Assembly: GCF_947305105.1 (NCBI RefSeq)
Contig: NZ_CAMZCS010000002.1
Coordinates: forward strand, 62,001-126,000
From: an uncultured Fibrobacter sp.
GTDB taxonomy: Bacteria > Fibrobacterota > Fibrobacteria > Fibrobacterales > Fibrobacteraceae
Direction: 5' to 3'
DNA length: 64,000 nucleotides
Shown: positions 1-64,000 of the stretch, one piece after another
Layout: the number at the start of each line of letters is the position of its first letter
Position numbering within the stretch: position 1 is the first letter of the stretch
Made by a program: the position numbers and the translations under genes
Notes under the pieces: model-generated
The model's input: the letters and a program-made list of their open reading frames with translations, nothing else
Database searches by the model: none
What the model was told of the DNA's origin: nothing

Positions 1-609
1 GCCGACAGTGCCTTGGCCGACTTCCGGAGGCATTTCTCGGGAGACATGCTCGACCTGGTGGACGACAATCCCATCCCGCCGTTTTTCCGCATCAAGCTAG
101 ACGACAGGAGCAAGACTCCGATTGACCTCATCGAGGTGCGCAAGTCCATTGCGAGAGACGGAGTGTTCGAGGAGGTGCAGGCCCCCGTGGACTGGGTAAA
201 CCGTATCGCCGAATGGAAGTTCAAGATGGTGTTCTGGCCCGTGACGATATGCGTCCTTTTGCTTGTGACGCTTTCGCTCATCATTTGTAATTCGGTGCGA
301 CTTTCCCTGCTTTCGCGCAAGTTGCTTGTCGAGAACATGAAGTATGCGGGTGGCAGTACGTTCTTTATCCAGTTCCCCTTTGTGCTGGAAGGCCTTGCAC
401 AGGGCTTGTTCGGGAGTGTTTCGGCGGTGATTGTCCTTTGGATGGTCGTGGATGCCTTCACGGAATCGTTCCCGATTGTCGGTAGCTATGTCGACGGGTT
501 TGGCGGGATTTTGTTCCTCGTCGTACTTGCGGTATCTTCCCTCTCGACCTATTTCAGCTTCCACACGGTTCGCGGGTTCCTCAAGATTAAACGCAACGAG
601 CAGGAATAG
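1..609 (+). CDS. ftsX: Cell-division protein FtsX, C-terminal part (5' truncated by window)
   Basis: The frame is open from base 1, so the N-terminus lies outside the window; about 202 residues are visible. FtsX is the membrane half of the FtsEX complex, which couples cytosolic ATP hydrolysis to activation of peptidoglycan hydrolases at the septum. Three hydrophobic segments are visible (roughly residues 76-97, 134-152 and 168-188). The stretch around YAGGSTFFIQFPFVLEG resembles the conserved motif of FtsX/ABC permease C-terminal domains. An EnvC-like gene follows after 6 nt, which is the expected partner in this pathway. FtsE is not in the window and may lie upstream. The frame also contains a TTG at 13, but it is internal to the gene. 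Confidence 0.88.
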   Translation, partial: ADSALADFRRHFSGDMLDLVDDNPIPPFFRIKLDDRSKTPIDLIEVRKSIARDGVFEEVQAPVDWVNRIAEWKFKMVFWPVTICVLLLVTLSLIICNSVRLSLLSRKLLVENMKYAGGSTFFIQFPFVLEGLAQGLFGSVSAVIVLWMVVDAFTESFPIVGSYVDGFGGILFLVVLAVSSLSTYFSFHTVRGFLKIKRNEQE

Positions 610-615
610 AAACCC

Positions 616-1878
616 ATGCGCCTGTTCACGATTCTTCTGTGCTTGTTGGTCTGTTTTCCGCTTGCTGCACCCAAGAAGACCGATGCGCAAATCAAGGAGC
701 AGAAGCAGGCTCTCAAGAAACTCGAAGGAGACCTCGCCAAAAAACGCCAGGAACTGGCGATGCTTGAAAGCGAGGAGAAGGGCGTCCTCAACACGATTTC
801 GCTTTTGGACCAGAACCTCAACCAGACCCGTACCTACATTGCCGAACTGGCGAAGAGCGAGGCCATGGTGCAGGGTGCCGTGGTGCGGCTTGCCGCCGAT
901 ATCGATTCGCTTGACCGCAAAATTGTCGAACGCAAGGAGGCCATGAGGCGCAGAATCCGCAGCCTCTACGTGAATGGCCGGCAGAGCGAAGCCCTTGTTT
1001 TGTATAACCTCCTTTCGCAGAAAGGTAACCCTGACCGCCAGGTGTACTGGGTGCACCACATCCTCAACGAGGACCGTGAACAGGTGCTGATGCTTTCGCG
1101 CATGATGGAAGAACGCGACGAGATGAAGAAGACGGAACAAGGGCACTTGGAAGATTTGAACAGGATGCGTAGCCGCAAGGCCCAAGAGGAGAAGGGCCTC
1201 GTGACCCAGATGAGTGGCCAAGAAAAAATGCTCCTCTCGCTCAAGCAAGACAAGAACATGCAGAAGAAGGCGCTGCAAGAATTTGAACGCAACCAGAAGA
1301 CGATGCAGGCCCTCATCAAGAAACTCGAAGAAAAGCGCAAGAAGGAAATTGAGGCGGCGAAGAAGGCCGAAGAAGAACGTAAGAGGAAAGAGAAGGCAGC
1401 CAAGGCCAAGAAGGGCAAGGGCGGCAAGCCCGAGAAGGAAGAGAAGGTTGTGAAGAAACCGCAGGTCGCCGTGACGACTCCGGTGACAGGCCCCAAGTGC
1501 ATGCCGCTCAAGGGCGAAGTCATAAGCCAGTACGGCTTGCAGGAACATCCGGTATTGCATATCACCACGCGTAACCTCGGTGTGGAAATCCGTGGCAAGA
1601 AGGGCTCTGCTGTGCGTGCTGCAGCGGCAGGTACTGTGGCCATGGTTGCAGAAATTGACGGGCGCGGTCCGTCTGTAATTATCGAGCACGAGGGCGGAAC
1701 ATATTCCGTGTACGGGCACCTCCAGAGCATCCGTGTGCAGGAGGGAAAAACGGTACAGAATTGCGAAGAAATCGGCATCGTCGGTGACATCGCTTCTTTA
1801 AATGGAATTAAATTGTATTTCCAAGTTAGCGAGGGTACACAGACCGTGGACCCTCTTGAATGGTTGAAACAGAAATGA
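616..1878 (+). CDS. envC: EnvC-like murein hydrolase activator (coiled coil + degenerate LytM/M23)
   Basis: A 420-residue exported protein. It has an N-terminal signal peptide (about residues 1-18), a long charged coiled coil (about 20-275, rich in K, E, Q and R) and a C-terminal LytM/M23 beta-domain from about residue 295. EnvC-type proteins bind periplasmic FtsX and activate amidases rather than cutting peptidoglycan themselves. The sequence fits this: the usual NxGxD zinc motif reads NLGVEI and the LHFE strand reads LYFQ, while only YGHL is kept, so the zinc site looks incomplete. The gene lies 6 nt after ftsX and its TGA overlaps the ATG of the next gene, so it belongs to the same operon. 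Confidence 0.87.
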   Translation: MRLFTILLCLLVCFPLAAPKKTDAQIKEQKQALKKLEGDLAKKRQELAMLESEEKGVLNTISLLDQNLNQTRTYIAELAKSEAMVQGAVVRLAADIDSLDRKIVERKEAMRRRIRSLYVNGRQSEALVLYNLLSQKGNPDRQVYWVHHILNEDREQVLMLSRMMEERDEMKKTEQGHLEDLNRMRSRKAQEEKGLVTQMSGQEKMLLSLKQDKNMQKKALQEFERNQKTMQALIKKLEEKRKKEIEAAKKAEEERKRKEKAAKAKKGKGGKPEKEEKVVKKPQVAVTTPVTGPKCMPLKGEVISQYGLQEHPVLHITTRNLGVEIRGKKGSAVRAAAAGTVAMVAEIDGRGPSVIIEHEGGTYSVYGHLQSIRVQEGKTVQNCEEIGIVGDIASLNGIKLYFQVSEGTQTVDPLEWLKQK

Positions 1879-2999
1879 TTGAATATCGCTTGAACGGCCC
1901 ATCATCGCAGAACCGGCAACGCATCCGTCTTATGGCTGCGCTCCGTGAAAACCGGTTCCCGCAGGCGATTCTTATCGATGGGCCGGTAGGCATAGGCAAG
2001 AAGGCGCTCGCGATGGAAATTGCGAAGGCACTACAGTGTAGCGCTGGGGAATCCAGGCCTTGTGGGCATTGCTTCGGCTGCAAGATGGCGGCCGACCCGG
2101 GCAATACCGATGGTTGGGTCGTTCCCATGGAATCCAAGGAATCCTCTGCCAGGAGCGCATCCGACGTGTCGGCGGGGAGCACCGCGAAGACAATCCAGGA
2201 TTACAAGCAAGCCTACATCGAAGAAATTGTGAAGAACCCTTACCGCATCGACGTGTTCAGCGCCGCTGCGGGTATAACGGTGGACCTTATACGCAACATG
2301 ACGGCGGGATTCGCCCTCAAGGGCGACCGCGTTCGCACGATTATTGTCGCGGAAGCGGATCGCATGAATGATTCCGCTGCGAACGCCTTCCTCAAGACAC
2401 TTGAGGAAGTCCCGCCGGACACCTACTTTATTTTGACGACCAGCAGCCGCGAACGTTTGTTGCAGACCATCCGCAGCCGCTGCCTCGCCTTGCACCTTTT
2501 GCCACTGACCGACGACGAAGTTCGCAACATTGCGGTGGAGTATGCGCACGACGACTACGACGAGTCCGCCGTCACCGACGACGTGGTTGGGCTTTCTGTG
2601 GGTTCCCCCGGCAAGGCCATGTATTACGCGCAGCATGCTTCTGCTTGGCTCGACCTGTCAGCTAGGTTCGTGAACCTTTCCCTTTCGGGCGATTACACCG
2701 ACTTGTTCTTTGATTTGGAAGATGCGGGCATCGAGGATGCCGCCGTCGCGAACCGCTTTTTGGAGGTGGTGTCGTTCTTGCTGGCCGATATGGCCCGTAG
2801 CATGGCCGGAGCTCCGCTCCGCATCGCCGACACGACGGCCAAGGTCGATACGTCACGTTATCCGCAGATCGATGCGAATGCCGTGGACCTCGCCCTGGTG
2901 GACGTGCAGGAGACTATGTCGCGCATCGCGAGCCGCCGTACATCGCCGCGTGTGTGCATCCAGGCCCTTGCGGTAAAACTATTCGAGGGGGCCAAGTGA
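1875..2999 (+). CDS. holB: DNA polymerase III, delta-prime subunit
   Basis: About 374 residues. This is the clamp-loader AAA+ subunit that helps load the beta sliding clamp on DNA. Visible features are a Walker A-like GPVGIGKK near the N-terminus, a cysteine cluster (C..PCGHCFGC) matching the zinc module of clamp-loader proteins, the NAFLKTLEEVP segment typical of delta-prime/DnaX, and SRC (sensor I region, in IRSRCLAL). The start at 1875 gives an ATGA overlap with the envC-like stop; an in-frame ATG at 1860 is an alternative. The 3' end overlaps the next start (TGATG). Confidence 0.9.
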   Translation: MIEYRLNGPSSQNRQRIRLMAALRENRFPQAILIDGPVGIGKKALAMEIAKALQCSAGESRPCGHCFGCKMAADPGNTDGWVVPMESKESSARSASDVSAGSTAKTIQDYKQAYIEEIVKNPYRIDVFSAAAGITVDLIRNMTAGFALKGDRVRTIIVAEADRMNDSAANAFLKTLEEVPPDTYFILTTSSRERLLQTIRSRCLALHLLPLTDDEVRNIAVEYAHDDYDESAVTDDVVGLSVGSPGKAMYYAQHASAWLDLSARFVNLSLSGDYTDLFFDLEDAGIEDAAVANRFLEVVSFLLADMARSMAGAPLRIADTTAKVDTSRYPQIDANAVDLALVDVQETMSRIASRRTSPRVCIQALAVKLFEGAK

Positions 3000-4699
3000 T
3001 GGAAGAACTTGTCGCCTCGACGCTCGCTCGCGAACTCAAGGTGCCGCACCTGGTGGCCCGGTTCCTCGTGTCGCGTGGCGTGAAGAACGTGGCCGATGCA
3101 TACAAGTTCCTGTATGGCAGCGACAGCGACATCGCAGACCCGATGCTCATGAAGGGCATGGGGGTGGCCGTTGAATGGCTTTTGGATGTCCAGAAGAGCG
3201 GGGAAGAAATTTTCATCTTTGGCGACTACGACTTGGACGGCATGACCTCGGTGACGCTGCTCAGCAAGGCGCTTGCCGAAATCGGCATCGCGACGCAGTG
3301 GCGCCTGCCCAACCGCTTTGGCGATGGGTATGGGTTGTCTGTCAGCGCTGTCGACGAAATGTATGAGGCCGGTGCGCGTAACCTGATTACAGTGGATACA
3401 GGCATCACGGCGAATGCAGAAATTGCCCACGCCAAGGAACTGGGGATGCGGGTCATGGTCATGGATCACCATCAGCCCAGCGGTGATGGACTGCCGCAGT
3501 GCGATGTACTGCTCGACCCGCACCAGGAGGGCGACGCTTATCCGAACCCAGAACTCTGCGGTGTCGGTGTTTCGTACAAGTTTGTATGTGCCCTGTTTGC
3601 AAAGCTTGGCCGGCCCGTGCCGACGCGGTATCTCGACTTGGTCGCCTTGGGTACTTTGGCCGACCTTGTGCAGATGACTCCAGAAAACAGACGCTTCACC
3701 AAGATTGGTCTTGAACACTTGCGCAATAGCGAGTGGCCGGGATTGCAGGCCATGTACAGTTCGCTCATGAAGTCCGCGAGCAGTGTGGGCGGCATCGACG
3801 TGATGTACAAGTATGCGCCACTCCTCAATGCGCCTGGCCGTATGGAACGGCCCGACCCGGCACTGAAGTTGTTGTTGAGCACAAGTAAGACCGAAGCAAT
3901 GGCGTTGCTTTCGGAACTCAAGAATTGGAACGCCCGCCGCAAGCAGAAGGAATCCGAGATTACCGAGATGGCACTCAAGAATGTGCGCGAACAGTACGGC
4001 GAAAAGGTTCCCGAGGTCATCGTGGTGGCGGGCGAAAACTGGCACGTGGGCGTTATCGGTATTGTTTCTGCGAAACTCGCCCAGGAATTCCACAGACCCG
4101 CAGCGGTGCTGTCGATTATCGACGGCATGGCGCATGCGAGTGCCCGCGCCGTTCCCGGTTTTAATTGGCACAAGGCCCTTTTCGACGTGCGCGACTTGTT
4201 CGAACGCTGGGGCGGCCATGCGAATGCCGCAGGCTTTTCGCTTGCCGCGACAAAGATTGACGAACTCCGGGAGCGGCTGGAAGCCGCCGCCCGTGAGCAG
4301 GGCTACACCGGCGGCGCCCCCGAGGTGGACGAAGCCCACCGTTTCGACATCGAGGTCGCGCTGCGTGAACTTTCCGTGGCCCCGTCGTTGTCGCGCCCGA
4401 AGGCGCACACCGTGCTCGACTATTTCGAATTGATGGAGCCGTTCGGCGGCAACTTCCCTTATCCGGTGTTCCGCGCCGAGGGAGTCAAGGTGCACCGTGT
4501 GCGCGAACTGCGCGGCGGCCACCTGCAAATGGAAATTTCCCAGGCCGGGAGCCCGGCATACTCCGCCATCGGTTTTGGCCTACGCAAGAACAAGGTGCTT
4601 GTCGGCAAGAACAAACCCCTGTCCATAGTCTTTGAACCTACGTGGAACTACTACAACGACAAGAAGACTATCCAGCTCTGTGTGAAGGCGATAGAGTAG
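2999..4699 (+). CDS. recJ: Single-stranded-DNA-specific exonuclease RecJ
   Basis: 566 residues. RecJ is a 5'-3' exonuclease on single-stranded DNA in recombination and mismatch/base-excision repair. The DHH phosphoesterase motifs are present: DYDLDGMTS (DxDG), the VDTG region and MDHHQP (DHH). The DHHA1 domain with GGHANAAGFS follows around residue 410, then a C-terminal OB-like part. The open frame extends upstream to 2954, but the ATG at 2999 overlaps the holB stop and is preceded by GAGGGGG, so it is the better start. Length matches the family. Confidence 0.93.
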   Translation: MEELVASTLARELKVPHLVARFLVSRGVKNVADAYKFLYGSDSDIADPMLMKGMGVAVEWLLDVQKSGEEIFIFGDYDLDGMTSVTLLSKALAEIGIATQWRLPNRFGDGYGLSVSAVDEMYEAGARNLITVDTGITANAEIAHAKELGMRVMVMDHHQPSGDGLPQCDVLLDPHQEGDAYPNPELCGVGVSYKFVCALFAKLGRPVPTRYLDLVALGTLADLVQMTPENRRFTKIGLEHLRNSEWPGLQAMYSSLMKSASSVGGIDVMYKYAPLLNAPGRMERPDPALKLLLSTSKTEAMALLSELKNWNARRKQKESEITEMALKNVREQYGEKVPEVIVVAGENWHVGVIGIVSAKLAQEFHRPAAVLSIIDGMAHASARAVPGFNWHKALFDVRDLFERWGGHANAAGFSLAATKIDELRERLEAAAREQGYTGGAPEVDEAHRFDIEVALRELSVAPSLSRPKAHTVLDYFELMEPFGGNFPYPVFRAEGVKVHRVRELRGGHLQMEISQAGSPAYSAIGFGLRKNKVLVGKNKPLSIVFEPTWNYYNDKKTIQLCVKAIE

Positions 4700-4708
4700 G
4701 GAGGCAAA

Positions 4709-5218
4709 ATGATCAAGAGAGACTTGCCTGTCGTCCTGTTCGCTTTGGTGTTCCTGGTCATCGCCTATGGCCTTATCACGACACCACCGCGCTATGCCCC
4801 TGCCAAGACCAAGATGGTCATGGAGGAGGTGGAGGAGTTCGTGCCGCACTCCTATTACCGTGGGCGAGTCCTCATGCCCGATGTCGACGAACTGTACGTG
4901 CTGGAAAATAGTGCCGGCCGTGACGTACTCAAATTGGGCAAGTCCCTGCAGGGGAGGGCCGCCGGGTTGCACTGGCTCGCCACCCAGCATTTCCGCACCA
5001 ACGACGAGGATGTGCTTGTCGGCTTAAAGCTGACGATTGATTCTACGGGGCACATCGATTACCCTGAAATACTGTATTGCAGTACCAACGACGATGATTT
5101 CAAGTGGAAACTCATCCACCACATCAGGACGTACTGGGTTTACCCGCGCAGCGTGGGTGGAATAACGGAATTCTGGTTCCCGGTCCGCTGGTTAGCGGAA
5201 TACAATAACCGGCCCTGA
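4709..5218 (+). CDS. Membrane-anchored protein with TonB-like C-terminal fold
   Basis: 169 residues. One N-terminal membrane anchor (about residues 6-24) is followed by a periplasmic region. The last ~70 residues (LTIDSTGHIDYPEILYCS, then an IHHIRTYWVYPRS-like segment and a final beta strand) follow the pattern of TonB/AgmX C-terminal domains: V-x-I-x-x-x-G-x-I, a Ser-rich turn, an amphipathic helix and W-x-F/Y-x-P. It lies 9 nt after recJ, last in the operon. The fold is inferred from this pattern only. It could transmit energy to an outer-membrane receptor or be a structural relative of unknown role. Confidence 0.7.
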   Translation: MIKRDLPVVLFALVFLVIAYGLITTPPRYAPAKTKMVMEEVEEFVPHSYYRGRVLMPDVDELYVLENSAGRDVLKLGKSLQGRAAGLHWLATQHFRTNDEDVLVGLKLTIDSTGHIDYPEILYCSTNDDDFKWKLIHHIRTYWVYPRSVGGITEFWFPVRWLAEYNNRP

Positions 5219-5227
5219 CGGCGGGGG

Positions 5228-5653
5228 CTAGTCCCTCAGAATCTTGAGCAGTTCGGCGGCGCGCTTCTCGATGAGGATGAAGGCTTCGAACATGCGGGCT
5301 TCGCGCCACTTCACCAGGTACTTGGCACGCCATTCTTCGGCTACTTCTTCGGCAGCTTCGTGTTCCTTCTCGTTCCTGTACCAGACTTCCTTCTTGATTT
5401 CCTTGATCATGTCGCCCATCTCGGCGGCAGGTTGCAGGGAACCCTTGCACAGGAGCAGGGCGCGCAGGTTATCGAGCAGGATTTCGTCGGTAGGGTTCTC
5501 TGCATCGTCACGGGCGCAGTCCCAGATTTCGCCGCGGTGGCGCTCGGTCCAGCCCATCAGGTGTTTCTCTGTCTTGTCGAGTTCGCCCTTGGCGAGCTTT
5601 TCTTCTACCGCCTCGCGGGGGTAGTAAATGCTGTTGGGGTAGAATTCTATCAT
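5228..5653 (-). CDS. Hypothetical acidic/charged helical protein
   Basis: 141 residues, unrecognised. It has no signal peptide or membrane segment, is rich in Glu, Lys, Arg and Ala, and is probably all-helical; the C-terminal half (about 80-141) is strongly amphipathic. Codon use matches the neighbouring conserved genes, which supports it being real. It is convergent with the operon on the left and lies 38 nt downstream of the tRNA-Leu on the same strand, so it may be read from the tRNA promoter. No clear Shine-Dalgarno is seen before the ATG at 5653. Confidence 0.65.
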   Translation of the reverse strand: MIEFYPNSIYYPREAVEEKLAKGELDKTEKHLMGWTERHRGEIWDCARDDAENPTDEILLDNLRALLLCKGSLQPAAEMGDMIKEIKKEVWYRNEKEHEAAEEVAEEWRAKYLVKWREARMFEAFILIEKRAAELLKILRD

Positions 5654-5691
5654 GTTTTACTCGAAATTTTACGAAAAACCTTTGTTTTTAA

Positions 5692-5774
<83 letters not shown>

Positions 5775-5823
5775 AGCAGTGAGTTGCCTTGAAAATATAG
5801 CAAATTTTGTTAACTTTTAATTT

Positions 5824-6390
5824 ATGAAAAAAACAACCTCCCTCTTTTTTGCATTGGCCGTGTGCCTTGCGTCTTTTGTTCCGGCTTTTGCCGTTGACGA
5901 CGGGTCGGAACCCCCCGATAACTTCACCATTCTCAAGGAAGAACTCGCCCTCATCCGTGATAGCTACCTTGTCAGCTTGAACGAGGCCATCGAAGCCTCT
6001 CTCGGCGAGAACACCGAGGATCTTACCCCGTGGTTCCACCTCCGCGACGAAGGCAAGGCCGCCACATGGGCCGATCTCAGCTATGAGGTTCCCAAGAGTC
6101 TCCAGCACCTGAAGGTCACCGAAATTCCGTATGGCCTGCATATCCAGGGCAAGGTCGGGCAGTACAGTGGCGACGTGAAGATTACGGTCGTTACCCGCGA
6201 CATGGACATCTTCTACGATCGCGTGTTCATGAAGGGCACCAGCGCAGACTTCAAGAACCTCGTGATGGAACTCTTCCGTAACGACCGCGTGGTGTACTAC
6301 GATAACTCCACGCCTTGCAAGATGGCTGCCGTGACCTGCATCCACGAATACAAGCAGGGCACCCTGGGCCTCAAGAAGAAGAAAAAGTAA
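5824..6390 (+). CDS. Exported hypothetical protein
   Basis: 188 residues with a clear Sec signal peptide (MKKTTSLFFALAVCLASF..PAFA, cleavage near residue 23). The mature part is mixed alpha/beta with two cysteines near the end (residues ~162 and 170) that could form a disulphide, and a basic C-terminal tail (KKKKK). No family recognised. It is transcribed away from the tRNA gene, stands alone and is followed by a good intrinsic terminator. Confidence 0.75.
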   Translation: MKKTTSLFFALAVCLASFVPAFAVDDGSEPPDNFTILKEELALIRDSYLVSLNEAIEASLGENTEDLTPWFHLRDEGKAATWADLSYEVPKSLQHLKVTEIPYGLHIQGKVGQYSGDVKITVVTRDMDIFYDRVFMKGTSADFKNLVMELFRNDRVVYYDNSTPCKMAAVTCIHEYKQGTLGLKKKKK

Positions 6391-6430
6391 AAACAGCTGG
6401 CCAACGCGCCAACAACCCATTTAACACGAT

Positions 6431-6456
6431 ATGGCGGGCTTCGGTCCGCCATCATT
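6431..6456 (+). terminator. Intrinsic terminator
   Basis: A perfect 7-bp stem ATGGCGG/CCGCCAT around an 8-nt loop, followed by CATTTT. The same hairpin sequence recurs after the first GH10 gene at 29868-29893. Confidence 0.8.
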
Positions 6457-6523
6457 TTACGCGTTATTTGTGTTAAAAAATATTTACGAAATGTCAAGAG
6501 TAAGAAAATGTTAACATAATCAC

Positions 6524-6552
6524 TTGATGTCATCGATATAATTACTTATATT
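6524..6552 (+). promoter_or_regulatory. Candidate promoter of minor-pilin operon 1
   Basis: TTGATG (6524-6529), a 17-nt spacer and TATATT (6547-6552). This is the best sigma70-like match in the 288-nt gap before the first pilin gene. It predicts a transcript starting near 6560, about 120 nt before the ATG. Confidence 0.55.
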
Positions 6553-6571
6553 AGAGCTATGTAGGTAGGGT

Positions 6572-6604
6572 GAGCTTACTTCCGAAAAGTGAGCTCCCTT
6601 TTCT
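6572..6604 (+). promoter_or_regulatory. Terminator-like hairpin in the leader of pilin operon 1
   Basis: A 10-bp stem GAGCTTACTT/AAGTGAGCTC (one G.U pair) with loop CCGAA, followed by CCCTTTTCTT. It lies between the candidate promoter and the first pilin gene, so it could attenuate transcription rather than end an upstream gene. Confidence 0.55.
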
Positions 6605-6678
6605 TACATGTCCAGGAGATGTCTGCGATATTTCTTACTTTGTGACACATAATCACTTAGGAGAAATAGGGTATACAT

Positions 6679-7194
6679 ATGAAACATTCTATAGAGATGA
6701 AAAAAGGCTTCACAATGGTTGAGCTGCTCGTGGTGGTGTCCATCATGGGTATTTTGTCTACGATGGGTGTCGCGAGCCTGCATGCGGCCATCGTGAACAA
6801 CCGTGTCCGTGACGCTGCGTTGAATGTCACCGCTTACCTGGAGCGTGTGGCCAGCGAGGCAAACCGGCTATCTAGCAAGGTTTGTGTCAAAGCCAACGGA
6901 AATACAATTTCCGCATATAAAGGCGCCTCTTGTTCTGGAACAGCCATTAGCCATCACACCCTGGAGAAAGCGCTCTCTTTTGAGAATGCGACTCATAAAG
7001 ATTGCTCCTCCAGCTGGTACAATGGAGTCACCTTCGAACCCAAGTTCGGCTTGAGTGCGGCTCCGGTACAGGGGTGTATCGTTGTTAAATACAGTGGCGG
7101 CGAAAAGAAGGCCCGTGCGCTCAAGAAAAAAGAAAAGAACAACATTATCCCGCAAGTCTCTTACGATCGCGGCAATTCTTGGACGGACCTGTAG
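6679..7194 (+). CDS. FimT/GspH-like minor pilin
   Basis: 171 residues. A type IV prepilin leader ends in KKG, followed by FTMVELLVVVSIMGILSTMG: a class III signal with the prepilin-peptidase site G|F and Glu at +5. The hydrophobic N-terminal helix continues into a short globular part with four cysteines (residues ~75-135) that probably form disulphides. FimT/GspH-type minor pilins help prime pilus or pseudopilus assembly. First gene of a four-gene operon with 4- to 5-nt gaps or overlaps. The second pilin cluster at 58702 has no equivalent gene. Confidence 0.85.
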   Translation: MKHSIEMKKGFTMVELLVVVSIMGILSTMGVASLHAAIVNNRVRDAALNVTAYLERVASEANRLSSKVCVKANGNTISAYKGASCSGTAISHHTLEKALSFENATHKDCSSSWYNGVTFEPKFGLSAAPVQGCIVVKYSGGEKKARALKKKEKNNIIPQVSYDRGNSWTDL

Positions 7195-7198
7195 CCTT

Positions 7199-7651
7199 AT
7201 GAAAGATTTACGCAGAAAAATATTTGGCAACTTGTCCGGCTTCGGTATCGTCGAAGTGCTCATCTCTGCCGCCGTACTCGGCTTTTTATATCTCGCCCTC
7301 CTGCACATGCAGGTCGGCAACCGCGAAGCGCTCCTCAGAATCCGCGGCCGCGACGGCGCCGTCGAGGTGGCGCAGAACATCATCGATTCCCTCAAGACCG
7401 TCGGTGTGGCATCCATCGCGTCGTTTAGCAAAGACAACATCGTCAAGTCCTGGGAACGCGGTCCGGGTGGTACATCCACTGTGACTTACAAGGCCGACGT
7501 GACCGTAGGCAATGCCAACGAATACAAGGCTACGACAAAGTCCAACTACGAGAACGTTGAACATGTGTACGCCAAGCAGGTGGACGTCAAGGTTTCGTGG
7601 AACTTCAAGGGGTCAGAACAATCCGTCAATGTATCTAGCGTGGTAAGATGA
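7199..7651 (+). CDS. PilV/GspI-like minor pilin
   Basis: 150 residues from ATG 7199; the open frame extends further upstream but only inside the preceding gene. The prepilin site is SG|FGIVEVLISAAVLGF with Glu at +5. The segment LLRIRGRDGAVEVAQNIIDSL is shared almost unchanged with the paralogue at 58702. The C-terminal beta region ends in VSWNFKGSEQSVNVSSVVR, again matched by the paralogue. The stop overlaps the next ATG (ATGA), so translation is probably coupled. It is expected in the minor-pilin tip complex at the inner membrane. Confidence 0.85.
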   Translation: MKDLRRKIFGNLSGFGIVEVLISAAVLGFLYLALLHMQVGNREALLRIRGRDGAVEVAQNIIDSLKTVGVASIASFSKDNIVKSWERGPGGTSTVTYKADVTVGNANEYKATTKSNYENVEHVYAKQVDVKVSWNFKGSEQSVNVSSVVR

Positions 7652-8958
7652 AAAAATCCGGCTTTACCCTAGTTGAACTCATGGTCTACATCGGGATTGT
7701 CGGTGTGGTGGTCATCGTAGCGGGGCAGGCGTTCAGCAACAGCACCAAGATGCGAGTCCGCACCGAGAGCATGATCAAGGCCAATGCAACTGTCGAAGAA
7801 GCCGGGATGCTCATACAAGAAGATGTTGCCCAGATGGGCGCGAAGAGTGCGAAGGAGTCCGGAGAGGGTTCTGCGTCGGATGTGTTTTTCAAGTCGAACA
7901 TGGTTTACATGGATGCCGAGAACGGCGATTCCTCGTCTTTCCGCATAAATGGTGATTCCCTGATTCTCCGACGTATGAACTACGATTCGCAGGGGCGTTT
8001 TCTCTCTATCGAGGAAGTCGCCTGGTTCAAACGCAACAAGCAACTTTTCCGTACATGCAAGACGATTGACCGCGATAAAAGCAGGCTCCCGTCTGCACCG
8101 GAAACGTGCCCTGAGTCAAATCCGGCATCTGTGGAAATGTTGGATGACGTGGCTTTGTTTAATGTTATCCCGGCAAGACCGGCTGTCTTGAATAGCGAAT
8201 ATGGAGGCTCTACAGGTAGCTATCCTCGCTTGCTGCCGTCTCCAGTTAATGTAGCAGATCATTCTTTTAGACTGTTTCCGAGACTTGAAGGTGAAACTTT
8301 CTTCTCGGTGAATAGAATGCCGGAGAGGGGTGGCTCTATTGTGACTCTTTCTGATTTTGTTACGAACTACGATAAAGATCGCGAGCAAGCTTTGGAAACA
8401 AAGAAGGCGGTCCAGGTTTTTGTTGTCGGTGGAACCGGAGAACTTGCTTTGTCCTCTTCTTGGAATACAGTATGCACTCCGGTTAACTTGGACGCACAAG
8501 TAGATTACGAGTTGTCTTTCAAGGTTCCGTTCTTGGATGAAAATAAGATCCGTTCTTTTTCTCCAGAAATGGATCATATGACTGTTGGCTTTCGCAATAT
8601 GGATGGTCAAATGGATCCGGAGTTGCCGGATTTCACATTCTATCCCCCTGTTGATGGTTTTGCTAATAGTAAACGAGTTATGCGTTTTTCAGTCAAGAAT
8701 GATAAGAAAAATATGTGCCTTGCTTTTACCTTTGCCTTTTATTCTCCTTTAGCATCGAAGGGGAAACTTGCTATTAGCAATTTGGAGTTGAACAAGGTGG
8801 AAAATTCGAATTTCGTATTTAACGAAGGATATAGCCCTGAAATTCCAGACAAGGCGAATGTTAAAGCATTTAAATTAAAACTTCAGGTGCAAAAAAACGG
8901 AGAAAAAGGTGACGTAAATCTTGTCGTTCCTACTCCAAGCAACGGGCCGAAGGACTAA
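7648..8958 (+). CDS. PilW-like minor pilin with extra C-terminal beta domain
   Basis: 436 residues. The prepilin site is SG|FTLVELMVYIGIVGVVVIV with Glu at +5. Residues ~20-130 (GQAFSNSTK..RVRTESMIKA..DVAQMGAKS) are nearly identical to the paralogue at 59178. A ~100-residue segment near the C-terminus (YELSFKVPF through FTFAFYSPLASKGKLAISNLELNKVE) reads like a carbohydrate-binding or jelly-roll beta-sandwich and is also conserved in the paralogue. Ordinary PilW proteins lack such a domain. Base composition changes within the gene near 8100-8220: the 5' part is GC-richer and the 3' part AT-rich. Confidence 0.82.
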   Translation: MKKSGFTLVELMVYIGIVGVVVIVAGQAFSNSTKMRVRTESMIKANATVEEAGMLIQEDVAQMGAKSAKESGEGSASDVFFKSNMVYMDAENGDSSSFRINGDSLILRRMNYDSQGRFLSIEEVAWFKRNKQLFRTCKTIDRDKSRLPSAPETCPESNPASVEMLDDVALFNVIPARPAVLNSEYGGSTGSYPRLLPSPVNVADHSFRLFPRLEGETFFSVNRMPERGGSIVTLSDFVTNYDKDREQALETKKAVQVFVVGGTGELALSSSWNTVCTPVNLDAQVDYELSFKVPFLDENKIRSFSPEMDHMTVGFRNMDGQMDPELPDFTFYPPVDGFANSKRVMRFSVKNDKKNMCLAFTFAFYSPLASKGKLAISNLELNKVENSNFVFNEGYSPEIPDKANVKAFKLKLQVQKNGEKGDVNLVVPTPSNGPKD

Positions 8959-8963
8959 TTATT

Positions 8964-11900
8964 ATGAGAAAGATGAAAAAAGGTGTATCTCTTGTAACCG
9001 TGCTGCTGTTCATGATGGTGGCTACCATTGCAGCTACTGCTACGTATAAGTGGCTTAGTTCCATTGGAACTTCTTCGGCTGCGCGTCTGCAGATGAGTGA
9101 AGCTCGCCAAGCAGCAATATCGGGTATCGAAGCTGCTCGTTCGTGGATGACCTTTAAAGGCAATGACCTAGGTGCTGTTATTAGACAGTATTTTCAAGAA
9201 GGGAAAAAACCAATTTTGCTGAATTCTGTGTTGCCGAAAATGAAGGCGGGCAGGATGAATGACAGCGTTTGGCTTATGGGTGTGAATATTGAAAATTCTT
9301 CAAAATATAAATTGAAAATTGTATCGCTGGGAACGACAAGGGATAATGTGAAATATAGCGAAGTGGCTATATTCAATGTGAGTGGTTTATATCAAGCAGA
9401 AATTCCGACAGACGATCACATAGTGAATTTCAAGGATGCGTTCCATGGAGGCTTAACGACAGCTAACGTCATTGATGTATCATCGGCAATAATCAAGCAG
9501 ACTACCGCAGTAAAAAATGCAGGTGGTCAAGCTTTGACTTCCATTAAAGCAGATGAATACTTGGTCTTAGATGGCGATTTTTATGTAAATGATGGTGGAA
9601 ATGTCAATGATTTGTATGTGAGTGGCGATTTGTCTTTTTTGAAAAATTTGACCGTAGGAGGGAACTTGTATGTTGGGGGGAAATTATACGGAACTTCGAC
9701 TAGTAGCAGAATGAATGTTCTTGGCTCAACATACTTGAATGGAGGAATGAAAATCAACAATATGTCTCAGTATGTGAAAAATTCTGGGGCGTCTTATGCA
9801 GGTGGTGTAGGAGGACAGTTTAATTTTAATGGTAATGTCACGTCAAATGGTGATATCGACCATCTTAGCGGAGAAACAAGTGTCAGCTACATCAAAATGT
9901 CTAATAACCTTGTGCTGAATGGAAAACTTGTGTTCCCGTCAAATGCGTCAAAAAAAGATTCTTTGATTGTGTTACAAAACGCTTTTATTAGTGGTAATTC
10001 TACTAATTCGGGGAGCGTTGATTTTGATAACATGTATAAAACCCGTTTTGGCTCTGGCAGTGGCGATAAATTGTATTTCAATGGTTTTCAAACTTATACA
10101 GACAATAATGTGTGCGAAAACGGCTTTTATAAATGTGCTCAGTCTCAATCCGGTAATATTTATATTGCGCGCAGGAGTGAGCTGATTCCTATGCCTTCGC
10201 CGGAGGAAATCCGCGATTGGAATGCGGATAGTCTTGTTGCTTACCGCGATATGATATCGGGTGAAAAAAATCAATGCGGTTTTTCACAGGACAGAATTCA
10301 GTTTAATACTGCGATATTGGGATCTTCATTTGTTCATTCTGAAGATTCAAAACTTGGGTGTAGTGATGATATTTGGAAAAATGATATTGAAATTCCTGTT
10401 GAAGCACTTAATGCGTGTTATAACATAGCAAGTGGTGATGATCAACTTTTTGATAAAACCTGGTTAATCGTCAACTGGAATCATGCTCCTCAATGGAGTC
10501 CCCAAAAGAATATTGCTGCTGTAAAAAAACTATCAGGAAACTTTATTTTTGTCATCAATGAATCTTCGGCTCCTTTGGCTGAACTGGAACTGCCTGAAAC
10601 GGAAGCTGATGCTATGGTTATGCTTTATTTGCCCGATGGCTGGAAAAATACAAATCCTGGTTTTGCCTTGCGAACGAACTTAAATAAGAGTATCGCAGAT
10701 TACCATTATTTTATATATAGTGCAGGTGATATTGGACGCTTTATTACGAGGCCGTTGTCGCGTATAAAAGGCGGAATCTATATGGAAGGCTGTTCTATGT
10801 TGAATACGCTGGGCGGAAAGGATACTTTGGCGGTTGATTTTTATGAGCCGCTATTTAAAAGGTTGGTGAAATCTTCAGTGCTGTGTGAATATGATGGTAC
10901 TAAAACTTGTTCAAATTTCTCGGGGGCGGTGTCTGGATTTGGACCTGATATGTTCCAAACGATGGATCCATATCATGTTGCTACATCGCCGCAATTGATT
11001 GTAGAAATTGAATCACAGTATAAAAATAATGAACCTTTGCCGAAAACGGCGCAGGAAGTGAAACCTTCTGAAGTGGTTCTTCCTCGTGTAATCTATTTGC
11101 CAAGAGATGCTTATGGATATCTTTCGGATTATTATAACGTGTTAGCTTTGAATGGTTCAACTCAAACGAAGATTGCTTCGAATATGCATTGCCCAGAAGG
11201 TAAAATTCCAACAGCGGATTCTAAACTCTCAAGCGGAGGTGGACTACCTGAGGGAAAGTTCCTTTGTAGTTATGGTGATGGTGCTGATACGATACCGGTT
11301 TATTTAGTTGTGGAAGGATCCTTAAGTGAAAACTCTGGGGTGCATTTTGCTTCTGCAGATGAGAAAAAGGACATTGTATCGGGACATAGTGTTGATATTC
11401 ACTTAAGTGCGACAAAGAGTGATGCTACAATAGAGTTGGACATTTCAGTTCCTGAGAATCCACCAAGTGGGTGGACCATTGAAGGTGTTCATTCTGGTTT
11501 AAGCGTTAAAAGTACAGAAAATGGTAAGAAAATTTGGACTTTAAGAACTACGCCGACAGGAGATGATTTGACATTGTTCAAAGTCCGTACTACGGAACAT
11601 GCGGAATTGGGCTCGGTTATAATGAATCTTAAATCTTGTGTAAATGCAAGTTGTGTTATACTTCAACCGTCGCAATCATATGTGTATATGTCGAACCGTG
11701 TTGTGGTGGAAAGAGAAGATGTCAGATGTGACAACATAAATACAGGTGCTTTTAAGCATGCGTATGGTTTTGAATGCAGTGAATTGGCTAGTATGCCCGC
11801 ATGTGACCATTATAAAGATGATAACGGAAAAGACAGTAAAGTTTGGGTTACGGCAAGAGGTCAGGGGTGTTTTGCTCTTGAACCACCGAATGAACGCTGG

Positions 11901-14900
11901 GATTGTTATACTGGGAGTAATCAAGTTTATTTAGATAGTGTTTTAGTAGATGATGATTATTGTACTGCATATATACCGCCAAAGACGGTAGAATTATCTT
12001 CGTATGAATCTGTTTACAAATTGCCTGCGGTGCTCAAACGCAAGAGAAGTCCATTAAAGATAAAAATTGTTAATCCAAATAGTCAAAGGGCAGTGAATAT
12101 AAAAGTTCATCGAGCTGGTAACGATGAGGTTTCGCATAAGTGTGATGATGAGTGCTCTTATGGATTGTATGCTGATGACACTGTATATATATCAAAAGAG
12201 GGTCCGAGGTTCTCTTATTGGACATGTTATGGTACGTCTTGTAATGATAGTGACCCGAATAAGACTTATAGTGAATCTGAAATGAAATTGCTGCTAAAGG
12301 GTGGAATGGATTCTGTCACTGCGTGGTTTGATCAGAAGGATGGTCATTGTTTCTATACGAATTTTCAAGATTTCAAGAGTGACGATTGGTGTAGCCTATC
12401 CGATATTGAAGCAAGAAAACAATGCCTTGATAGCTGCAAAAATGGAGCAAAGCACTGCTCTGCAGGACAAACTCCGTATGAAGGATCTGTTGAAGGTTCG
12501 GATTGGTTGATTGTTTATTCGAACGACAACCGAAACAATGGCAATGGCTTCGCCCTTCCTCAGATTGACAATAGAGAAGGAAATTTGATGCATCCAAAGG
12601 ATTTTGGTAGGAAAGTTATTCTTAAGCAAACTATAGGAAAACCGACTGTTATTTTGAACAACGCTTTAGCTGGTTCAAATGGCATGATGACGGCTATGTT
12701 GAAAATTCCATCTGCTACTTCACAAATTATTAGTAGTGTAGAAAAATTTTTGACCGACAATCCCCTAAAAAAATTTATAAAGATGATTCCTTTGGTTGGA
12801 AATGCTTTTGAAATAATTGACGATTTCGTAACAGCAATGCTAAAGAATAGTCTACTAATTCATGAAGGTCTTATTATTCGATCTAATGCCGATGCTTCGG
12901 AGTATTTTACTTTGAATATTGTGGCAAAGGAGCCGATTGTTTTTGCTAGGCTATGTTATGTCCAGGGACAAGATAATGATATAGATCATTGCCATGACAT
13001 TCGATTTGAGACTGGATTTAATGACGATTGGCCTACAACGGCGTCCCGTTTGAGCCGGTTGACCTTGAATGTTGATGTTGACGGAAGTGTTATAAAGGCT
13101 ATTTTGAGTAGGAACTGGTTGCAAGGTTCTTTTGAAGCCGGTATGGCCTCGGTGGAATTTGATTTGAATGATCCTGTGTTGAAACAGAAATTTAATGGTA
13201 ATACCTTGAATGATGATCTTCATCAATATGTTGGGTTGAAGATTGGATATCCATATATTATTAGAATAGATATAGAACCTTTCTTCCTCCTCCCTAAGGG
13301 CTATCAAGAAACAATTGCGACTTTCCCTGCCCTTGAGTTCTTTGATGTTGGTTGGCGCAGTTATGATTATGATGCGAATTGCTGGGATACCCCGAAGGTT
13401 AGTTGTTCGTTTAAGCCGAACTATGCAGGGGGAATGGTGCCGGATTCAATCGATGTGACCCCATGGGTTGGGATGTCTTCGTGGTTCGATAACCAAAATT
13501 GTGATGTTACTTACTATTACAATGGTTGCGATTTGCGTCAAGATAAGTTCGCGCAACATTTCCAGATTTTAACGGATCATGTATATACGGGTAATGAGGT
13601 CGCTTGTAAACTTCGTCGCCCGCGTGGTTCTGGCCTGTACAATTTCTCAGGCCGAAAATTAAGTACGTTTGGATTGGGTCGTTTGGCATCAGATAAATAT
13701 TGGTTTGAAGATGAAGGTTATCATGGATATCCAATAGAAACTGCTAGAGCAAGTGGATTTGTTAATGAAGCTTCTGTTGTTGTGACCTGTAGAAGGGATG
13801 AGGAGACCGATAATACGCATATTTATGATGCAAGTTGTGGTGACTTTATTGTGGGTGAATATGAACAATGCTCGGAATCGTTCACTAAGATGTTATCTTA
13901 TCCGGTGAACTGTAATATGGGCGATTTGGAGTGCCCTGTTACTCTGGACACTGTTTACAATGTTCGCGAAGCTAATCTCATAATTACGTTGGATGAAGAG
14001 ACAACGTCAAATGTTGAGCCTTATCTTGTAGATCTTGATAGTAATGTGAGTGCGCTGAATGTTAAAAAGTTAAATGCAACGGAATATCTTATTGATGTTG
14101 AGTCTGCTTCAGGTGCTCCGGGCTTTAATCCGCAAAATGTCGCTCAGATTAAATTCAAAAATGTTTCATCCTATTTTAGAGTGACAAATGTGAGGAGCGA
14201 TTGTCGTTATGCATTTAATGTGGAATGTAATGCTCCATCGTACAATTCCATAACCGGGATGTGGACTGTTTCGGCCGTTGTAACTCATCCGGAAAAGGCT
14301 GAGTCTTGTGAAGTTATTCCTTTAGATGATGCTTCTGGAGCCGATATTCCTGATCCGCAATCTTGTGGCATTGATTTTATGCAGATGTTCAAGCAAGAAG
14401 GTGTATATGGTCAGAACATTGTTCGAAATTACGCATTTAAGGTGGTTGCTAGGGATGATGATGGTGAAGTGATGGATTCTTGTGTGACTCCTGTGAAAAC
14501 GGTGGATCCTTTGGAGATTCATTGCTCTACCACGCCCGATACAGTGGAATCCGGAATGGGAGTTTCTCCGTTAACATTTAGGGTGGAAAATTGTCCGCCG
14601 GAAGGTTGTGACTATACTATTGAATATCCTCCTGAGTTTAATCTTGAGACAAAATCGGGAAAATATATGGGCGGAGAAATCGTTCACTGTCCAGATGAAA
14701 ATTGTATGAAATTTAATACATCTAACAACAAGCTTCCGTCAACGCCGAATCCGTATGTATATGATCTTAAAGTGATGGGTCGTTTCACATGCCCGTATGA
14801 TTCAAATGAATTCTATGTGGCCCCGGAACCTGAAAAGGGAACATGTAATGACCATAAGATTGAGGATGGTTACTTCGTTGCCCACATAGGCTTTGCTCAG

Positions 14901-16529
14901 GATGGCTATTGGGGGGGAACCATCGCCGGAAGCGCAAGAATTGTGTATACCGATATGATAGGAAACGTTATTGGTATTGAAAGTCAGCATATAGGCACAA
15001 ATGCGTTGCACAAAGATTCTACAGAATTATTTAACGAATATATCAAGGGCAAAGATGTTGAATTGAGGTACAAGTTGCCTGAAAATATGCTTAAGTGCAA
15101 TAAGGGTGTCTGTACGTACTTGGTGACGCTATTGCTACATGGTGGGGATTTCTGCTCCGAAAAGTGGAATGTTCGTAACTTGAAAGGCCTCAACTCCAAT
15201 TGTCCATCTATAGAGAACCAGAATCCCAATAGCGGAATTACTTTCAGACCTGTTATGAGTGGTTGTGAAGATACATTGTGTGTTTGGTCTGTTTGGAGGA
15301 ATGATGAAGAACTTAAACATGGCTCTAAGTACAATGGCATGGATGCTTTGACTTTTGACAATCTTGGATTGGGATCGGCAGGAACGAAAACATACCGCTT
15401 CAAGGTCTCTGCGGAAGACGAATATACCTCTGCTTTGGATAGCTGTGATTTTAGCGTAACTTACACGAATGATGCGCTTAGTGTCACAAATTGTGGTTTT
15501 GTTGGTTCTGCAGACTGGGGTGGATACGCTCAATATTCGTTTGCAACGAATTGTGCCAATTGTGAGTATGAACTTCGATCAAGTTCGCGTGTAATCTCTG
15601 GAAAAACCAGTGTGAATGAATATGATAATACTTCAGTTTCTGTTTCTCCTATTACAAAGATGGAACAGTTTGAATTGACTGTTAATCATCAAAAGATTAA
15701 TGGATGCACCGCGACGCCCTCTTTGAATGCGGTAATTCCGAGTTGTAAAATCGAAGATAAAACGGAACTTTATAGTGATGAATCCGCTCGTTTTACAGCA
15801 ACCTTTAATACTTGTGAAGATGGTAGCTGTGAGTGGCCTTGGGTGCTCAAGAAAAATGGTGGTGAAATCTACTCTGGTACGGTTAAATCCAATGAGATGA
15901 TTGAAAAGGTGGTTACTGGTGGCGGTACGTATGCCTTGTATCTCAATGGCAGTAATGAAGCCGCCTGTACGATATATGTGACGAATGTTGATCGTCCTTC
16001 CAGTGCTGTAGGCAGTTGTTCGTTTGATAAACCAGATGGATATGCATATGGGGCCACTGGTATAAAATTTATTGTGAATGGTCTTACTGCCAATATTGAA
16101 CCTTGGCACATTAAAAAAGTTCCGACTGAAGCTATTGTCAGAAATGGAACTTTTGAACAATATATTATGGATGAGCGAAAAGAATTTGATATGCCTACAG
16201 ATTTTGCGGCCGACAATAAGAGAATTGGTGCATATAAATTTGAATTGCCTAATAGCGATGTGCCTCCTTGTACCTCTGAACTTAAAGTGAAAACGCCAAG
16301 GGTGAGCCGCTGTGAGAGGTCTTGTAGTGGCAAATTCTTTGGAATTTGTACGGGATACAAACTCGACATAACGGTGGAGAATTGTGCGAATTGCTCATAT
16401 TATGTGGTAGAGGGAAATAAACGTGGGTCTATATCGACTTCTGCGACAGTTACTGATCTAAGAAAGAATGACTATACTGTACGTCTTAATGATGATAATT
16501 CTACTGATAAAAAATGTTCCAATAAATAG
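8964..16529 (+). CDS. Giant PilX/GspK-like modular pilin, probable pilus-tip adhesin
   Basis: 2521 residues. The N-terminus MRKMKKG|VSLVTVLLFMMVATIA is prepilin-like but has Thr, not Glu, at +5, as in the GspK/PilX class that sits at a pilus tip. Residues ~30-150 resemble the PilX pseudopilin region (ARQAAISGIEAARSWM). Next comes a Gly/Asn-rich stretch (~185-330; for example LTVGGNLYVGGKLYG) that looks like a beta-solenoid. It is followed by a long body with many Cys pairs, including Ig-like units in the last ~900 residues (motifs such as ENCPPEGCDYTI, NCANCEYEL and ENCANCSYYV). The N-terminal ~1150 residues are colinear with the protein at 60479. The gene is AT-rich, last in the operon, and followed by two terminators. 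No PilY1 gene is present, so this protein may fill that role. Adhesin function is inferred. Confidence 0.8.
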   Translation: MRKMKKGVSLVTVLLFMMVATIAATATYKWLSSIGTSSAARLQMSEARQAAISGIEAARSWMTFKGNDLGAVIRQYFQEGKKPILLNSVLPKMKAGRMNDSVWLMGVNIENSSKYKLKIVSLGTTRDNVKYSEVAIFNVSGLYQAEIPTDDHIVNFKDAFHGGLTTANVIDVSSAIIKQTTAVKNAGGQALTSIKADEYLVLDGDFYVNDGGNVNDLYVSGDLSFLKNLTVGGNLYVGGKLYGTSTSSRMNVLGSTYLNGGMKINNMSQYVKNSGASYAGGVGGQFNFNGNVTSNGDIDHLSGETSVSYIKMSNNLVLNGKLVFPSNASKKDSLIVLQNAFISGNSTNSGSVDFDNMYKTRFGSGSGDKLYFNGFQTYTDNNVCENGFYKCAQSQSGNIYIARRSELIPMPSPEEIRDWNADSLVAYRDMISGEKNQCGFSQDRIQFNTAILGSSFVHSEDSKLGCSDDIWKNDIEIPVEALNACYNIASGDDQLFDKTWLIVNWNHAPQWSPQKNIAAVKKLSGNFIFVINESSAPLAELELPETEADAMVMLYLPDGWKNTNPGFALRTNLNKSIADYHYFIYSAGDIGRFITRPLSRIKGGIYMEGCSMLNTLGGKDTLAVDFYEPLFKRLVKSSVLCEYDGTKTCSNFSGAVSGFGPDMFQTMDPYHVATSPQLIVEIESQYKNNEPLPKTAQEVKPSEVVLPRVIYLPRDAYGYLSDYYNVLALNGSTQTKIASNMHCPEGKIPTADSKLSSGGGLPEGKFLCSYGDGADTIPVYLVVEGSLSENSGVHFASADEKKDIVSGHSVDIHLSATKSDATIELDISVPENPPSGWTIEGVHSGLSVKSTENGKKIWTLRTTPTGDDLTLFKVRTTEHAELGSVIMNLKSCVNASCVILQPSQSYVYMSNRVVVEREDVRCDNINTGAFKHAYGFECSELASMPACDHYKDDNGKDSKVWVTARGQGCFALEPPNERWDCYTGSNQVYLDSVLVDDDYCTAYIPPKTVELSSYESVYKLPAVLKRKRSPLKIKIVNPNSQRAVNIKVHRAGNDEVSHKCDDECSYGLYADDTVYISKEGPRFSYWTCYGTSCNDSDPNKTYSESEMKLLLKGGMDSVTAWFDQKDGHCFYTNFQDFKSDDWCSLSDIEARKQCLDSCKNGAKHCSAGQTPYEGSVEGSDWLIVYSNDNRNNGNGFALPQIDNREGNLMHPKDFGRKVILKQTIGKPTVILNNALAGSNGMMTAMLKIPSATSQIISSVEKFLTDNPLKKFIKMIPLVGNAFEIIDDFVTAMLKNSLLIHEGLIIRSNADASEYFTLNIVAKEPIVFARLCYVQGQDNDIDHCHDIRFETGFNDDWPTTASRLSRLTLNVDVDGSVIKAILSRNWLQGSFEAGMASVEFDLNDPVLKQKFNGNTLNDDLHQYVGLKIGYPYIIRIDIEPFFLLPKGYQETIATFPALEFFDVGWRSYDYDANCWDTPKVSCSFKPNYAGGMVPDSIDVTPWVGMSSWFDNQNCDVTYYYNGCDLRQDKFAQHFQILTDHVYTGNEVACKLRRPRGSGLYNFSGRKLSTFGLGRLASDKYWFEDEGYHGYPIETARASGFVNEASVVVTCRRDEETDNTHIYDASCGDFIVGEYEQCSESFTKMLSYPVNCNMGDLECPVTLDTVYNVREANLIITLDEETTSNVEPYLVDLDSNVSALNVKKLNATEYLIDVESASGAPGFNPQNVAQIKFKNVSSYFRVTNVRSDCRYAFNVECNAPSYNSITGMWTVSAVVTHPEKAESCEVIPLDDASGADIPDPQSCGIDFMQMFKQEGVYGQNIVRNYAFKVVARDDDGEVMDSCVTPVKTVDPLEIHCSTTPDTVESGMGVSPLTFRVENCPPEGCDYTIEYPPEFNLETKSGKYMGGEIVHCPDENCMKFNTSNNKLPSTPNPYVYDLKVMGRFTCPYDSNEFYVAPEPEKGTCNDHKIEDGYFVAHIGFAQDGYWGGTIAGSARIVYTDMIGNVIGIESQHIGTNALHKDSTELFNEYIKGKDVELRYKLPENMLKCNKGVCTYLVTLLLHGGDFCSEKWNVRNLKGLNSNCPSIENQNPNSGITFRPVMSGCEDTLCVWSVWRNDEELKHGSKYNGMDALTFDNLGLGSAGTKTYRFKVSAEDEYTSALDSCDFSVTYTNDALSVTNCGFVGSADWGGYAQYSFATNCANCEYELRSSSRVISGKTSVNEYDNTSVSVSPITKMEQFELTVNHQKINGCTATPSLNAVIPSCKIEDKTELYSDESARFTATFNTCEDGSCEWPWVLKKNGGEIYSGTVKSNEMIEKVVTGGGTYALYLNGSNEAACTIYVTNVDRPSSAVGSCSFDKPDGYAYGATGIKFIVNGLTANIEPWHIKKVPTEAIVRNGTFEQYIMDERKEFDMPTDFAADNKRIGAYKFELPNSDVPPCTSELKVKTPRVSRCERSCSGKFFGICTGYKLDITVENCANCSYYVVEGNKRGSISTSATVTDLRKNDYTVRLNDDNSTDKKCSNK

Positions 16530-16559
16530 TTTTTTTGAGCTAGATTTCTAAACATTTCA

Positions 16560-16584
16560 GGACCCCGCCCCGCGGGGTCCTTTT
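16560..16584 (+). terminator. Intrinsic terminator of pilin operon 1
   Basis: Stem GGACCCCG/CGGGGTCC with a 5-nt loop and TTTT after it, 30 nt beyond the giant-pilin stop codon. Confidence 0.85.
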
Positions 16585-16594
16585 GCTATATAAA

Positions 16595-16622
16595 ACGGCT
16601 CCCCGTCGGGAGTCGTTCTTTG
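16595..16622 (+). terminator. Second hairpin terminator, member of a local repeat family
   Basis: Stem ACGGCTCCC/GGGAGTCGT (one G.U) followed by TCTTTGTCTTGT. The same hairpin recurs at 17759-17780 and 18161-18182, where it terminates the Rpn-like genes on the other strand. Confidence 0.65.
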
Positions 16623-16733
16623 TCTTGTAAACATCTTTTTCTGGAAAAAAGAGCCGCTAAATTCGTCTATAGGTACAGGCGGGAACAAGTCCTGCTTGCG
16701 TAGCGGGCGCGTCCCCGCGAAAGAGGTCAGAAA

Positions 16734-17702
16734 ATGAATAAGACTCGCAAGGTTTCTCGCAACAGGCCTATTCCCGAGGCGTTTAGAGGGAAGGTTTATC
16801 TAGATCCGACATACGACCCGGCATTCAAAGAACTTTTCGACAGCGAGGATGCGTTGAGGGATTTTCTCGATGGTGTGCTTGGCCTTGAGGGAGACGACAA
16901 AATCAAGACGCTACGGTTCAGTTTCGATAAGGCCGTTCTTTTCCGTGTCCCGCAGCGGTCGAAGGTCGTCTTCGATATCTTTGCGACCACGGGTAGTGGG
17001 CGTTTTCTCAATGTAGAGATGCAGCGATTGGAAAACGACTTCTTCGTAGACCGCACCATACTTTACAAGGCGTTCCTCGTTATCAAGGGTCGCAAGGAGA
17101 TGGAAATCTCGCCAGAGTTCAAGGCACTGACTCCGGAGCAACAGAGGTATCGCCGCTACTTGCTACCGGAAACAATTTCCATCTGGATCTGCGATTTTGA
17201 CTTGCCCGACGCCAAGGGCGAGTACCGCGACGAATGGGCGCTCTACAGCAGGCATGCCGTTAGGGAGGGCAAGACTGTACCTCTTTCGGGAAAAAATAGG
17301 TATATTTTCTTGAGCGTCCCCAACTTCACCAAGTCCGCCGACGAGGTGGATTGTGCCGCTGATGTGTGGCTCTATCTGCTGAATCACGCGAGGGATGGCG
17401 GCGAACTTCCCGATTTCGGCAGCGGGATTGTCGAGGATGCGTTGGAACGCATCCGTGTGGAGAACGCCGATGATGAACTTTTACAGGCTCAGGAGCTGAA
17501 CATGACAACGAAGGAAGATTATGAGAGCTGGATGGCCGGGAAAGTGATCAAGGCAAGAGCCGAAGGCGAGATTGTTGGCGAATCCCGTGGCAAAGCGGAG
17601 GCTGAGAAGAAGGCCTCCGACCGCACAGCTAAACGGATAGATTACCTCCGTTCTATGGGCGTTTCCGAAGAGATCATTGCCGGGGCGGCAGCAATTAAAT
17701 AG
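16734..17702 (+). CDS. Rpn family PD-(D/E)XK nuclease (PD-(D/E)XK nuclease family transposase type)
   Basis: 322 residues. The N-terminus (YLDPTYDPAFKELF) and the core FDIFATTGSGRFLNVEMQ (about residues 78-97; Asp, Glu and the adjacent Gln as the PD-(D/E)XK-type site) match the recombination-promoting nuclease / PD-(D/E)XK transposase family, whose members cut DNA and have been linked to phage defence. A Lys/Glu-rich linker leads to the C-terminal tail YLRSMGVSEEIIAGAA. An in-frame internal ATG at 17502 has AGGAG six nt before it, so the last 66 residues could be made separately. No terminal inverted repeats are seen, so this is not a standard IS. Confidence 0.85.
   Translation: MNKTRKVSRNRPIPEAFRGKVYLDPTYDPAFKELFDSEDALRDFLDGVLGLEGDDKIKTLRFSFDKAVLFRVPQRSKVVFDIFATTGSGRFLNVEMQRLENDFFVDRTILYKAFLVIKGRKEMEISPEFKALTPEQQRYRRYLLPETISIWICDFDLPDAKGEYRDEWALYSRHAVREGKTVPLSGKNRYIFLSVPNFTKSADEVDCAADVWLYLLNHARDGGELPDFGSGIVEDALERIRVENADDELLQAQELNMTTKEDYESWMAGKVIKARAEGEIVGESRGKAEAEKKASDRTAKRIDYLRSMGVSEEIIAGAAAIK
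17502..17702 (+). CDS. Possible internally initiated small C-terminal Rpn product
   Basis: In-frame with the 16734 gene. AGGAG (17491-17495), six nt, then ATG (17502) would give a 66-residue protein with the Lys/Glu/Arg-rich linker and the LRSxGxSEExIA tail. In characterised Rpn genes a small protein made from inside the gene blocks the full-length toxin. Here this is inferred from the position of the ribosome-binding site only. Confidence 0.4.
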   Translation: MTTKEDYESWMAGKVIKARAEGEIVGESRGKAEAEKKASDRTAKRIDYLRSMGVSEEIIAGAAAIK

Positions 17703-17716
17703 TGGTATCTAATGAC

Positions 17717-17742
17717 AATGGGCCGGTTCGCATCGGCCCGTT
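17717..17742 (+). terminator. Hairpin after the first Rpn gene
   Basis: 9-bp stem AATGGGCCG/CGGCCCGTT with an 8-nt loop, 14 nt after the stop codon. No strong T-run follows (ATTGTATA), so termination strength is uncertain. Confidence 0.5.
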
Positions 17743-17758
17743 ATTGTATAAACCAAAA

Positions 17759-17780
17759 ACAGCTCCCCATCGGGAGCCGT
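17759..17780 (-). terminator. Terminator of the duplicated C-terminal unit
   Basis: Stem ACAGCTCCC/GGGAGCCGT (one G.U) read on the minus strand and followed there by TTTTTGG. Lies 20 nt beyond the stop of the 17800 open frame. Confidence 0.75.
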
Positions 17781-17799
17781 TCGTATGAATGCGTTTGAT

Positions 17800-18153
17800 T
17801 TATGCCTGTTCGCGGCGCTTCTTCTGAAGTGTGTCGATTTCTGCCTGGACTTCTGCAATTAATTCTTCTGAAAGTCCTTTGCTGCGCAGCGCAGCTACCG
17901 TATCGGCTTTCGCTTTCGCTTGCTCATCGGAGCGTGCGTTGGCAATTAGCTTCTGCGCTTTCGCTTGCGCTTCCGCGAGTTCCTTGCGGAATTCATCTCC
18001 GGCACTCACGAAACCGTATTTTTGTCCGATGCTTACGAATGCCATGTCGAGCTCCTTCAGCACGTCCTTGGTGACGTACTCCTTCAAATATATACTAATC
18101 TTCGCCAGCAGGCAAGTCGCCTTGTCGTGCGCATTTCTTCTGCTTTTTTGCAA
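17800..18153 (-). pseudogene. Duplicated C-terminal fragment of YhgA-like protein (possible stand-alone small protein)
   Basis: The open frame of 117 residues starts at a TTG directly behind a terminator hairpin. Its last ~107 residues (from DKATCLLAKISIYL) are identical to the C-terminus of the protein at 18202-19185; the PD-(D/E)XK domain is missing. It may be a dead fragment. The duplicated part, however, keeps an internal start: ATG at 18045 with AAGGAG six nt upstream, giving an 81-residue product (MAFVSIGQKYGFVSAG..). A C-terminal-only Rpn product is what known intragenic antitoxins look like, so a functional small gene is possible. Confidence 0.6.
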
Positions 18154-18160
18154 TGAAAAA

Positions 18161-18182
18161 ACGGCTCCCCATCGGGAGCCGT
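18161..18182 (-). terminator. Terminator of the YhgA-like gene
   Basis: Perfect 9-bp stem ACGGCTCCC/GGGAGCCGT with a 4-nt loop, followed on the minus strand by TTTTTTC. Lies 20 nt beyond the stop codon. Confidence 0.85.
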
Positions 18183-18201
18183 TCGTATGAATGCGTTTGA
18201 T

Positions 18202-18447
18202 TTATGCCTGTTCGCGGCGCTTCTTCTGAAGTGTGTCGATTTCTGCCTGGACTTCTGCAATTAATTCTTCTGAAAGTCCTTTGCTGCGCAGCGCAGCTAC
18301 CGTATCGGCTTTCGCTTTCGCTTGCTCATCGGAGCGTGCGTTGGCAATTAGCTTCTGCGCTTTCGCTTGCGCTTCCGCGAGTTCCTTGCGGAATTCATCT
18401 CCGGCACTCACGAAACCGTATTTTTGTCCGATGCTTACGAATGCCAT
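18202..18447 (-). CDS. Possible internally initiated small protein from YhgA-like gene
   Basis: AAGGAG (18454-18459), a 6-nt spacer and an in-frame ATG (18445-18447) predict an 81-residue protein, MAFVSIGQKYGF to the C-terminus. It is mostly Ala/Lys/Glu helix and would be a candidate antitoxin to the full-length nuclease. This is inference from the ribosome-binding site. Confidence 0.4.
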   Translation of the reverse strand: MAFVSIGQKYGFVSAGDEFRKELAEAQAKAQKLIANARSDEQAKAKADTVAALRSKGLSEELIAEVQAEIDTLQKKRREQA

Positions 18448-19185
18448 GTCGAGCTCCTTCAGCACGTCCTTGGTGACGTACTCCTTCAAATATATACTAA
18501 TCTTCGCCAGCAGGCAAGTCGCCTTGTCGTACGGCATCCGCTGCAGCGGCTTCCTGAACAGTGGCAGAACTTGGAGCAGTTTCTCCTTGTCGTAGGCGTA
18601 CTTCATCGCTATAATGCCCATTCCTGTGGCAGTGTCCTCGCAGGCGAGGCAGTCGCTGTCGGGAATGTCGATCATGTTCACGAACGAGCAGGCGAACGGG
18701 AGAATCCTCCCGCGGAAACATGAGGGGTACCTGTCCTCGATGCTCCCGAGCGGGTCCCAGTTCTCGCGCCCGTTGTAGAAGATGATGGCCATCGTGGGGA
18801 GCCCGCTGAAAGCCCTGTGCTCGCTGTATATCTTCATCACGGAATTCACGTATCGCGCAATCTGGTCAAGCGTGCCGGAATCGCGCCCGGACTTGTGCTC
18901 TGCGAGAATGCCCACGAGCAGGGGCGCTCCCGAGGCGACTTCTACGCGGAAGGCGAGGTCGGCTTCCCCCGTCTCCGCGACTTCGGAATACGAGTCGGGG
19001 ATGCGTACGAGCGTGTCAAGATTCACTTCTGAGATGAACTCGCCTATGTCCCTGTTCACCTTGCCGGAAAGTTCCAGCAGGTGCCGGAGCCGCCCGACGT
19101 CGGCGAAAAGCCAGCGGAAAAAGGCGTCGTGTGGTTTTGGCTCGGATGTTTCGTCTACTTTTGTCATAGGGTCGATATTTTCCAT
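18202..19185 (-). CDS. YhgA-like (Rpn family) PD-(D/E)XK nuclease
   Basis: 327 residues from the ATG at 19185, which has GGAG seven nt upstream; the frame is open to 19314 but that extension lacks support. PHDAFFRWLFADVGRLRHLLEL at the N-terminus and GEADLAFRV..LVGILAEHKSGRD (Asp ... Glu-x-Lys, the PD-(D/E)XK site) match the Transposase_31/YhgA family of recombination-promoting nucleases. The middle part (FSGLPTMAIIFYNGRENW) is also typical. The C-terminal tail ALRSKGLSEELIAEV resembles that of the unrelated-looking neighbour at 16734. An internal ATG with a good ribosome-binding site lies at 18447, and the 3' end is duplicated next door. Confidence 0.87.
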   Translation of the reverse strand: MENIDPMTKVDETSEPKPHDAFFRWLFADVGRLRHLLELSGKVNRDIGEFISEVNLDTLVRIPDSYSEVAETGEADLAFRVEVASGAPLLVGILAEHKSGRDSGTLDQIARYVNSVMKIYSEHRAFSGLPTMAIIFYNGRENWDPLGSIEDRYPSCFRGRILPFACSFVNMIDIPDSDCLACEDTATGMGIIAMKYAYDKEKLLQVLPLFRKPLQRMPYDKATCLLAKISIYLKEYVTKDVLKELDMAFVSIGQKYGFVSAGDEFRKELAEAQAKAQKLIANARSDEQAKAKADTVAALRSKGLSEELIAEVQAEIDTLQKKRREQA

Positions 19186-19402
19186 TAGGGGTCTCCATAT
19201 AGAATGTTCTTCCCCTATAGACGTTTTTAGCGGAGTTTTTGTCCTAAAAAAATGAAAAAAAATGGAGGAGGCGGACTGTGTGTTTTTCGGAGTCGAATTC
19301 TCCCTACAATACATGTTGTATTATAATGAAAAAGAATTTTTTAGAATTTCTAAAAATCTTTAAATTTTACTTAAAAATTGAATTATTGTATAATAAAATC
19401 TA

Positions 19403-19431
19403 TTGACTTGAACTATAGATTGTTATAAATT
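19403..19431 (+). promoter_or_regulatory. Leaderless-type promoter of TIGR02147 gene 1
   Basis: TTGACT (19403-19408), 17 nt, TAAATT (19426-19431), then only six nt to the ATG at 19438. The start point should fall on or beside the ATG. No Shine-Dalgarno is seen. The promoter at 43168-43196 has the same design. Confidence 0.65.
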
Positions 19432-19437
19432 ATAGGC

Positions 19438-20259
19438 ATGAAACCAATAATTGAATATCAAGACTATCGCAAATACATGAGCGATTTTTACGAGGAACGC
19501 AAACGCTGTTCCGCATTTACTTGGCGCGAGTTTTCCCGGTTGGCCGGATTCTCTTCGCCAAACTACATAAAACTCGTCTGCGAACGGAAAAGCGGCTTGA
19601 GCAGGAATGGTGTCGAAGGTGTCGCCGATGCTATGGGGCTTGTCGGGACGGACCGCGATTATTTCCGTGCGATGGAACGTTTTGGCGATGCGAAGAGCGA
19701 CGAGAAGAAAACGCAAGCATTCCATGAAATGCAAAAAATTGCGAAAGAAAGTCGCTTGCGCGTCGTTGATTCCGAAGCGTTTCGATATTTTGAATCGTGG
19801 GTCAATCCTGTCTTGCGCGAACTCGCCCCGATCATGCCGGGTGCAAAACCGCTGGAACTTGCCCGCAACTGCTATGCCGTGGTGAGCGCAGCCGAAATCC
19901 GACAGTCTCTAGATTTTATGGTCCATGCCGATTTCTTGAAAAAGATTGGCGAAGATACTTACGAACAGACGGAAAAAATTGTGACGGGTTCTTCCGAGGC
20001 GATTCCCCTGGCGTTGCGTTCGATGAACCGCCAGATGTCAAAACTCGCGACCTCGGCGATTGACAATGTACCGCCGGAAAACCGCCATATTGCGGGCGTG
20101 ACGCTTGGCATGTCGGAATCTACGTACCAATGGCTGGTGCAAAAATTGGAAGAGCTTCGGCAGCAGGTGGTTGCTATGGCCGCCAAGGAAAAAGATTACG
20201 AAAAGGTTTATCGCTTGAATTTACAATTGTTCCCGCTGACCAAGGGGAAGGAGGCTTAA
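19438..20259 (+). CDS. TIGR02147 family protein, putative DNA-binding regulator (module 1)
   Basis: 273 residues. It belongs to the TIGR02147 family, a paralogous family abundant in Fibrobacter. The N-terminal ~70 residues (MKPIIEYQDYRKYMSDFYEERKR.., FTWREFSRLAGFSSPNYIKLVCE) look like a helix-turn-helix, and the rest is helical. It is about 45% identical by eye to the protein at 42327. One nucleotide separates its stop from the start of a lipoprotein gene, so the two are co-translated. Regulation of that lipoprotein or response to it is plausible, but the family has no proven function that I can cite. Confidence 0.85.
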   Translation: MKPIIEYQDYRKYMSDFYEERKRCSAFTWREFSRLAGFSSPNYIKLVCERKSGLSRNGVEGVADAMGLVGTDRDYFRAMERFGDAKSDEKKTQAFHEMQKIAKESRLRVVDSEAFRYFESWVNPVLRELAPIMPGAKPLELARNCYAVVSAAEIRQSLDFMVHADFLKKIGEDTYEQTEKIVTGSSEAIPLALRSMNRQMSKLATSAIDNVPPENRHIAGVTLGMSESTYQWLVQKLEELRQQVVAMAAKEKDYEKVYRLNLQLFPLTKGKEA

Positions 20260-20260
20260 C

Positions 20261-21823
20261 ATGAATATCGCATATAAAATGATCGTAGCGGGAATGGCCG
20301 CTTTCTGGGTGTCCTGTTCGAATGATTCAAGTGTCGATCAAGGCGTTGGCGGTGCGACGACTGAACCGAACACCTCGCCCGTTGCGGAATTGAACGAAGA
20401 GCAGAAAGTCCTTTTGGCAAAGTCGTTCTACACGTTATTGGATTCGTCAGGATATGATTCGTTGAAGGCCTTCCCGGATTCTGGACTAGATGAAATTGAT
20501 TACAAATATTTTAGATCGAGGCCGTTTGGTATAACGAACGATCAAGTATTCAGCTATCCGAGCAGGGATGGACGAAAAATATGTGATGTCGTGTCGTTTA
20601 CGAGGGAATCGCAAGTAGAACGGAAGGGCGTTTTACGGGCTATGTCGTACGATGTGTATGACCATACATGTCATGGCGTTTATGGACGCGCTTCATCTGA
20701 ATTGTACCGGGATTCTATTTACTGTGCCACGGATTATACATCAAATCATGTAGATGAAACCATGGTCACGAGCAAAATTGTTGATGTTGATGGCGTTCCC
20801 GTTGTGATGAATACGGTATCTGGGGATTATTGGGGGTATGGCGTCACTTGTACGGAGTTCCTCAATCAGTTCAAGCAGTCCTGTAACGAATCGAGAGGCC
20901 TCTTTAAGCTTTTCGGGGATGCTTGTAGCTGGAACATCTTGCAGATGGCGTGTGCTTCTTTTGTCCCCGAAGGGAAAAGTCCGGACGATGTATTGAATTC
21001 ATATACCGAAGAATATAAGGCACAATGCCATGAAGATTCCTTAAATTACGCCCCTTACGATGATGAAAATTATGTTGCTCCCCATTTGGACAGCTTGGCT
21101 ATTGATAGTTTGAAGTCTTTATACTTTTTGCAGGTGGACTGGAGACAGAACTTAAAGCGGACACTACTTGCGTATAGATGGCAGTTCTCTATGTCCAAAG
21201 CAACGTATGTTGAAAATGTAGCTGCTGATACCATCGGTATCTCTGGAGATGACGTGGTGGAAATGGATGGCTCCGCTTACCATTTTGTGGAGTTCGGTGT
21301 TCCTGAATATATTGATTTTGATATAATGGCGTACAATACCTTGCCTAGTGGACAAATAGCGGATGCGTATCGTAAAGAAGGCGTATATGTTTTGCCGGAT
21401 TCGCTTGTCGCCGAATTCTTCCCGCAGACTGTTGGTGTACCGGCCGGTATGGATTGGCTTAAATGGAAATCGAATGTCTTTTACATCATTGTCATAAAGG
21501 ACGTTGGCGTGAAGGGGCATATATTGACAAATATTACCGTGGATGAAATTCAAGTGACAGATCTCGTGAGGAGTGGACAATCGTGCCCTGAAGATACTTC
21601 GGTGAACTATTCGATGTTCCTGTTGTCGGATTCCCCCGAATGGGGCATTGTCGGTCGGCCAATCGTGAAAACGACTTATGTGAGCGAAAATTGGAATTGT
21701 GACAAGCCAGAAAACCTTGAAAGAATTGACCCTTATGGTGAATGGACTTATGTTGGCAAGGAAGAATTCGATTACGAATTGTATTTGTGGGATTGGCTTG
21801 ATTCAAGATATGGCCGTCTTTAA
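20261..21823 (+). CDS. Lipoprotein paired with TIGR02147 protein (module 1)
   Basis: 520 residues. Signal peptide with lipobox-like WVSC (Cys near residue 19), then SNDSS, as in many Fibrobacter lipoproteins. The mature part is mostly beta with 13 or so scattered cysteines, has no recognised family and no poly-Ser linker. The gene is one nt downstream of the TIGR02147 gene and in the same operon. The module 2 lipoprotein at 39977 occupies the same position but is not obviously homologous, which suggests variable cargo behind a conserved regulator. Confidence 0.8.
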   Translation: MNIAYKMIVAGMAAFWVSCSNDSSVDQGVGGATTEPNTSPVAELNEEQKVLLAKSFYTLLDSSGYDSLKAFPDSGLDEIDYKYFRSRPFGITNDQVFSYPSRDGRKICDVVSFTRESQVERKGVLRAMSYDVYDHTCHGVYGRASSELYRDSIYCATDYTSNHVDETMVTSKIVDVDGVPVVMNTVSGDYWGYGVTCTEFLNQFKQSCNESRGLFKLFGDACSWNILQMACASFVPEGKSPDDVLNSYTEEYKAQCHEDSLNYAPYDDENYVAPHLDSLAIDSLKSLYFLQVDWRQNLKRTLLAYRWQFSMSKATYVENVAADTIGISGDDVVEMDGSAYHFVEFGVPEYIDFDIMAYNTLPSGQIADAYRKEGVYVLPDSLVAEFFPQTVGVPAGMDWLKWKSNVFYIIVIKDVGVKGHILTNITVDEIQVTDLVRSGQSCPEDTSVNYSMFLLSDSPEWGIVGRPIVKTTYVSENWNCDKPENLERIDPYGEWTYVGKEEFDYELYLWDWLDSRYGRL

Positions 21824-21836
21824 AGTCTTGAATTAA

Positions 21837-24062
<2,226 letters not shown>

Positions 24063-24094
24063 CGTTTGTCCCCTTTTGACGGGTTGTACCTTTA

Positions 24095-24133
24095 GGCGGC
24101 CTCTAAAACGTTTTTTAGAGGTCGTCTTTTGTT
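24095..24133 (+). terminator. Intrinsic terminator of icd
   Basis: 14-bp stem GGCGGCCTCTAAAA/TTTTAGAGGTCGTC (two G.U pairs) followed by TTTTGTTTTTTT. Confidence 0.88.
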
Positions 24134-24190
24134 TTTTTATGGCAGCTTTTGAGAATTTGTATATATTTTGAACGAAAAAGGGTGACTAAA

Positions 24191-25588
24191 ATGAAAAAAG
24201 TAATTTCTTTAAGTTTTCTGTTGTTGAATGTGATAACTTTGTTGTGCGCTTGTGATGGGAAGAACAATTCTTCACGTGCGGTCGCTATTGACGAAGATGA
24301 AGAAGCCAAAGCCCAAAGACAGATGGAAGTTTGCGCCAATCGGTATGGCAATAGATTGGATGATGCCCAGTGGAAGGAATCATTTAGTGAATTGAGTCTC
24401 ATGAAAGATGAATTGTTTACTAAAGCCAGTTCTGTGGCGTATGATTACTCGAACTACATGGAAGGTCGTGAAATTTCGTACGATGAAGAATCTGGACGCT
24501 TTCGTGTTTTGGTGATGGATGTCGATAAAGAAAAGAAAGACTCCCTTGAGGCTTATATTGATGGATGCTCGTTCTGGTTTAAAGGTTTTGATTCGTTTAA
24601 AAGTGATACCTTTGAAATCAGTCCTTGCCTTTGCAAAGAAGAAGATGGAAAAACTCTTTATTTGAACAAGAAGAGCGATTCTGATTCAGAAGAATCAAGT
24701 TCGTCGGAGTCCCTCAATTCTGACTCGTCTTCTGCCCGCGGCTCCAGTTCGTCTTCTGTCCGCGGCTCCAGTTCGTCTTCTGTCCGCGGCTCCAGCTCGT
24801 CGTCTGTCCGCGGCTCCAGTTCATCTTCTGCTCGCAGTTCGAGTTCTTCTTTTGACCGCAGTTCCAGTTCTTCTGTATCTCGCAGATCAAGTTCGTCTAT
24901 GGAAGAAATTGTTTCTGAATATTCTTCGGAACGCGAGTCCAGTTCATCAAAAGTTGTTGTAGTATGCCCGGAGAGACCGGCTGATGTATTGCCTGACTCA
25001 AGGGAATATACTGTCGCTTACGAATTCAACGATCCTAACAATATAGGGAAGGATTTCTTTGGCCTGAATGAAGCCCATGCTGGTGAAGGGAATCCTAGAG
25101 GTGATTGCGACAACATTGTTTTGGATGGTCACTCTGGCTTGATAATTCCTTTGAGCGAGACGTTCACGACGAACGCATTTTTCATTGAAACCCGGATTTA
25201 TCCAGAAGCATTTGATGATATGCAGAATATAATTGTGTCGGAACCTCCTGGAAGCGGCTATAGTGGGTGGCAATTGCGCTTGGATAATGGAAAATTAAGA
25301 TTCCATCTTCGTGATTTTGGAAAGGATAATAGCCATTGGACCATATTTGATGCCGGAACGGTTCCCCTAAATGAATGGACGACTATTTTGGTCGTAAGAT
25401 CCTTGTCAGGAACGGTGGAAATCTGGGTTAACGATGAGATTGCTTTCACAGGAGAATATTCTGGAAATGCTGTTAATGTCACTTATGATCTTGGAATCGG
25501 TTACGATGCTGTGGTTCAAGGCGGACATGACGATCGATTCTTTATAGGAAAAATAGATTATCTCCGTTTTGGAAAAGTTTCAGAATAA
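24191..25588 (+). CDS. Lipoprotein with Ser-rich repeat linker and LamG-like domain
   Basis: 465 residues from ATG 24191; earlier in-frame starts would break the signal peptide. Lipobox LLCAC puts the lipid Cys near residue 19-21. A variable region (about 25-150) is followed by a Ser/Arg linker built from RGSSSSSV-type units (~175-255). A C-terminal concanavalin/LamG-like jelly roll (~280-465, including FFIETRIYPEAFDDMQNIIV, GWQLRLDNGKLRFHLRD and DYLRFG) ends the protein. The LamG part is about 70% identical to the next gene's product. Such domains often bind glycans. TATATT lies at 24162-24167, 23 nt before the start. Confidence 0.85.
   Translation: MKKVISLSFLLLNVITLLCACDGKNNSSRAVAIDEDEEAKAQRQMEVCANRYGNRLDDAQWKESFSELSLMKDELFTKASSVAYDYSNYMEGREISYDEESGRFRVLVMDVDKEKKDSLEAYIDGCSFWFKGFDSFKSDTFEISPCLCKEEDGKTLYLNKKSDSDSEESSSSESLNSDSSSARGSSSSSVRGSSSSSVRGSSSSSVRGSSSSSARSSSSSFDRSSSSSVSRRSSSSMEEIVSEYSSERESSSSKVVVVCPERPADVLPDSREYTVAYEFNDPNNIGKDFFGLNEAHAGEGNPRGDCDNIVLDGHSGLIIPLSETFTTNAFFIETRIYPEAFDDMQNIIVSEPPGSGYSGWQLRLDNGKLRFHLRDFGKDNSHWTIFDAGTVPLNEWTTILVVRSLSGTVEIWVNDEIAFTGEYSGNAVNVTYDLGIGYDAVVQGGHDDRFFIGKIDYLRFGKVSE
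24728..24848 (+). repeat. 24-bp coding minisatellite (RGSSSSSV units)
   Basis: Four near-identical 24-bp units (CGCGGCTCCAGTTCGTCTTC core) plus degenerate flanks, all in frame, encoding the Ser-rich linker. Such arrays can change length by slippage. Confidence 0.85.
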
Positions 25589-25603
25589 AAAAGGGTAACC
25601 GAA

Positions 25604-26350
25604 ATGAAAGGATTGGGTCTTTGGAGTTCCCTGTTATTGGGGTCGATGACTTTATTGTGTGCTTGCGGCGCAAGAGATCATTCTGCACAAGTGATTGTGA
25701 TTGGAAATGACCCGGACACGGAAATTAAGACTCCGGAAGAATTTAGGGATATAGACTCTAGCTCTCGCACCTATGCGGTCGCTTATGAATTCAACGATCC
25801 TCAAAACTTGGGGAAAGACTACGTTGGGTTGAACAATGCCAAAATTGGTGAAGGAACCCCTGAGGGCGATGGAGAAAATCTTCTCTTGGATGGGCGTTCT
25901 GGCTTGAAAATCCCGTTGAGTGGAACATTCAAGACAAATGCGTTCTTCATTGAGACTCGAATTTATCCAGAAGCATTTGATGATATGCAGAATATAATTG
26001 TGTCGGAGCCCCCAGGAAGTTTCTATAGTGGGTGGCAATTGCGTTTGGATGATGGTGAATTAAGATTCCATCTTCGTGATTATGGAAAGGATAATAGCCA
26101 TTGGACCATATTTGATGCCGGAACGGTTCCCCTTAGAACATGGAGCTACATCTTTGTTGAAAGATCCTCTTCGGGCAGGGTCATAATTTGGGTTGACGAA
26201 AAGATTGCATTCTCGGGGTACTATCCTGGCAATGTTATTAATGAAGATTATGACCTCGGAATCGGTTATGATGCAATGCAACAAAGCGAACATACCAATC
26301 GATTCTTTGTAGGAAAAATAGATTATCTCCGTTTTGGCCGAGCTGACTAA
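25604..26350 (+). CDS. LamG-like lipoprotein, paralogue of preceding gene
   Basis: 248 residues. Lipobox LLCAC, then a short spacer and directly the LamG-like domain (AVAYEFNDPQNLGKDYVGLN to DYLRFGRAD). It lacks the N-terminal variable region and the Ser linker of its neighbour. Long identical nucleotide stretches with the upstream copy (for example around 25965-26010 versus 25195-25240) point to tandem duplication followed by change or partial gene conversion. The gap is 15 nt with an AAGGGT-type ribosome-binding site, so it is co-transcribed. Confidence 0.85.
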   Translation: MKGLGLWSSLLLGSMTLLCACGARDHSAQVIVIGNDPDTEIKTPEEFRDIDSSSRTYAVAYEFNDPQNLGKDYVGLNNAKIGEGTPEGDGENLLLDGRSGLKIPLSGTFKTNAFFIETRIYPEAFDDMQNIIVSEPPGSFYSGWQLRLDDGELRFHLRDYGKDNSHWTIFDAGTVPLRTWSYIFVERSSSGRVIIWVDEKIAFSGYYPGNVINEDYDLGIGYDAMQQSEHTNRFFVGKIDYLRFGRAD

Positions 26351-26378
26351 TAACGGAGCCTTTTCCTAGAACTTCTAT

Positions 26379-28160
26379 TTACCCTCTGCTGCCGTCAATA
26401 ATCCAGCGACAGAGTTCCTCGATGCTTTCGTAGTCGGGGAGGGTGCGCGTGAAGTTTTGCGACTTGCTGCGTTCAATGAAGTTGTTCCAGACGTTTTCGT
26501 TCTTGCCGTCGAGACCCAGGTGCTCTTCGATGGCGCCCTTGGTCCACACCCAGATTCCCTGGCTGCGCAACTTGGCGTGAATGCTCCGGATGGGGCGTTC
26601 GGCTTCGGGCATGGCGGCCATCATCGCGTAGGCTTTGGCGGCGGTGATGTTGCTGTGCTTGTTGACGGGGAGCCCGTTCACTAGGCGCAAATGGTTGTGG
26701 AATGCGAGTTCGCGGAACAGGTTGCGGCACATTTTGATGTCGGGGTCGTTCGCTTCGAGGAACCCGTCACGTGTGGCCGTTGTAAAGGCGTAGTCCAGGT
26801 CGACAATAGAGCGCGCCGGCATGTCCATGGCTTCGAGGACTTGCATGCTTTTGCGTGTGTTGCTCACGCCGCCTTGGCGTACGAGGGCGCACTTGATGAG
26901 TGCGAAAGATTGCCCGGTAATGCGTTCAAACAGGGCGGGCAGCACGCGCCATTCGGTCTTGCCCTCGGTCAGCAGCACATAGTCGGCGAAAAGGAGCTCG
27001 TTGCTGTTCGACAAGCTGAACAGCATTTGCAACTGGCTGGGTGCATCTTGAATGACTTGCCGCACGGCGTCTTCCATTCGTTTGCGCATGAAGGTGCCAC
27101 GGTCTTTGTTCTTACGGATGAGGAGCGAAGTGCTTACGTCTTCGCTGGTGACCATCTGTGCGGAATGGGTGGCGAATACCACCTGGTATCCTTCGTTGGA
27201 AAGGTTCTTGAGGGCAACGCGCACGAGTTCCACGGCCTGCGGGTGCAGGTACAGTTCGGGCGAATCGATGAGCAGCATGGTGCGGCTCAGGTAGTGGTTG
27301 TTGTGGTGCTTCTTGATTTCGGCGAGGTAGCGGATGAGCGCCATCTGGATAGCTCGTTGCGATCCTGCCCCCATCCTGGAAATGTCGCGCTGGAATCCGT
27401 CGTCTTCGTCGATGACCTTGATGGTGGCTGTCTTGAGGAATGTCTCGAGTGTCGGTATCGGGATGTCGAGTTCGACATGGACGCTCGGGAAGAGCGGCCT
27501 CAGTGCCGTATTGACATCCCTGTCGAATGCCTTGATTTCTTCAGCACGTTCGTCGCTGCCTGGCGAAAGGATTTCGCTGAACTGTGCGAGGACGTCGTTG
27601 AGTTCTCCACCGAACCGGCGTTCCAGCGGTTTGAAAATTTCGTGCAGGAGCTTGGTGAATGCGCGGTTGCCTTCGAAATCCCAGATGGCGATGGATTCGG
27701 GGAACATGCGGTTGAATGCGCAAATGAATTTGTCGTTGACGCGGACCCATTCCTTGTTGTTCTTGCCGCTGCCGCGCTTGTTCGAGGGCACGTATGCCCA
27801 GAGTTCTATGTTCTCGGGGATTTCGCCGGGAATGCGTTGCACCTTCTTGATGCGCATGGCGTACCCGCTGATGAAGGGCCTCACTTCTTGCGCCTTTTCT
27901 TCGCCTAGGCGGTTCAAGATTTGATCGGTAATACCGTCGAAGTATCCTTCCACTTCTACGGCGCGGTTCGGGTCGTCAAAGTAAGAAATGTCCAAAGAAA
28001 AGTTGGCCAGCAGCCATCGGATACCCATGAGGATGTTCGTCTTGCCGGCGTTGTTGTAGCCGATAAGTGCCGTAAAACTGCTAAGAGGGAATGTCTCGTT
28101 TTGTATGGAACGAAGGTTCGAGATGGTGATATGCGATAGTCTGAGTGCTGGCGGTTGCAT
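26379..28160 (-). CDS. OLD-family ATPase with TOPRIM nuclease domain
   Basis: 593 residues from ATG 28160. N-terminal ABC-type ATPase with Walker A GYNNAGKTN, signature-like RMGAGSQRAIQMALIRYL and Walker B LLIDSPELYLHPQA. A C-terminal TOPRIM domain with LLTEGKTEWRVLPALFE and DLDYAF follows. OLD nucleases act in phage exclusion and DNA metabolism. No UvrD-like GajB partner or reverse transcriptase lies beside it, so this looks like a stand-alone class 1 OLD protein rather than Gabija or a retron effector. Flanked by unrelated single genes. Codon use is GC-rich like the core genome, which argues against very recent transfer. Confidence 0.88.
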   Translation of the reverse strand: MQPPALRLSHITISNLRSIQNETFPLSSFTALIGYNNAGKTNILMGIRWLLANFSLDISYFDDPNRAVEVEGYFDGITDQILNRLGEEKAQEVRPFISGYAMRIKKVQRIPGEIPENIELWAYVPSNKRGSGKNNKEWVRVNDKFICAFNRMFPESIAIWDFEGNRAFTKLLHEIFKPLERRFGGELNDVLAQFSEILSPGSDERAEEIKAFDRDVNTALRPLFPSVHVELDIPIPTLETFLKTATIKVIDEDDGFQRDISRMGAGSQRAIQMALIRYLAEIKKHHNNHYLSRTMLLIDSPELYLHPQAVELVRVALKNLSNEGYQVVFATHSAQMVTSEDVSTSLLIRKNKDRGTFMRKRMEDAVRQVIQDAPSQLQMLFSLSNSNELLFADYVLLTEGKTEWRVLPALFERITGQSFALIKCALVRQGGVSNTRKSMQVLEAMDMPARSIVDLDYAFTTATRDGFLEANDPDIKMCRNLFRELAFHNHLRLVNGLPVNKHSNITAAKAYAMMAAMPEAERPIRSIHAKLRSQGIWVWTKGAIEEHLGLDGKNENVWNNFIERSKSQNFTRTLPDYESIEELCRWIIDGSRG

Positions 28161-28375
28161 AACCTGAATGTATAAAAAAACAAAAGCGGATGCTTCGAAA
28201 TTCGTGTTTTTTTGGGAAAAGTTGAGAAAAATCAAGCGTAAAGCCGTTTTTGGGACGGTTTTGTGTTTTTTTTATCACGAAAAATGCCAAAATAGAGAAA
28301 AAAACGCTTTTTTGGCTGAAAAAAAGACTATTCTTTATGCAGAAATCTTAAACTAATTCCATAAGGGTTGGAAAG

Positions 28376-29836
28376 ATGAAATATTCTAAAATCATGCTTG
28401 GTACAGCATTGGTCTGTGCCACTGCTACTTCAATTTTTGCCCAGGAAACGCTCCGCAGTCTGGCCGAAGAAAGGGGCCGTTACATTGGGGCCATCCTGAA
28501 CAGCGAATGGTTCAATAACGCTATCGAATCTCAGTTCGAGGAAATCCACAAGGCACAGTTCAATGCGGTTGTTGCTGAAAACGAAATGAAGTTTGACGCG
28601 ACGGAGCCCAACAAAGGCCAGTTCAGCTACGCCAAGGGCGATAAGATGGTTGAATATGCGAAGGCGAACAAGATGCGTGTCCGCGGCCATGCCCTCGCTT
28701 GGCACAGCCAGGTTCCCGGCTGGGTGAACAATATTCGCGACAAGAAACAGCTCCTTGACGTTCTTAAGAACCATATCGACAATGTGGTTGGGCACTGGAA
28801 GGGTGAAATCGCCGAATGGGACGTGGTGAACGAGGCTGTCAACGATGATGACCATACTTGGCGTTCCAATGGCTCTGTCTGGTTCCAGACGATTGGTGCC
28901 GAATTCCTCGACTCCGCTTTCGTGTGGGCTCATGCTGCCGACCCGGATGCCGAACTTTGTTATAACGACTACGCCATCGAATGGGGTGTGGGTGCGGGCA
29001 GCAAGGGCGGTTTTGTCGTGGACCAAGTGAAACGCTGGAAGGCTAGCGGCATTCCTATTACTTGTGTGGGCACACAGACCCACATCGAAATTTCCCACGA
29101 AACGACACCCCAGAACGTTCGCGCTCTTGCCAAGGCTCTTGCCGAGCATGATGTCGTCTTGAATATCACCGAACTGGATATCGGTTTCCCGAAGAACTCT
29201 GCAAACAATCTGGGGGCTTCCGATTATGCCAAGCAGGGCCATCTCTATCGCCAATTCATGGACGTGTTCCTCGAAGAACCGAACATGGGTGAATTCATGA
29301 TTTGGGGTGTGACCGATGCCCACAGTTGGCTTGACGCTTCCCAGGGCAAGACGCAGGGCCTCATTTACGACAAGCAATACAAGGCGAAGCCGGCCTACGA
29401 CAGCCTCATCGCAAGCCTCAAGGCTCACCCTGCTTCGGAAGTGAAAACTCCGTATAAGTCTGCTGCAACGCAGGATACCACGGCCCAGGATACGACGACT
29501 CGGGATACTACGGTGCGGGATACGACTGTTAAAGACACGACAACTCAGGATACGGTTGCCACTCCGGGCCCTGTTGTGAGCGATACGGGCAATGTCAGCA
29601 TCCGTCGTGGCACTGCGACATTGACGGATGTTCGCATGAACCTCGTTGGTCGTACGCTGTCCATTGTGGGTGCTTCGAATGCGAAGGTCCAGGTCTTCGA
29701 TATGCGTGGCCGCCCGGTCTATAGTGCCGTTACGAGCAAGGGCTCTGTCGATCTTTCCGCGATTTCTGACGGCCTGTATGTCGTCCGCGTCAAGGTCGGT
29801 TCGAAGACCCTGGAACGCCGCGTGGCACTTCGATAA
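28376..29836 (+). CDS. Secreted GH10 endo-beta-1,4-xylanase (copy 1)
   Basis: 486 residues. Signal peptide to SIFA|QE (about 22). A GH10 TIM barrel covers about 25-355, with acid/base Glu153 in WDVVNEAVND and nucleophile Glu266 in ITELDIG; HALAWHSQVPGW is also diagnostic. A linker of xDTT repeats (~365-400) leads to a ~75-residue C-terminal beta domain (VQVFDMRGRPVYS..GLYVVRVKVGSKTLERRVALR) like type IX secretion sorting domains. No carbohydrate-binding module is seen. GTTGGAAAG lies before the ATG. About 70% identical to the next gene over the catalytic domain. Confidence 0.95.
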   Translation: MKYSKIMLGTALVCATATSIFAQETLRSLAEERGRYIGAILNSEWFNNAIESQFEEIHKAQFNAVVAENEMKFDATEPNKGQFSYAKGDKMVEYAKANKMRVRGHALAWHSQVPGWVNNIRDKKQLLDVLKNHIDNVVGHWKGEIAEWDVVNEAVNDDDHTWRSNGSVWFQTIGAEFLDSAFVWAHAADPDAELCYNDYAIEWGVGAGSKGGFVVDQVKRWKASGIPITCVGTQTHIEISHETTPQNVRALAKALAEHDVVLNITELDIGFPKNSANNLGASDYAKQGHLYRQFMDVFLEEPNMGEFMIWGVTDAHSWLDASQGKTQGLIYDKQYKAKPAYDSLIASLKAHPASEVKTPYKSAATQDTTAQDTTTRDTTVRDTTVKDTTTQDTVATPGPVVSDTGNVSIRRGTATLTDVRMNLVGRTLSIVGASNAKVQVFDMRGRPVYSAVTSKGSVDLSAISDGLYVVRVKVGSKTLERRVALR

Positions 29837-29867
29837 CAGTTTACTCTCTCTCTCTCTTCATCGACAG

Positions 29868-29897
29868 AAATGGCGGGCTTTTGTCCGCCATTTTTGT
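29868..29897 (+). terminator. Intrinsic terminator of GH10 gene 1
   Basis: 9-bp stem AAATGGCGG/CCGCCATTT with an 8-nt loop and a T-run. Nearly the same as the hairpin at 6431. A CT microsatellite lies just upstream (29843-29858). Confidence 0.88.
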
Positions 29898-29955
29898 GAT
29901 AAATGCATTTTTTTTGCGAAAATCGCTGTTTCCCTTATCAAGTTGTAAAGAAGTG

Positions 29956-29980
29956 CAACGTTAAATAAAATTTAGCGTTG
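29956..29980 (+). promoter_or_regulatory. Operator-like inverted repeat upstream of GH10 gene 2
   Basis: Arms CAACGTTAAAT and ATTTAGCGTTG (one mismatch/G.U) around AAA, 75 nt before the ATG. Could be a regulator site or a weak hairpin. No convincing -35/-10 pair could be assigned. Confidence 0.4.
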
Positions 29981-30055
29981 ATATTGTCTCAACAGGAATT
30001 ATTTTTAGTAAAAATGGTTTGGGTTGTAGAGTTATCCACAATGAGGTTAAGGAAA

Positions 30056-31588
30056 ATGAAGGTAACTCAATTTACGCATAGGGTGGTGCTCGTTGCCGCT
30101 TTAATTGGCATTGGCGCCTCAGTCGCCGGTGCTCAGGAAACTTTACGTAGCTTGGCCGAAGAACGTGGCCGCTACATTGGCGCAATCCTCAATTCTCAAT
30201 GGTTTAGCGGTGGATTGCCAGCCGATTACGAAAAAATTCACAAAACAGAGTTCAATGCAGTCGTCGCTGAAAACGAGATGAAGTTTGATGCTACCGAAGG
30301 TAGCCAAGGACGATTCAGTTATGGTAATGGCGACAAGATGGTCAACTACGCCAAGCAGAACAACATGTATGCTCGTGGTCATGCTCTTGCATGGCACAGT
30401 CAGGTTCCGGGCTGGGTGAACAGCCACCGCAATAAACAGGAACTTCTTGGTATCCTCAAAAACCATATTAACAAGGTTGTGGGGCACTGGAAGGGTGATA
30501 TCAAGGAATGGGATGTTGTGAACGAGGCCGTGAACGACAACAATACTCACGGCTGGCGTAGCCAGGGTTCCGTCTGGTTCGAAACCATCGGTGCCGAGTT
30601 CCTGGATTCCGCCTTCGTCTGGGCTCACGCTGCCGACCCGGATGCAGAACTCTGCTATAACGACTATGCCATTGAACAGGGAATTGGCCCCGGTTCCAAG
30701 GCCGGGTTCGTTCTCGATCAGGTGAAGCGCTGGGTCAAGGATGGCATTCCTATCACTTGCGTGGGTTCCCAGACTCACGTCGAAGATGTCACGACGGCCA
30801 AGGAATTTATCGGCGCTCCTGATAGCCTCCGCCATTTTGCTCAGGAACTCGCAAAGCTCGGCATCAAGCTGAACATCACCGAACTGGATGTCGGTTTCAA
30901 GAGCGGTCGTAGCGTCAGTGCCGAAGATCTTGCCCGTCAGGGTCAGGTCTACCGCCAGTTCATGGACGTGTTCCTCGAAGAACCGAACATGGGCGTGTAC
31001 CTGATTTGGGGTATCTCCGACAAGTGGAGCTGGCTAAGCCAGTTGAACAGGCAGAAAGGCCTTATCTATGATGAAAACCTGAAGAAGAAGCCCGCTTACG
31101 ATAGTATCGTCGCTAGCTTCAAGGCCCACCCGCCTGAGACGGTGAAGAGCCCGTACAAGGACAGCTTTGTCCCGGATACGACCAAGAAGGATTCCTCTGC
31201 AACAACCGATAGTACGCAGAAGGCGGATTCCACGAAGACGGCCGATTCCACCAAGACCACGACTCCGGGCGATTCCTCGCAGGTCGTCGCTACTCCGGGT
31301 GATTCCTCTAAGGTCACGGCTCCGGCGGATTCGACGAAGGTGGGCGATGATACTCCCATTCAGGTGCGCAGGGCGAATGTCCCGCTGGGTATGAGCCTTT
31401 CTGGCCGTATGCTCAGCGTTACTGCAAGGGGTGCAACTGTCGAGGTGTTCAACTTGCAAGGCCGTCCAGTGTTTAACGGCAAGGCGGTTGATGGTTCTGT
31501 TAACCTCACCAGCATGAACAGCGGACTCTATGTGGTGCGCGTGAAGTCGGGTTCCAGCAGCCTCGTCCGCCGCGTCGTCCTCAAGTAA
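30056..31588 (+). CDS. Secreted GH10 endo-beta-1,4-xylanase (copy 2)
   Basis: 510 residues from ATG 30056, which has AAGGAA just upstream and gives a proper signal peptide ending AGA|QE; an in-frame ATG at 30041 is an alternative. The GH10 barrel has acid/base Glu157 (WDVVNEAVND) and nucleophile Glu276 (ITELDVG). The linker is rich in DSTKTADSTK-type units instead of the xDTT repeats of copy 1. The C-terminal beta domain (VEVFNLQGRPVFNG..GLYVVRVKSGSSSLVRRVVLK) matches that of copy 1. Tandem duplication with diverged linkers. Confidence 0.95.
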   Translation: MKVTQFTHRVVLVAALIGIGASVAGAQETLRSLAEERGRYIGAILNSQWFSGGLPADYEKIHKTEFNAVVAENEMKFDATEGSQGRFSYGNGDKMVNYAKQNNMYARGHALAWHSQVPGWVNSHRNKQELLGILKNHINKVVGHWKGDIKEWDVVNEAVNDNNTHGWRSQGSVWFETIGAEFLDSAFVWAHAADPDAELCYNDYAIEQGIGPGSKAGFVLDQVKRWVKDGIPITCVGSQTHVEDVTTAKEFIGAPDSLRHFAQELAKLGIKLNITELDVGFKSGRSVSAEDLARQGQVYRQFMDVFLEEPNMGVYLIWGISDKWSWLSQLNRQKGLIYDENLKKKPAYDSIVASFKAHPPETVKSPYKDSFVPDTTKKDSSATTDSTQKADSTKTADSTKTTTPGDSSQVVATPGDSSKVTAPADSTKVGDDTPIQVRRANVPLGMSLSGRMLSVTARGATVEVFNLQGRPVFNGKAVDGSVNLTSMNSGLYVVRVKSGSSSLVRRVVLK

Positions 31589-31613
31589 AATTGTTGATAA
31601 ATTTGGACAAAAG

Positions 31614-31647
31614 AGGATTCCCCTAGATTTGGGGAGTCCTTTTTTTG
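31614..31647 (+). terminator. Intrinsic terminator of GH10 gene 2
   Basis: 10-bp stem AGGATTCCCC/GGGGAGTCCT (one G.U) with a 7-nt loop and a run of Ts. Confidence 0.9.
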
Positions 31648-31702
31648 TGTTTTGGGTATATATTAATAAGGGGAGAAATTGTTGTTGAATTTGGAGAAAC
31701 TT

Positions 31703-32551
31703 ATGCCTGCCCGAATGTGCTATCGTAACATTGTCTTATGTATCGCGTTCGTCTTTTGGGCGGCTTGCAACAACGATTCAAGCAGTAATACCGCTGTTGA
31801 AATCAGTGCGCCCGACGAAGTTTCGTCTAGTACCGAGGTTGTGACTGAAATATCGAGCAGCTCCGTATCAAGTAGCTCCACAGCTCAAGAAATCTCGAGT
31901 AGTTCTAAAATTCAGGAAGATTCCGTCTCCATCGGCATTTCGAGTAGTTCAAAAAATCAGGAATCATCCTCTTCCAGTGTGGCTTCGAGCAGTTCCAAAA
32001 TTTCTAGTTCCTCTGGAGTAAATGCTGATTATCCCTATACATTATGGCGCCAACCTTCGGTTCATTGCTGGGATACGACGTACATGAATCAAATATCTTG
32101 CTCATCATTCCGTCCAGAACCGCAAATGGATAAATCGGACATTTCGGCCTCCCTGGGTCCTGGTGGTATGACAATGCCCTCGTATTGTATGCAGAGATTC
32201 ATATCTGTATATGTGTGTGAAAATGGAATGAAATATCCCACGAACATGTTTTCCCTGATTGGCGACACCATTGTACAGTGTTCGTTTGACAATTTGGATG
32301 GTAGATGTATACCTGCGGAAGTCGCTTGTGCAAAAAAGATTGAAGATGCAGAGGCGAGTACGGAATACCCTTACATGTTGAAAAAGGATTTGACAGTCAA
32401 CTGTAAGGAAATGTACAAGATGAAACTGGAAAAGGACCGTATTCCATACGGAACTGATTTTGGTGGTTATGAATGGGTAAGGTGTACTTCGTACTATCTG
32501 TGTGAAGACGGGAATAGCTATGAATATGAAGATATGCTTCAGGAGGAATAA
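31703..32551 (+). CDS. Lipoprotein with poly-Ser linkers
   Basis: 282 residues from ATG 31703 (GGAG six nt upstream; an upstream in-frame TTG is unlikely). Lipobox WAAC, then NNDSSS. Residues ~35-105 are blocks of 3-5 Ser separated by short acidic/hydrophobic spacers (for example EISSSSK), encoded with many AGC/AGT codons. The C-terminal part (~110-282) holds two similar units (YPYTLWRQPSVHCWDTTYM and YPYMLKKDLTVNCKEMYKM) with paired cysteines. No family recognised; surface display is likely. TATATT at 31659-31664 is a possible -10. Confidence 0.78.
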   Translation: MPARMCYRNIVLCIAFVFWAACNNDSSSNTAVEISAPDEVSSSTEVVTEISSSSVSSSSTAQEISSSSKIQEDSVSIGISSSSKNQESSSSSVASSSSKISSSSGVNADYPYTLWRQPSVHCWDTTYMNQISCSSFRPEPQMDKSDISASLGPGGMTMPSYCMQRFISVYVCENGMKYPTNMFSLIGDTIVQCSFDNLDGRCIPAEVACAKKIEDAEASTEYPYMLKKDLTVNCKEMYKMKLEKDRIPYGTDFGGYEWVRCTSYYLCEDGNSYEYEDMLQEE

Positions 32552-32607
32552 GGCATCTGCACGCATAGAGCGACCGAGGAATAGTTGAAAGCGCGAATTT
32601 TCAGGAA

Positions 32608-32632
32608 AGGGGCCCGCGAGGGTTCCTTTTTT
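32608..32632 (+). terminator. Intrinsic terminator of the poly-Ser lipoprotein gene
   Basis: 8-bp stem AGGGGCCC/GGGTTCCT (two G.U) with a GCGA loop and TTTTTT. Confidence 0.75.
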
Positions 32633-32647
32633 ATATAGATTAGTGGC

Positions 32648-34321
32648 ATGAAACTCTTGGAACAATTCGATTACCGTGAACTCCCGCCTGTACTTTCCAC
32701 CGATGCGATGCGTGCGCTTGATGCTGCAACGAAAGAAGAAATGGCGCGTGATGCTGGGGACGGCTCTACGGCTGTCGATGCGGGCTATTGCCTCATGAAG
32801 CAGGCGGGTGCTGCGCTTTACCGGCATGTCGTGGATGTTCTGGAAAATATGGATGGCGCGCCCGGGCAGGGGGCGCCGCGCAAGGCGGTTGCGGTTTTTG
32901 TAGGCGGGGGCAATAATGGGGGCGATGGGCTAGTGTTCGCGAAGCTGCTGATTGAAGCGGGAATCCCATGCACCGTGTATTCGCTTGCCGCCGCCGAAAA
33001 GTTCAAGAACGAAGCGAAGTTGGCTCTGGATGATTTTGTACTGGCGGGCGGAAGGCTTGCCGCCTATGCACCGGCTGGAACGGGTGCGCATTTCTCGCTG
33101 GTCGTGGATTGCATGCTCGGAAATGGCGCCTCCGGTGAATTGCGGGAATTGTATGCGGCCGCAGTCCGCGACATCGGGGACTGGAACGTTCCGGTTGTCG
33201 CGGCAGACGCCCCCACCGGTTATGACTCTCGCGAGCATTTGCGCCGAGAACCCTGTATCAACGCCGTGGAAACGGTGTTGTTCGGGTTCCCCCGGCTTGA
33301 CGCGTATATTCGCGAAGGGGGGAAGTTTTTTGGCCGGCCCATTGTCGCTCCGCTTGCTTACCCAGATTCCCTTGTCTGCAAATTCGACGAAAAAATTTAT
33401 TTGGCGACAGAATCCCTGATACCCCAATTGTTGCCGAAACGGGACGAATGGGGTGACAAACGCGAGCAGGGCTGCGCCATGATTGTCGCGGGTTCGGGGA
33501 ACATGCCGGGTGCCGCAGTGCTTTGTACACGGGCTGCGCTCCGTAGTGGCGTTGGCCTTGTAACGCTTGCCAGCCCAGAAGCGGTCATGCCCGTGTTGCA
33601 GGCGAAACTTTCGGAACCCGTTTTCTGTAACTTACAAGACATGGCTGGCCAGGATGCCGACTCTGTCGATGACCGAGCAATGGCGCTTGCTCCGGCACAT
33701 ATTCCGCAGATTCTTGAGAAGGCAAAACATTGTCAGGCTCTAGCCATCGGGCCGGGGTTATCTGGTGCTGAATGTACTCGTGATGCTGTCCTTGAACTTC
33801 TCCCGCAAATCAAATGCCCGATGGTCATCGATGCCGATGCATTGAACGCGATAGCCTCTCTCAACAAGACCGTTGCAAGTACCACGTCGGGAGCGGCATC
33901 GTTTTTGCGTGGGATTACAATTCTGGGTGTCCTTACGCCGCACCGTCGGGAATGCGAAAGGCTTTTCGGCCCCCTTCCTGCAAGCAGCATTGATTTTCCG
34001 GCCCACTTACGCAATATTGCCCAGATTACGAATAAAGTCTTGCTCCTGAAGGGGGCGCCGACATTCGTCGCCATTCCCGACGGGCGTGTCTACGTGGTGC
34101 CGGCCTGTAATTCGGGCCTTGCCAAGGGCGGTTCCGGCGACGTGCTTACGGGTATTATCGTGGCTCTGCTTTCGCAGGGGCTGGCTCCTCTAGAAGCGGC
34201 TGTGTTGGGGGCATTGCTCCATCAAAAGGCAGGAAAAATAACCCGAGATGAACTCGGCCCGTATTCAATGCTCCCTGGAGATATTGTCAAAAAGATTTCT
34301 AGGGCGTTTGTCGTCCCTTGA
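32648..34321 (+). CDS. nnr: Bifunctional NAD(P)H-hydrate epimerase / ADP-dependent dehydratase
   Basis: 557 residues. Repairs hydrated NAD(P)H. The N-terminal YjeF epimerase domain (about 15-230) has FVGGGNNGGDGLVFAKLL; the C-terminal ribokinase-like dehydratase (about 255-557) has AIGPGLSGAE, MVIDADALNAI, LTPHRRECERLF and the nucleotide/anion hole AKGGSGDVLTG. ATG 32648 has no clear Shine-Dalgarno; a TATAGA lies 8 nt upstream, so a leaderless transcript is possible. The stop codon abuts that of the convergent lipoprotein gene with no spacer. Confidence 0.94.
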   Translation: MKLLEQFDYRELPPVLSTDAMRALDAATKEEMARDAGDGSTAVDAGYCLMKQAGAALYRHVVDVLENMDGAPGQGAPRKAVAVFVGGGNNGGDGLVFAKLLIEAGIPCTVYSLAAAEKFKNEAKLALDDFVLAGGRLAAYAPAGTGAHFSLVVDCMLGNGASGELRELYAAAVRDIGDWNVPVVAADAPTGYDSREHLRREPCINAVETVLFGFPRLDAYIREGGKFFGRPIVAPLAYPDSLVCKFDEKIYLATESLIPQLLPKRDEWGDKREQGCAMIVAGSGNMPGAAVLCTRAALRSGVGLVTLASPEAVMPVLQAKLSEPVFCNLQDMAGQDADSVDDRAMALAPAHIPQILEKAKHCQALAIGPGLSGAECTRDAVLELLPQIKCPMVIDADALNAIASLNKTVASTTSGAASFLRGITILGVLTPHRRECERLFGPLPASSIDFPAHLRNIAQITNKVLLLKGAPTFVAIPDGRVYVVPACNSGLAKGGSGDVLTGIIVALLSQGLAPLEAAVLGALLHQKAGKITRDELGPYSMLPGDIVKKISRAFVVP

Positions 34322-34579
34322 TCATTTTCTGGGAAGCCAAGCCCAGTCATCCAAGTCGCTGTCGTATTGGCAAGTGACTGTTTCCCCTGAGGCTTCAATG
34401 TAGACGGTTGTTTCGCTTTCGGAAACGTCGCAGCTGAACATGTACAGGTCTATGTCTTTAGCGACATGGTATTCGTTGTTGGACTGTGCGCCTGCTACCT
34501 TGGATGTTTCATTGCCGCAAGTAACGAAAGAAGTCGCTACAAGAAAAAGAGCAAGGGGTAGTATAATTCGTTTTTTCAT
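34322..34579 (-). CDS. Small lipoprotein
   Basis: 85 residues. Signal peptide with lipobox FVTC (Cys at ~21). The mature part of ~64 residues has two cysteines (~50 and 70) and an acidic end; unknown function. Its stop codon is immediately adjacent to that of nnr on the other strand. GAGGATAGG precedes the ATG. Confidence 0.75.
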   Translation of the reverse strand: MKKRIILPLALFLVATSFVTCGNETSKVAGAQSNNEYHVAKDIDLYMFSCDVSESETTVYIEASGETVTCQYDSDLDDWAWLPRK

Positions 34580-34618
34580 CCTATCCTCATTTCACCACGG
34601 CATAATTTAAAATTTCGC

Positions 34619-34632
34619 GTGACGAAAGTCAC
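34619..34632. other. Small GAAA-tetraloop hairpin upstream of the small lipoprotein
   Basis: GTGAC-GAAA-GTCAC, 40 nt from the lipoprotein start. A GNRA loop gives a stable RNA hairpin. Role unknown; the remainder of the 177-nt gap to polA is AT-rich with nothing further recognised. Confidence 0.35.
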
Positions 34633-34777
34633 ATTTGTAACATGAAAAAAAGAATTAAAAGCATAAAAACACAACAATGTAAATGTTTATAAACAAAAGA
34701 ATGACCTTTTGAGGGGTTTAAAGGTAAAGTTCTCTAAATAAAGGCTTCTGACACGCATGTTTTTCTACATTCAGGAC

Positions 34778-37603
34778 ATGCCCGAAAAGACACTACTTTT
34801 GCTCGACTCCTACGCGCTCGCGTTCCGCATGTTCTACGCTTACTCGCAAAACCCGCTCAAGAACAGCCAGGGTGAAGAGGTTTCGATGATGCACGGTTAC
34901 TGGGGTGCCGTCCTCCGTATCCTTGCGAAGCACAAGCCGACGCATTTTGCGATTGCGCGCGACGTAGCGCACACGAAGACTTTCAGGCACGAACTTTATC
35001 CCGACTACAAGGCAAATCGTGGACCCATGCCCGAAGAGATGGCGGCACAGATGCCGCTGTTGGGCGAAAGCCTTGAAGCAAGCGGAATCCCGTTGCTCTC
35101 GGAGCCGGGTTACGAGGCGGACGACGTGATGGCGAGTACCGCAACTGCCGCTGTCGAGGCGGGCTTTGACCATGTGGTGATTCTCAGTAAGGACAAGGAC
35201 ATGTCGCAAATCGTAAGCGACAAAATCCACCTTTTCCACTTGACGAAGGGTGCCGACGGTATTGATTTTGGCCCGGAACAAGTGCTTGAAAAATACGGGC
35301 TCCCGCCGGAGAAAATCCGCGACTACTTGGCTCTTATGGGGGACGCAAGCGACAACGTTCCCGGTGTGCCGAAGGTGGGCCCCAAGACGGCTATCCAGTT
35401 GCTGAACGATTACGGCGACATGGACAATTTGTACGCAAACTTGGACAAGATTACAAAGAAAGGTTTGCATGACAACTTGGCGAACAACCGCGAGAAGGCT
35501 TTTTTGAGCCGAGAACTGGTGACGCTCCAGACCAAACGCGCTTTTAGCGGGAATTTAGATGCTCTTGAATACAACGGCCTGCATGTGGATACGCTTGCTG
35601 CGATGTTCAAGGACCATGAAATCAACAGCTTGCTGCGATTGCTTGAAAATATCCCGAGCAAGACGGGATTCGTGCGTGAAGGTGCCGACGGCCCTTCGGC
35701 AAGCTCAGGGACCTTCGGCAATCAGTTCACTTCGGCCAGTTACCCTGTCGATGAACTGCCGACCTACGTATGCGTCGACAACGATAAGGCTTTTGAACAG
35801 ATGAAGGCGGAATTTGCCGCATCTTCTATTGTGGGCGTTGATACCGAGACGGACGGTCTTGATCCGATGCAATGTAATTTGGTGGGGCTGTGCCTTGCCG
35901 CTGCCGATGACAATGGCAAGGTGGCGAAGGGTTACTACATCCCGCTTGGACATTCCGACGAAATCGGCTTCCCGCTTCCGGTCGGGAAGAACGGTAATTT
36001 CGACTTCAACAAGGCGAAGGATTGGTTCAGAGATTTAATTCAATCACCGCGCGAACTTGTGTTCCACAACGCCAAATTTGACTTGCATGTGCTCGCTCGC
36101 GCTTTCAAGATTCCGCAGTCCGACATCGACAAGGCGAACATCATCGACACGCTCATTGCCGCATGGATGCTTTCGCCGGGACAGTCTGGGCTAGGGCTCG
36201 ACAACCAGGTGATGCAACGCTTGCAGCACGAGATGATTCCGATCGAAAATCTCATCGGGCGTGGCAAGAACCAGATTACGTTCAACCGCACGCCTATCAA
36301 GGATGCGACGGAATATGGCGCCGAAGATGCCGTCTATACACTACGCCTGTGGGATCCGCTCAAGAAGGACCTCGAAAAGTTTGACTATGTGAAGTATTTC
36401 TTTGAACAAGAAATGCCTCTGTTGAAAGTCCTCTACCAGATGGAAACGGTCGGTGTCGCTATCGATGTGCCTGCCCTCAAGACGCTGGAACAGGAATTGC
36501 AACACCGCATTGAAAAACTGGAAAAAGAAATCTGCGACATGGCGGGTTTCGAGTTCAACATCGGTTCTCCCAAGCAACTCGGCGAAGTACTTTTCGATAC
36601 GCTTGGCCTCCCCGAAATCAAGAAGAGGAGTACCGATGCGGTCGTACTCGAGGAACTCAGCTACAAGGCCCCGCATCCGATAGTATTCTCTGTCATTGAG
36701 TACCGCGAACTCAAGAAGATGCAAAGCACCTACATTACGGTGCTCCCGATGCTGGTGAATCCGGAAACCAAGCGCATTCACACGAGCTTTATCCAGTGGG
36801 GTACCGCGACGGGCCGCCTCTCCAGCCGCGATCCGAACTTGCAGAACATTCCCGTGCGCAGCGACTTGGGCAAGAAAATCCGCGCTTCGTTTGTTCCGCA
36901 GGGCAAAGACAATGTGATCCTTGCGGTGGACTACTCGCAGATCGAGCTCCGCATGCTTGCGCACCTGAGCGGAGATGCGGCACTTATCGAAAGTTACAAG
37001 GAAGGCATCGACATTCATGCCCGCACTGCTGCCGCCATTTATGGCGTGGACATCAAGGATGTCACGAGCGACATGCGTCGCGACGCGAAGGTGGTGAACT
37101 TTGGTGTGCTCTACGGCATGACGGCATTCCGTCTCTCTCGCGACCTGAAAATCCCGATGGGGCAGGCGAGGGATTTCATCGAGGGGTATTTCGGAATGTA
37201 TCAAGGTGTGCAACAATACATCGAAGATATCAAGACTTCTGCCCACCGTGATGGCTATGTGGAAACCTTATCTGGTCGCCGCCGCTATATTGCGGGTATC
37301 GACAGTTCCGACCGTATGGAATCGCAGATGGCCGAACGCATGGCGGTGAACACGCCTGTGCAGGGCTCCGCCGCCGACCTCATCAAGATTGCGATGATCC
37401 GCATCCAGAAGCGTATCAACGACGAAAATCTCCCGCTCCGCATGATGTTGCAAGTCCACGACGAACTTGTTTTTGAATGCCCCCGCGACCAGGTGGATGC
37501 AATGGCCCAGATGGTGAAATCCGAGATGGAAGGGGCCATGCAGCTCAAGGTGCCGCTTGTGGCGAGCGTTGGTTTTGGCGAAAATTGGCTCGAAGCGCAT
37601 TAA
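34778..37603 (+). CDS. polA: DNA polymerase I
   Basis: 941 residues from ATG 34778 (ATG 34757 is an alternative). All three activities look intact. The 5' nuclease (about 1-290) has LLLDSYALAFRMFYA and VILSKDKDMSQ. The 3'-5' exonuclease (about 330-520) has VGVDTETDGL, FHNAKFDLHVL and YGAEDAVYTL. The polymerase (about 560-941) has motif A VDYSQIELRMLAHLSGD, motif B RRDAKVVNFGVLYGM and motif C LQVHDELVFE. A palindromic repeat (35690-35713) is inserted in frame in the linker between the 5' nuclease and exonuclease (residues ~305-312). Confidence 0.97.
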   Translation: MPEKTLLLLDSYALAFRMFYAYSQNPLKNSQGEEVSMMHGYWGAVLRILAKHKPTHFAIARDVAHTKTFRHELYPDYKANRGPMPEEMAAQMPLLGESLEASGIPLLSEPGYEADDVMASTATAAVEAGFDHVVILSKDKDMSQIVSDKIHLFHLTKGADGIDFGPEQVLEKYGLPPEKIRDYLALMGDASDNVPGVPKVGPKTAIQLLNDYGDMDNLYANLDKITKKGLHDNLANNREKAFLSRELVTLQTKRAFSGNLDALEYNGLHVDTLAAMFKDHEINSLLRLLENIPSKTGFVREGADGPSASSGTFGNQFTSASYPVDELPTYVCVDNDKAFEQMKAEFAASSIVGVDTETDGLDPMQCNLVGLCLAAADDNGKVAKGYYIPLGHSDEIGFPLPVGKNGNFDFNKAKDWFRDLIQSPRELVFHNAKFDLHVLARAFKIPQSDIDKANIIDTLIAAWMLSPGQSGLGLDNQVMQRLQHEMIPIENLIGRGKNQITFNRTPIKDATEYGAEDAVYTLRLWDPLKKDLEKFDYVKYFFEQEMPLLKVLYQMETVGVAIDVPALKTLEQELQHRIEKLEKEICDMAGFEFNIGSPKQLGEVLFDTLGLPEIKKRSTDAVVLEELSYKAPHPIVFSVIEYRELKKMQSTYITVLPMLVNPETKRIHTSFIQWGTATGRLSSRDPNLQNIPVRSDLGKKIRASFVPQGKDNVILAVDYSQIELRMLAHLSGDAALIESYKEGIDIHARTAAAIYGVDIKDVTSDMRRDAKVVNFGVLYGMTAFRLSRDLKIPMGQARDFIEGYFGMYQGVQQYIEDIKTSAHRDGYVETLSGRRRYIAGIDSSDRMESQMAERMAVNTPVQGSAADLIKIAMIRIQKRINDENLPLRMMLQVHDELVFECPRDQVDAMAQMVKSEMEGAMQLKVPLVASVGFGENWLEAH
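35690..35713. repeat. REP-like palindromic element inside polA
   Basis: Read on the minus strand it contains TCCCTGAGCTTGCCGAAGGG, with CCCT/AGGG arms. It shares 18 of 20 bases with the element at 57687-57706 in another coding sequence. Confidence 0.8.
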
Positions 37604-37635
37604 GCGTTCGATTCGCGCTTTGTAGGGATGCTCCT

Positions 37636-37655
37636 AGTGTGATTTATTTCACACT
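37636..37655. promoter_or_regulatory. CRP/FNR-like operator upstream of GH5 gene
   Basis: Perfect inverted repeat AGTGTGA-TTTATT-TCACACT. The core TGTGA-N6-TCACA is exactly the CRP consensus. It lies 137 nt before the GH5 start and just after polA. Binding by a CRP-family regulator is inference. Confidence 0.6.
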
Positions 37656-37791
37656 TTGGCCAGTAAAGCATTCTGTATGTAATAAATATGGATTTGCTGG
37701 GCCATTATCAGTTTAGATTTATGAATGGTGGTGAGATCCTTTGGGTGTGTCCCTATGGATGTTTTGGTATATAAATAAAAAAGGATCAACT

Positions 37792-39912
37792 ATGAAATAC
37801 AATCACGTCTCACGTTGTACGGTGATTTTGGCGTCCCTTGCCCTTGCGGTGTTTACACATGCGCAAAGTCTCCCGAAAGCCGTTGATATTTATCCCAAGA
37901 TGGGCCTCGGCTACAACATCGGCAACACGATGGAAGTTCCGGGCAACCAAGGGGGTCCCACAGGATGGGGCAACCCGTTCCCGGATGCAGCCTATGTAAA
38001 GGCTATCAAGGACGCTGGTTTCAATACCGTCCGCATTCCGTGTGCATGGGATACCCATGCCTCCAATGGCACCATCAGCGCAGGCTGGCTTGACACAGTC
38101 AAGACGGTTGTCGATCTCGTGATTGGTAACGGCATGTACGCCATTTTGAACAGCCACTGGGATGGTGGCTGGCTCGAAGACCACGTGTTTGATGGCCGGG
38201 GCTTTGACAAGGGCGGCGAAACGACCGTTGTCGCGACAGAGATTGCGGCTAAGCAGGAAAACTACTGGAAGCAGATTGCGACCAAGTTTGCCGAATATGA
38301 CGAACATTTGATTTTTGCATCCGCTAACGAGCCCGGTGTGAATGACCCGTGGAACGGCGGTGCCGACAACGGCCAGTGGGCATTCGACGACGCTCGCATG
38401 CGCGTGCTCAAGAGCTATCACGAAGCATGTCTCAAGGCTGTGCGCTCTACCGGCGGTAACAACGCCACCCGTATCGTGGTTGTGCAGGCTCCGCGTACCG
38501 AAATTGAAAAGGCCCCGCTCCTTTCTTCGATGTACCCCGAAGACCCGGCGGGCGCTGGCTACACCATGGCCGAAATCCACTTTTACCCTTACCAGTTCTC
38601 GCTCATGACCGGCGGTGACGAAGATTGGGGCAAAATGTTCTACTACTGGGAAGACAAGACTCCGGGCAACGACGCTGCGCACACTTGCTCCGGCACGGCG
38701 CTCGGTTCTAAAAGTTCCATCGATGAGCTGTTCGGCGGCCTCAAGACCCGTTTCTACGACAAGGGCATTCCGGTCGTGATTGGCGAGATGGGTGCGGTCA
38801 AGCGTCTCAATGCCCTTTCCGGCGATAACCTCAAAGCGCATCTCGAAGCGCGTTCTGCCTGGTACGGCTATACGGTCGCTTCGGCAAAGAAGAACGGTCT
38901 CGTTCCTTGCGTATGGGATACCGGTGACGAAGGCGATGGCAACTTCACGATTATTCGCCGCCAGGTCAACAAGTTCGGTGGCAACGTGGGCGACATCGTC
39001 GATGTGGAAACCTTGAACGCCATGCGCGAGGCCTATGGCCAGGCGAGTGTTCCGGGCAACACCATTGATTCCACCGTCAAGGAAAGCGTCTCGACCGAAG
39101 ACAAGGCGCTCCACATCATTTACAAGACTGTGCAGTCCGATACGAGCGAGGCGGGTACCATGCGCATCAATTTGAGTGATGCAGATTGGAGCCAGTATGT
39201 CGCCATTTCGTTTGATATGCGTGTCGACGGAGTGTCAGCCGGTCCGTGTACCGATGCGACCCGCGAAGGCTGCGGTACAGATGGTTGGGCCAGCGTGTCT
39301 GTGTTCAATATGTCCGGCGAATGGGCTTGGAAAGAAGTGAGCCTCGGAAATGTCTCGACCCTTACCACACTTGCGAACCATAAGATTGAATTTGGCGATG
39401 GCGAAGGTAAACTTGCGATTGTCGACATTACCAAGATGAATGCTATCGGTATCAATTTGTACGGAACGCAGTTCACTGGTGACATGTACCTCGACAACAT
39501 GCTTCTCTGGAAGGCCGACGGCACTGCCGATACGTTACTGAACTTCAACAAGAGCAAACCCTCGCTGGATGGTATTGCCTCGGGTGAACTTATCCCAGCG
39601 AATGCCACAGGTGACTGGGGTGCAAGTTCCACGAGTGATAAGACCGGAATCTGCATGCCGCGTGTCGCAAAGGCTATGGGCCTTCGCCTGGATGTCGGTC
39701 AGGGCCTTGTTGCTGCGACCTTTTCAGCAAACCGTTCGGGTGCTGGCTCGGTGATACTTATGAACTCTATTGGCCAGGTGACTGCTCGCCAGGAATTCTC
39801 TGCGGTCAAGGGAATGAACCGCATTGAACTGCGCAGCAACTACCGCGGCCCCGCAATGCTTGTCGTAAAACAAGGCGGCCAGCAGTTTGTGCAGAAGGTG
39901 ATACTGAAATAA
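37792..39912 (+). CDS. Secreted GH5 endoglucanase with C-terminal beta-sandwich and sorting domain
   Basis: 706 residues from ATG 37792 (AAGGATC upstream). Signal peptide to HAQS (about 22). GH5 catalytic domain about 30-420: GLGYNIGNTME, FNTVRIPCAW, acid/base Glu180 in ASANEPGV, EIHFYPYQF and nucleophile Glu332 in VIGEMGA. A ~150-residue beta-sandwich (about 450-600; MRINLSDADWSQYVAISFDM..DMYLDNMLLW) resembles CBM11/CBM30-type modules. A final ~80 residues (ILMNSIGQVTARQ..FVQKVILK) look like a type IX sorting domain. Cellulose or mixed-linkage glucan is the likely substrate; the subfamily is not assigned. Confidence 0.92.
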   Translation: MKYNHVSRCTVILASLALAVFTHAQSLPKAVDIYPKMGLGYNIGNTMEVPGNQGGPTGWGNPFPDAAYVKAIKDAGFNTVRIPCAWDTHASNGTISAGWLDTVKTVVDLVIGNGMYAILNSHWDGGWLEDHVFDGRGFDKGGETTVVATEIAAKQENYWKQIATKFAEYDEHLIFASANEPGVNDPWNGGADNGQWAFDDARMRVLKSYHEACLKAVRSTGGNNATRIVVVQAPRTEIEKAPLLSSMYPEDPAGAGYTMAEIHFYPYQFSLMTGGDEDWGKMFYYWEDKTPGNDAAHTCSGTALGSKSSIDELFGGLKTRFYDKGIPVVIGEMGAVKRLNALSGDNLKAHLEARSAWYGYTVASAKKNGLVPCVWDTGDEGDGNFTIIRRQVNKFGGNVGDIVDVETLNAMREAYGQASVPGNTIDSTVKESVSTEDKALHIIYKTVQSDTSEAGTMRINLSDADWSQYVAISFDMRVDGVSAGPCTDATREGCGTDGWASVSVFNMSGEWAWKEVSLGNVSTLTTLANHKIEFGDGEGKLAIVDITKMNAIGINLYGTQFTGDMYLDNMLLWKADGTADTLLNFNKSKPSLDGIASGELIPANATGDWGASSTSDKTGICMPRVAKAMGLRLDVGQGLVAATFSANRSGAGSVILMNSIGQVTARQEFSAVKGMNRIELRSNYRGPAMLVVKQGGQQFVQKVILK

Positions 39913-39934
39913 CTTTCCTCGAATTTGGGTGTGG

Positions 39935-39970
39935 AAAGTCCTCCGCGGTGATTGCCGTGGAGGACTTTTT
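39935..39970. terminator. Bidirectional intrinsic terminator
   Basis: 14-bp stem AAAGTCCTCCGCGG/CCGTGGAGGACTTT (one G.U) with a 6-nt loop, between the convergent GH5 and lipoprotein genes. Confidence 0.92.
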
Positions 39971-39976
39971 CATAGA

Positions 39977-42325
39977 CTAAAAATGGTATGTGGAAATCGT
40001 GCCGATATTTAGAACTACTTCCGTGTCTTCATGTGACTGCACTACAAACCTTATCGCCGATAAATGCTTTGCTGCGATTTCGCCGACGCTGCCCTCCAAA
40101 TTTTCCGAAGGAATCTGCTCGGTCGGGAGAGCAAAATCGCTCCAGCGAACACACTTTTGCCATTCCGATTCAGGCAAAATAATATACGGATTGGCACCGA
40201 ATACGGCATTTAGCGAATCGCTAACATCAAGTTCCACTGTTAGAGGAATTGTACTAAAATATTCAAAACACATGCCACCCCAATTCGAAACATCGACAGG
40301 AACATTGGCCAAGTTGAAACCTAAAATAACATAAGGGTCGTCCGTCATTACTTCGCGCAGCAATTCATCGCCCGTTGTCGTGTCGTTCTCCAATTCATCG
40401 CTTTTTTTCGCTTCCCGCTGCAAGGTTATACCGCGACATATACCGCAAGTTAGATCAGGGTGTTGTGCCAGTACTGATTCATATGGCAACGAGGATGAAT
40501 CCAAGCGAGCACCTTCGATGGGTACTAGCCATGTCTGATATGGCGACATGGATGAATGGCCTCCTTTTGCAGAATCCGTTTCCACAAACCATTCGCCATC
40601 TTCGACAGCGTGCGAAGGCCAAATTCCCTTTGCATATCTAGCGGTACGGACTCGAGGAAATCCAATATTTCCCGTCATGAGGTCGCCTACACACGGTTTC
40701 GAGCCTTTGCCGTTGCTTATACAGATTGGCAAATCCGTATTGCTCTTAAACTCTCTGAATTGGCTTCCGATTGCACCAATCCCAAAACTGTAATCGCCCT
40801 CGTCTGCTTGAATTTTAAACCTTAAGCCGACCAATTGCAATGAAGCTTGACTTCCGACATACAACTTCCATTGATTTTCGTCTGCCGTGGAGTCGATCTC
40901 AAGTTGTTTGCTTTCTTTCAAAAATTGGGGTACATTTTCCACTCCGTCCGGCAAACGGAATTCATCCCAAGGAAGGCAAGTTTTCTCTATAGACGAAGAC
41001 CTGGAAAGTTTTGCAGCAGGTAAGTTGTAATCCAATATTCTATGAAGCGAATCAGGCAAAACAAGTTCTACCGAAATATCCGTCTCTGAATAATATTCCA
41101 CACAAATTCCCCGCCAGTTCCAAGCTTCAACATATGTCGGGTTCCCTGCAGAATCCTTGGCAAGATTAAAGCTGACGGCCACCGCAGGGGCTTTTTGTGA
41201 TGTTCCTTGTTTCAAAGATGCCCTACCACAAAGCCCTTTGCAAGATTCTACAACGCCAACCAAAGAACTGTCTTCACCAAGCGAAACCGGCCAAGCGATA
41301 GACGATTCTCCACCACGGGCTGCATCTGTTTCTATGAACCATCGGCCGTCCTGTTCCATGGGCCTGTACGAGCTTTCCGACACTTCATCCTCTTTATAGA
41401 ACGTATAAAGCAATGACTGGACATGGTCCTTATCTTTTAGCGGGGTCCATAGGCTTCCGTCGTCACCACTCAGCAAAAGCCAATTGGTGTAAATACTGGA
41501 TGAGGAACTTGTTTCCGCCTGAGAACTGGATGAGAGATTCCTGTGAGCCGTTTTTAGCGGATCCTTCACCTTGGTCCCGACATGCCGGACATTGAATTTA
41601 TATTCGCCGGAATCGGCCTGGATTCTAAATTTCAACCCGAGAAGTTGACTTGCTGCTTTTTCGCCAACAACCTCTTGCCAAGATTTAGGAAGCTCATTTG
41701 ACTTGGTCGAAAGCGCGAACTCATCCCAACTAACACATTTCGTTATTTCGGATCCATCCTTTGATTTTGTCAAAGATGCAGATGGCAACTCGTCGCCAAG
41801 TTCATGTTCAAGCGAGTCCCCCAAATCAAGCACAATCAATGGATTCGCTTCTGACGTATATGTCATGCAAACGCCGCCCCAGCTCGATACATCGACAGGA
41901 ACGGGTTCCCCACTTTCGTCTCTCGCGATTACAAAGCCCACCCCTGCATACGGGCTGCTGGTCATCGAGCCTTTTTTCAAGACGGCGGTTCCGCACAACC
42001 CCTGACACGAATCAATAACGGACGACAAGGAATCTGCTCCATCGGTCAATTGAGCGGGCCACGATATGTACGACGTGCCTCCTTTTTTTGCATCACTTTT
42101 GGCATCCCAGTACCAATGACCGTCGGCGACGGCGCCTTTAGGCAATCCTGCCACACTGGCTGTAAAATCGACTCGATAATCACCTCTCGACGGATCCCAC
42201 AGGACGCTGCCGTCAGCTTGGACCGTATTCGGTTCAGTCGATGTCCCCGTAACGTTTTGGTCGTCCAGACAACCTGTAGCCGCGAGTGCAATGGCCCCGC
42301 ATGTTATATAAAATTTTGTTCTCAT
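39977..42325 (-). CDS. Three-repeat lipoprotein paired with TIGR02147 protein (module 2)
   Basis: 782 residues. Lipobox LAATGC (Cys ~19). The body contains three homologous ~220-residue units. Each starts with a WxxETDxAxGGxSSIxWP-type motif (residues ~68, ~328, ~575), continues with CxGLCG or CGICRG, has a segment like VDVSNWGGMCFEYFS, and ends with a KCxxWDEFAL motif and a beta strand before the next unit. A short Ser-rich stretch (LSSSSQAETSSSSS) separates units 1 and 2. Each unit looks like a beta-sandwich, perhaps ligand-binding. It lies one nt downstream of the TIGR02147 gene. Confidence 0.82.
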   Translation of the reverse strand: MRTKFYITCGAIALAATGCLDDQNVTGTSTEPNTVQADGSVLWDPSRGDYRVDFTASVAGLPKGAVADGHWYWDAKSDAKKGGTSYISWPAQLTDGADSLSSVIDSCQGLCGTAVLKKGSMTSSPYAGVGFVIARDESGEPVPVDVSSWGGVCMTYTSEANPLIVLDLGDSLEHELGDELPSASLTKSKDGSEITKCVSWDEFALSTKSNELPKSWQEVVGEKAASQLLGLKFRIQADSGEYKFNVRHVGTKVKDPLKTAHRNLSSSSQAETSSSSSIYTNWLLLSGDDGSLWTPLKDKDHVQSLLYTFYKEDEVSESSYRPMEQDGRWFIETDAARGGESSIAWPVSLGEDSSLVGVVESCKGLCGRASLKQGTSQKAPAVAVSFNLAKDSAGNPTYVEAWNWRGICVEYYSETDISVELVLPDSLHRILDYNLPAAKLSRSSSIEKTCLPWDEFRLPDGVENVPQFLKESKQLEIDSTADENQWKLYVGSQASLQLVGLRFKIQADEGDYSFGIGAIGSQFREFKSNTDLPICISNGKGSKPCVGDLMTGNIGFPRVRTARYAKGIWPSHAVEDGEWFVETDSAKGGHSSMSPYQTWLVPIEGARLDSSSLPYESVLAQHPDLTCGICRGITLQREAKKSDELENDTTTGDELLREVMTDDPYVILGFNLANVPVDVSNWGGMCFEYFSTIPLTVELDVSDSLNAVFGANPYIILPESEWQKCVRWSDFALPTEQIPSENLEGSVGEIAAKHLSAIRFVVQSHEDTEVVLNIGTISTYHF

Positions 42326-42326
42326 C

Positions 42327-43160
42327 CTAATCCTCCTTATTGCCCGTAATTTCTTTCGAAAGCGGGAACAGTTGTAAATTCAACCTGTAAACTTGTGTGA
42401 TATCGCCGCAAGCCTCTGCGATCGCAGTAATTCTTTTCCGGCACGCGTCAAGTTCCGCGACGATCTTTTCATACGCTTCGCGGTTGACGCCCATCGTGAT
42501 GCCGGTAATGTTTCGTTCGCTTGCGCTGAAACGGTCCAACGAATCAATGGCCAGATTGCCCATTTCTCGGTGCATGGAGCGTATCGCGAGCGGGAGCCCT
42601 TCCTTGGAACCTTCGACAGACTTTTCGGTCTGCTCGTAAACGTTTTCCGCCGTCTGCCGGAGCAATCCGCTCCGTTCAAGGAACTGGAGCGATTTGCGGA
42701 TTTCGATTGCCGAGACTTCCTGCGTGCACATCTTGGCGATTTTTCCCGGCATAGCGCCTGGCATCAAGGGGGCAAGTTCGCGGACGACCGGATTTTTCCA
42801 GCTGTCGTAATATTCAAAGGCGTCCTTGTCGATGATGTGGACCTTGTGCGCAACGGCGATGGACTGCATCACGTCCAGGAACTTTTTCTTTTGTGAATCC
42901 TTTTTGGCGTTGCCGAACTGGACCATCGCCTCGAAGTATGTTACTTCGTGACCGACAAGGCCAATCGACTTGGCCACGCGTTCCATAGTCGTCTTGCTTA
43001 AATTAGTCTTGCCTTCGCAAACCGTCTTGAGGTAGGAGGGCGAAACGAATCCCGCAATTTTCGCAAACTCTCGCCACGAAAAAGCAGAAGTCCTCTTGCG
43101 TTCTTCGTAGTAGTCGCTCAAAAAGGCGTGATAATCTTGATATTCAATTATCGGTTTCAT
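42327..43160 (-). CDS. TIGR02147 family protein, putative DNA-binding regulator (module 2)
   Basis: 277 residues from ATG 43160. The open frame runs to 43211, but the N-terminus MKPIIEYQDY matches that of the paralogue at 19438, which fixes the start. HTH-like FSWREFAKIAGFVSPSYLKTVCEGK. The order regulator then lipoprotein with a 1-nt gap is the same as in module 1, and the promoters share a leaderless design, so the pair behaves as a unit. Confidence 0.86.
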   Translation of the reverse strand: MKPIIEYQDYHAFLSDYYEERKRTSAFSWREFAKIAGFVSPSYLKTVCEGKTNLSKTTMERVAKSIGLVGHEVTYFEAMVQFGNAKKDSQKKKFLDVMQSIAVAHKVHIIDKDAFEYYDSWKNPVVRELAPLMPGAMPGKIAKMCTQEVSAIEIRKSLQFLERSGLLRQTAENVYEQTEKSVEGSKEGLPLAIRSMHREMGNLAIDSLDRFSASERNITGITMGVNREAYEKIVAELDACRKRITAIAEACGDITQVYRLNLQLFPLSKEITGNKED

Positions 43161-43167
43161 GTTAATT

Positions 43168-43196
43168 AATATACGCTTTGAAAAATCAAAAGTCAA
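43168..43196 (-). promoter_or_regulatory. Leaderless-type promoter of TIGR02147 gene 2
   Basis: On the minus strand TTGACT (43196-43191), 17 nt, TATATT (43173-43168), then seven nt to the ATG. Matches the layout at 19403-19438. The sequence CTATTGACT is common to both. Confidence 0.7.
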
Positions 43197-43276
43197 TAGT
43201 TTATAGTACATTTTTCCTATTTTTGTCCATTTTTTGCAATTTTTTGTTAGTTGTAAAACGGATAATTTCTATTTAT

Positions 43277-43291
43277 AGTACACTGTGTACT
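43277..43291. promoter_or_regulatory. Operator-like palindrome
   Basis: AGTACAC-T-GTGTACT, a perfect 7-bp inverted repeat, about 80 bp upstream of the TIGR02147 promoter. The half-site context TTTATAGTACA occurs again at 43200-43210, beside the -35 box. A regulator site is possible. Confidence 0.4.
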
Positions 43292-43303
43292 GTATGTAAA
43301 AAC

Positions 43304-43324
43304 GGATGTGCTTGTGGCACATCC
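43304..43324 (-). terminator. Intrinsic terminator of malic enzyme gene
   Basis: 8-bp stem GGATGTGC/GCACATCC with a 5-nt loop, followed on the minus strand by GTTTTTAC. Confidence 0.85.
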
Positions 43325-43356
43325 CTTTTCAAATAAGTTTCTAATCTTGTTGGCTA

Positions 43357-45669
43357 CTAGTTTTTCCTGCGGCTCTTTTCCTCGTCCTTCTTCTCCTGCA
43401 CAATCGCGTCGATGACGGCAGCGACGGTCAGGTTGAAGATGTCGTGCACGGAGGCATCGGAGTCGGTGAAGTGCACCGGCTTGTTCAGGCCCATCTGCAC
43501 GGGACCGATGGATTCGCCCACGCCCATCTCGAGGAGCATCTTGCAAGTCGTATTTGCAGAGGAAAGGCACGGGAAGATGAGCGTGTTGACGGTCTGGCCC
43601 TTGAGCTTGTTGAAGGGGTACTTCGTGTCGCGCAGTTCCTTGTCGAGCGCCACGTTCACCTGCATTTCGCCATCGAGTACGTAGTCCGGGAACTGTTCGT
43701 GAATCATGCGCACCGCGTCGCGGGCCTTGTTGGCCGTACCGCGGGCCGCTTCCTTGTCGCTACCGAAGTTTGCATAGCTCAGCATCGCCATCACGGGCTC
43801 GTGTGCGAAGAAGCGGACGGCGTCGTGCGTGAGCTTCACGATGTCCACGAGCGTTTCGGCATCGGGATCGCGGTTCACGAGCGTATCGGCCAGGAAGAAC
43901 GTTCCCTTGCGGGTGCTCAGAATGTGCATGGCGCCGAAGTGCTTGTATTCTTCGCGGATGCCGATGATATCCTTCGCGAGTTCGATGGTCTCGGAGTACT
44001 TGGAGTAACCGCCGGTAATGAGTGCGTCGGCGTCGCCTTCCTTCACCATCATCATGCCGAAGTGGTTCGGTTCGAACATGTCGTCGCGGGCTTCTTCGAA
44101 CGTCACGCCGTTGCGGCCGTTCTCTTCGGCGTAAACAGCGGCGTACTTGCGGCGGCGTTCGAATTCTTCGGGCGAACGCGGGTTCACGATCTTGATGCCC
44201 GTGAGGTCGAGCTGTTCCTTGTTCGCCATCATCTGGATGCGTTCGGGGTTACCGAGCAGAATCGGATGCGCGATGCCTTCGATCTTGGCCTGCACGGCGG
44301 CCTTGAGCATGTTGAGGTTTCCGCCTTCGGCAAACACCACGCGCTTGGGGTTGCTGCGGGCGGTATCGCTGAACTGGCGGATAAGCTTGTTGTCGTAGCC
44401 CATCATGTCGCGGAGTTTGTCGTAGTAAGCGTCCCAGTCGGTAATCGGCTTGCGGGCCACTTCGCTTTCGATGGCGGCCTTTGCGACGGCAATGGAAACT
44501 TCCGTAAGGAGGCGCGGGTCCAAGGGCTTCGGAATCAAGTATTCCTTGCCGAAGGTAAAGCGCTGGGCGTTGTAGGCGATGTTCACCACATCGGGCACGG
44601 GCTGGTGGGCGAGGGCGGCAATCGCACGCACGGCGGCATGCTTCATGTGTTCGTTGATGCAGGTGGCGCGCACGTCCAAGGCACCGCGGAAGATGTAGGG
44701 GAAACCGATGACGTTGTTCACCTGGTTCGGGTAATCGCTGCGGCCCGTTGCAAAGATCAAGTCGCCGCGGCTCGCCATGGCTTCTTCGTAGCTGATTTCG
44801 GGAGTCGGGTTCGCGAGTGCGAAGACAATCGGCTGGTCGGCCATGCTGCGCACCATTTCACGCGTGAGGATGTTTCCCTTGGAAAGGCCCACGAATACGT
44901 CGGCACCCTTCATGGCGTCGGCGAGCGTTTCGATGTCGGTGCGGTCGGTCGCAAAGAAGGCCTTCGCTTCGGTAAGGCCCTTGCGGTCTTTGCGGATGAC
45001 GCCCTTGCTGTCGCACATGACCAAGTTTTCCTTCTTGAGACCGAGCGACAGGTAGAGTCGCGTGCAGGCGCAAGCGGCTGCACCCGCACCGTTCACCACC
45101 ATCTTCACGTTGCGGATGCTCTTGCCCGCGACTTCAATGGCGTTCAGTAGGCCGGCAGAAGAAATGATGGCCGTGCCGTGCTGGTCGTCGTGCATCACGG
45201 GAATGTCAAGTTCGGCCTTCAGCGTGTCTTCAATTTCGAAGCATTCCGGAGCCTTGATGTCTTCGAGGTTGATGCCGCCGAACGTCGGGGCGATACCCTT
45301 CACGATTTCGATGAACTTCTTCGGGTCTTTCTCGTTGATTTCGATGTCGAAGACATCGATGCCGGCGTAAATCTTGAACAGAAGTGCCTTGCCTTCCATC
45401 ACCGGCTTGCCCGCAAGCGCGCCGATGTCGCCGAGGCCGAGCACCGCGGTACCGTTACTGATTACGGCGACCAGGTTTCCCTTGCCGGTGTATTCGTAAG
45501 CGAGGTTGTTGTCGCGTTCAATTTCGAGACAGGGTGCAGCCACGCCTGGAGTATAGGCGAGCCCTAGGTCGGTCTGGGTGCTGTGCGGCTTGGTCGGCAC
45601 GATTTCGATTTTGCCGGGTTTCCCCATGGCGTGGTATTCGAGTGCCTTTTCTTTCAAATCCTTGCTCAT
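43357..45669 (-). CDS. maeB: NADP-dependent malic enzyme with phosphotransacetylase-like C-terminal domain
   Basis: 770 residues from ATG 45669 (GGAGAGGAAG directly upstream). It converts malate to pyruvate, CO2 and NAD(P)H. The malic-enzyme part (about 1-425) has [49 protein letters not shown] and the dinucleotide fold [11 protein letters not shown]. The C-terminal ~330 residues ([15 protein letters not shown] to [17 protein letters not shown]) form the PTA-like domain of MaeB-type enzymes, thought to sense acetyl-CoA rather than catalyse. It probably supplies NADPH for biosynthesis in this succinate-producing type of organism. Confidence 0.95.
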
Positions 45670-45751
45670 CTTCCTCTCCTTATATTTCGCGCCCAAATTT
45701 AGAAATTTGGCCATGCGTTGTAAAGATGGCAGGATTCTTTAAAAAATGCGT

Positions 45752-47821
45752 CTATTTTGCGTTAATCCGCCTATTTGCGAGGATTTTGCCGTGAATGCTT
45801 ACTTGGGCGAATAATGGCCCGTGCCGCAGGGACACTTTTAGCGGGGCGCGCATTTCTTCGGTGTCAAAACTGTAGGAGGCGAGTACGCAGCCGAGCGCAT
45901 CGACAATGCGCACGTCCTTTCTCCCGAGGGCGAGTGTCTTGACGACGAGTTCCTGGCCCAGCACGAGAATGTCTGTCTGGAGTTGAATTGTGCCGTTCGG
46001 AGCGAAAAGGGTGGTGTCTTTCGATGCGTTCTTTGATGCCGAAGAACGGTGCCTTGTGGCCGAAGACGATGCGGAATTAGATGTCGTATGTGACGATGCC
46101 TTTTTGGAGGAGCTTGAACTGGTGCTGGGGTTCAAAGCAATCGCGGAACTTGAAACAGCTGCGGAGCTCAATGCTGCTGTGGAACTCAAAGCGACAGCAG
46201 AACTTGATTCGGGCTCAGGTTCTGGGCATTTTACTTCAATGCCGTCCTTTGTCGCAAAGCAGACCTTGTTTTCTCCTTCCTTGATGGCGTTATAGACGCC
46301 CACTTCTCCGAATTTGAAATCCTTGAATGTCTTGTTTTTGGACAAATTAAGTGCCGCTGTTATTCCATAGTGCTCTTTTTTCGAGTCTTGGTTTGGATAA
46401 TATTCCCATGCTTTTTTGTCGTAGTCGATATGCCAAATGAGAATGCCCATGTCGGCTGTGTCGGCAACGGCCTTGTCCCACCCGATTCTTGGGCGGTATT
46501 CGATGACATAGTATTCGTCGTTGTTTTTGGGATTGGTCACGCTGTATGCCTTATTTGCGTCAATCATTTCCAACGCGTACAGGTCGACTGAAGGTTTTAA
46601 GTCGGGAATGGTCATCCAGCCCATGGATTCACGTTCGAATGCGCTGTATTTGGGTGGGCATCTTCCCATCTGATAGCTTCGGGATATTCCGTTGTACATT
46701 CCCTCTGCCATAATTTCGTATGGGCCGTAGGGTTCCGGGTCGTATTCGTCGGGAGTATAGAAGTCGGGCAATCCGAGAATATGGCTGAACTCGTGGATGA
46801 AAATACCAATGCCGTTGTGTCCAGATTTTATATAGGCCATGGGGTCCGACATTTCGGCAATGAGCAGATAACGGTCGAACTTGTATCCTCCGTAGTCGTT
46901 TCCCCAACTGTTTGTTGACGAATTGTGATTGCGGCTGCCCCACCAGCCTCCGGTGTAGCCGTTGTACATTTCGGGGTTTGTATATGTCGTATAGTAATAC
47001 ATGTGTCCCCAAAGATCCGATCCGGCTTCGGTTCCGGCGAGGACTACTCCAAGACCGTCGATATACTTGTCCCCGTCCTTGTCGTATTTGGATAAATCTC
47101 CCATTTCTTTTACAGCGGCGTCAATTGCGGCCTTGATGAACTTGCCTTCGCCATCGCCGTCGGCATCGCCGGCCTCGGTTGCCGGGAGGTTAATCTTTAC
47201 TGGGTAAACATCGAATGTCGGGTTGAACAGGCTGTCCGACGAGACAAGGAAATAATCGTGGACACTTCCGTAATGCCCGTCTTCGGAAAATCCGACCTCG
47301 TTCAGGGAGCGCCTGTACCAGGACGTGTCACCGAAATTGCGGTCTGCTGTCGAAACTAGGAGAACCGGGAAACGGTTTTCTCCCTTCGTGAAAGTCAATG
47401 GTTTGGGGCGATAAAGGGCCTTGCGGTTTTCTTGAGCCTTGTGCTGGAAATTAGAAAGTAAATCCTTTTGCTCGGGGTAGCGGAATGTTTGGTTCTTGAT
47501 GTGCTTGCCGATAATTTCGCGCTGGTTTAAACCTTTCAAGAACGATTTGTCACTGCTGGATCTTTTGTCGGCGTTGTGCGCCTTGCGCCCGGAAGCATTC
47601 GCGTTTGCGTCGGCATAGACGTAATCATTTGAGGAATCGCGCACCACGAGATAGCCGTCGATAGTCGTGGTATAATGGTTGTGCTCATCGCCGTATTGCA
47701 GAATGGTCAGGCAGTTCCCGTTTGATTGGGGAATGCATGTCGCCACCGGACTTGCGGGACGTGCCGCAGTCATGGCTGTTGCGCCCATAACGCACAGGAA
47801 TGTCAGTTTAAGGAACCTCAT
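45752..47821 (-). CDS. Secreted M6 family metalloprotease
   Basis: 689 residues. Signal peptide to about residue 20. A propeptide-like region precedes the catalytic domain, which has the zinc motif HEFSH (His343, Glu344, His347) followed by ILGLPDFY, as in immune-inhibitor-A-type M6 proteases. An Asp-rich segment DADGDGEG..DKDGDKYIDG (about 235-280) is a likely Ca2+ site. Ser-rich linker ~555-610, then a C-terminal beta domain (DVRIVDALGCVLAS..ILANRRINAK) like the sorting domains of the glycosidases here. Single gene. Confidence 0.9.
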   Translation of the reverse strand: MRFLKLTFLCVMGATAMTAARPASPVATCIPQSNGNCLTILQYGDEHNHYTTTIDGYLVVRDSSNDYVYADANANASGRKAHNADKRSSSDKSFLKGLNQREIIGKHIKNQTFRYPEQKDLLSNFQHKAQENRKALYRPKPLTFTKGENRFPVLLVSTADRNFGDTSWYRRSLNEVGFSEDGHYGSVHDYFLVSSDSLFNPTFDVYPVKINLPATEAGDADGDGEGKFIKAAIDAAVKEMGDLSKYDKDGDKYIDGLGVVLAGTEAGSDLWGHMYYYTTYTNPEMYNGYTGGWWGSRNHNSSTNSWGNDYGGYKFDRYLLIAEMSDPMAYIKSGHNGIGIFIHEFSHILGLPDFYTPDEYDPEPYGPYEIMAEGMYNGISRSYQMGRCPPKYSAFERESMGWMTIPDLKPSVDLYALEMIDANKAYSVTNPKNNDEYYVIEYRPRIGWDKAVADTADMGILIWHIDYDKKAWEYYPNQDSKKEHYGITAALNLSKNKTFKDFKFGEVGVYNAIKEGENKVCFATKDGIEVKCPEPEPESSSAVALSSTAALSSAAVSSSAIALNPSTSSSSSKKASSHTTSNSASSSATRHRSSASKNASKDTTLFAPNGTIQLQTDILVLGQELVVKTLALGRKDVRIVDALGCVLASYSFDTEEMRAPLKVSLRHGPLFAQVSIHGKILANRRINAK

Positions 47822-47948
47822 GTCCTTAAAATACTTTAATATCTAAAAAATGAGCTTGGTGAAGTATGTAAAAGCGTTGTCTATTTCACAATAAAAGGCC
47901 ACGATATGCTCGTGACCTTGGATTGTTTAATTTTTTTTATGAGTTTAA

Positions 47949-48890
47949 TTAGTCATTCATCATGTGGTTGTAGAACTTGCGGTAGTGATCGCGGTCTTCC
48001 GTCTTGCGCACGGCGATGGCGTCTTGCGGATGGCGGTTGAGCATGCCCGTAATCATCTGCGGGATGATGTAGCCCCATTCGTACTTCTGCTGCAGCGGGA
48101 GGAAGAGTTCCTCGATTGCATCGAGAACCGGGCGCAAATCGTATTTCGGGTTCTTGAGGAAGCTGAGCAAAAGTTCGGTGGTGCAGTTGCCTGCGCCACG
48201 GCCCATGCCAGAAACAGAACCGTCGAGGTAATCCACGTGGTTGATGATTGCCTGGATGGTGTTGGAGAAGGCGAGCTGCTGGTTGTTGTGACCGTGGAAA
48301 CCGAATTTCTTGTTTTTCACGATGCTCTTGTAACGGGCCAGTTCCTTGTCGATGTCTTCTTGATAGAATGCACCGAAACTGTCGACGAGGTAGAGCACGT
48401 CGGCCTTGCATTCTTCTTGCACCTGGTGGAGCGCTTCATCAAGTTCCGGGCCACGGTCGCGGCTCACGGCCATGATGTTGAGCGTTGTTTCGTAGCCCAT
48501 GTCGTGGAAGGCGTTCACCATGCTGATACCCTTGTCGATGTTCTTCACGTAGCTTGCCACGCGGAACATCTGGTAGGGGCTTTCAGATGCGGGCTTCACA
48601 GCGTCCATGTTCACGCGGCCTACGTCGGCCATCACGGCCATCTTGATTTTGGAATCGATGCCGTCCTTCACTTTCCAGAGCAGGTCGTCTTCGCAGAATT
48701 TCCACGGGCCGTATTCCTTGGGGTCGAACAGTTCGGGGGAGTTCTTGTAACCCATTTCCATGTAGTCGATGCCGGCTGCTGAAAGGAGCGTGTATAATCT
48801 ACGCACGAATTCAAGAGAAAAATCGTGTTTGTTGACGAGGCCGCCGTCGCGGATGGTGCAGTCGAGGACTTTGATGGTTTCGTAGTACAT
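47949..48890 (-). CDS. HMGL-like / 4-hydroxy-2-oxovalerate aldolase-type enzyme
   Basis: 313 residues from ATG 48890. DRE-TIM metallolyase fold. The metal/substrate motif DCTIRDGG is at the N-terminus, with FGFHGHNN (HxH metal ligands) and GMGRGAGNCTTE later. These match the catalytic TIM barrel shared by HMG-CoA lyase, isopropylmalate synthase and hydroxy-oxovalerate aldolase. The usual communication domain is short or absent and no partner acetaldehyde dehydrogenase is nearby, so the substrate is unknown. Such enzymes also occur in polysaccharide and natural-product pathways. Confidence 0.85.
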   Translation of the reverse strand: MYYETIKVLDCTIRDGGLVNKHDFSLEFVRRLYTLLSAAGIDYMEMGYKNSPELFDPKEYGPWKFCEDDLLWKVKDGIDSKIKMAVMADVGRVNMDAVKPASESPYQMFRVASYVKNIDKGISMVNAFHDMGYETTLNIMAVSRDRGPELDEALHQVQEECKADVLYLVDSFGAFYQEDIDKELARYKSIVKNKKFGFHGHNNQQLAFSNTIQAIINHVDYLDGSVSGMGRGAGNCTTELLLSFLKNPKYDLRPVLDAIEELFLPLQQKYEWGYIIPQMITGMLNRHPQDAIAVRKTEDRDHYRKFYNHMMND

Positions 48891-49038
48891 AGTGGCTATG
48901 AGGTCGCTTCGCTTTGAGGTATGGGCTCGCCGCAAGCGGCTTAGAGGTTAAGGTTTATTGTTGTGAAGACAAACATAGATTATTAAGGTGTGGACTGCAA
49001 TGGGGAAAATGGAAACAATTGCTAAAAGTTGTATTTTC

Positions 49039-49055
49039 TACGCAAAATATGCGTA
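49039..49055. promoter_or_regulatory. Operator-like palindrome, copy 1
   Basis: TACGCA-AAATA-TGCGTA, perfect 6-bp arms. A second, slightly degenerate copy with the same AAATA centre lies 160 bp away. Confidence 0.45.
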
Positions 49056-49198
49056 TTTATTGGTGAAATTGTCCTAAATTTCAAAATATCTAGACTCTGT
49101 GATTGCCAGTTTGACCATGAACTCGAAGTTTTCGTGTAAATCACTCATAGTTTTACTACTCTTGAAGGTAAAACGGATTCTCTCAACTACTGTAATTG

Positions 49199-49214
49199 AC
49201 GCTAAATATGCGTA
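49199..49214. promoter_or_regulatory. Operator-like palindrome, copy 2
   Basis: ACGCT-AAATA-TGCGTA, overlapping a TTGACG that could be a -35 box. The shared core with 49039-49055 suggests one regulator for the divergent genes. Confidence 0.4.
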
Positions 49215-49337
49215 GATTATTGCTATGCCTGTCCGGCCCCTTTTTTCGTGTCCCGGAATTTTATGGGTTCGTCCGTACAGTTTCGGTTGGCTCTTCTACA
49301 AAACATCATTCGTTGTCTTGGGTCACAAGAAAAAAGG

Positions 49338-49366
49338 TTTACATTTCTTTTGCCCACCAATAGTAT
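49338..49366 (+). promoter_or_regulatory. Candidate promoter of GH9 gene
   Basis: TTTACA (49338-49343), 17 nt, TAGTAT (49361-49366), five nt before ATG 49372. If used, the transcript would be leaderless or nearly so; no Shine-Dalgarno is visible. Confidence 0.45.
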
Positions 49367-49371
49367 AGATT

Positions 49372-51579
49372 ATGGACATGCACAATAAAATTTCGTATTC
49401 CATAGTCCCTCTTTCGATTGCGTTGGCTGCTGCCAGTGCATGGTCCGAAGTTACTTTTTACTACAACCAGGTCGGTTACGATGCGGCTAAGCCTATCAGC
49501 ATCATCCTTAAGAGCGATAATTCGCTTGACGGTGCCGAGTACAAGTTGATGTCTGGCGGGAATGCCGTCAAGACAGGCAAACTTTCTTCTGGAACCAACC
49601 CGGACAATTGGCTGAATAATGGCAAATTTTATGTGGCTGAATTGGAAAAAGGCGTCTCTGCTGGCTCCTACACATTGCAAGTAAGCGAGAACGGCCAGGC
49701 CAAGAATTCCGGTGAATTCAAGATAAGCGACAATGCTCTTTCCGATGCGACGCTCGCCTTGGTGCTCAATTATTTTTACAAGGATCGCGCTACCAACCCG
49801 GATATCGTGAAACTGGACGAGAAACTGCCTGTTTACAACAGTGGCGAGACTCGCGACGTCCATGGCGGATGGTATGATGCAAGTGGAGACGTGAGCAAGT
49901 ACCTTTCTCACCTGTCTTACGCGAATTACTTGAATCCACAACAGATTCCTCTCACCGTTTGGGCGCTTGCCTTTACGGCAGAACGCATCCCAGAAAGACT
50001 CGGAAAGATTTCGACACAGGCAAAGACGGCTGACGAAGCTGTTTTCGGTGCCGATTTCTTGGTGCGTATGCTCGATGACAAAGGTTTCTTCTACATGACG
50101 GCCTTCGACAACTGGGGTTCCCCTTTGGGCAAACGTGAACTTTGCGCTTTCACTGGTTCCGACGGCGTCAAGAGTGCCGATTACCAGAGCGCTTTTCGCG
50201 AAGGGGGCGGCATGGCGATTGCAGCTCTCGCCCGTGCCTCGAAACTCGGCGTGAAGGGTGACTTTTCTAGCGAGAAGTATTTGGAAGCGGCCGAGAAGGC
50301 TTTTGAACACCTTTCCCAAAAGCAGAGTATTGGTGGTAGCTGCGAATACTGTGACGACCACAAGGAAAATATCATTGACGACTACACGGCTCTCCTTGCT
50401 GCGACGGAACTCTATGCCGCTTCGCAGAAAAAGGATTACCTGACTGCGGCCCGCAAGCGTGCAGAACACCTTGAAGGCCGTTTGAGCGACGATGGTTACT
50501 TCTGGAGCGACGACGATAAAAAGCGCCCCTTCTGGCATGCAAGTGATGCCGGCCTTCCGCTCATTGCACTGGTCCGCTATGCAGAAATCGAAAATACCAT
50601 TACGAGGGAATCGGAATTGTCGACTTGGGACTGCTCAGATAGCGCCGGCCGCGGTTGTTTCAATCCTTCTCTTGTCGGCGCCCTAGATGCGATAAAGAAA
50701 CATTACAACTGGCTTATCGAGGTTACGAACAAGGTTGATAATCCGTTTGGCTACGCTCGTCAGGCATACAAGGTGAACGAATCCATCAAGGACGGATTCT
50801 TTATCCCGCATCAGAACGAGAGCAATTATTGGTGGCAGGGCGAGAGCGCGCGTATTGCAAGCCTCGCTGCTGCGGCTATTTATGCGTTCGGCGCCTTGGA
50901 CCTCGATGGTTCTGAAGCCGTAGACAAGTATGCAACCGACCAGCTTGACTGGATTTTGGGCAAGAACCCCTACAGCGTGTGCATGATGTATGGCAAGGGG
51001 CTCAAGAATCCGGACAAGTACGATGGCCAGTCCAAGTACGACGCTACGCTCGAAGGTGGCATCGCGAACGGCATTAGTGGCAAGAACCAGGACGGTTCAG
51101 GAATCGCATGGGTAGACGACGGTGTTGCTGCCGTGGGCTTTGATGCCGTGAAAGAAGCGTGGCAAGTGTGGCGTTGGACCGAACAATGGTTGCCGCACAG
51201 CACGTGGTTCTTGATGGCGCTTGCGACGCGCTACGATGAAAAGCCGGTTTCCATGCAGGCTCAATTGCCGCCAGTCGATACGACACGGGATACTTCCGTT
51301 AACGACTCTTCGAAAACCAAGCCCGGCGACGATGCCATCCCGGCTGTGGGGTTCATTGCACCGCAACTGAAGATTGCTCAGTACGGGCATACCCTGAATG
51401 TCGCTGTCACGGGGCGTTTCGATGGCATGATGGTGCGAGTATTCGATCTCAATGGCCGGCCGATTGTTGCTAAGGAACTCAGTGGTCATGAAACCTTGGT
51501 GCAATTGCCTGCCTCGCTCCACGGAGTTTACCTCGTGAAGGTAGGCAAGTTCGGAATCCGAAAGATTGTAATAAAGTAG
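49372..51579 (+). CDS. Secreted GH9 endoglucanase with N-terminal Ig-like domain
   Basis: 735 residues (ATG 49378 is an alternative start). Signal peptide to AWSE (about 24). An Ig-like CelD_N domain covers about 25-120 (FYYNQVGYDAAKPISIIL). The GH9 (alpha/alpha)6 barrel covers about 130-625, with Asp169 and Asp173 in GWYDASGDVSKYL (catalytic base region) and the WILGKNPYSVCMMYG block. The proton-donor Glu is probably in TEQWLPHSTW; this is less certain. A short DTTRDTSVNDSSK linker leads to a C-terminal sorting-like domain (MVRVFDLNGRPIVAKELSG..GVYLVKVGKFGIRKIVIK). Confidence 0.93.
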   Translation: MDMHNKISYSIVPLSIALAAASAWSEVTFYYNQVGYDAAKPISIILKSDNSLDGAEYKLMSGGNAVKTGKLSSGTNPDNWLNNGKFYVAELEKGVSAGSYTLQVSENGQAKNSGEFKISDNALSDATLALVLNYFYKDRATNPDIVKLDEKLPVYNSGETRDVHGGWYDASGDVSKYLSHLSYANYLNPQQIPLTVWALAFTAERIPERLGKISTQAKTADEAVFGADFLVRMLDDKGFFYMTAFDNWGSPLGKRELCAFTGSDGVKSADYQSAFREGGGMAIAALARASKLGVKGDFSSEKYLEAAEKAFEHLSQKQSIGGSCEYCDDHKENIIDDYTALLAATELYAASQKKDYLTAARKRAEHLEGRLSDDGYFWSDDDKKRPFWHASDAGLPLIALVRYAEIENTITRESELSTWDCSDSAGRGCFNPSLVGALDAIKKHYNWLIEVTNKVDNPFGYARQAYKVNESIKDGFFIPHQNESNYWWQGESARIASLAAAAIYAFGALDLDGSEAVDKYATDQLDWILGKNPYSVCMMYGKGLKNPDKYDGQSKYDATLEGGIANGISGKNQDGSGIAWVDDGVAAVGFDAVKEAWQVWRWTEQWLPHSTWFLMALATRYDEKPVSMQAQLPPVDTTRDTSVNDSSKTKPGDDAIPAVGFIAPQLKIAQYGHTLNVAVTGRFDGMMVRVFDLNGRPIVAKELSGHETLVQLPASLHGVYLVKVGKFGIRKIVIK

Positions 51580-51584
51580 CAGAT

Positions 51585-51611
51585 GGGCCGCGGAAAGCGG
51601 CCCTTATTTTT
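51585..51611. terminator. Intrinsic terminator of GH9 gene
   Basis: 7-bp GC-only stem GGGCCGC/GCGGCCC, loop GGAAA, then TTATTTTTT. The convergent M16 gene ends just beside it. Confidence 0.88.
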
Positions 51612-53071
51612 TATTTCTTCTTGAGAAGCGTTCCCGTTACGGCCTTGTCGTGGTCGAACGTGGCGGCTGCGACCGACTGCACTTGCGATGCGGTCACCTT
51701 GTTCAGGTTGTCTGCCCAGTCGAGGAAAATGCGGTAGTCGCCGTACATCTCGTACCAGGCGAGCATCGTCGCGACGTTTTCCATGTCGGTGAGGCTGCGG
51801 ACCAGGCCTGCGTAGGCATGGTTCTTTACGCGATGGAATTCGCGCTCGCTCACGGGGGTCACCTTCAGCTTTTCGAGTTCTTCCCAAACAATTTTTTCGA
51901 CCTTGGCGACATCGGCATCGGGGCGCAGGTTTACGCGGACCGAGAATTCGGATATGTACTTGTTGGGGCTGTTGCTTGCGCTGGCGCTAACGGCGAGTTT
52001 TTCTTCTTCGACGAGCCTTTTGTACAGGCGGCCGGAGCGTCCGTTCAGGACGCCCTCGACGATGTCGAGCGCGTAAAGCGACGGGTCACCCACCTCGGGT
52101 GTCTTGAATACCAAATTGAACAGGTTCGGCGCATCGGGGCGCTTTACGGCAAGTCGCTTTTCGCCGGCCTGTTCCGGGTCGCGGATGGTGAGCGGCGGAA
52201 ATTCCTCGCCGGCAGGAATCGAAGCGAAGTACTTCTTGACCAAATCCATCGTGGCTGTCGTGTCTAAGTCGCCAGCCAGCACGAGGATGGCGTTGCGCGG
52301 CTTGTAGTACTTGCGGTAATGCTCTTCGGCCATTTCGCGTGTCAGGTTGTCGATGTCGCTGGGCCAGCCGATGGTCGGCACGCGGTACGGGAATGCTTCG
52401 TAAATCAGGGAATTCAGGCTTTCGTAGTAACGGCCCGTCGGCTTGTCATCGTAGCGCATGCGGCGTTCCTCGCGCACGACGGAGCGTTCGGAATAGAACT
52501 CGCGGAGTACGGCGTTTTGCATGCGGTCGGCTTCGAGCCACATGAACAGTTCAATCTTGTTCTTGGGGAGCGTCACGATATAGGCTGTCATCAAGTCTGT
52601 GGTGAAGGCGTTGAGCCCGGTGCCGCCGGCGGCCTGGTAGGCTCCCCACAGTTCATCCTTCACGAAAATCTTGCGGTGCTCGTTCAGCACGGAATCGTGC
52701 TTTGCGGTGAGTTCGCGGACTTTGGCGGTATCTCCGGCCAGCTTGGCAGGGCGAATCAGCGCTTGTAGGCTGTCTTGTATGGCCATGAAGCGTTCGTCGG
52801 CAATGCTGTCCGAGACGCCGACCTTCTTGGTGCCCTTGAAGAGCTCGTGCTCCAGGATGTGCGCAAGGCCTGACTTGCCTGGGACTTCGTGTACCGAACC
52901 CGTCACGTAGAACAAGCGGCAGCTCACTGTGGGCGCCTGCTTGTTGGGGTGCAACAAAACCGTGAGCCCGTTGGGGAGAACTTCCTTGTGTACAGGGAGG
53001 TTTACCGCGGCCAACGCAAAGGCCGGAACAAGGGCTAAACCGAAAATCGTGCGGAAGAAATGACGTGTCAT
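51611..53071 (-). CDS. Exported M16 family zinc peptidase (pitrilysin type)
   Basis: 486 residues from ATG 53071; upstream in-frame codons to 53107 lack support. A signal peptide (to about 22) is followed by the M16 domain with the inverted zinc motif HILEH (His71, Glu74, His75) and the downstream VVREERRMRYDD segment that supplies the third ligand. The second, non-catalytic M16 half (about 220-486) is present. Likely a periplasmic peptidase. It forms no obvious operon with its neighbours. Confidence 0.92.
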   Translation of the reverse strand: MTRHFFRTIFGLALVPAFALAAVNLPVHKEVLPNGLTVLLHPNKQAPTVSCRLFYVTGSVHEVPGKSGLAHILEHELFKGTKKVGVSDSIADERFMAIQDSLQALIRPAKLAGDTAKVRELTAKHDSVLNEHRKIFVKDELWGAYQAAGGTGLNAFTTDLMTAYIVTLPKNKIELFMWLEADRMQNAVLREFYSERSVVREERRMRYDDKPTGRYYESLNSLIYEAFPYRVPTIGWPSDIDNLTREMAEEHYRKYYKPRNAILVLAGDLDTTATMDLVKKYFASIPAGEEFPPLTIRDPEQAGEKRLAVKRPDAPNLFNLVFKTPEVGDPSLYALDIVEGVLNGRSGRLYKRLVEEEKLAVSASASNSPNKYISEFSVRVNLRPDADVAKVEKIVWEELEKLKVTPVSEREFHRVKNHAYAGLVRSLTDMENVATMLAWYEMYGDYRIFLDWADNLNKVTASQVQSVAAATFDHDKAVTGTLLKKK

Positions 53072-53106
53072 GGCAAACAAGATAGCACTTTTTCGCTCCA
53101 CAAACA

Positions 53107-53133
53107 AAACCGGCCCCTGTCTAGGGCCGGTTT
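53107..53133 (-). terminator. Intrinsic terminator of the aldo/keto reductase gene
   Basis: 10-bp stem AAACCGGCCC/GGGCCGGTTT, 7-nt loop, followed on the minus strand by TGTTTG. Confidence 0.85.
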
Positions 53134-53170
53134 GCTAAGGATTTGGCTTGTCGCCGAGTTGTATTGAACC

Positions 53171-54007
53171 CTAGAGGTCCTTGATGGCGAGCAGTTTTCC
53201 CATGTCTTCAAGGTTGATTTCGAAATCCAGGTTCGCGTTTTGGCGAATGTGTTCTGGGCTTGCCGATTTGGGTATCGGCAAGAGGCCCAGTTGCAATACG
53301 AATCGGCTTGCTAGCTGGGGGACAGATACGCCGTATTTTTCCGCCATTGCGCAGATTTCGGGTATGCCTGCGAGGCGACCCGTGGCGTTTGGAGAATAGG
53401 CCTGCACCAAAATGCCGTTGGTGTGGCAGTATTCAATGAGTTCCGTCGGAACATGCCCGATATGCACGCGAATCTGGTTTACGGCGGGCATTATGCGGCA
53501 GCCTTCCATTATGTTGTCCAAGTCTTCAATTTCGAAATTGGACACTCCGATGGCGCGGAAACGCCCGGCAACGTAGGCTTCTTCCATGGCACGCCAGACT
53601 TCCAGATTCTCGCCATAGTATTCCCGCCCCTTGAAGGGGCTGTTCATCTCGCTCCAGGGCTTGGGCGCATGGATGAGCATGAGGTCTATATGCCGGCAGT
53701 CCAGTCGCACGAGCGATTCCAGAATGTTCTTCTCGGCTTCTTTGTATGACTTGACTTCGGCGGGAATTTTGGAAGAGACAAAAATGCTTTCGCGGTGAAT
53801 GCCGGTGGCGGCAAGGCCCGCTCGGATGCCTTCTCCCACACCTTCCTCGTTTTCGTAGGCGATGGCGGTATCGATATTCCTGAAACCGGCGTCGATAGCC
53901 GCTGCAACGGCGGTTTTTGCCGTCCCGTTGGGGACTTGCCATGTCCCAAGCGCAACTTTCGGAATCCGCTGGTTGTTATTTAGTTTGTAGAACTCATCGA
54001 GAACCAT
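53171..54007 (-). CDS. Aldo/keto reductase
   Basis: 278 residues from ATG 54007, which has GGGAGGTGA close upstream. NADPH-dependent reduction of aldehydes/ketones, 2,5-diketo-gluconate-reductase-like group. The catalytic tetrad is visible: Asp in NIDTAIAYENEEGVG, the Tyr of the same motif, Lys in FVSSKIPAEV and His in LMLIHAPKPW. The cofactor tail IPKSASPEHIRQN is intact. Substrate unknown. Cytoplasmic. Confidence 0.93.
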   Translation of the reverse strand: MVLDEFYKLNNNQRIPKVALGTWQVPNGTAKTAVAAAIDAGFRNIDTAIAYENEEGVGEGIRAGLAATGIHRESIFVSSKIPAEVKSYKEAEKNILESLVRLDCRHIDLMLIHAPKPWSEMNSPFKGREYYGENLEVWRAMEEAYVAGRFRAIGVSNFEIEDLDNIMEGCRIMPAVNQIRVHIGHVPTELIEYCHTNGILVQAYSPNATGRLAGIPEICAMAEKYGVSVPQLASRFVLQLGLLPIPKSASPEHIRQNANLDFEINLEDMGKLLAIKDL

Positions 54008-54134
54008 GATCACCTCCCGTGAAAATGAATACGCCAGAGCGCATCTATTTTATTATAAACAAAAAAAGGCAAAAAGAACCACCCAGGGAACACCCATGTT
54101 GGAATATTCACTATAGTGGATGTTTTTTGCTTGT

Positions 54135-55064
54135 TTAGCGGGTTATTGTCTTGGTTTCGCCACGGGCGGCCCGTTCTGGAGTGTACGGGTCAATATGGAC
54201 AAGCGCGTCGACCACGTTTTCGCCACAGTCAATGAGCTTTTGTTCCACATCTTCGGCAATGTCGTGGGCGGCCAGCAAGGTCATGTCGGCAGGGACGACA
54301 ATATGCAGGTCTACATGCAAGTCGTTGCCCACGTACCGTGTGCGGAAACCGTGGATGCTGATGACTTCGGGGAAGGAAAGAGCGATATTTTTCAGCTTCT
54401 CCGAAACTTCCTTGGATGCGCCCCGGTCTGCCACTTGGTGGATTCCGGGCCATGCAATGTCTTTGGCGGAATGCAAGATGAAGAAGGCCACGATGATGGC
54501 TCCGACGGCATCGGCGAACCAGAGCTCCGGTATAGCAATGACGGTCACGACAGCGACAATTACGGGAATGGAACTGAATGCATCGCTCCTGTGGTGCCAG
54601 GCATTGGCTTCTAGGGCTTGGCTCCTAATTCGTTTTCCTGCTTTCCGTGTATAGTGGAACAGGGCTTCCTTGACGAGGATGGAAACTAGGGCCATGATGG
54701 CTACGGGAAATTCGGGCCTCTTGCATTCGCCTGCAATCAAGTTGCAGACGGCATTGTAGCCGATTCCTATACCGACGACGGCCACGGCAATGCCGATGCA
54801 AATGGTAATCAACGTCTCGAAGCGGCGGTGCCCGTAGGGGTGTTCTGCGTCTGGTGGTGAATTCCAGAAATGGCTCCCCACGATGACGGCAATATCCGTG
54901 ATAAAATCGGAAGCGCTGTGGATAGCGTCGGCGACGAGGGCCTGTGAGTTGCCGAGCGTGCCCACGACAAATTTCGCGATAGAAAGTGCAGCGTTCCAGG
55001 CGAGCCCTACCCAGGTCACCTTGCGAACTTCGGCACTGTCATCTTTCTTGCGAACGCGAGTCAT
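54135..55064 (-). CDS. Cation diffusion facilitator (CDF) family efflux transporter
   Basis: 309 residues from ATG 55064. Exports divalent cations such as Zn2+, Fe2+ or Mn2+ in exchange for protons. About six hydrophobic segments lie in the first ~210 residues. The transport-site pairs are visible: DAIHSASDF in TM2 and AWHHRSDAFSS in TM5, as is the HPYGHRRFE loop. A C-terminal cytoplasmic domain (~215-309) has VDLHIVV and HDIAEDVE. The metal cannot be fixed from sequence. Confidence 0.93.
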   Translation of the reverse strand: MTRVRKKDDSAEVRKVTWVGLAWNAALSIAKFVVGTLGNSQALVADAIHSASDFITDIAVIVGSHFWNSPPDAEHPYGHRRFETLITICIGIAVAVVGIGIGYNAVCNLIAGECKRPEFPVAIMALVSILVKEALFHYTRKAGKRIRSQALEANAWHHRSDAFSSIPVIVAVVTVIAIPELWFADAVGAIIVAFFILHSAKDIAWPGIHQVADRGASKEVSEKLKNIALSFPEVISIHGFRTRYVGNDLHVDLHIVVPADMTLLAAHDIAEDVEQKLIDCGENVVDALVHIDPYTPERAARGETKTITR

Positions 55065-55145
55065 GTGTAGTAAACTAGTAAAAAAAGGCTGCTCATATAT
55101 TTGCAGACACTGCCGATTGTGCTTAAACATGGTATATTTTTTATT

Positions 55146-56195
55146 ATGAAAATTTACCAGTTGCTCCCTGTTTGTTCGTTACTTTTCTTCGTTGCTTGTG
55201 GTGAAGATTCTTCCAGCGTCATTCGTATTGACCCCGAAACCACTTCCAGCTCGGATGAGATTGCCGAAACCAGTTCCAGTTTCGAGAAAGGTAAAAGTTC
55301 GTCTAGCGTCAAGAAGATGTCTTCTTCGAGTTCTGCCGAAGAAATCAAGAGTTCCTCTAGCAAAGCCAAGGTTTCGTCTTCGAGTAAAAAAGACACCCCG
55401 TCATCCAGTTCCGCCGATGTCGTAGAATCTTCCTGTTCGGCGAAATCCAATACTTCCTCCAGTTCGTCAAAACCCAATAATTCCTCCAGCTCGAAAAAAA
55501 CGGATAGTTCGTCCAGTTCAGTAAAGTCAAATAGTTCTTCCAGTTCTTCGAAGAAGGTTTCCAGTTCCTCGGTTGTGAAGAGCTCTTCCAGTTCCGCAGA
55601 TGTCGTCCTGACCGACCCCATTGAAATTTTCAAGCCGCGGGTTCCGAAAGCGGCGGCCTATCATTGCAGTGTCGAAGATGGTTTCATGGGTGGACGCATG
55701 GAAATAGATTTCAACCAACAGGATTGGATCTGTACTTTCAAGTATGGCAATCTGGATGGTTTTGTCTATGTGCAGGGCTCGCCGACCAGCTGTAGGTCGG
55801 TGGGCATGGGAGTCAATCCCGAAATCAGTGTGGATACGTCCGTGTTGTACGTGAACGGAAAATATGAGACTTTGAGCACAGTGTCTTACGAATGGGGCGG
55901 TAATCACCACAACGACAAGTTCCGCTTCACTTATGATGGCAAGGTCTACGAATACTTCCATTCTTCGTATGGCTTTGGCGGTCGCAGCTGCCAGGAAATG
56001 GATTGCATCAGGGTCTTTGAATCAGATGGTACGACTCTTATAGAAGATGGCTGCAAGACCTTTGATGATGACTTGAGTGGAGTGAGGTCTCTGCCGGTCG
56101 TGTGCCGCTTTGCCAGCTTGGACGATGGCTCGTTCGGGGATTTCACCGACACGTTTGAATTCTGTAACGGTGATTTCCGGTTGGACACAGATTAA
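55146..56195 (+). CDS. Lipoprotein with long poly-Ser linker
   Basis: 349 residues from ATG 55146. Lipobox FVAC (Cys ~18) followed by GEDSSS. Residues ~30-170 are blocks of 3-6 Ser separated by Lys/Val/Ala/Asp spacers. The C-terminal domain (~180-349; AYHCSVEDGFMGGRMEIDF to FEFCNGDFRLDTD) is beta-rich with seven cysteines and no recognised family. TATATT lies only six nt before the ATG and no ribosome-binding site is seen, so a leaderless transcript is possible; no good -35 was found. Confidence 0.8.
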   Translation: MKIYQLLPVCSLLFFVACGEDSSSVIRIDPETTSSSDEIAETSSSFEKGKSSSSVKKMSSSSSAEEIKSSSSKAKVSSSSKKDTPSSSSADVVESSCSAKSNTSSSSSKPNNSSSSKKTDSSSSSVKSNSSSSSSKKVSSSSVVKSSSSSADVVLTDPIEIFKPRVPKAAAYHCSVEDGFMGGRMEIDFNQQDWICTFKYGNLDGFVYVQGSPTSCRSVGMGVNPEISVDTSVLYVNGKYETLSTVSYEWGGNHHNDKFRFTYDGKVYEYFHSSYGFGGRSCQEMDCIRVFESDGTTLIEDGCKTFDDDLSGVRSLPVVCRFASLDDGSFGDFTDTFEFCNGDFRLDTD

Positions 56196-56210
56196 GTATA
56201 AACTACTTTT

Positions 56211-58496
56211 ATGCCTATGATGCGTTTGTCCGTACTTGCCTATTTCTTGTTGTCGGCTCTTGTGGCGACGTTTTGGGCGTGCTCTAATGACGATTCTTCC
56301 CGTGACACGGTTCGCCCTGTTGACCCTGATATCATAGAGCCCGATACGACGAATGCGGATACAACCAAAAAAGACACAACCCATACAGACACGACGCGGT
56401 CGGATTCTATCAAAACTGATACACTTCCTGTTTTTATCCAAAACGAGAACGAGTACACGGGTTTCTACAAAGAAGACGGCTATGCAGCTTTCCGCAAGTT
56501 GGCCTACACGTCGAAGACGGAAATGGGCTCGAGCTACCTGGTGAAATTTGTCATTACCGGCTTCGATACAGATTCTCCCGAAGTTCATTTCATGAACACG
56601 AAGGCGTACCCGATACATTACGACTTTGCGGAGATGGTTCTGCACGATACCCGCACGGTGTTTGAATTCGAAAGCGAGACGTATTTCACGACAGAGAAGA
56701 ACACGGTTGCCGGTACGCTTGCGTACTACGCTTCCATCGATTCCATGATTGCGCTGACATTCTTCCCGACGGATTACATTACGCCCGAACAGGTGGCTAC
56801 GGTCTATAAATTAATTGAAGAACGTATGCTGTTCCTTTCTCCGGGGGCATCCAAGAATTGCCTGTTCTACATGCCTGCGGGGGCGAATGCCGAGGATGCT
56901 GCCGCCGAATATGCCGCTGAGTTCAAGGTGGCGAACATCCCTGTCTATACACATGCCCAGTTGTTTGGCGATATACCGTTCTTGATAATGAACACTGGGA
57001 CTGCATACGGAATGCTTCGAAAGCTCACTGCCGCGGAACTCGATACGGCGATTGTCTCTTCGCACGACATTTTGATTCTCGAAACGCTCCCTGCCGAAAT
57101 TCCGCTTGCCGCAGCGACCATCAGCAAAGATGCGCAAACTCCGCTTTCGCACGTGAACCTGGCCGCGAAGGCCCGCAAGACGCCGAACATCGCGTTTAAC
57201 GGCAACGAACTTCCCGATAGCCTGCTCGCCCTTTGCGGAAAACTGGTGAAGTTGGAAGTCAAGTCAAATTCCTATACGGTGGTCGAGGCCACTCTAGACG
57301 AGGCAAAAGTTTTCTGGAACAATAGCGTGCGCGACCCGGTGACGCTCACCTACGATTTGACGGATTCGGGCTTCATCGATTTCGCGGACCTCGATTTCAA
57401 TTCGGCGAAATCGGTGGGTGTGAAGGCCGCGAACCTTGCGGAACTCCACAAACTGCTCCCCGACAACTCGCCCGACGGCTTCGCCGTGCCGTTCTACCAC
57501 TACAGCCATTTTATGGATTACGCCCAGGTGACCGGGGAACTTTGCGAACGCTCCTTTGCCGACTGCGGGGCCGAAGGTCGCTCTTCGGAAATATGTACCC
57601 AGGTAAAAACCGCCTGTGCTGGCGCCCTGCAGGTTTTGGACGCTGAATCAAAGACCGCTGAGCCTGTCGAAGCGTCCTCAACAAGTTCCCTGAGCTTTTC
57701 GAAGGGAACATCTCTCCGCAACTACATTACGTCTTTGGTTTCCCGCGAAGACTTTGCCGCCGATACGCGCCTCCGCGAAGCGATGCTCGACAACATCCGC
57801 TACATGTTCAAGCACATCCCCGTCGAGAAATCCTTCGGCGAAGCTCTCGATGCCAAGGTGCGCGGGCTTTATGGCGAAGCCGGTGTGCGTTTGCGTTCCA
57901 GCACCAATTCCGAAGACTTGAGCGACTTCAACGGAGCGGGTCTCTACAAGTCCGTCAAGGCCACCACGCGCGAAAAGGACCTTCCATCCGACGAAATCCG
58001 CAAGGTGTGGGCTTCCGTATGGAGCTTCAAGGTCTTCGAGGAACGTTCCCTCTGGAACATCGACCACTTCTCGGTGCAGATGGCCGTGGCCGTGCATGAA
58101 TCCTACCCGGACGAAGTCGCGAACGGCGTCATCATTACGCAGAATATCGCGGACTACTCGGTTGCCGGTATCTATGCGAACATCCAGGTCGGCGAAACGT
58201 CCGTCACCAATCCCGAAGGCGGTGAACTCCCGGAAATCATTTCCATCATCCCCTCGCCACCGCCGCAGCGCGGCGTGCAGAGCGTGCTCTTGCAGCATTC
58301 TACCCTCTGCCCCGATTCGCTAATCCTCAATAGCGGCGAAATCTACGTGCTCTACCGGACCGTCAAGTTGATCCAGGACCACTTTGCCTCGCTTTACAAG
58401 AAAAACGCCGACGCCCTTGCCCTTGATATCGAGTTCAAGGTCATGGGGGAGGACCGCAGGATGGTGTTCAAGCAGGTCCGACCCTACATTAATTAG
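56211..58496 (+). CDS. Lipoprotein with PEP-synthase/PPDK-like domains
   Basis: 761 residues. A signal peptide with lipobox FWAC is followed by a Thr/Asp-rich linker (DTTxxDTT repeats, ~35-70). Residues ~85-290 are unassigned. Then a swivelling phosphohistidine-like motif TPLSHVNLAAKARKTP (His314, ~300-350) and a PPDK/PEP-synthase N-terminal ATP-grasp domain (~400-761): VGVKAANLAELHKLLP..GFAVP, VRLRSSTNSEDLSDFNGAGLY, final FKQVRPYIN. The His domain comes before the ATP-grasp, the reverse of PPDK. An ATP-using fold on an exported lipoprotein is unexpected. Two palindromic repeats are inserted in frame at residues ~482-500. Follows the poly-Ser lipoprotein by 15 nt. Confidence 0.82.
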   Translation: MPMMRLSVLAYFLLSALVATFWACSNDDSSRDTVRPVDPDIIEPDTTNADTTKKDTTHTDTTRSDSIKTDTLPVFIQNENEYTGFYKEDGYAAFRKLAYTSKTEMGSSYLVKFVITGFDTDSPEVHFMNTKAYPIHYDFAEMVLHDTRTVFEFESETYFTTEKNTVAGTLAYYASIDSMIALTFFPTDYITPEQVATVYKLIEERMLFLSPGASKNCLFYMPAGANAEDAAAEYAAEFKVANIPVYTHAQLFGDIPFLIMNTGTAYGMLRKLTAAELDTAIVSSHDILILETLPAEIPLAAATISKDAQTPLSHVNLAAKARKTPNIAFNGNELPDSLLALCGKLVKLEVKSNSYTVVEATLDEAKVFWNNSVRDPVTLTYDLTDSGFIDFADLDFNSAKSVGVKAANLAELHKLLPDNSPDGFAVPFYHYSHFMDYAQVTGELCERSFADCGAEGRSSEICTQVKTACAGALQVLDAESKTAEPVEASSTSSLSFSKGTSLRNYITSLVSREDFAADTRLREAMLDNIRYMFKHIPVEKSFGEALDAKVRGLYGEAGVRLRSSTNSEDLSDFNGAGLYKSVKATTREKDLPSDEIRKVWASVWSFKVFEERSLWNIDHFSVQMAVAVHESYPDEVANGVIITQNIADYSVAGIYANIQVGETSVTNPEGGELPEIISIIPSPPPQRGVQSVLLQHSTLCPDSLILNSGEIYVLYRTVKLIQDHFASLYKKNADALALDIEFKVMGEDRRMVFKQVRPYIN
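57656..57674. repeat. REP-like palindromic element a (inside PPDK-like gene)
   Basis: CGCTGAGCCTGTCGAAGCG, arms CGCT/AGCG, with core GAGC-CTGTCGAAG related to the next element and to the one in polA. Confidence 0.7.
57685..57709. repeat. REP-like palindromic element b (inside PPDK-like gene)
   Basis: Arms GTTCCCT/AGGGAAC around GAGCTTTTCGA. The inner 20 bases match the reverse strand of the polA element at 18 positions. Encodes SSLSFSKGT in frame. Confidence 0.8.
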
Positions 58497-58620
58497 CTTT
58501 TTTTTACAAAAAAGCCCTCTTTAAGCGGGAAAATGCGTTTTACGCCTCCAAAAACGTGATTTTTCTCATGGATGTAAAAAAAATTTTAATACGAGGGGCG
58601 AAAACATATATATTTTGGTA

Positions 58621-58652
58621 AAAAAGGCCTGTTTGGAGGGATTGGCCTTTTT
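58621..58652 (+). promoter_or_regulatory. Terminator-like hairpin in the leader of pilin operon 2
   Basis: Perfect 9-bp stem AAAAAGGCC/GGCCTTTTT with a 14-nt loop; the 3' arm itself supplies the T-run. TATATT at 58609-58614 could be the -10 just upstream. It sits 50 nt before the first pilin gene, as the hairpin at 6572 does for operon 1. A smaller GCGCC-AGTA-GGCGC hairpin follows (58674-58687). Confidence 0.5.
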
Positions 58653-58701
58653 GTTTGTATATGTGGATAGCAAGCGCCAGTAGGCGCAAGAAGAGGTTGA
58701 G

Positions 58702-59181
58702 ATGTTGCTAGGTAAGGCTCTTAAAAGAAGGAAGGGCTTCGGCATCGTAGAGGTGCTGGTTTCCGCTGCTGTCCTTGGATTTTTATATCTCGCCCTGATG
58801 AACCTGCAGTTAGGGAATCGGCAGACGTTGCTCCGCATTCGTGGGCGTGATGCTGCAGTTGAGGTGGCACAGCAGGTGCTCGATTCGTTGCAGGCAAATG
58901 GCGTGAATGCTTTACCGGCTGCAGATGATGGAAATCCTGTCATAGTAGATGGCTTGGATTATGAACGCACCTGGGAGCGGGGTACCGGAATTCTAGGAGA
59001 TAAGTCCCGTATAGTCTACAAAACAAAAATCAAGGTAATGCCTGATTCTGCCTATGTTGTAAAAAACAAAACGGGTTTGGACTCTATATCGCATGTATAT
59101 GCAAAGAATGTTGTCGTGACTGTCAGTTGGCCTTTTAAGGGGTCCACTCAGTCTATAGATATTTCGGGGGTGATTCGATGA
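58702..59181 (+). CDS. PilV/GspI-like minor pilin (operon 2)
   Basis: 159 residues. Prepilin site KG|FGIVEVLVSAAVLGFLYLAL with Glu at +5. LLRIRGRDAAVEVAQQVLDSL and the terminal VSWPFKGSTQSIDISGVIR match the operon 1 protein at 7199. First gene of the cluster: no FimT/GspH-like gene precedes it. GAGGTTGAG lies before the ATG. The stop overlaps the next ATG (ATGA). Confidence 0.85.
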   Translation: MLLGKALKRRKGFGIVEVLVSAAVLGFLYLALMNLQLGNRQTLLRIRGRDAAVEVAQQVLDSLQANGVNALPAADDGNPVIVDGLDYERTWERGTGILGDKSRIVYKTKIKVMPDSAYVVKNKTGLDSISHVYAKNVVVTVSWPFKGSTQSIDISGVIR

Positions 59182-60470
59182 ATAACAAGAAGGGTTTTAC
59201 TCTCGTCGAACTGTTGGTATATATGGCCATTATTGGCGTCATTGTTATTGTTGCTGGGCAGGCTTTCAGTAATAGCACAAAAACTCGGGTCCGCACACAG
59301 AATATGATCAAGGCGAGCAGCCTTGCTGAACAAGTTGGTATGCTTCTTCGCGACGATTTGGCTCAGATGGGGGCGAAGTCGTCTTTGGGTGCGTCTGGAT
59401 TTGAACAGATTCCTGTGTCTGTTGCGGAAGACGACAAATCTTCATTTGTTTATTTTCATGATGAAACAAATGAGTTTGACAGCCTTTCGATGTTGCGTGT
59501 CGTTAATAATGACAGCGGGAAGTGTGTTCGTGTGGAAGAGGTCAAATGGAGTGTTCGCGATGGCATACTTTATCGATCTTGCATGACTAAGAGTGTCGAT
59601 CCCGATTTATGCAAAAATGAATCAGATTCCGAGAATTGTCCTTCGACGGCTCCACTTGCTGTTCAGATTGCGGATGGTGTGACAAAATTCAGGTTGATTC
59701 CTGCGACGCCTAATCTGTTGGGTGGAGATCAACAAATTTTCCCGACTTCTTCGGCAAGTGGTATGTTCCGTATGCTTTCTAGAGTGGATCCGTCAAGAAA
59801 TATTGTTGCAATGAGTGTGAGACCGCAACCAGATGAGTCGGCTTCAAATGTTGTGCGATTGTCCGGTTTCAATACGAACTACAAGGAGACGCCTGCGGAG
59901 GGCGACCCGATAGTGTATCACCAAGCTTATGTACTTGATGCTAGTTCTGTATCTTGGCAATGGAAAGATTGCGCTCGGATTCGCCTAATGAAGGGGGCTA
60001 CTTATGAGATATCATTCTCTATGCCGGTTAACGAAGATGCTTCGCGAATGTTCCGCCCGGGCAAGGACCATTTTGCCGTAGGCATTCGTGATACTAAGGA
60101 AAATTTATTTAGAAAGATTGCCGATGTGCCTGATGTTTTAGTATATCCGCCAGAGACGTATGAGGGCCGTGGAGTACGACGGATGCGTTTTTCGAGCAAG
60201 ATTGCCGACGACGAAACCGATGTGTGTATTGCTTTTACTTTTGCAACGTTCTCGCCTTTGGTTGGCGCCGGAATTATTTCAATATCCAATTTAAAGGTAA
60301 TGAAAATTGCGGATGACAATTATAGCTTTGTGCCTAACTATGTGCCGGATGTAGTGGATAAACCTTTCGTGCGGGCGTTCAAATTGGAGTTGCAACTAAA
60401 TCGTAAAGGTGAATCCGGTGAAGTTGATCTTGTTATTCCTGTACCTAGTAATGGTCAAAAAGAAGAATAG
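59178..60470 (+). CDS. PilW-like minor pilin with extra beta domain (operon 2)
   Basis: 430 residues. Prepilin site KG|FTLVELLVYMAIIGVIVIV with Glu at +5, then GQAFSNSTKTRVRTQNMIKAS..LAQMGAKS as in the protein at 7648. The middle is variable. The C-terminal beta-sandwich (YEISFSMPVNEDASRMFRPGKDHFAVGIRD..CIAFTFATFSPLVGAGIISISNL) is conserved with its paralogue, as is the end PVPSNGQK. AGGAGG for the next gene overlaps its stop codon. Confidence 0.84.
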   Translation: MNNKKGFTLVELLVYMAIIGVIVIVAGQAFSNSTKTRVRTQNMIKASSLAEQVGMLLRDDLAQMGAKSSLGASGFEQIPVSVAEDDKSSFVYFHDETNEFDSLSMLRVVNNDSGKCVRVEEVKWSVRDGILYRSCMTKSVDPDLCKNESDSENCPSTAPLAVQIADGVTKFRLIPATPNLLGGDQQIFPTSSASGMFRMLSRVDPSRNIVAMSVRPQPDESASNVVRLSGFNTNYKETPAEGDPIVYHQAYVLDASSVSWQWKDCARIRLMKGATYEISFSMPVNEDASRMFRPGKDHFAVGIRDTKENLFRKIADVPDVLVYPPETYEGRGVRRMRFSSKIADDETDVCIAFTFATFSPLVGAGIISISNLKVMKIADDNYSFVPNYVPDVVDKPFVRAFKLELQLNRKGESGEVDLVIPVPSNGQKEE

Positions 60471-60478
60471 GAGGCTTT

Positions 60479-63400
60479 ATGAGAAGTATGCAAAAAGGTG
60501 TATCTTTAATAGCTGTTTTGCTGTTCATGCTCGTAGCGACTATTGCAGGGACGGCGACCTATAAGTGGCTTTCGTCTGAAGGCTATACTTCGGCTTCTCG
60601 ATTGTTGATTAACCAAGCCCGAGCATCGGCCTTGGCTGGTGTGGATGCTGCTCGCTCCTGGATGAGCTCTCATGGCAATGAAACGGGTGCCATTGTAAAG
60701 CAGTTCTTTGAAAGAAATAAAAAACCAATTATTTTGAATAGCGTCCTTGCTTCTATGGGTAAGGAAACTCAGGGATTTGATGTTTATCTTGTCGGTGTTG
60801 ATTTTAATCCGGCCAATCCGGTGTATAAAATGAAAATTTTGTCAAAAGGCTATGTTGATGGTCGAGATGTCTCTTATACAGAAAGTGCTGTACTCAATGT
60901 GACAGGCTTGTATCAGGTTCGGATTCCACAGGAACAACAAGCTGTAAATTATAGTTATGCTTATTTTGGTGGATCGACGTCTTATTCTGGGACCCATCAT
61001 GTATCGGCAATGTTGATTAATGGTGATTGGGGCGGTACTAATGGGGCAAACCCAGGATATTTTGATTCTGACTTTATTGTTACTGGGAATGTCCGCTTAA
61101 GTGGTAACAATATGAATATTGGAGGAACAACTTGCGTTGGTGGAAATCTTGTTGCAGATAACGGCTTTTGGGGCAATGATTTGTATGTTGATGGATTTGC
61201 TCACAAGGAAGGAAATAATGGCAATGATTTTGTGGGCCAAATTGCAAGGAATGCTTATTTTAATGGTGATGTCACCATTGGAAACCAGGCTAATCCGGGT
61301 TTTGATATTCAGGGTAGCATGACCTTGAATGCAACATTGAGAACGCAAGTGGAAAAATTTGGACATTCTATACATGGCAATCTTTGCCTTGGGCAAAATG
61401 CAAGGATTGAGTTTGATAATACTCAGAATAGTTGGGGATACAATTGGCTTGTTGGAGGAAATGTGTGGATTCCGACGTCAAAGGAGGGCCCTCGTGAGAC
61501 AGGAATTGTTACTCATGATGATGTAAATGACACGAAACGTGTATTTGGTGGAAATTCGTCTTCTAAACTTTATATTGCTGATGCGGAGGTGTGTGCATCG
61601 TCTTGTCCAAGTACAGACAAACCGACCAAACAGAAGCATACTCCGGGAAATACTGTATCATCATTTGTTTCGAACGGCGATATATTTACCGAATTGCCTA
61701 ATAAAGCTCCATTTGAGTGTGCAGAAAGTGTTAAGGCATATTGTGATACAATTTGGCATAGAGTTGCTCCTCATGAGAAAAAGTGTGGGCATGCCAAATA
61801 CAAGGTGGATGATTTGCTGAAAATAGGGTATTCCCAATTTGAGGAATATGCCAATGTTGCTGCAAATTCAAGTGTAAATGCATGCAAAAACTTGACGAGT
61901 TTTAGAAAAGATGATAATAATGGTAATACGCAGGATATGAATAATTGTTGGGATTCGCTTATGGCTAATTCCTCATGGCGCTCCACATATTTGTTTAATG
62001 ATTATCTTGTTCTTAAATTGTCATATGGTCAAAATGATGGCTCTCTTATTGATGGCTCTGATAAGACCCGATTGAATGGCAAATTTATATTTATTTTTGA
62101 AAATCCTTTACCTGGTGAAGTCCATTTTCCGAGAACAACTGCAACTACGCGGGCCTTTGTTTATTTGATGGAGGGTGTGTCTCAGAAATTGTATTGTTCT
62201 ACAAATGATACCTATAACTATTTTATTTTTACCGAAAAAAATATAGCTGAGATGGATGGCTCCTGTACTTGGAGTGGCTCCGTTTATGCAAAGGTAGACA
62301 CTAATTGTGCGGCTGTACCTACAATAAATGGTAATATTACATTGGAATACAACAAGAGCCTGATTGAAGATATGGTTAATAGTGGAATTGTCTGTACAAA
62401 TGACCATCATCCAGAAAAACCATGCCCAGTCGGAGCAGATGAACAAGGATCCTCCTCTTCTACCGTTAATAACAATTTTAGTTTGGACCTATTTGATGTG
62501 TCTCATATTTCTACAGGAACACGATTGAATGTTACGGTAGAGTCTGAATACAAGAGTGACGAACGGATTAAAGAAGCTGCAGAAACCGTGAAGCCATCGA
62601 TATTGGTATTGCCTCGTGTTGTTTATATTAATAAAGATGCTCCGGGCTATATGAAAGACTATTTGTCGGTAATCCCGCTAAATGGTTTCCCTGTAATTCA
62701 AAATCAGCCGAAGCTTTCGTGCCCTGAGCAGCCGGGTGCCCCAGAAATGTCTGCAACAAAAAAGATTTCAACTAAAGTTCCTACACAGGGTGTTTACAAT
62801 TGTATTGCTGAAGTAGAACAATCAGGCAAGAAAGACACATCCCTTTTCTACGTTTATGTTGCGGGTGAAGCGGCTTCGACACCGATGGTGCATTTTTCAG
62901 GTGATCCCGCACATGACTTCCATTCGGGAGAGACGAATAGTGCGGTTTTGTCCGTAGTTGTTGGCCCTTCAGAATCTGGGGCTCAAGTGCATGTCTCTAT
63001 TTCCATGACGGATTTGCCTAATGGATGGACTGTGACTAATCTGGATAATTCGCAAATTGCGTGGTATATCGGTAACGATGGTTCCCGATCTATCCAGAAA
63101 ACGTTCACCCCTTCTGCCACTGAAGAGACTGTTGTGCAACTATTCAAGGTCGGGACGGGAAGTAACCCGATATCTGGAACTGTTCGATTTACGCTTCATT
63201 CTCCTCAGGGGTGTATCATTGGTGGTGGTGCCGTCGTGAAAGCTTACAATATTCAGGGGCATGTTACAATCCATCGTGCATCATTGGCTCAATATTGTGC
63301 CAAGTATCCAGATAAATGTGATGCGCATCCTGAGTATAAAGAGGCAAAGGATTTACAAGACTGCGATGCTGAAGGAATCTGGGTGCGTGCGAATGGTGTC

Positions 63401-64000
63401 GGATGTAATCCGATAACGGGATATGAAAATGATCGTTGGTTGTGTGATGCTGGTGTCGGAGCTGCGAATCATATTGTCCTTACGAAAGGTGAGTATAGAC
63501 GTGAATACTGTGAATTGTATATCCCGACGGAAGCGGAGAAGAACTACATTGAAGACCCCAAAGACGATAATGTAAATCCGGGGGGAGACACCCTCTATGC
63601 ATCGCTTAAGCGTAAACATTACACGCTTACGATTAAAACGCGTTACGCTTCGGCGGGGTCTGCGGTGAGAGTGGATACGTCAAGTACATTTGGTTCAGGG
63701 TATCATCAACTGGGTACACTGTGTTCTTCAAGTAAGGGATGCTCTTATACTATCTATGCAGGGCAAACTGTAAGGTTAGAAGCTGTGCCTCTGGGTGATG
63801 ATGAATTTAAATATTGGGAAGATGGAAATTCGAATTCCTCCAACGTTCAAATCAATGTTTCTCCGTATGAGTTCATGATCAGTAGAAATGAAACCTATAC
63901 GGCGGTGTTCAATGAAAAAGATCCACATTGTTTCTATACCGAATTCAAGGAGTATACAGGTCCGGGTATTTGGTGCCGCGACGACAGGATCAAATGTATT
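60479..64000 (+). CDS. Giant PilX/GspK-like modular pilin, 3' end beyond window
   Basis: Open from ATG 60479 (AGGAGG four nt upstream) to the last base: 1174 residues visible with no stop. The N-terminus MRSMQKG|VSLIAVLLFMLVATIAG has Ala instead of Glu at +5. The region ARASALAGVDAARSWM is PilX-like. A Gly/Asn-rich solenoid-like part (~170-300; NMNIGGTTCVGGNLVADNGFWGN) follows, then domains colinear with the 8964 protein: VKPSILVLPRVVYI against VKPSEVVLPRVIYL, WVRANGVGCNPITGYENDRWLCD, a VDTSSTFGSGY..AGQTVRLEAVP InlB-type beta-repeat and HCFYTEFKEY against HCFYTNFQDF. AT-rich like its paralogue. Confidence 0.82.
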   Translation, partial: MRSMQKGVSLIAVLLFMLVATIAGTATYKWLSSEGYTSASRLLINQARASALAGVDAARSWMSSHGNETGAIVKQFFERNKKPIILNSVLASMGKETQGFDVYLVGVDFNPANPVYKMKILSKGYVDGRDVSYTESAVLNVTGLYQVRIPQEQQAVNYSYAYFGGSTSYSGTHHVSAMLINGDWGGTNGANPGYFDSDFIVTGNVRLSGNNMNIGGTTCVGGNLVADNGFWGNDLYVDGFAHKEGNNGNDFVGQIARNAYFNGDVTIGNQANPGFDIQGSMTLNATLRTQVEKFGHSIHGNLCLGQNARIEFDNTQNSWGYNWLVGGNVWIPTSKEGPRETGIVTHDDVNDTKRVFGGNSSSKLYIADAEVCASSCPSTDKPTKQKHTPGNTVSSFVSNGDIFTELPNKAPFECAESVKAYCDTIWHRVAPHEKKCGHAKYKVDDLLKIGYSQFEEYANVAANSSVNACKNLTSFRKDDNNGNTQDMNNCWDSLMANSSWRSTYLFNDYLVLKLSYGQNDGSLIDGSDKTRLNGKFIFIFENPLPGEVHFPRTTATTRAFVYLMEGVSQKLYCSTNDTYNYFIFTEKNIAEMDGSCTWSGSVYAKVDTNCAAVPTINGNITLEYNKSLIEDMVNSGIVCTNDHHPEKPCPVGADEQGSSSSTVNNNFSLDLFDVSHISTGTRLNVTVESEYKSDERIKEAAETVKPSILVLPRVVYINKDAPGYMKDYLSVIPLNGFPVIQNQPKLSCPEQPGAPEMSATKKISTKVPTQGVYNCIAEVEQSGKKDTSLFYVYVAGEAASTPMVHFSGDPAHDFHSGETNSAVLSVVVGPSESGAQVHVSISMTDLPNGWTVTNLDNSQIAWYIGNDGSRSIQKTFTPSATEETVVQLFKVGTGSNPISGTVRFTLHSPQGCIIGGGAVVKAYNIQGHVTIHRASLAQYCAKYPDKCDAHPEYKEAKDLQDCDAEGIWVRANGVGCNPITGYENDRWLCDAGVGAANHIVLTKGEYRREYCELYIPTEAEKNYIEDPKDDNVNPGGDTLYASLKRKHYTLTIKTRYASAGSAVRVDTSSTFGSGYHQLGTLCSSSKGCSYTIYAGQTVRLEAVPLGDDEFKYWEDGNSNSSNVQINVSPYEFMISRNETYTAVFNEKDPHCFYTEFKEYTGPGIWCRDDRIKCI

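Follow-up and report, generated by a model that had tools for sequence, protein, structure and literature searches.

Fibrobacter is a main rumen cellulose degrader without cellulosomes, and its mode of attachment to fibre is still argued. For the grip on fibre, published work points to fibro-slime proteins and to pilins left unspecified (PMC3079729, PMC4668043). The window analyzed here, the whole 64,000-nucleotide stretch from an uncultured Fibrobacter sp., contains an open reading frame at 8964-16529 (+), a single stop-free frame with an ATG start, which begins as a prepilin and runs to 2521 aa. This raises the question of which place in a pilus such a giant could occupy, and what its extension would bind. 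The genes concerned are:

6679-7194 (+): FimT/GspH-like minor prepilin (H position), Glu5 kept (GFTMVE); N_methyl over cut-off; GspH E 3.8e-8
7199-7651 (+): PilV/GspI-like minor prepilin (I position), Glu5 kept (GFGIVE); TIGR02523 PilV E 0.0016, below its cut-off
7648-8958 (+): PilW/GspJ-like minor prepilin (J position), 436 aa, Glu5 kept (GFTLVE); N_methyl over cut-off
8964-16529 (+): giant K-type prepilin, putatively at the tip, 2521 aa; N-terminal match to GspK
8964-8984 (+): class III leader MRKMKKG with predicted cleavage between Gly and Val and Thr at +5, from the sequence

The leader of the giant reads MRKMKKG/VSLVTVLLF, with a mature N-terminus V-S-L-V-T and hence Thr at +5; a preliminary description of this DNA had claimed both this Gly-Val site and the Thr (Ala in the paralogue), and the sequence confirmed them. 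Immediately 5' of the giant, the FimT-, PilV- and PilW-like genes form a tight run, each with GFxxxE, so that the Glu5 previously claimed for these partners is present in all three; the PilW-like gene overlaps pilV, and the giant starts 5 bp beyond the PilW-like gene. The giant is fourth in an H-I-J-K gene set and, since Glu5-bearing FimT-, PilV- and PilW-like genes lie directly upstream, takes the position of K (GspK/PilX) in a tip cassette. GspK and PilX are described as lacking Glu5 (PMC7541494), and in the T4F tip complex the capping subunit is likewise described as being without it (PMC10191384).

The same features were found among relatives. In all 57 giants compared, the immediate upstream ORF was 370 aa or longer; it had Glu at +5 in 55, the two with an unreadable +5 representing one contig edge and one wrong frame. 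Across 93 distinct giants (57 from the genome set and 36 from named contigs, up to four of them truncated or contig-edge copies), collected with a pattern that left +5 free, this residue was Thr in 65, Ala in 22, Val in 5, Met in 1 and Glu in none. The GspK profile matched eight of nine giant N-termini (E up to 1; best 1.2e-8) and PilX_N six of the nine (E up to 1; best 1e-5), the GspK match being confined to the N-terminus of the giant. The giant itself scored below the NCBIfam GspK equivalog cut-off (12.9 bits, or 18.2 for the N-terminus alone, vs 130) and the Pfam PilX_N cut-off (13.0 vs 25.5 bits), and a Pfam search of the whole protein gave no match at E up to 1, T4P_PilY1 (PF05567) included.

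The giant is therefore K-type by anatomy and is not GspK or PilX itself. It shares with these the class III leader, the lack of Glu5, the N-terminal profile match and the last place in the H-I-J-K set, whereas the giants reach 2,000-3,200 aa compared to 307 positions in the GspK model, and a solenoid and extension replace the alpha-domain of GspK. The K-type reading put forward earlier was thus supported by the absence of Glu5 in 93 of 93 giants, the GspK and PilX_N matches, the cassette order and the ComZ-like architecture considered below, making a K-type tip pilin, with a putative position at the tip, very probable on anatomical grounds.

Two further copies of the giant are present in this 3.57-Mb genome, which holds three in all. 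The second lies partly within the window:

58702-59181 (+): PilV-like gene of cluster 2
59178-60470 (+): PilW-like gene of cluster 2
60479-64000 (+): second giant K-type prepilin, Ala at +5, leaving the window (full length L004:2479-8985, 2169 aa)

The third, beyond the window (L004:10626-16664, 2013 aa), has Thr at +5 and its own PilW-like gene. No FimT-like gene was found directly upstream of paralogues 2 and 3. The G+C content falls to 0.40-0.43 across both giant genes (8001-16000 and 60001-64000 of the window), compared to 0.46-0.59 over most of the window, and directly past the first giant lie putative Rpn/PD-(D/E)XK transposase-like nuclease genes, judged by eye (16734-17702 and 18202-19314, - strand).

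Type IV pilus genes were reported in all Fibrobacteres genomes examined in PMC4704652. In the genome studied here, two PilT-family ATPases exceeded the cut-off, as did PilQ, found with PilN at one locus adjoining ORFs that by eye resemble PilM and PilO. Prepilin motifs gave eleven matches at E up to 1 on three contigs; those outside the giant clusters were two on contig C8 and two on contig C1, the latter pair near a secretin-like ORF. T2SS-like loci also occur elsewhere in the genome, namely a PF03934 match beside GspE/GspL-like ORFs (by eye) and a second secretin match near the two prepilins on C1, so that the cassette could serve a pseudopilus. In F. succinogenes grown on cellulose, three of four pilin genes were reported as upregulated, by less than 2-fold, and T2SS genes were upregulated as well (PMC4668043).

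It is therefore worth considering whether the giant might instead cap the pseudopilus of a type II secretion system, with a long tail that guides secreted enzymes for plant degradation or keeps them at the outer membrane. Such a role would agree with GspK being the nearest named N-terminal family, with the T2SS-like components elsewhere in the genome and with the response of T2SS genes to cellulose, yet the partners resemble FimT, PilV and PilW, and PilT, PilQ and PilN are all present. Moreover, an extension of 2,000-3,000 residues seems excessive for a structure confined to the periplasm, and we consider this explanation unlikely compared to a type IV pilus tip subunit.

What the putative tip subunit would display was addressed with two AlphaFold models, from which, together with profile and fold comparisons, the following modules were delimited:

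8985-9401 (+): pilin module, a long helix (10-64) and four beta strands (99-146) in the AlphaFold secondary structure
9426-10892 (+): predicted beta-solenoid with long loops, residues 155-643; 4wa0 Z 14.8, 6n2b Z 13.4, 6qvi_C Z 10.4
10893-11027 (+): end of the ancestral K module, residues ~644-688, strand LIVEIESQY; from profile alignment and C-termini by eye
11328-11699 (+): predicted Calx-beta/cohesin-like beta sandwich, residues 789-912; 3fq4_A Z 10.2, rmsd 2.9 over 104
11694-12341 (+): Cys-rich stretch with predicted Ig-like domains, residues 911-1126; 3gld_C Z 9.9, rmsd 5.8 over 176
12342-13361 (+): predicted lectin-like jelly roll, residues ~1127-1466, starting with HCF; 1kit Z 10.3, rmsd 3.8 over 170
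13872-14510 (+): predicted second jelly roll and Ig-like domain, residues ~1637-1849; matches to the N-terminal jelly roll plus Ig of GH2 enzymes at a Z of about 8
14205-16526 (+): C-terminal array, residues 1748-2521, made up of diverged Ig/FN3-like units that bear Cys; length varies between relatives; modelled to 2270

Model 1 covered residues 1-1126 (52 sequences, mean pLDDT 84.9, with low scores at the membrane-helix end, where residues 1-9 and 29-36 are mostly below 50) and has the pilin helix, followed by the four-strand sheet. The beta-solenoid claimed in the preliminary description appears as short strands at regular spacing from about 189 to 378, and residues 155-643 of the model align with solved beta-helix domains. 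Folds were ranked by VIA-align, which re-examined the 1000 best chains of Foldseek; by Foldseek alone, Ig-rich surface proteins ranked top for both models. The best matches to residues 155-643 were the C-terminal domains of tapirins, 4wa0 (rmsd 4.2, 297 aligned, 13% identity) and 6n2b (rmsd 4.8, 304 aligned), followed by ComZ (6qvi_C), in which 354 residues aligned across 35-689 with an rmsd of 20.7, probably reflecting domain orientation. An ice-binding beta-helix reached Z 7.7. As Z below about 13 in VIA-align can reflect a common arrangement in repeats, the tapirin match stands clear, and the ComZ match draws mainly on the matching two-domain layout.

Sequence profiles against the PDB did not recover tapirin (up to E 10) or ComZ, giving only weak matches of beta-helix or Ig type, to an antifreeze protein (E 0.0054), an LRR protein (0.0054), FimG (0.0068) and ovalbumin (0.15). 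Pfam searches with 30 solenoid segments likewise gave only weak matches (Bactofilin in 5, FapA in 3, best 0.0045). The likeness to tapirin is one of predicted, common fold and is no proof of descent. Beta-helices are folds that are widely shared.

Eight K subunits from five outer Fibrobacterota genomes, trimmed to 520-618 aa, aligned to residues 8-649 of the giant with 99.3% probability (E 4.8e-20); a match in genome G044 (L181) was excluded from this alignment since its prepilin start was not recognized. In several outer genomes, FimT-, PilV- and PilW-like neighbors could be read beside the short K subunit. The C-termini of the short relatives (e.g., SASLVSQSM) correspond by eye to about 680-688 of the giant (LIVEIESQY), indicating that the ancestral K module ends near 688. 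The solenoid, as predicted, would belong to this ancestral module of ~688 residues and most resembles the cellulose-binding tapirin domain. With K-module relatives in other Fibrobacterota, it need not be specific for cellulose. On one outer Fibrobacterota contig (L183, G082:C132), three short K-type subunits of 545-618 aa after trimming lie close together.

Among known systems, ComZ of Thermus is similar in several respects: it is a type IV pilus minor pilin in which a pilin module bears a beta-solenoid, its gene comes fourth in a Thermus oshimai plasmid record, behind FimT-, PilV- and PilW-like genes, and the T. oshimai homologue also lacks Glu5. The FimT-PilV-PilW-K order occurs in Thermus and Deinococcus plasmids alike. 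ComZ binds DNA and has been argued to sit at the tip (PMC6561018). The identical four-gene order, the third-ranked fold match and this binding activity would fit a ComZ-like DNA-uptake receptor with extra domains. However, ComZ-like proteins have 631-695 aa, with DNA as ligand and no lectin or Ig extension, and ComZ has no need of a 1,800-residue lectin and Ig tail; furthermore, hhalign of the giant with ComZ-like proteins (just two sequences used) aligned the helix alone at a probability of 5%. A DNA receptor thus seems quite improbable. The motif PRFVYL in the C-termini of the plasmid ComZ-like K subunits of Thermus and Deinococcus (L197 13672-15567 and L198 10861-12948) resembles PRVIYL at 707-712 of the giant, and may be a chance similarity.

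Beyond the K module, residues 911-1126 are predicted to resemble the Ig domains of streptococcal pilins, and a weak InlB B-repeat-like match was found in the paralogue. Model 2 (residues 1127-2270, 51 sequences, mean pLDDT 82.8) opens with the jelly roll, whose fold match 1kit is a lectin-bearing sialidase; in the HCF motif at its start, H, C and F were invariant in 51 rows. Farther on, residues 1955-2257 matched three-domain fibronectin (FN3) fragments with Z up to 9.8 (242 aligned). Alignments A4 and A5 comprised 50 of 71 loci, those with a recognizable HCF anchor and no open 3' end. Anchors were located for the K end in 48, HCF in 71 and PWVG in 47 of the 93 giants, the remainder being taken as pattern misses or truncations. 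Spacing was 430-474 residues from the K end to HCF, 250-397 from HCF to PWVG and 361-1634 after PWVG; the near-constant first interval, set against the last, indicates a fixed core and a variable C-terminal array.

The array was earlier described as Ig-like domains with paired cysteines, a view that held in part. Nine units were proposed within 1641-2521, each cut at its terminal Cys, and profile-profile comparison placed 6 of 36 unit pairs above 40% probability (U4-U6 82.9, U5-U6 78.5, U5-U8 67.9, U1-U4 65.9, U4-U7 48.5, U2-U5 41.9), compared to none of 54 control-unit and none of 15 control-control pairs, all below 5. By this comparison U0 and U3 had no good relation to any other unit. Repeats in the last ~900 residues are accordingly borne out by profile similarity, alongside predicted FN3-like folds. 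The cysteine spacing fared otherwise: C-x2-5-C occurs 8 times in 1641-2521 against a shuffle mean of 5.3, and 137 of 1000 shuffles reached 8, so that the count is not beyond chance for a Cys-rich stretch and was set aside as evidence of repeats. Cysteines are absent from the first 383 residues, and the last 881 contain 37. Also discarded were cysteine parity, even in just 28 of 57, and a repeat HMM built from the very units it later recovered, its alignment being out of phase for two of them. Of the 'stalk or adhesin' proposed previously, the Ig-like array is retained as a prediction, but it would not simply be a stalk under a head, since it forms the distal, most length-variable end, past the jelly roll.

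The first 362 residues of the giant matched 36 of 37 genomes of the same genus, one of two of the same order and none of 21 more distant ones (60 relatives searched). With a nine-sequence N-terminal profile, matches were obtained in 111 of 167 Fibrobacterota genomes, which by hand count divide into 76 (of 80) from Fibrobacter, 20 from the remaining genera of the family, 1 from the order and 14 from outside it; the four Fibrobacter genomes without a match were 69-81% complete, and 36 further match-less genomes were assumed to lie outside the genus. Most named contigs with close relatives carried a Fibrobacter label. A Fibrobacter giant was also seen on two contigs labelled Bacteroidales (L104, L139), which are probably binning errors. 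Lengths reached 3209 aa in Fibrobacter and 344-2274 aa in one other genus of the family (some at contig edges), with 1504 aa in the same-order relative, and nine matches outside the order, among those listed, had open frames of 542-670 aa. Because these last end where the K module ends, about 1,830 residues appear to have been gained in the Fibrobacter lineage.

The leader, the missing Glu5, the gene order, the module boundaries, the predicted folds and the distribution were obtained by computation, and a course of events may be proposed from them. The leader would be removed by prepilin peptidase, with cleavage after Gly7. A protein of the surface or periplasm, held by an uncleaved N-terminal helix outside any filament, might explain why the N_methyl model misses the first giant and scores the second at 14.7 bits (cut-off 21.2), but the conserved leader, the first 60 residues as the most conserved stretch of the giants and the invariable PilW-like neighbor make it very improbable. 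Once processed, the K-type subunit would use its Glu5-less helix to cap a FimT-PilV-PilW-K complex for priming the type IV pilus, which would place the subunit at the outermost tip. Its ancestral module of ~688 residues would combine the pilin domain with a tapirin/ComZ-like beta-solenoid, to which the Fibrobacter lineage would have added about 1,250-2,500 residues of beta-sandwiches, the lectin-like jelly roll, the second jelly roll and the variable Cys-bearing Ig/FN3-like array. Most likely the giant would bind plant cell-wall polysaccharide, and PilT-driven retraction may pull the cell onto the fibre.

Overall, a giant modular K-type tip pilin by which retractable pili would hold on to plant polysaccharide, with both tip and ligand putative, is the reading that seems probable, and on balance the giant is taken as a putative adhesin for such polysaccharide. 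That the predicted solenoid grips cellulose as tapirins do is a tentative suggestion, and it is similarly doubtful, though conceivable, that retractable type IV pili grip cellulose through a putative capping K subunit with a tapirin-type solenoid, a lectin and a variable Ig array. Caldicellulosiruptor, the source of tapirins, is a Gram-positive thermophile, and the 2015 tapirin paper reportedly placed tapirin genes beside a type IV pilus operon. Should the cellulose grip be real, tapirins and these tip pilins would represent one kind of pilus-associated cellulose adhesin in unrelated, non-cellulosomal cellulose degraders. Tapirins are described as binding microcrystalline cellulose with micromolar affinity and as having an unusual beta-helix shape (PMC7142884). 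The C-terminal beta-helix fold is what the giant has in common with them, whereas the tapirin chains compared are C-terminal domains that are not joined to a pilin module.

Modular pilins such as PilB and PilC of S. sanguinis offer another parallel, an adhesive module grafted on a pilin, PilC carrying a concanavalin-like lectin (PMC8179133). The census of modular pilins used the IPR012902 motif, and its most extreme case has 860 residues with 12 copies of one motif (PMC8179133); compared to these, the giants score under the corresponding N_methyl cut-off, and their length is about threefold greater. Counts based on this motif can miss capping subunits, since those lack the Glu5 on which it rests, and the family may include pilins of very large size, reaching about 3,200 residues. 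With PilC/PilY1 the likeness is in proposed role only, that of a large and variable adhesin located above the K subunit at the tip of the pilus; PilY1 is a non-pilin with a beta-propeller, and the giant has no PilY1 domain. If the proposed role is true, the giant K subunit would do the job that PilY1 does elsewhere. Searches for PilY1 (PF05567) gave 0 of 1 and 0 of 167 genomes, an uninformative outcome since no control genome matched either. A partial literature search, covering few subscription papers, turned up no description of a giant tip pilin from Fibrobacter. New here are the predicted tapirin-like fold of residues 155-643 and the lectin-like jelly roll that follows it. Specific genes with tip-capping anatomy can now be named in almost every Fibrobacter genome examined, and the predicted fold common to the giant and a known cellulose adhesin makes the question of fibre grip testable.

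Between clusters 1 and 2, the window encodes a Pfam-confirmed GH10, a second closely similar ORF, a GH5 and a GH9; these neighbors were counted in favor of the polysaccharide-binding tip pilin. The two GH10 xylanase-like genes lie in tandem (28376-29836 and 29978-31588), the first with a sub-threshold T9SS-type sorting tail (E 3.9e-5). Two adjoining lipoprotein-like ORFs (24149-25588 and 25604-26350) have near-identical C-terminal sequence, and the first of them matches Laminin_G_3.

Follow-up and report, generated by a model that had tools for sequence, protein, structure and literature searches.

The unit that varies in the minor-pilin cassettes of Fibrobacter is the distal part of pilW together with the giant PilX/GspK-like prepilin gene that follows it, and the strongest evidence for this is allelic replacement between close relatives. 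What is new here is that the DNA from mid-pilW to the stop codon of the giant is synonymously saturated between near-identical flanks, and that the sets of cassettes differ at the gpmI-pheS locus. The window analysed is a stretch of 64,000 nucleotides (C2:62001-126000) from a 3.57-Mb Fibrobacter genome (G000). Allelic replacement is visible only when close relatives are compared, and was therefore beyond the reach of the sequence-only reading, an earlier interpretation of this one stretch as part of an expandable family of pilus-tip cassettes. Taken as a whole, that interpretation is partly supported.

The gene order pilV, pilW, giant PilX-like gene occurs twice in the window (Table 1), as had been claimed, and in both copies pilV and pilW overlap by ATGA (7648-7651 and 59178-59181). 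Three further claims, that cassette 2 lacks fimT, that the two giants are paralogues, and that the second has at least 1174 residues, also hold: the nearest gene upstream of cassette 2 is an unrelated 761-aa ORF (56211-58496), giants 1 and 2 align across the length common to both (BLASTP 3e-97), and giant 2 reaches 2169 aa when followed beyond the window edge. The count of two cassettes had to be corrected, as G000 has three. Cassette 3 (C2:129210-136667) lies directly outside the window, about 220 bp after giant 2, and consists of pilW and a 2013-aa giant, with neither pilV nor fimT. The pilin module has three matches in the genome and no more; between the three giants it is 50-58% identical, the remainder of the proteins being mostly ~20-36% identical.

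Table 1. Features of the minor-pilin cassettes, in window coordinates unless marked C2
Feature	Position	Strand	Remarks
fimT/GspH-like minor prepilin, cassette 1	6679..7194	+	171 aa; N_methyl 1.5e-6; GspH-type NCBIfam matches below cut-off
pilV/GspI-like minor prepilin, cassette 1	7199..7651	+	150 aa; TIGR02523 PilV weak (E 0.0016), below cut-off
pilW/GspJ-like minor prepilin, cassette 1	7648..8958	+	436 aa; N_methyl 5.5e-6
Giant PilX/GspK-like prepilin 1	8964..16529	+	2521 aa; no Pfam match above cut-off
Conserved pilin module of giant 1, aa 1-150	8964..9413	+	most conserved stretch of the family; cleavage expected after Gly7
Allelic divergence block, distal pilW to just beyond the giant 1 stop	8101..16640	.	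near-identical flanks in G029
pilV-like minor prepilin, cassette 2	58702..59181	+	159 aa
pilW-like minor prepilin, cassette 2	59178..60470	+	430 aa; N_methyl 8.5e-9; ATGA overlap with pilV
Giant PilX/GspK-like prepilin 2	60479..64000 (cut by window end)	+	full length 2169 aa, to C2:128988
Pilin module of giant 2, aa 1-150	60479..60928	+	AlphaFold2 helix 10-64, sheet 98-148
Predicted beta-solenoid of giant 2, ~aa 160-640	60956..62398	+	regular short strands in model; hhalign E 3e-30 to short PilX of other classes
C-terminal extension of giant 2, start	62399..64000	+	arrayed beta-domains with many cysteines in models; missing from short PilX of other classes

The N-termini of the cassette proteins are prepilin-like, as the same reading had proposed. 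Those of the giants have the form of a class III signal peptide, with a short hydrophilic leader ending in Gly or Ala and followed by 20-25 hydrophobic residues; nearly all of 37 aligned giants show the motif [K/R]xG|(V/I)SLxxVLxFMLVATIA, in which the Gly is invariant. In most giants the N-terminal transmembrane segment is the only one. As is characteristic of K-type pilins, the giant is the last gene of an H-I-J-K-like operon. Its position 5 is Thr or Ala, not Glu, and K-type pilins may lack Glu5. The N_methyl model (PF07963), which does match fimT, pilV and pilW, finds no match in the giants. Under curated cut-offs the giants score 12.9-14.7 bits for GspK (cut-off 130) and 12.9 for PilX_N (cut-off 25.5), and their best sub-threshold match is GspK, with E 0.017-0.06.

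The pilin module is conserved far more than the remainder of the giant, in a profile built on one MAFFT alignment that is approximate in the variable parts. Both this profile and the structural models show a pilin module joined to an extra module beyond the pilin fold, the arrangement that defines a modular pilin. Homology to the short PilX of other classes covers the first ~640 residues of the giants and almost all of the shorter protein (hhalign 99.8%, E 3e-30); on sequence comparison, the rest of the giant extends beyond these shorter proteins at the C-terminus. For giant 2, two AlphaFold2 models (mean pLDDT 82 and 79) give, in order, the pilin helix and sheet, short regular strands with a helical insert, and a long run of beta-domains. 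The short-strand region is a predicted beta-solenoid; as a sequence query it returned weak matches to other solenoid proteins, ComZ itself being unmatched. Giants longer than 1900 aa contain a mean of 70 cysteines. Foldseek returned generic beta-sandwich arrays for both half-models, and no binding fold is therefore claimed.

Four candidate features were dropped. A ConA-like jelly-roll, suspected at aa 1165-1420 of giant 2 from an NSG(F/I)xxR motif and the strand pattern, produced one weak PF06439 match (E 0.021) among 37 members and no PDB sequence match. A carbohydrate-binding module suspected by eye in the PilW insert found no support, and an InlB-type repeat at aa 1088-1147 of giant 2 fell below its cut-off (E 0.001). 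Nor did the fetched loci support an origin by fusion with a stand-alone extension gene: the three relevant ORFs there seem to be truncated, split or contig-edge giants.

Of 111 Fibrobacteraceae genomes, 95 have the giant N-terminus, as do 53 of the 56 good-quality ones, with one to three giants per genome and open frames mostly of 2000-3200 codons. The named relatives, F. intestinalis ATCC 43854 among them, are for the most part Fibrobacter metagenome bins. Searches of the full-text literature for Fibrobacter with PilX found no paper, and those with minor pilin gave matches that by their titles and abstracts are on other topics; the family is near-universal in Fibrobacteraceae and apparently undescribed so far. 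The size and duplication that had been picked out as exceptional are both real, but they are family-wide and not specific to G000. The notion of an expandable family agrees with the variable number and orientation of the copies, which combine a conserved N-terminus with a divergent C-terminal part, as predicted.

Among 46 full-length giants, a non-random sample picked for reach, pilW is the directly upstream neighbour in 41; in four others pilV adjoins the giant and pilW is in the same operon, and for the last no neighbour was found. The order fimT-pilV-pilW-giant occurs in many genomes and varies in one genus (g4), for example as pilW-fimT-pilV-giant. pilV and fimT are not always present: many cassettes are pilW and giant alone, some of them in head-to-head pairs. 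Beyond Fibrobacteraceae the same operon, sometimes duplicated, ends in a gene for only ~540-670 aa, and in one order-level relative for 1500 aa. The adjacent pilin genes Fisuc_0251-0253 and 1016-1017 of Fibrobacter succinogenes S85 may belong to cassettes of the giant type. Two contigs labelled as Bacteroidales bins (L111 and L150) carry Fibrobacter-type giants and are probably mis-binned. In G098 (L087:6113 onward) the giant frame ends at 1562 aa and is followed by an open frame matching the extension, which suggests an interrupted copy.

A search for PilB, PilC, PilQ and a prepilin peptidase, suggested as a check in the sequence-only reading, came out in its favour. Judged by its predicted genes, the genome has a type IVa pilus machine at other loci: PilM, PilN and PilO grouped with a secretin (C41), PilB with a c-di-GMP-type MshEN domain (C14; L088:8406-10355), PilC and PilT (C3), PilA-like genes (C8), and the single prepilin peptidase of the genome, a PilD homologue with both domains present (C31). 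Pilus extension may be tied to the substrate through the MshEN domain of PilB; c-di-GMP is reported to increase on cellulose (PMC6851124). PilY1, which that reading had also noted as absent, has no PF05567 match in any of 168 Fibrobacterota genomes, G000 included, at cut-offs at which no control genome registered either, so that its absence from the phylum is suggestive and not proof. The giants likewise lack a match to the PF05567 beta-propeller.

It seems probable to us, though by no means sure, that each cassette specifies a tip complex of a type IV pilus in which the adhesin is borne by the K-type (PilX/GspK/ComZ-like) pilin itself, with PilW and giant forming allelic cassettes. For this complex we infer tip position, adhesion, secretin passage, ligands and selective force. 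The giant would be cleaved by PilD, be threaded through PilQ one small domain after another, sit at the tip together with PilW, PilV and FimT, and assume the presenting role of PilY1.

A rival explanation takes the cassette as the GspH-I-J-K set of a type II secretion pseudopilus, and the giant as an oversized GspK acting in the envelope or in secretion, not as the adhesin of a long pilus. We regard it as rather unlikely. The cassettes share with the type II set the gene order and a last member lacking Glu5, GspK is the top sub-threshold match of the giants, and the genome also has genes for a second secretin and for a GspE-like ATPase. However, GspK has ~300 aa, the giants are far longer and fall below the GspK cut-off, and a Cys-rich arm of 2000-3200 aa is hard to fit in a periplasmic pseudopilus. 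Moreover, the operon is close to neither secretin, the best (still weak) match of the I subunit is PilV, and the alleles are strongly divergent, which is typical of exposed proteins.

This divergence is bounded when cassette 1 is compared with G029, where its flanks are mostly 97-100% identical. fimT is near-identical except for a polymorphic middle (6801-7050, 70-90%), the PilV protein is 100% identical (pS 0.009), and codons 1-60 of pilW have a pS of 0.025. Divergence starts at ~8100, with little or no match in many 150-bp windows; by the substitution pattern of successive segments, the distal two thirds of pilW lie inside the divergent block. Across giant 1 pS is 0.75 and synonymous sites are saturated, after which identity is back to 96-100% at ~16,700. 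This saturation points to alleles that diverged long ago and is more than rapid protein evolution alone would explain. In cassette 2 the contrast with the flanks is the same, and cassette 3 is about as similar to G029 as its own flanks are (~90%), up to the last ~50 codons. No close donor for the divergent alleles of giants 1 and 2 was found among 80 genomes of the genus, one per species; DNA matches of 500 bp or more are only 63-74% identical and cover parts of the gene.

In the tree, the three cassettes of G000 fall into three clades, each with orthologues in G029 and G030, and the duplication is therefore old. For giant 2, G029 groups with G030 (100/99), and for giant 3, G000 and G029 are sisters, a conflict of the kind expected from recombination. 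At the gpmI-pheS locus, the flanks are 92-98% identical among the compared genomes, and the cassettes between them number one in G060 and two in tandem in G063, while G064 and G022 have head-to-head pairs belonging to partly different clades. Cassettes 2 and 3 of G000 adjoin the same gpmI gene.

Pili are common phage receptors, and divergent blocks in near-identical flanks are the usual mark of surface structures used by phages. The giants might accordingly be tip proteins whose diversity is driven mainly by phages, through receptor escape, and not by different substrates; as the main cause this is quite improbable, the presence of up to three cassettes per genome also fitting separate binding roles. 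Several of the comparison genomes are metagenome bins (G029, G038, G069 and G030 among them), and although assemblers are able to join a divergent block to common flanks, an artefact linking the flanks of one strain to the cassette of another is very improbable, as the alleles are intact orthologous open frames in the same position, the pattern recurs at two loci, the variation in cassette sets at gpmI-pheS is also seen in the near-complete, low-contig genomes G060, G063 and G064, and even a chimaera would imply that the population contains divergent alleles with these flanks side by side.

With the cassette read as a pilus tip complex, exchange of the PilW-giant block would alter the exposed tip, and selection could act through surface ligands, through escape from phages, or through the two together. 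Cellulose or the plant cell wall would be the candidate ligand that is most plausible from the biology of the host. With their near-universal presence and strongly divergent alleles among close relatives, the giants are strong candidates for the means by which fibre-eating Fibrobacter grip surfaces or are recognised. A more tentative extension, which is possible but on balance doubtful, is a serotype-like exchange of tips: PilW and giant would be swapped as a cassette, the set held at a conserved locus would change (gpmI-pheS being this locus in one species group), and one machine would present the tips of the strain, setting which plant polymers are held and which phages infect.

The modular pilins of Streptococcus sanguinis, PilB with a vWA domain and PilC with a ConA-like lectin domain, also combine a pilin module with a large extra part, and in that species tip presentation does without PilY1 (PMC8179133). 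The giants differ in being two to three times larger or more, in extra domains for which no known binding domain was identified, in their diderm host, and in the exchange of PilW-giant cassettes between relatives; they were missed by the N_methyl-based survey (PMC8179133) because they do not match the model. ComZ of Thermus thermophilus (PMC6561018) is, as the giants would be, a K-type pilin beside minor pilins, with a large beta-solenoid on the pilin, which in the giants is a prediction, and a proposed tip position. It is a DNA-binding protein of 554 aa without the C-terminal extension of the giants (PMC6561018), and no sequence match between the two was found. Myxococcus xanthus is similar in that several paralogous minor-pilin clusters serve one pilus machine, every cluster having a large tip adhesin to itself (PMC7541494, PMC13190605); three minor pilin/PilY1 clusters that differ in their tip adhesins have already been described there (PMC13190605). 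Its adhesin is a separate, non-pilin PilY1, whereas the adhesin-like part of the giants is continuous with the pilin. In F. succinogenes S85 type IV pilins have been linked to cellulose adhesion, and the available parts of the genome and proteome papers describe small pilins and fibro-slime proteins, with no mention of a giant pilin (PMC3079729, PMC4668043, PMC6851124). On the best reading of these comparisons, the giants would represent the modular-pilin or ComZ idea at extreme size, together with Myxococcus-like paralogous clusters and the exchange of PilW-giant cassettes.

How Fibrobacter attaches to cellulose is a long-standing question, for which fibro-slime proteins and a few small pilins are the proposed players. 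The giants are a near-universal family of very large candidate tip adhesins, and clear targets for gene removal. They suggest that diderm T4aP can dispense with PilY1 when the K-type pilin has the adhesin built in, and that close relatives swap tips as cassettes. Such cassettes would offer a way to study which substrates a strain chooses, and its sensitivity to phages, in the rumen and gut.

All three cassettes lie inside ~33 kb in G029, G039 and G030, and the ~42 kb between the two window cassettes of G000 is therefore attributed to rearrangement. Some 37 kb of chromosomal-looking genes (~18100-55250) split cassette 1 from cassettes 2 and 3, which is not so in these relatives. The intervening stretch appears chromosomal by eye, and rearrangement is therefore preferred to a mobile element between the cassettes. 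Directly downstream of giant 1 are two ORFs (16734-17702 and 18202-19314) that by eye resemble recombination-promoting nucleases of the Rpn type (PD-(D/E)XK), with a near-identical repeated stretch nearby (~17800-18600); the two ORFs are conceivably relevant to recombination at this locus. Also by eye, the ORFs at 19438-20259 (+) and 42327-43211 (-), ~22 kb apart, are paralogues with similar N-termini (MKPIIEYQDY...), and those at 28376-29836 and 29978-31588 are tandem paralogues with a common AQETLRSLA start.
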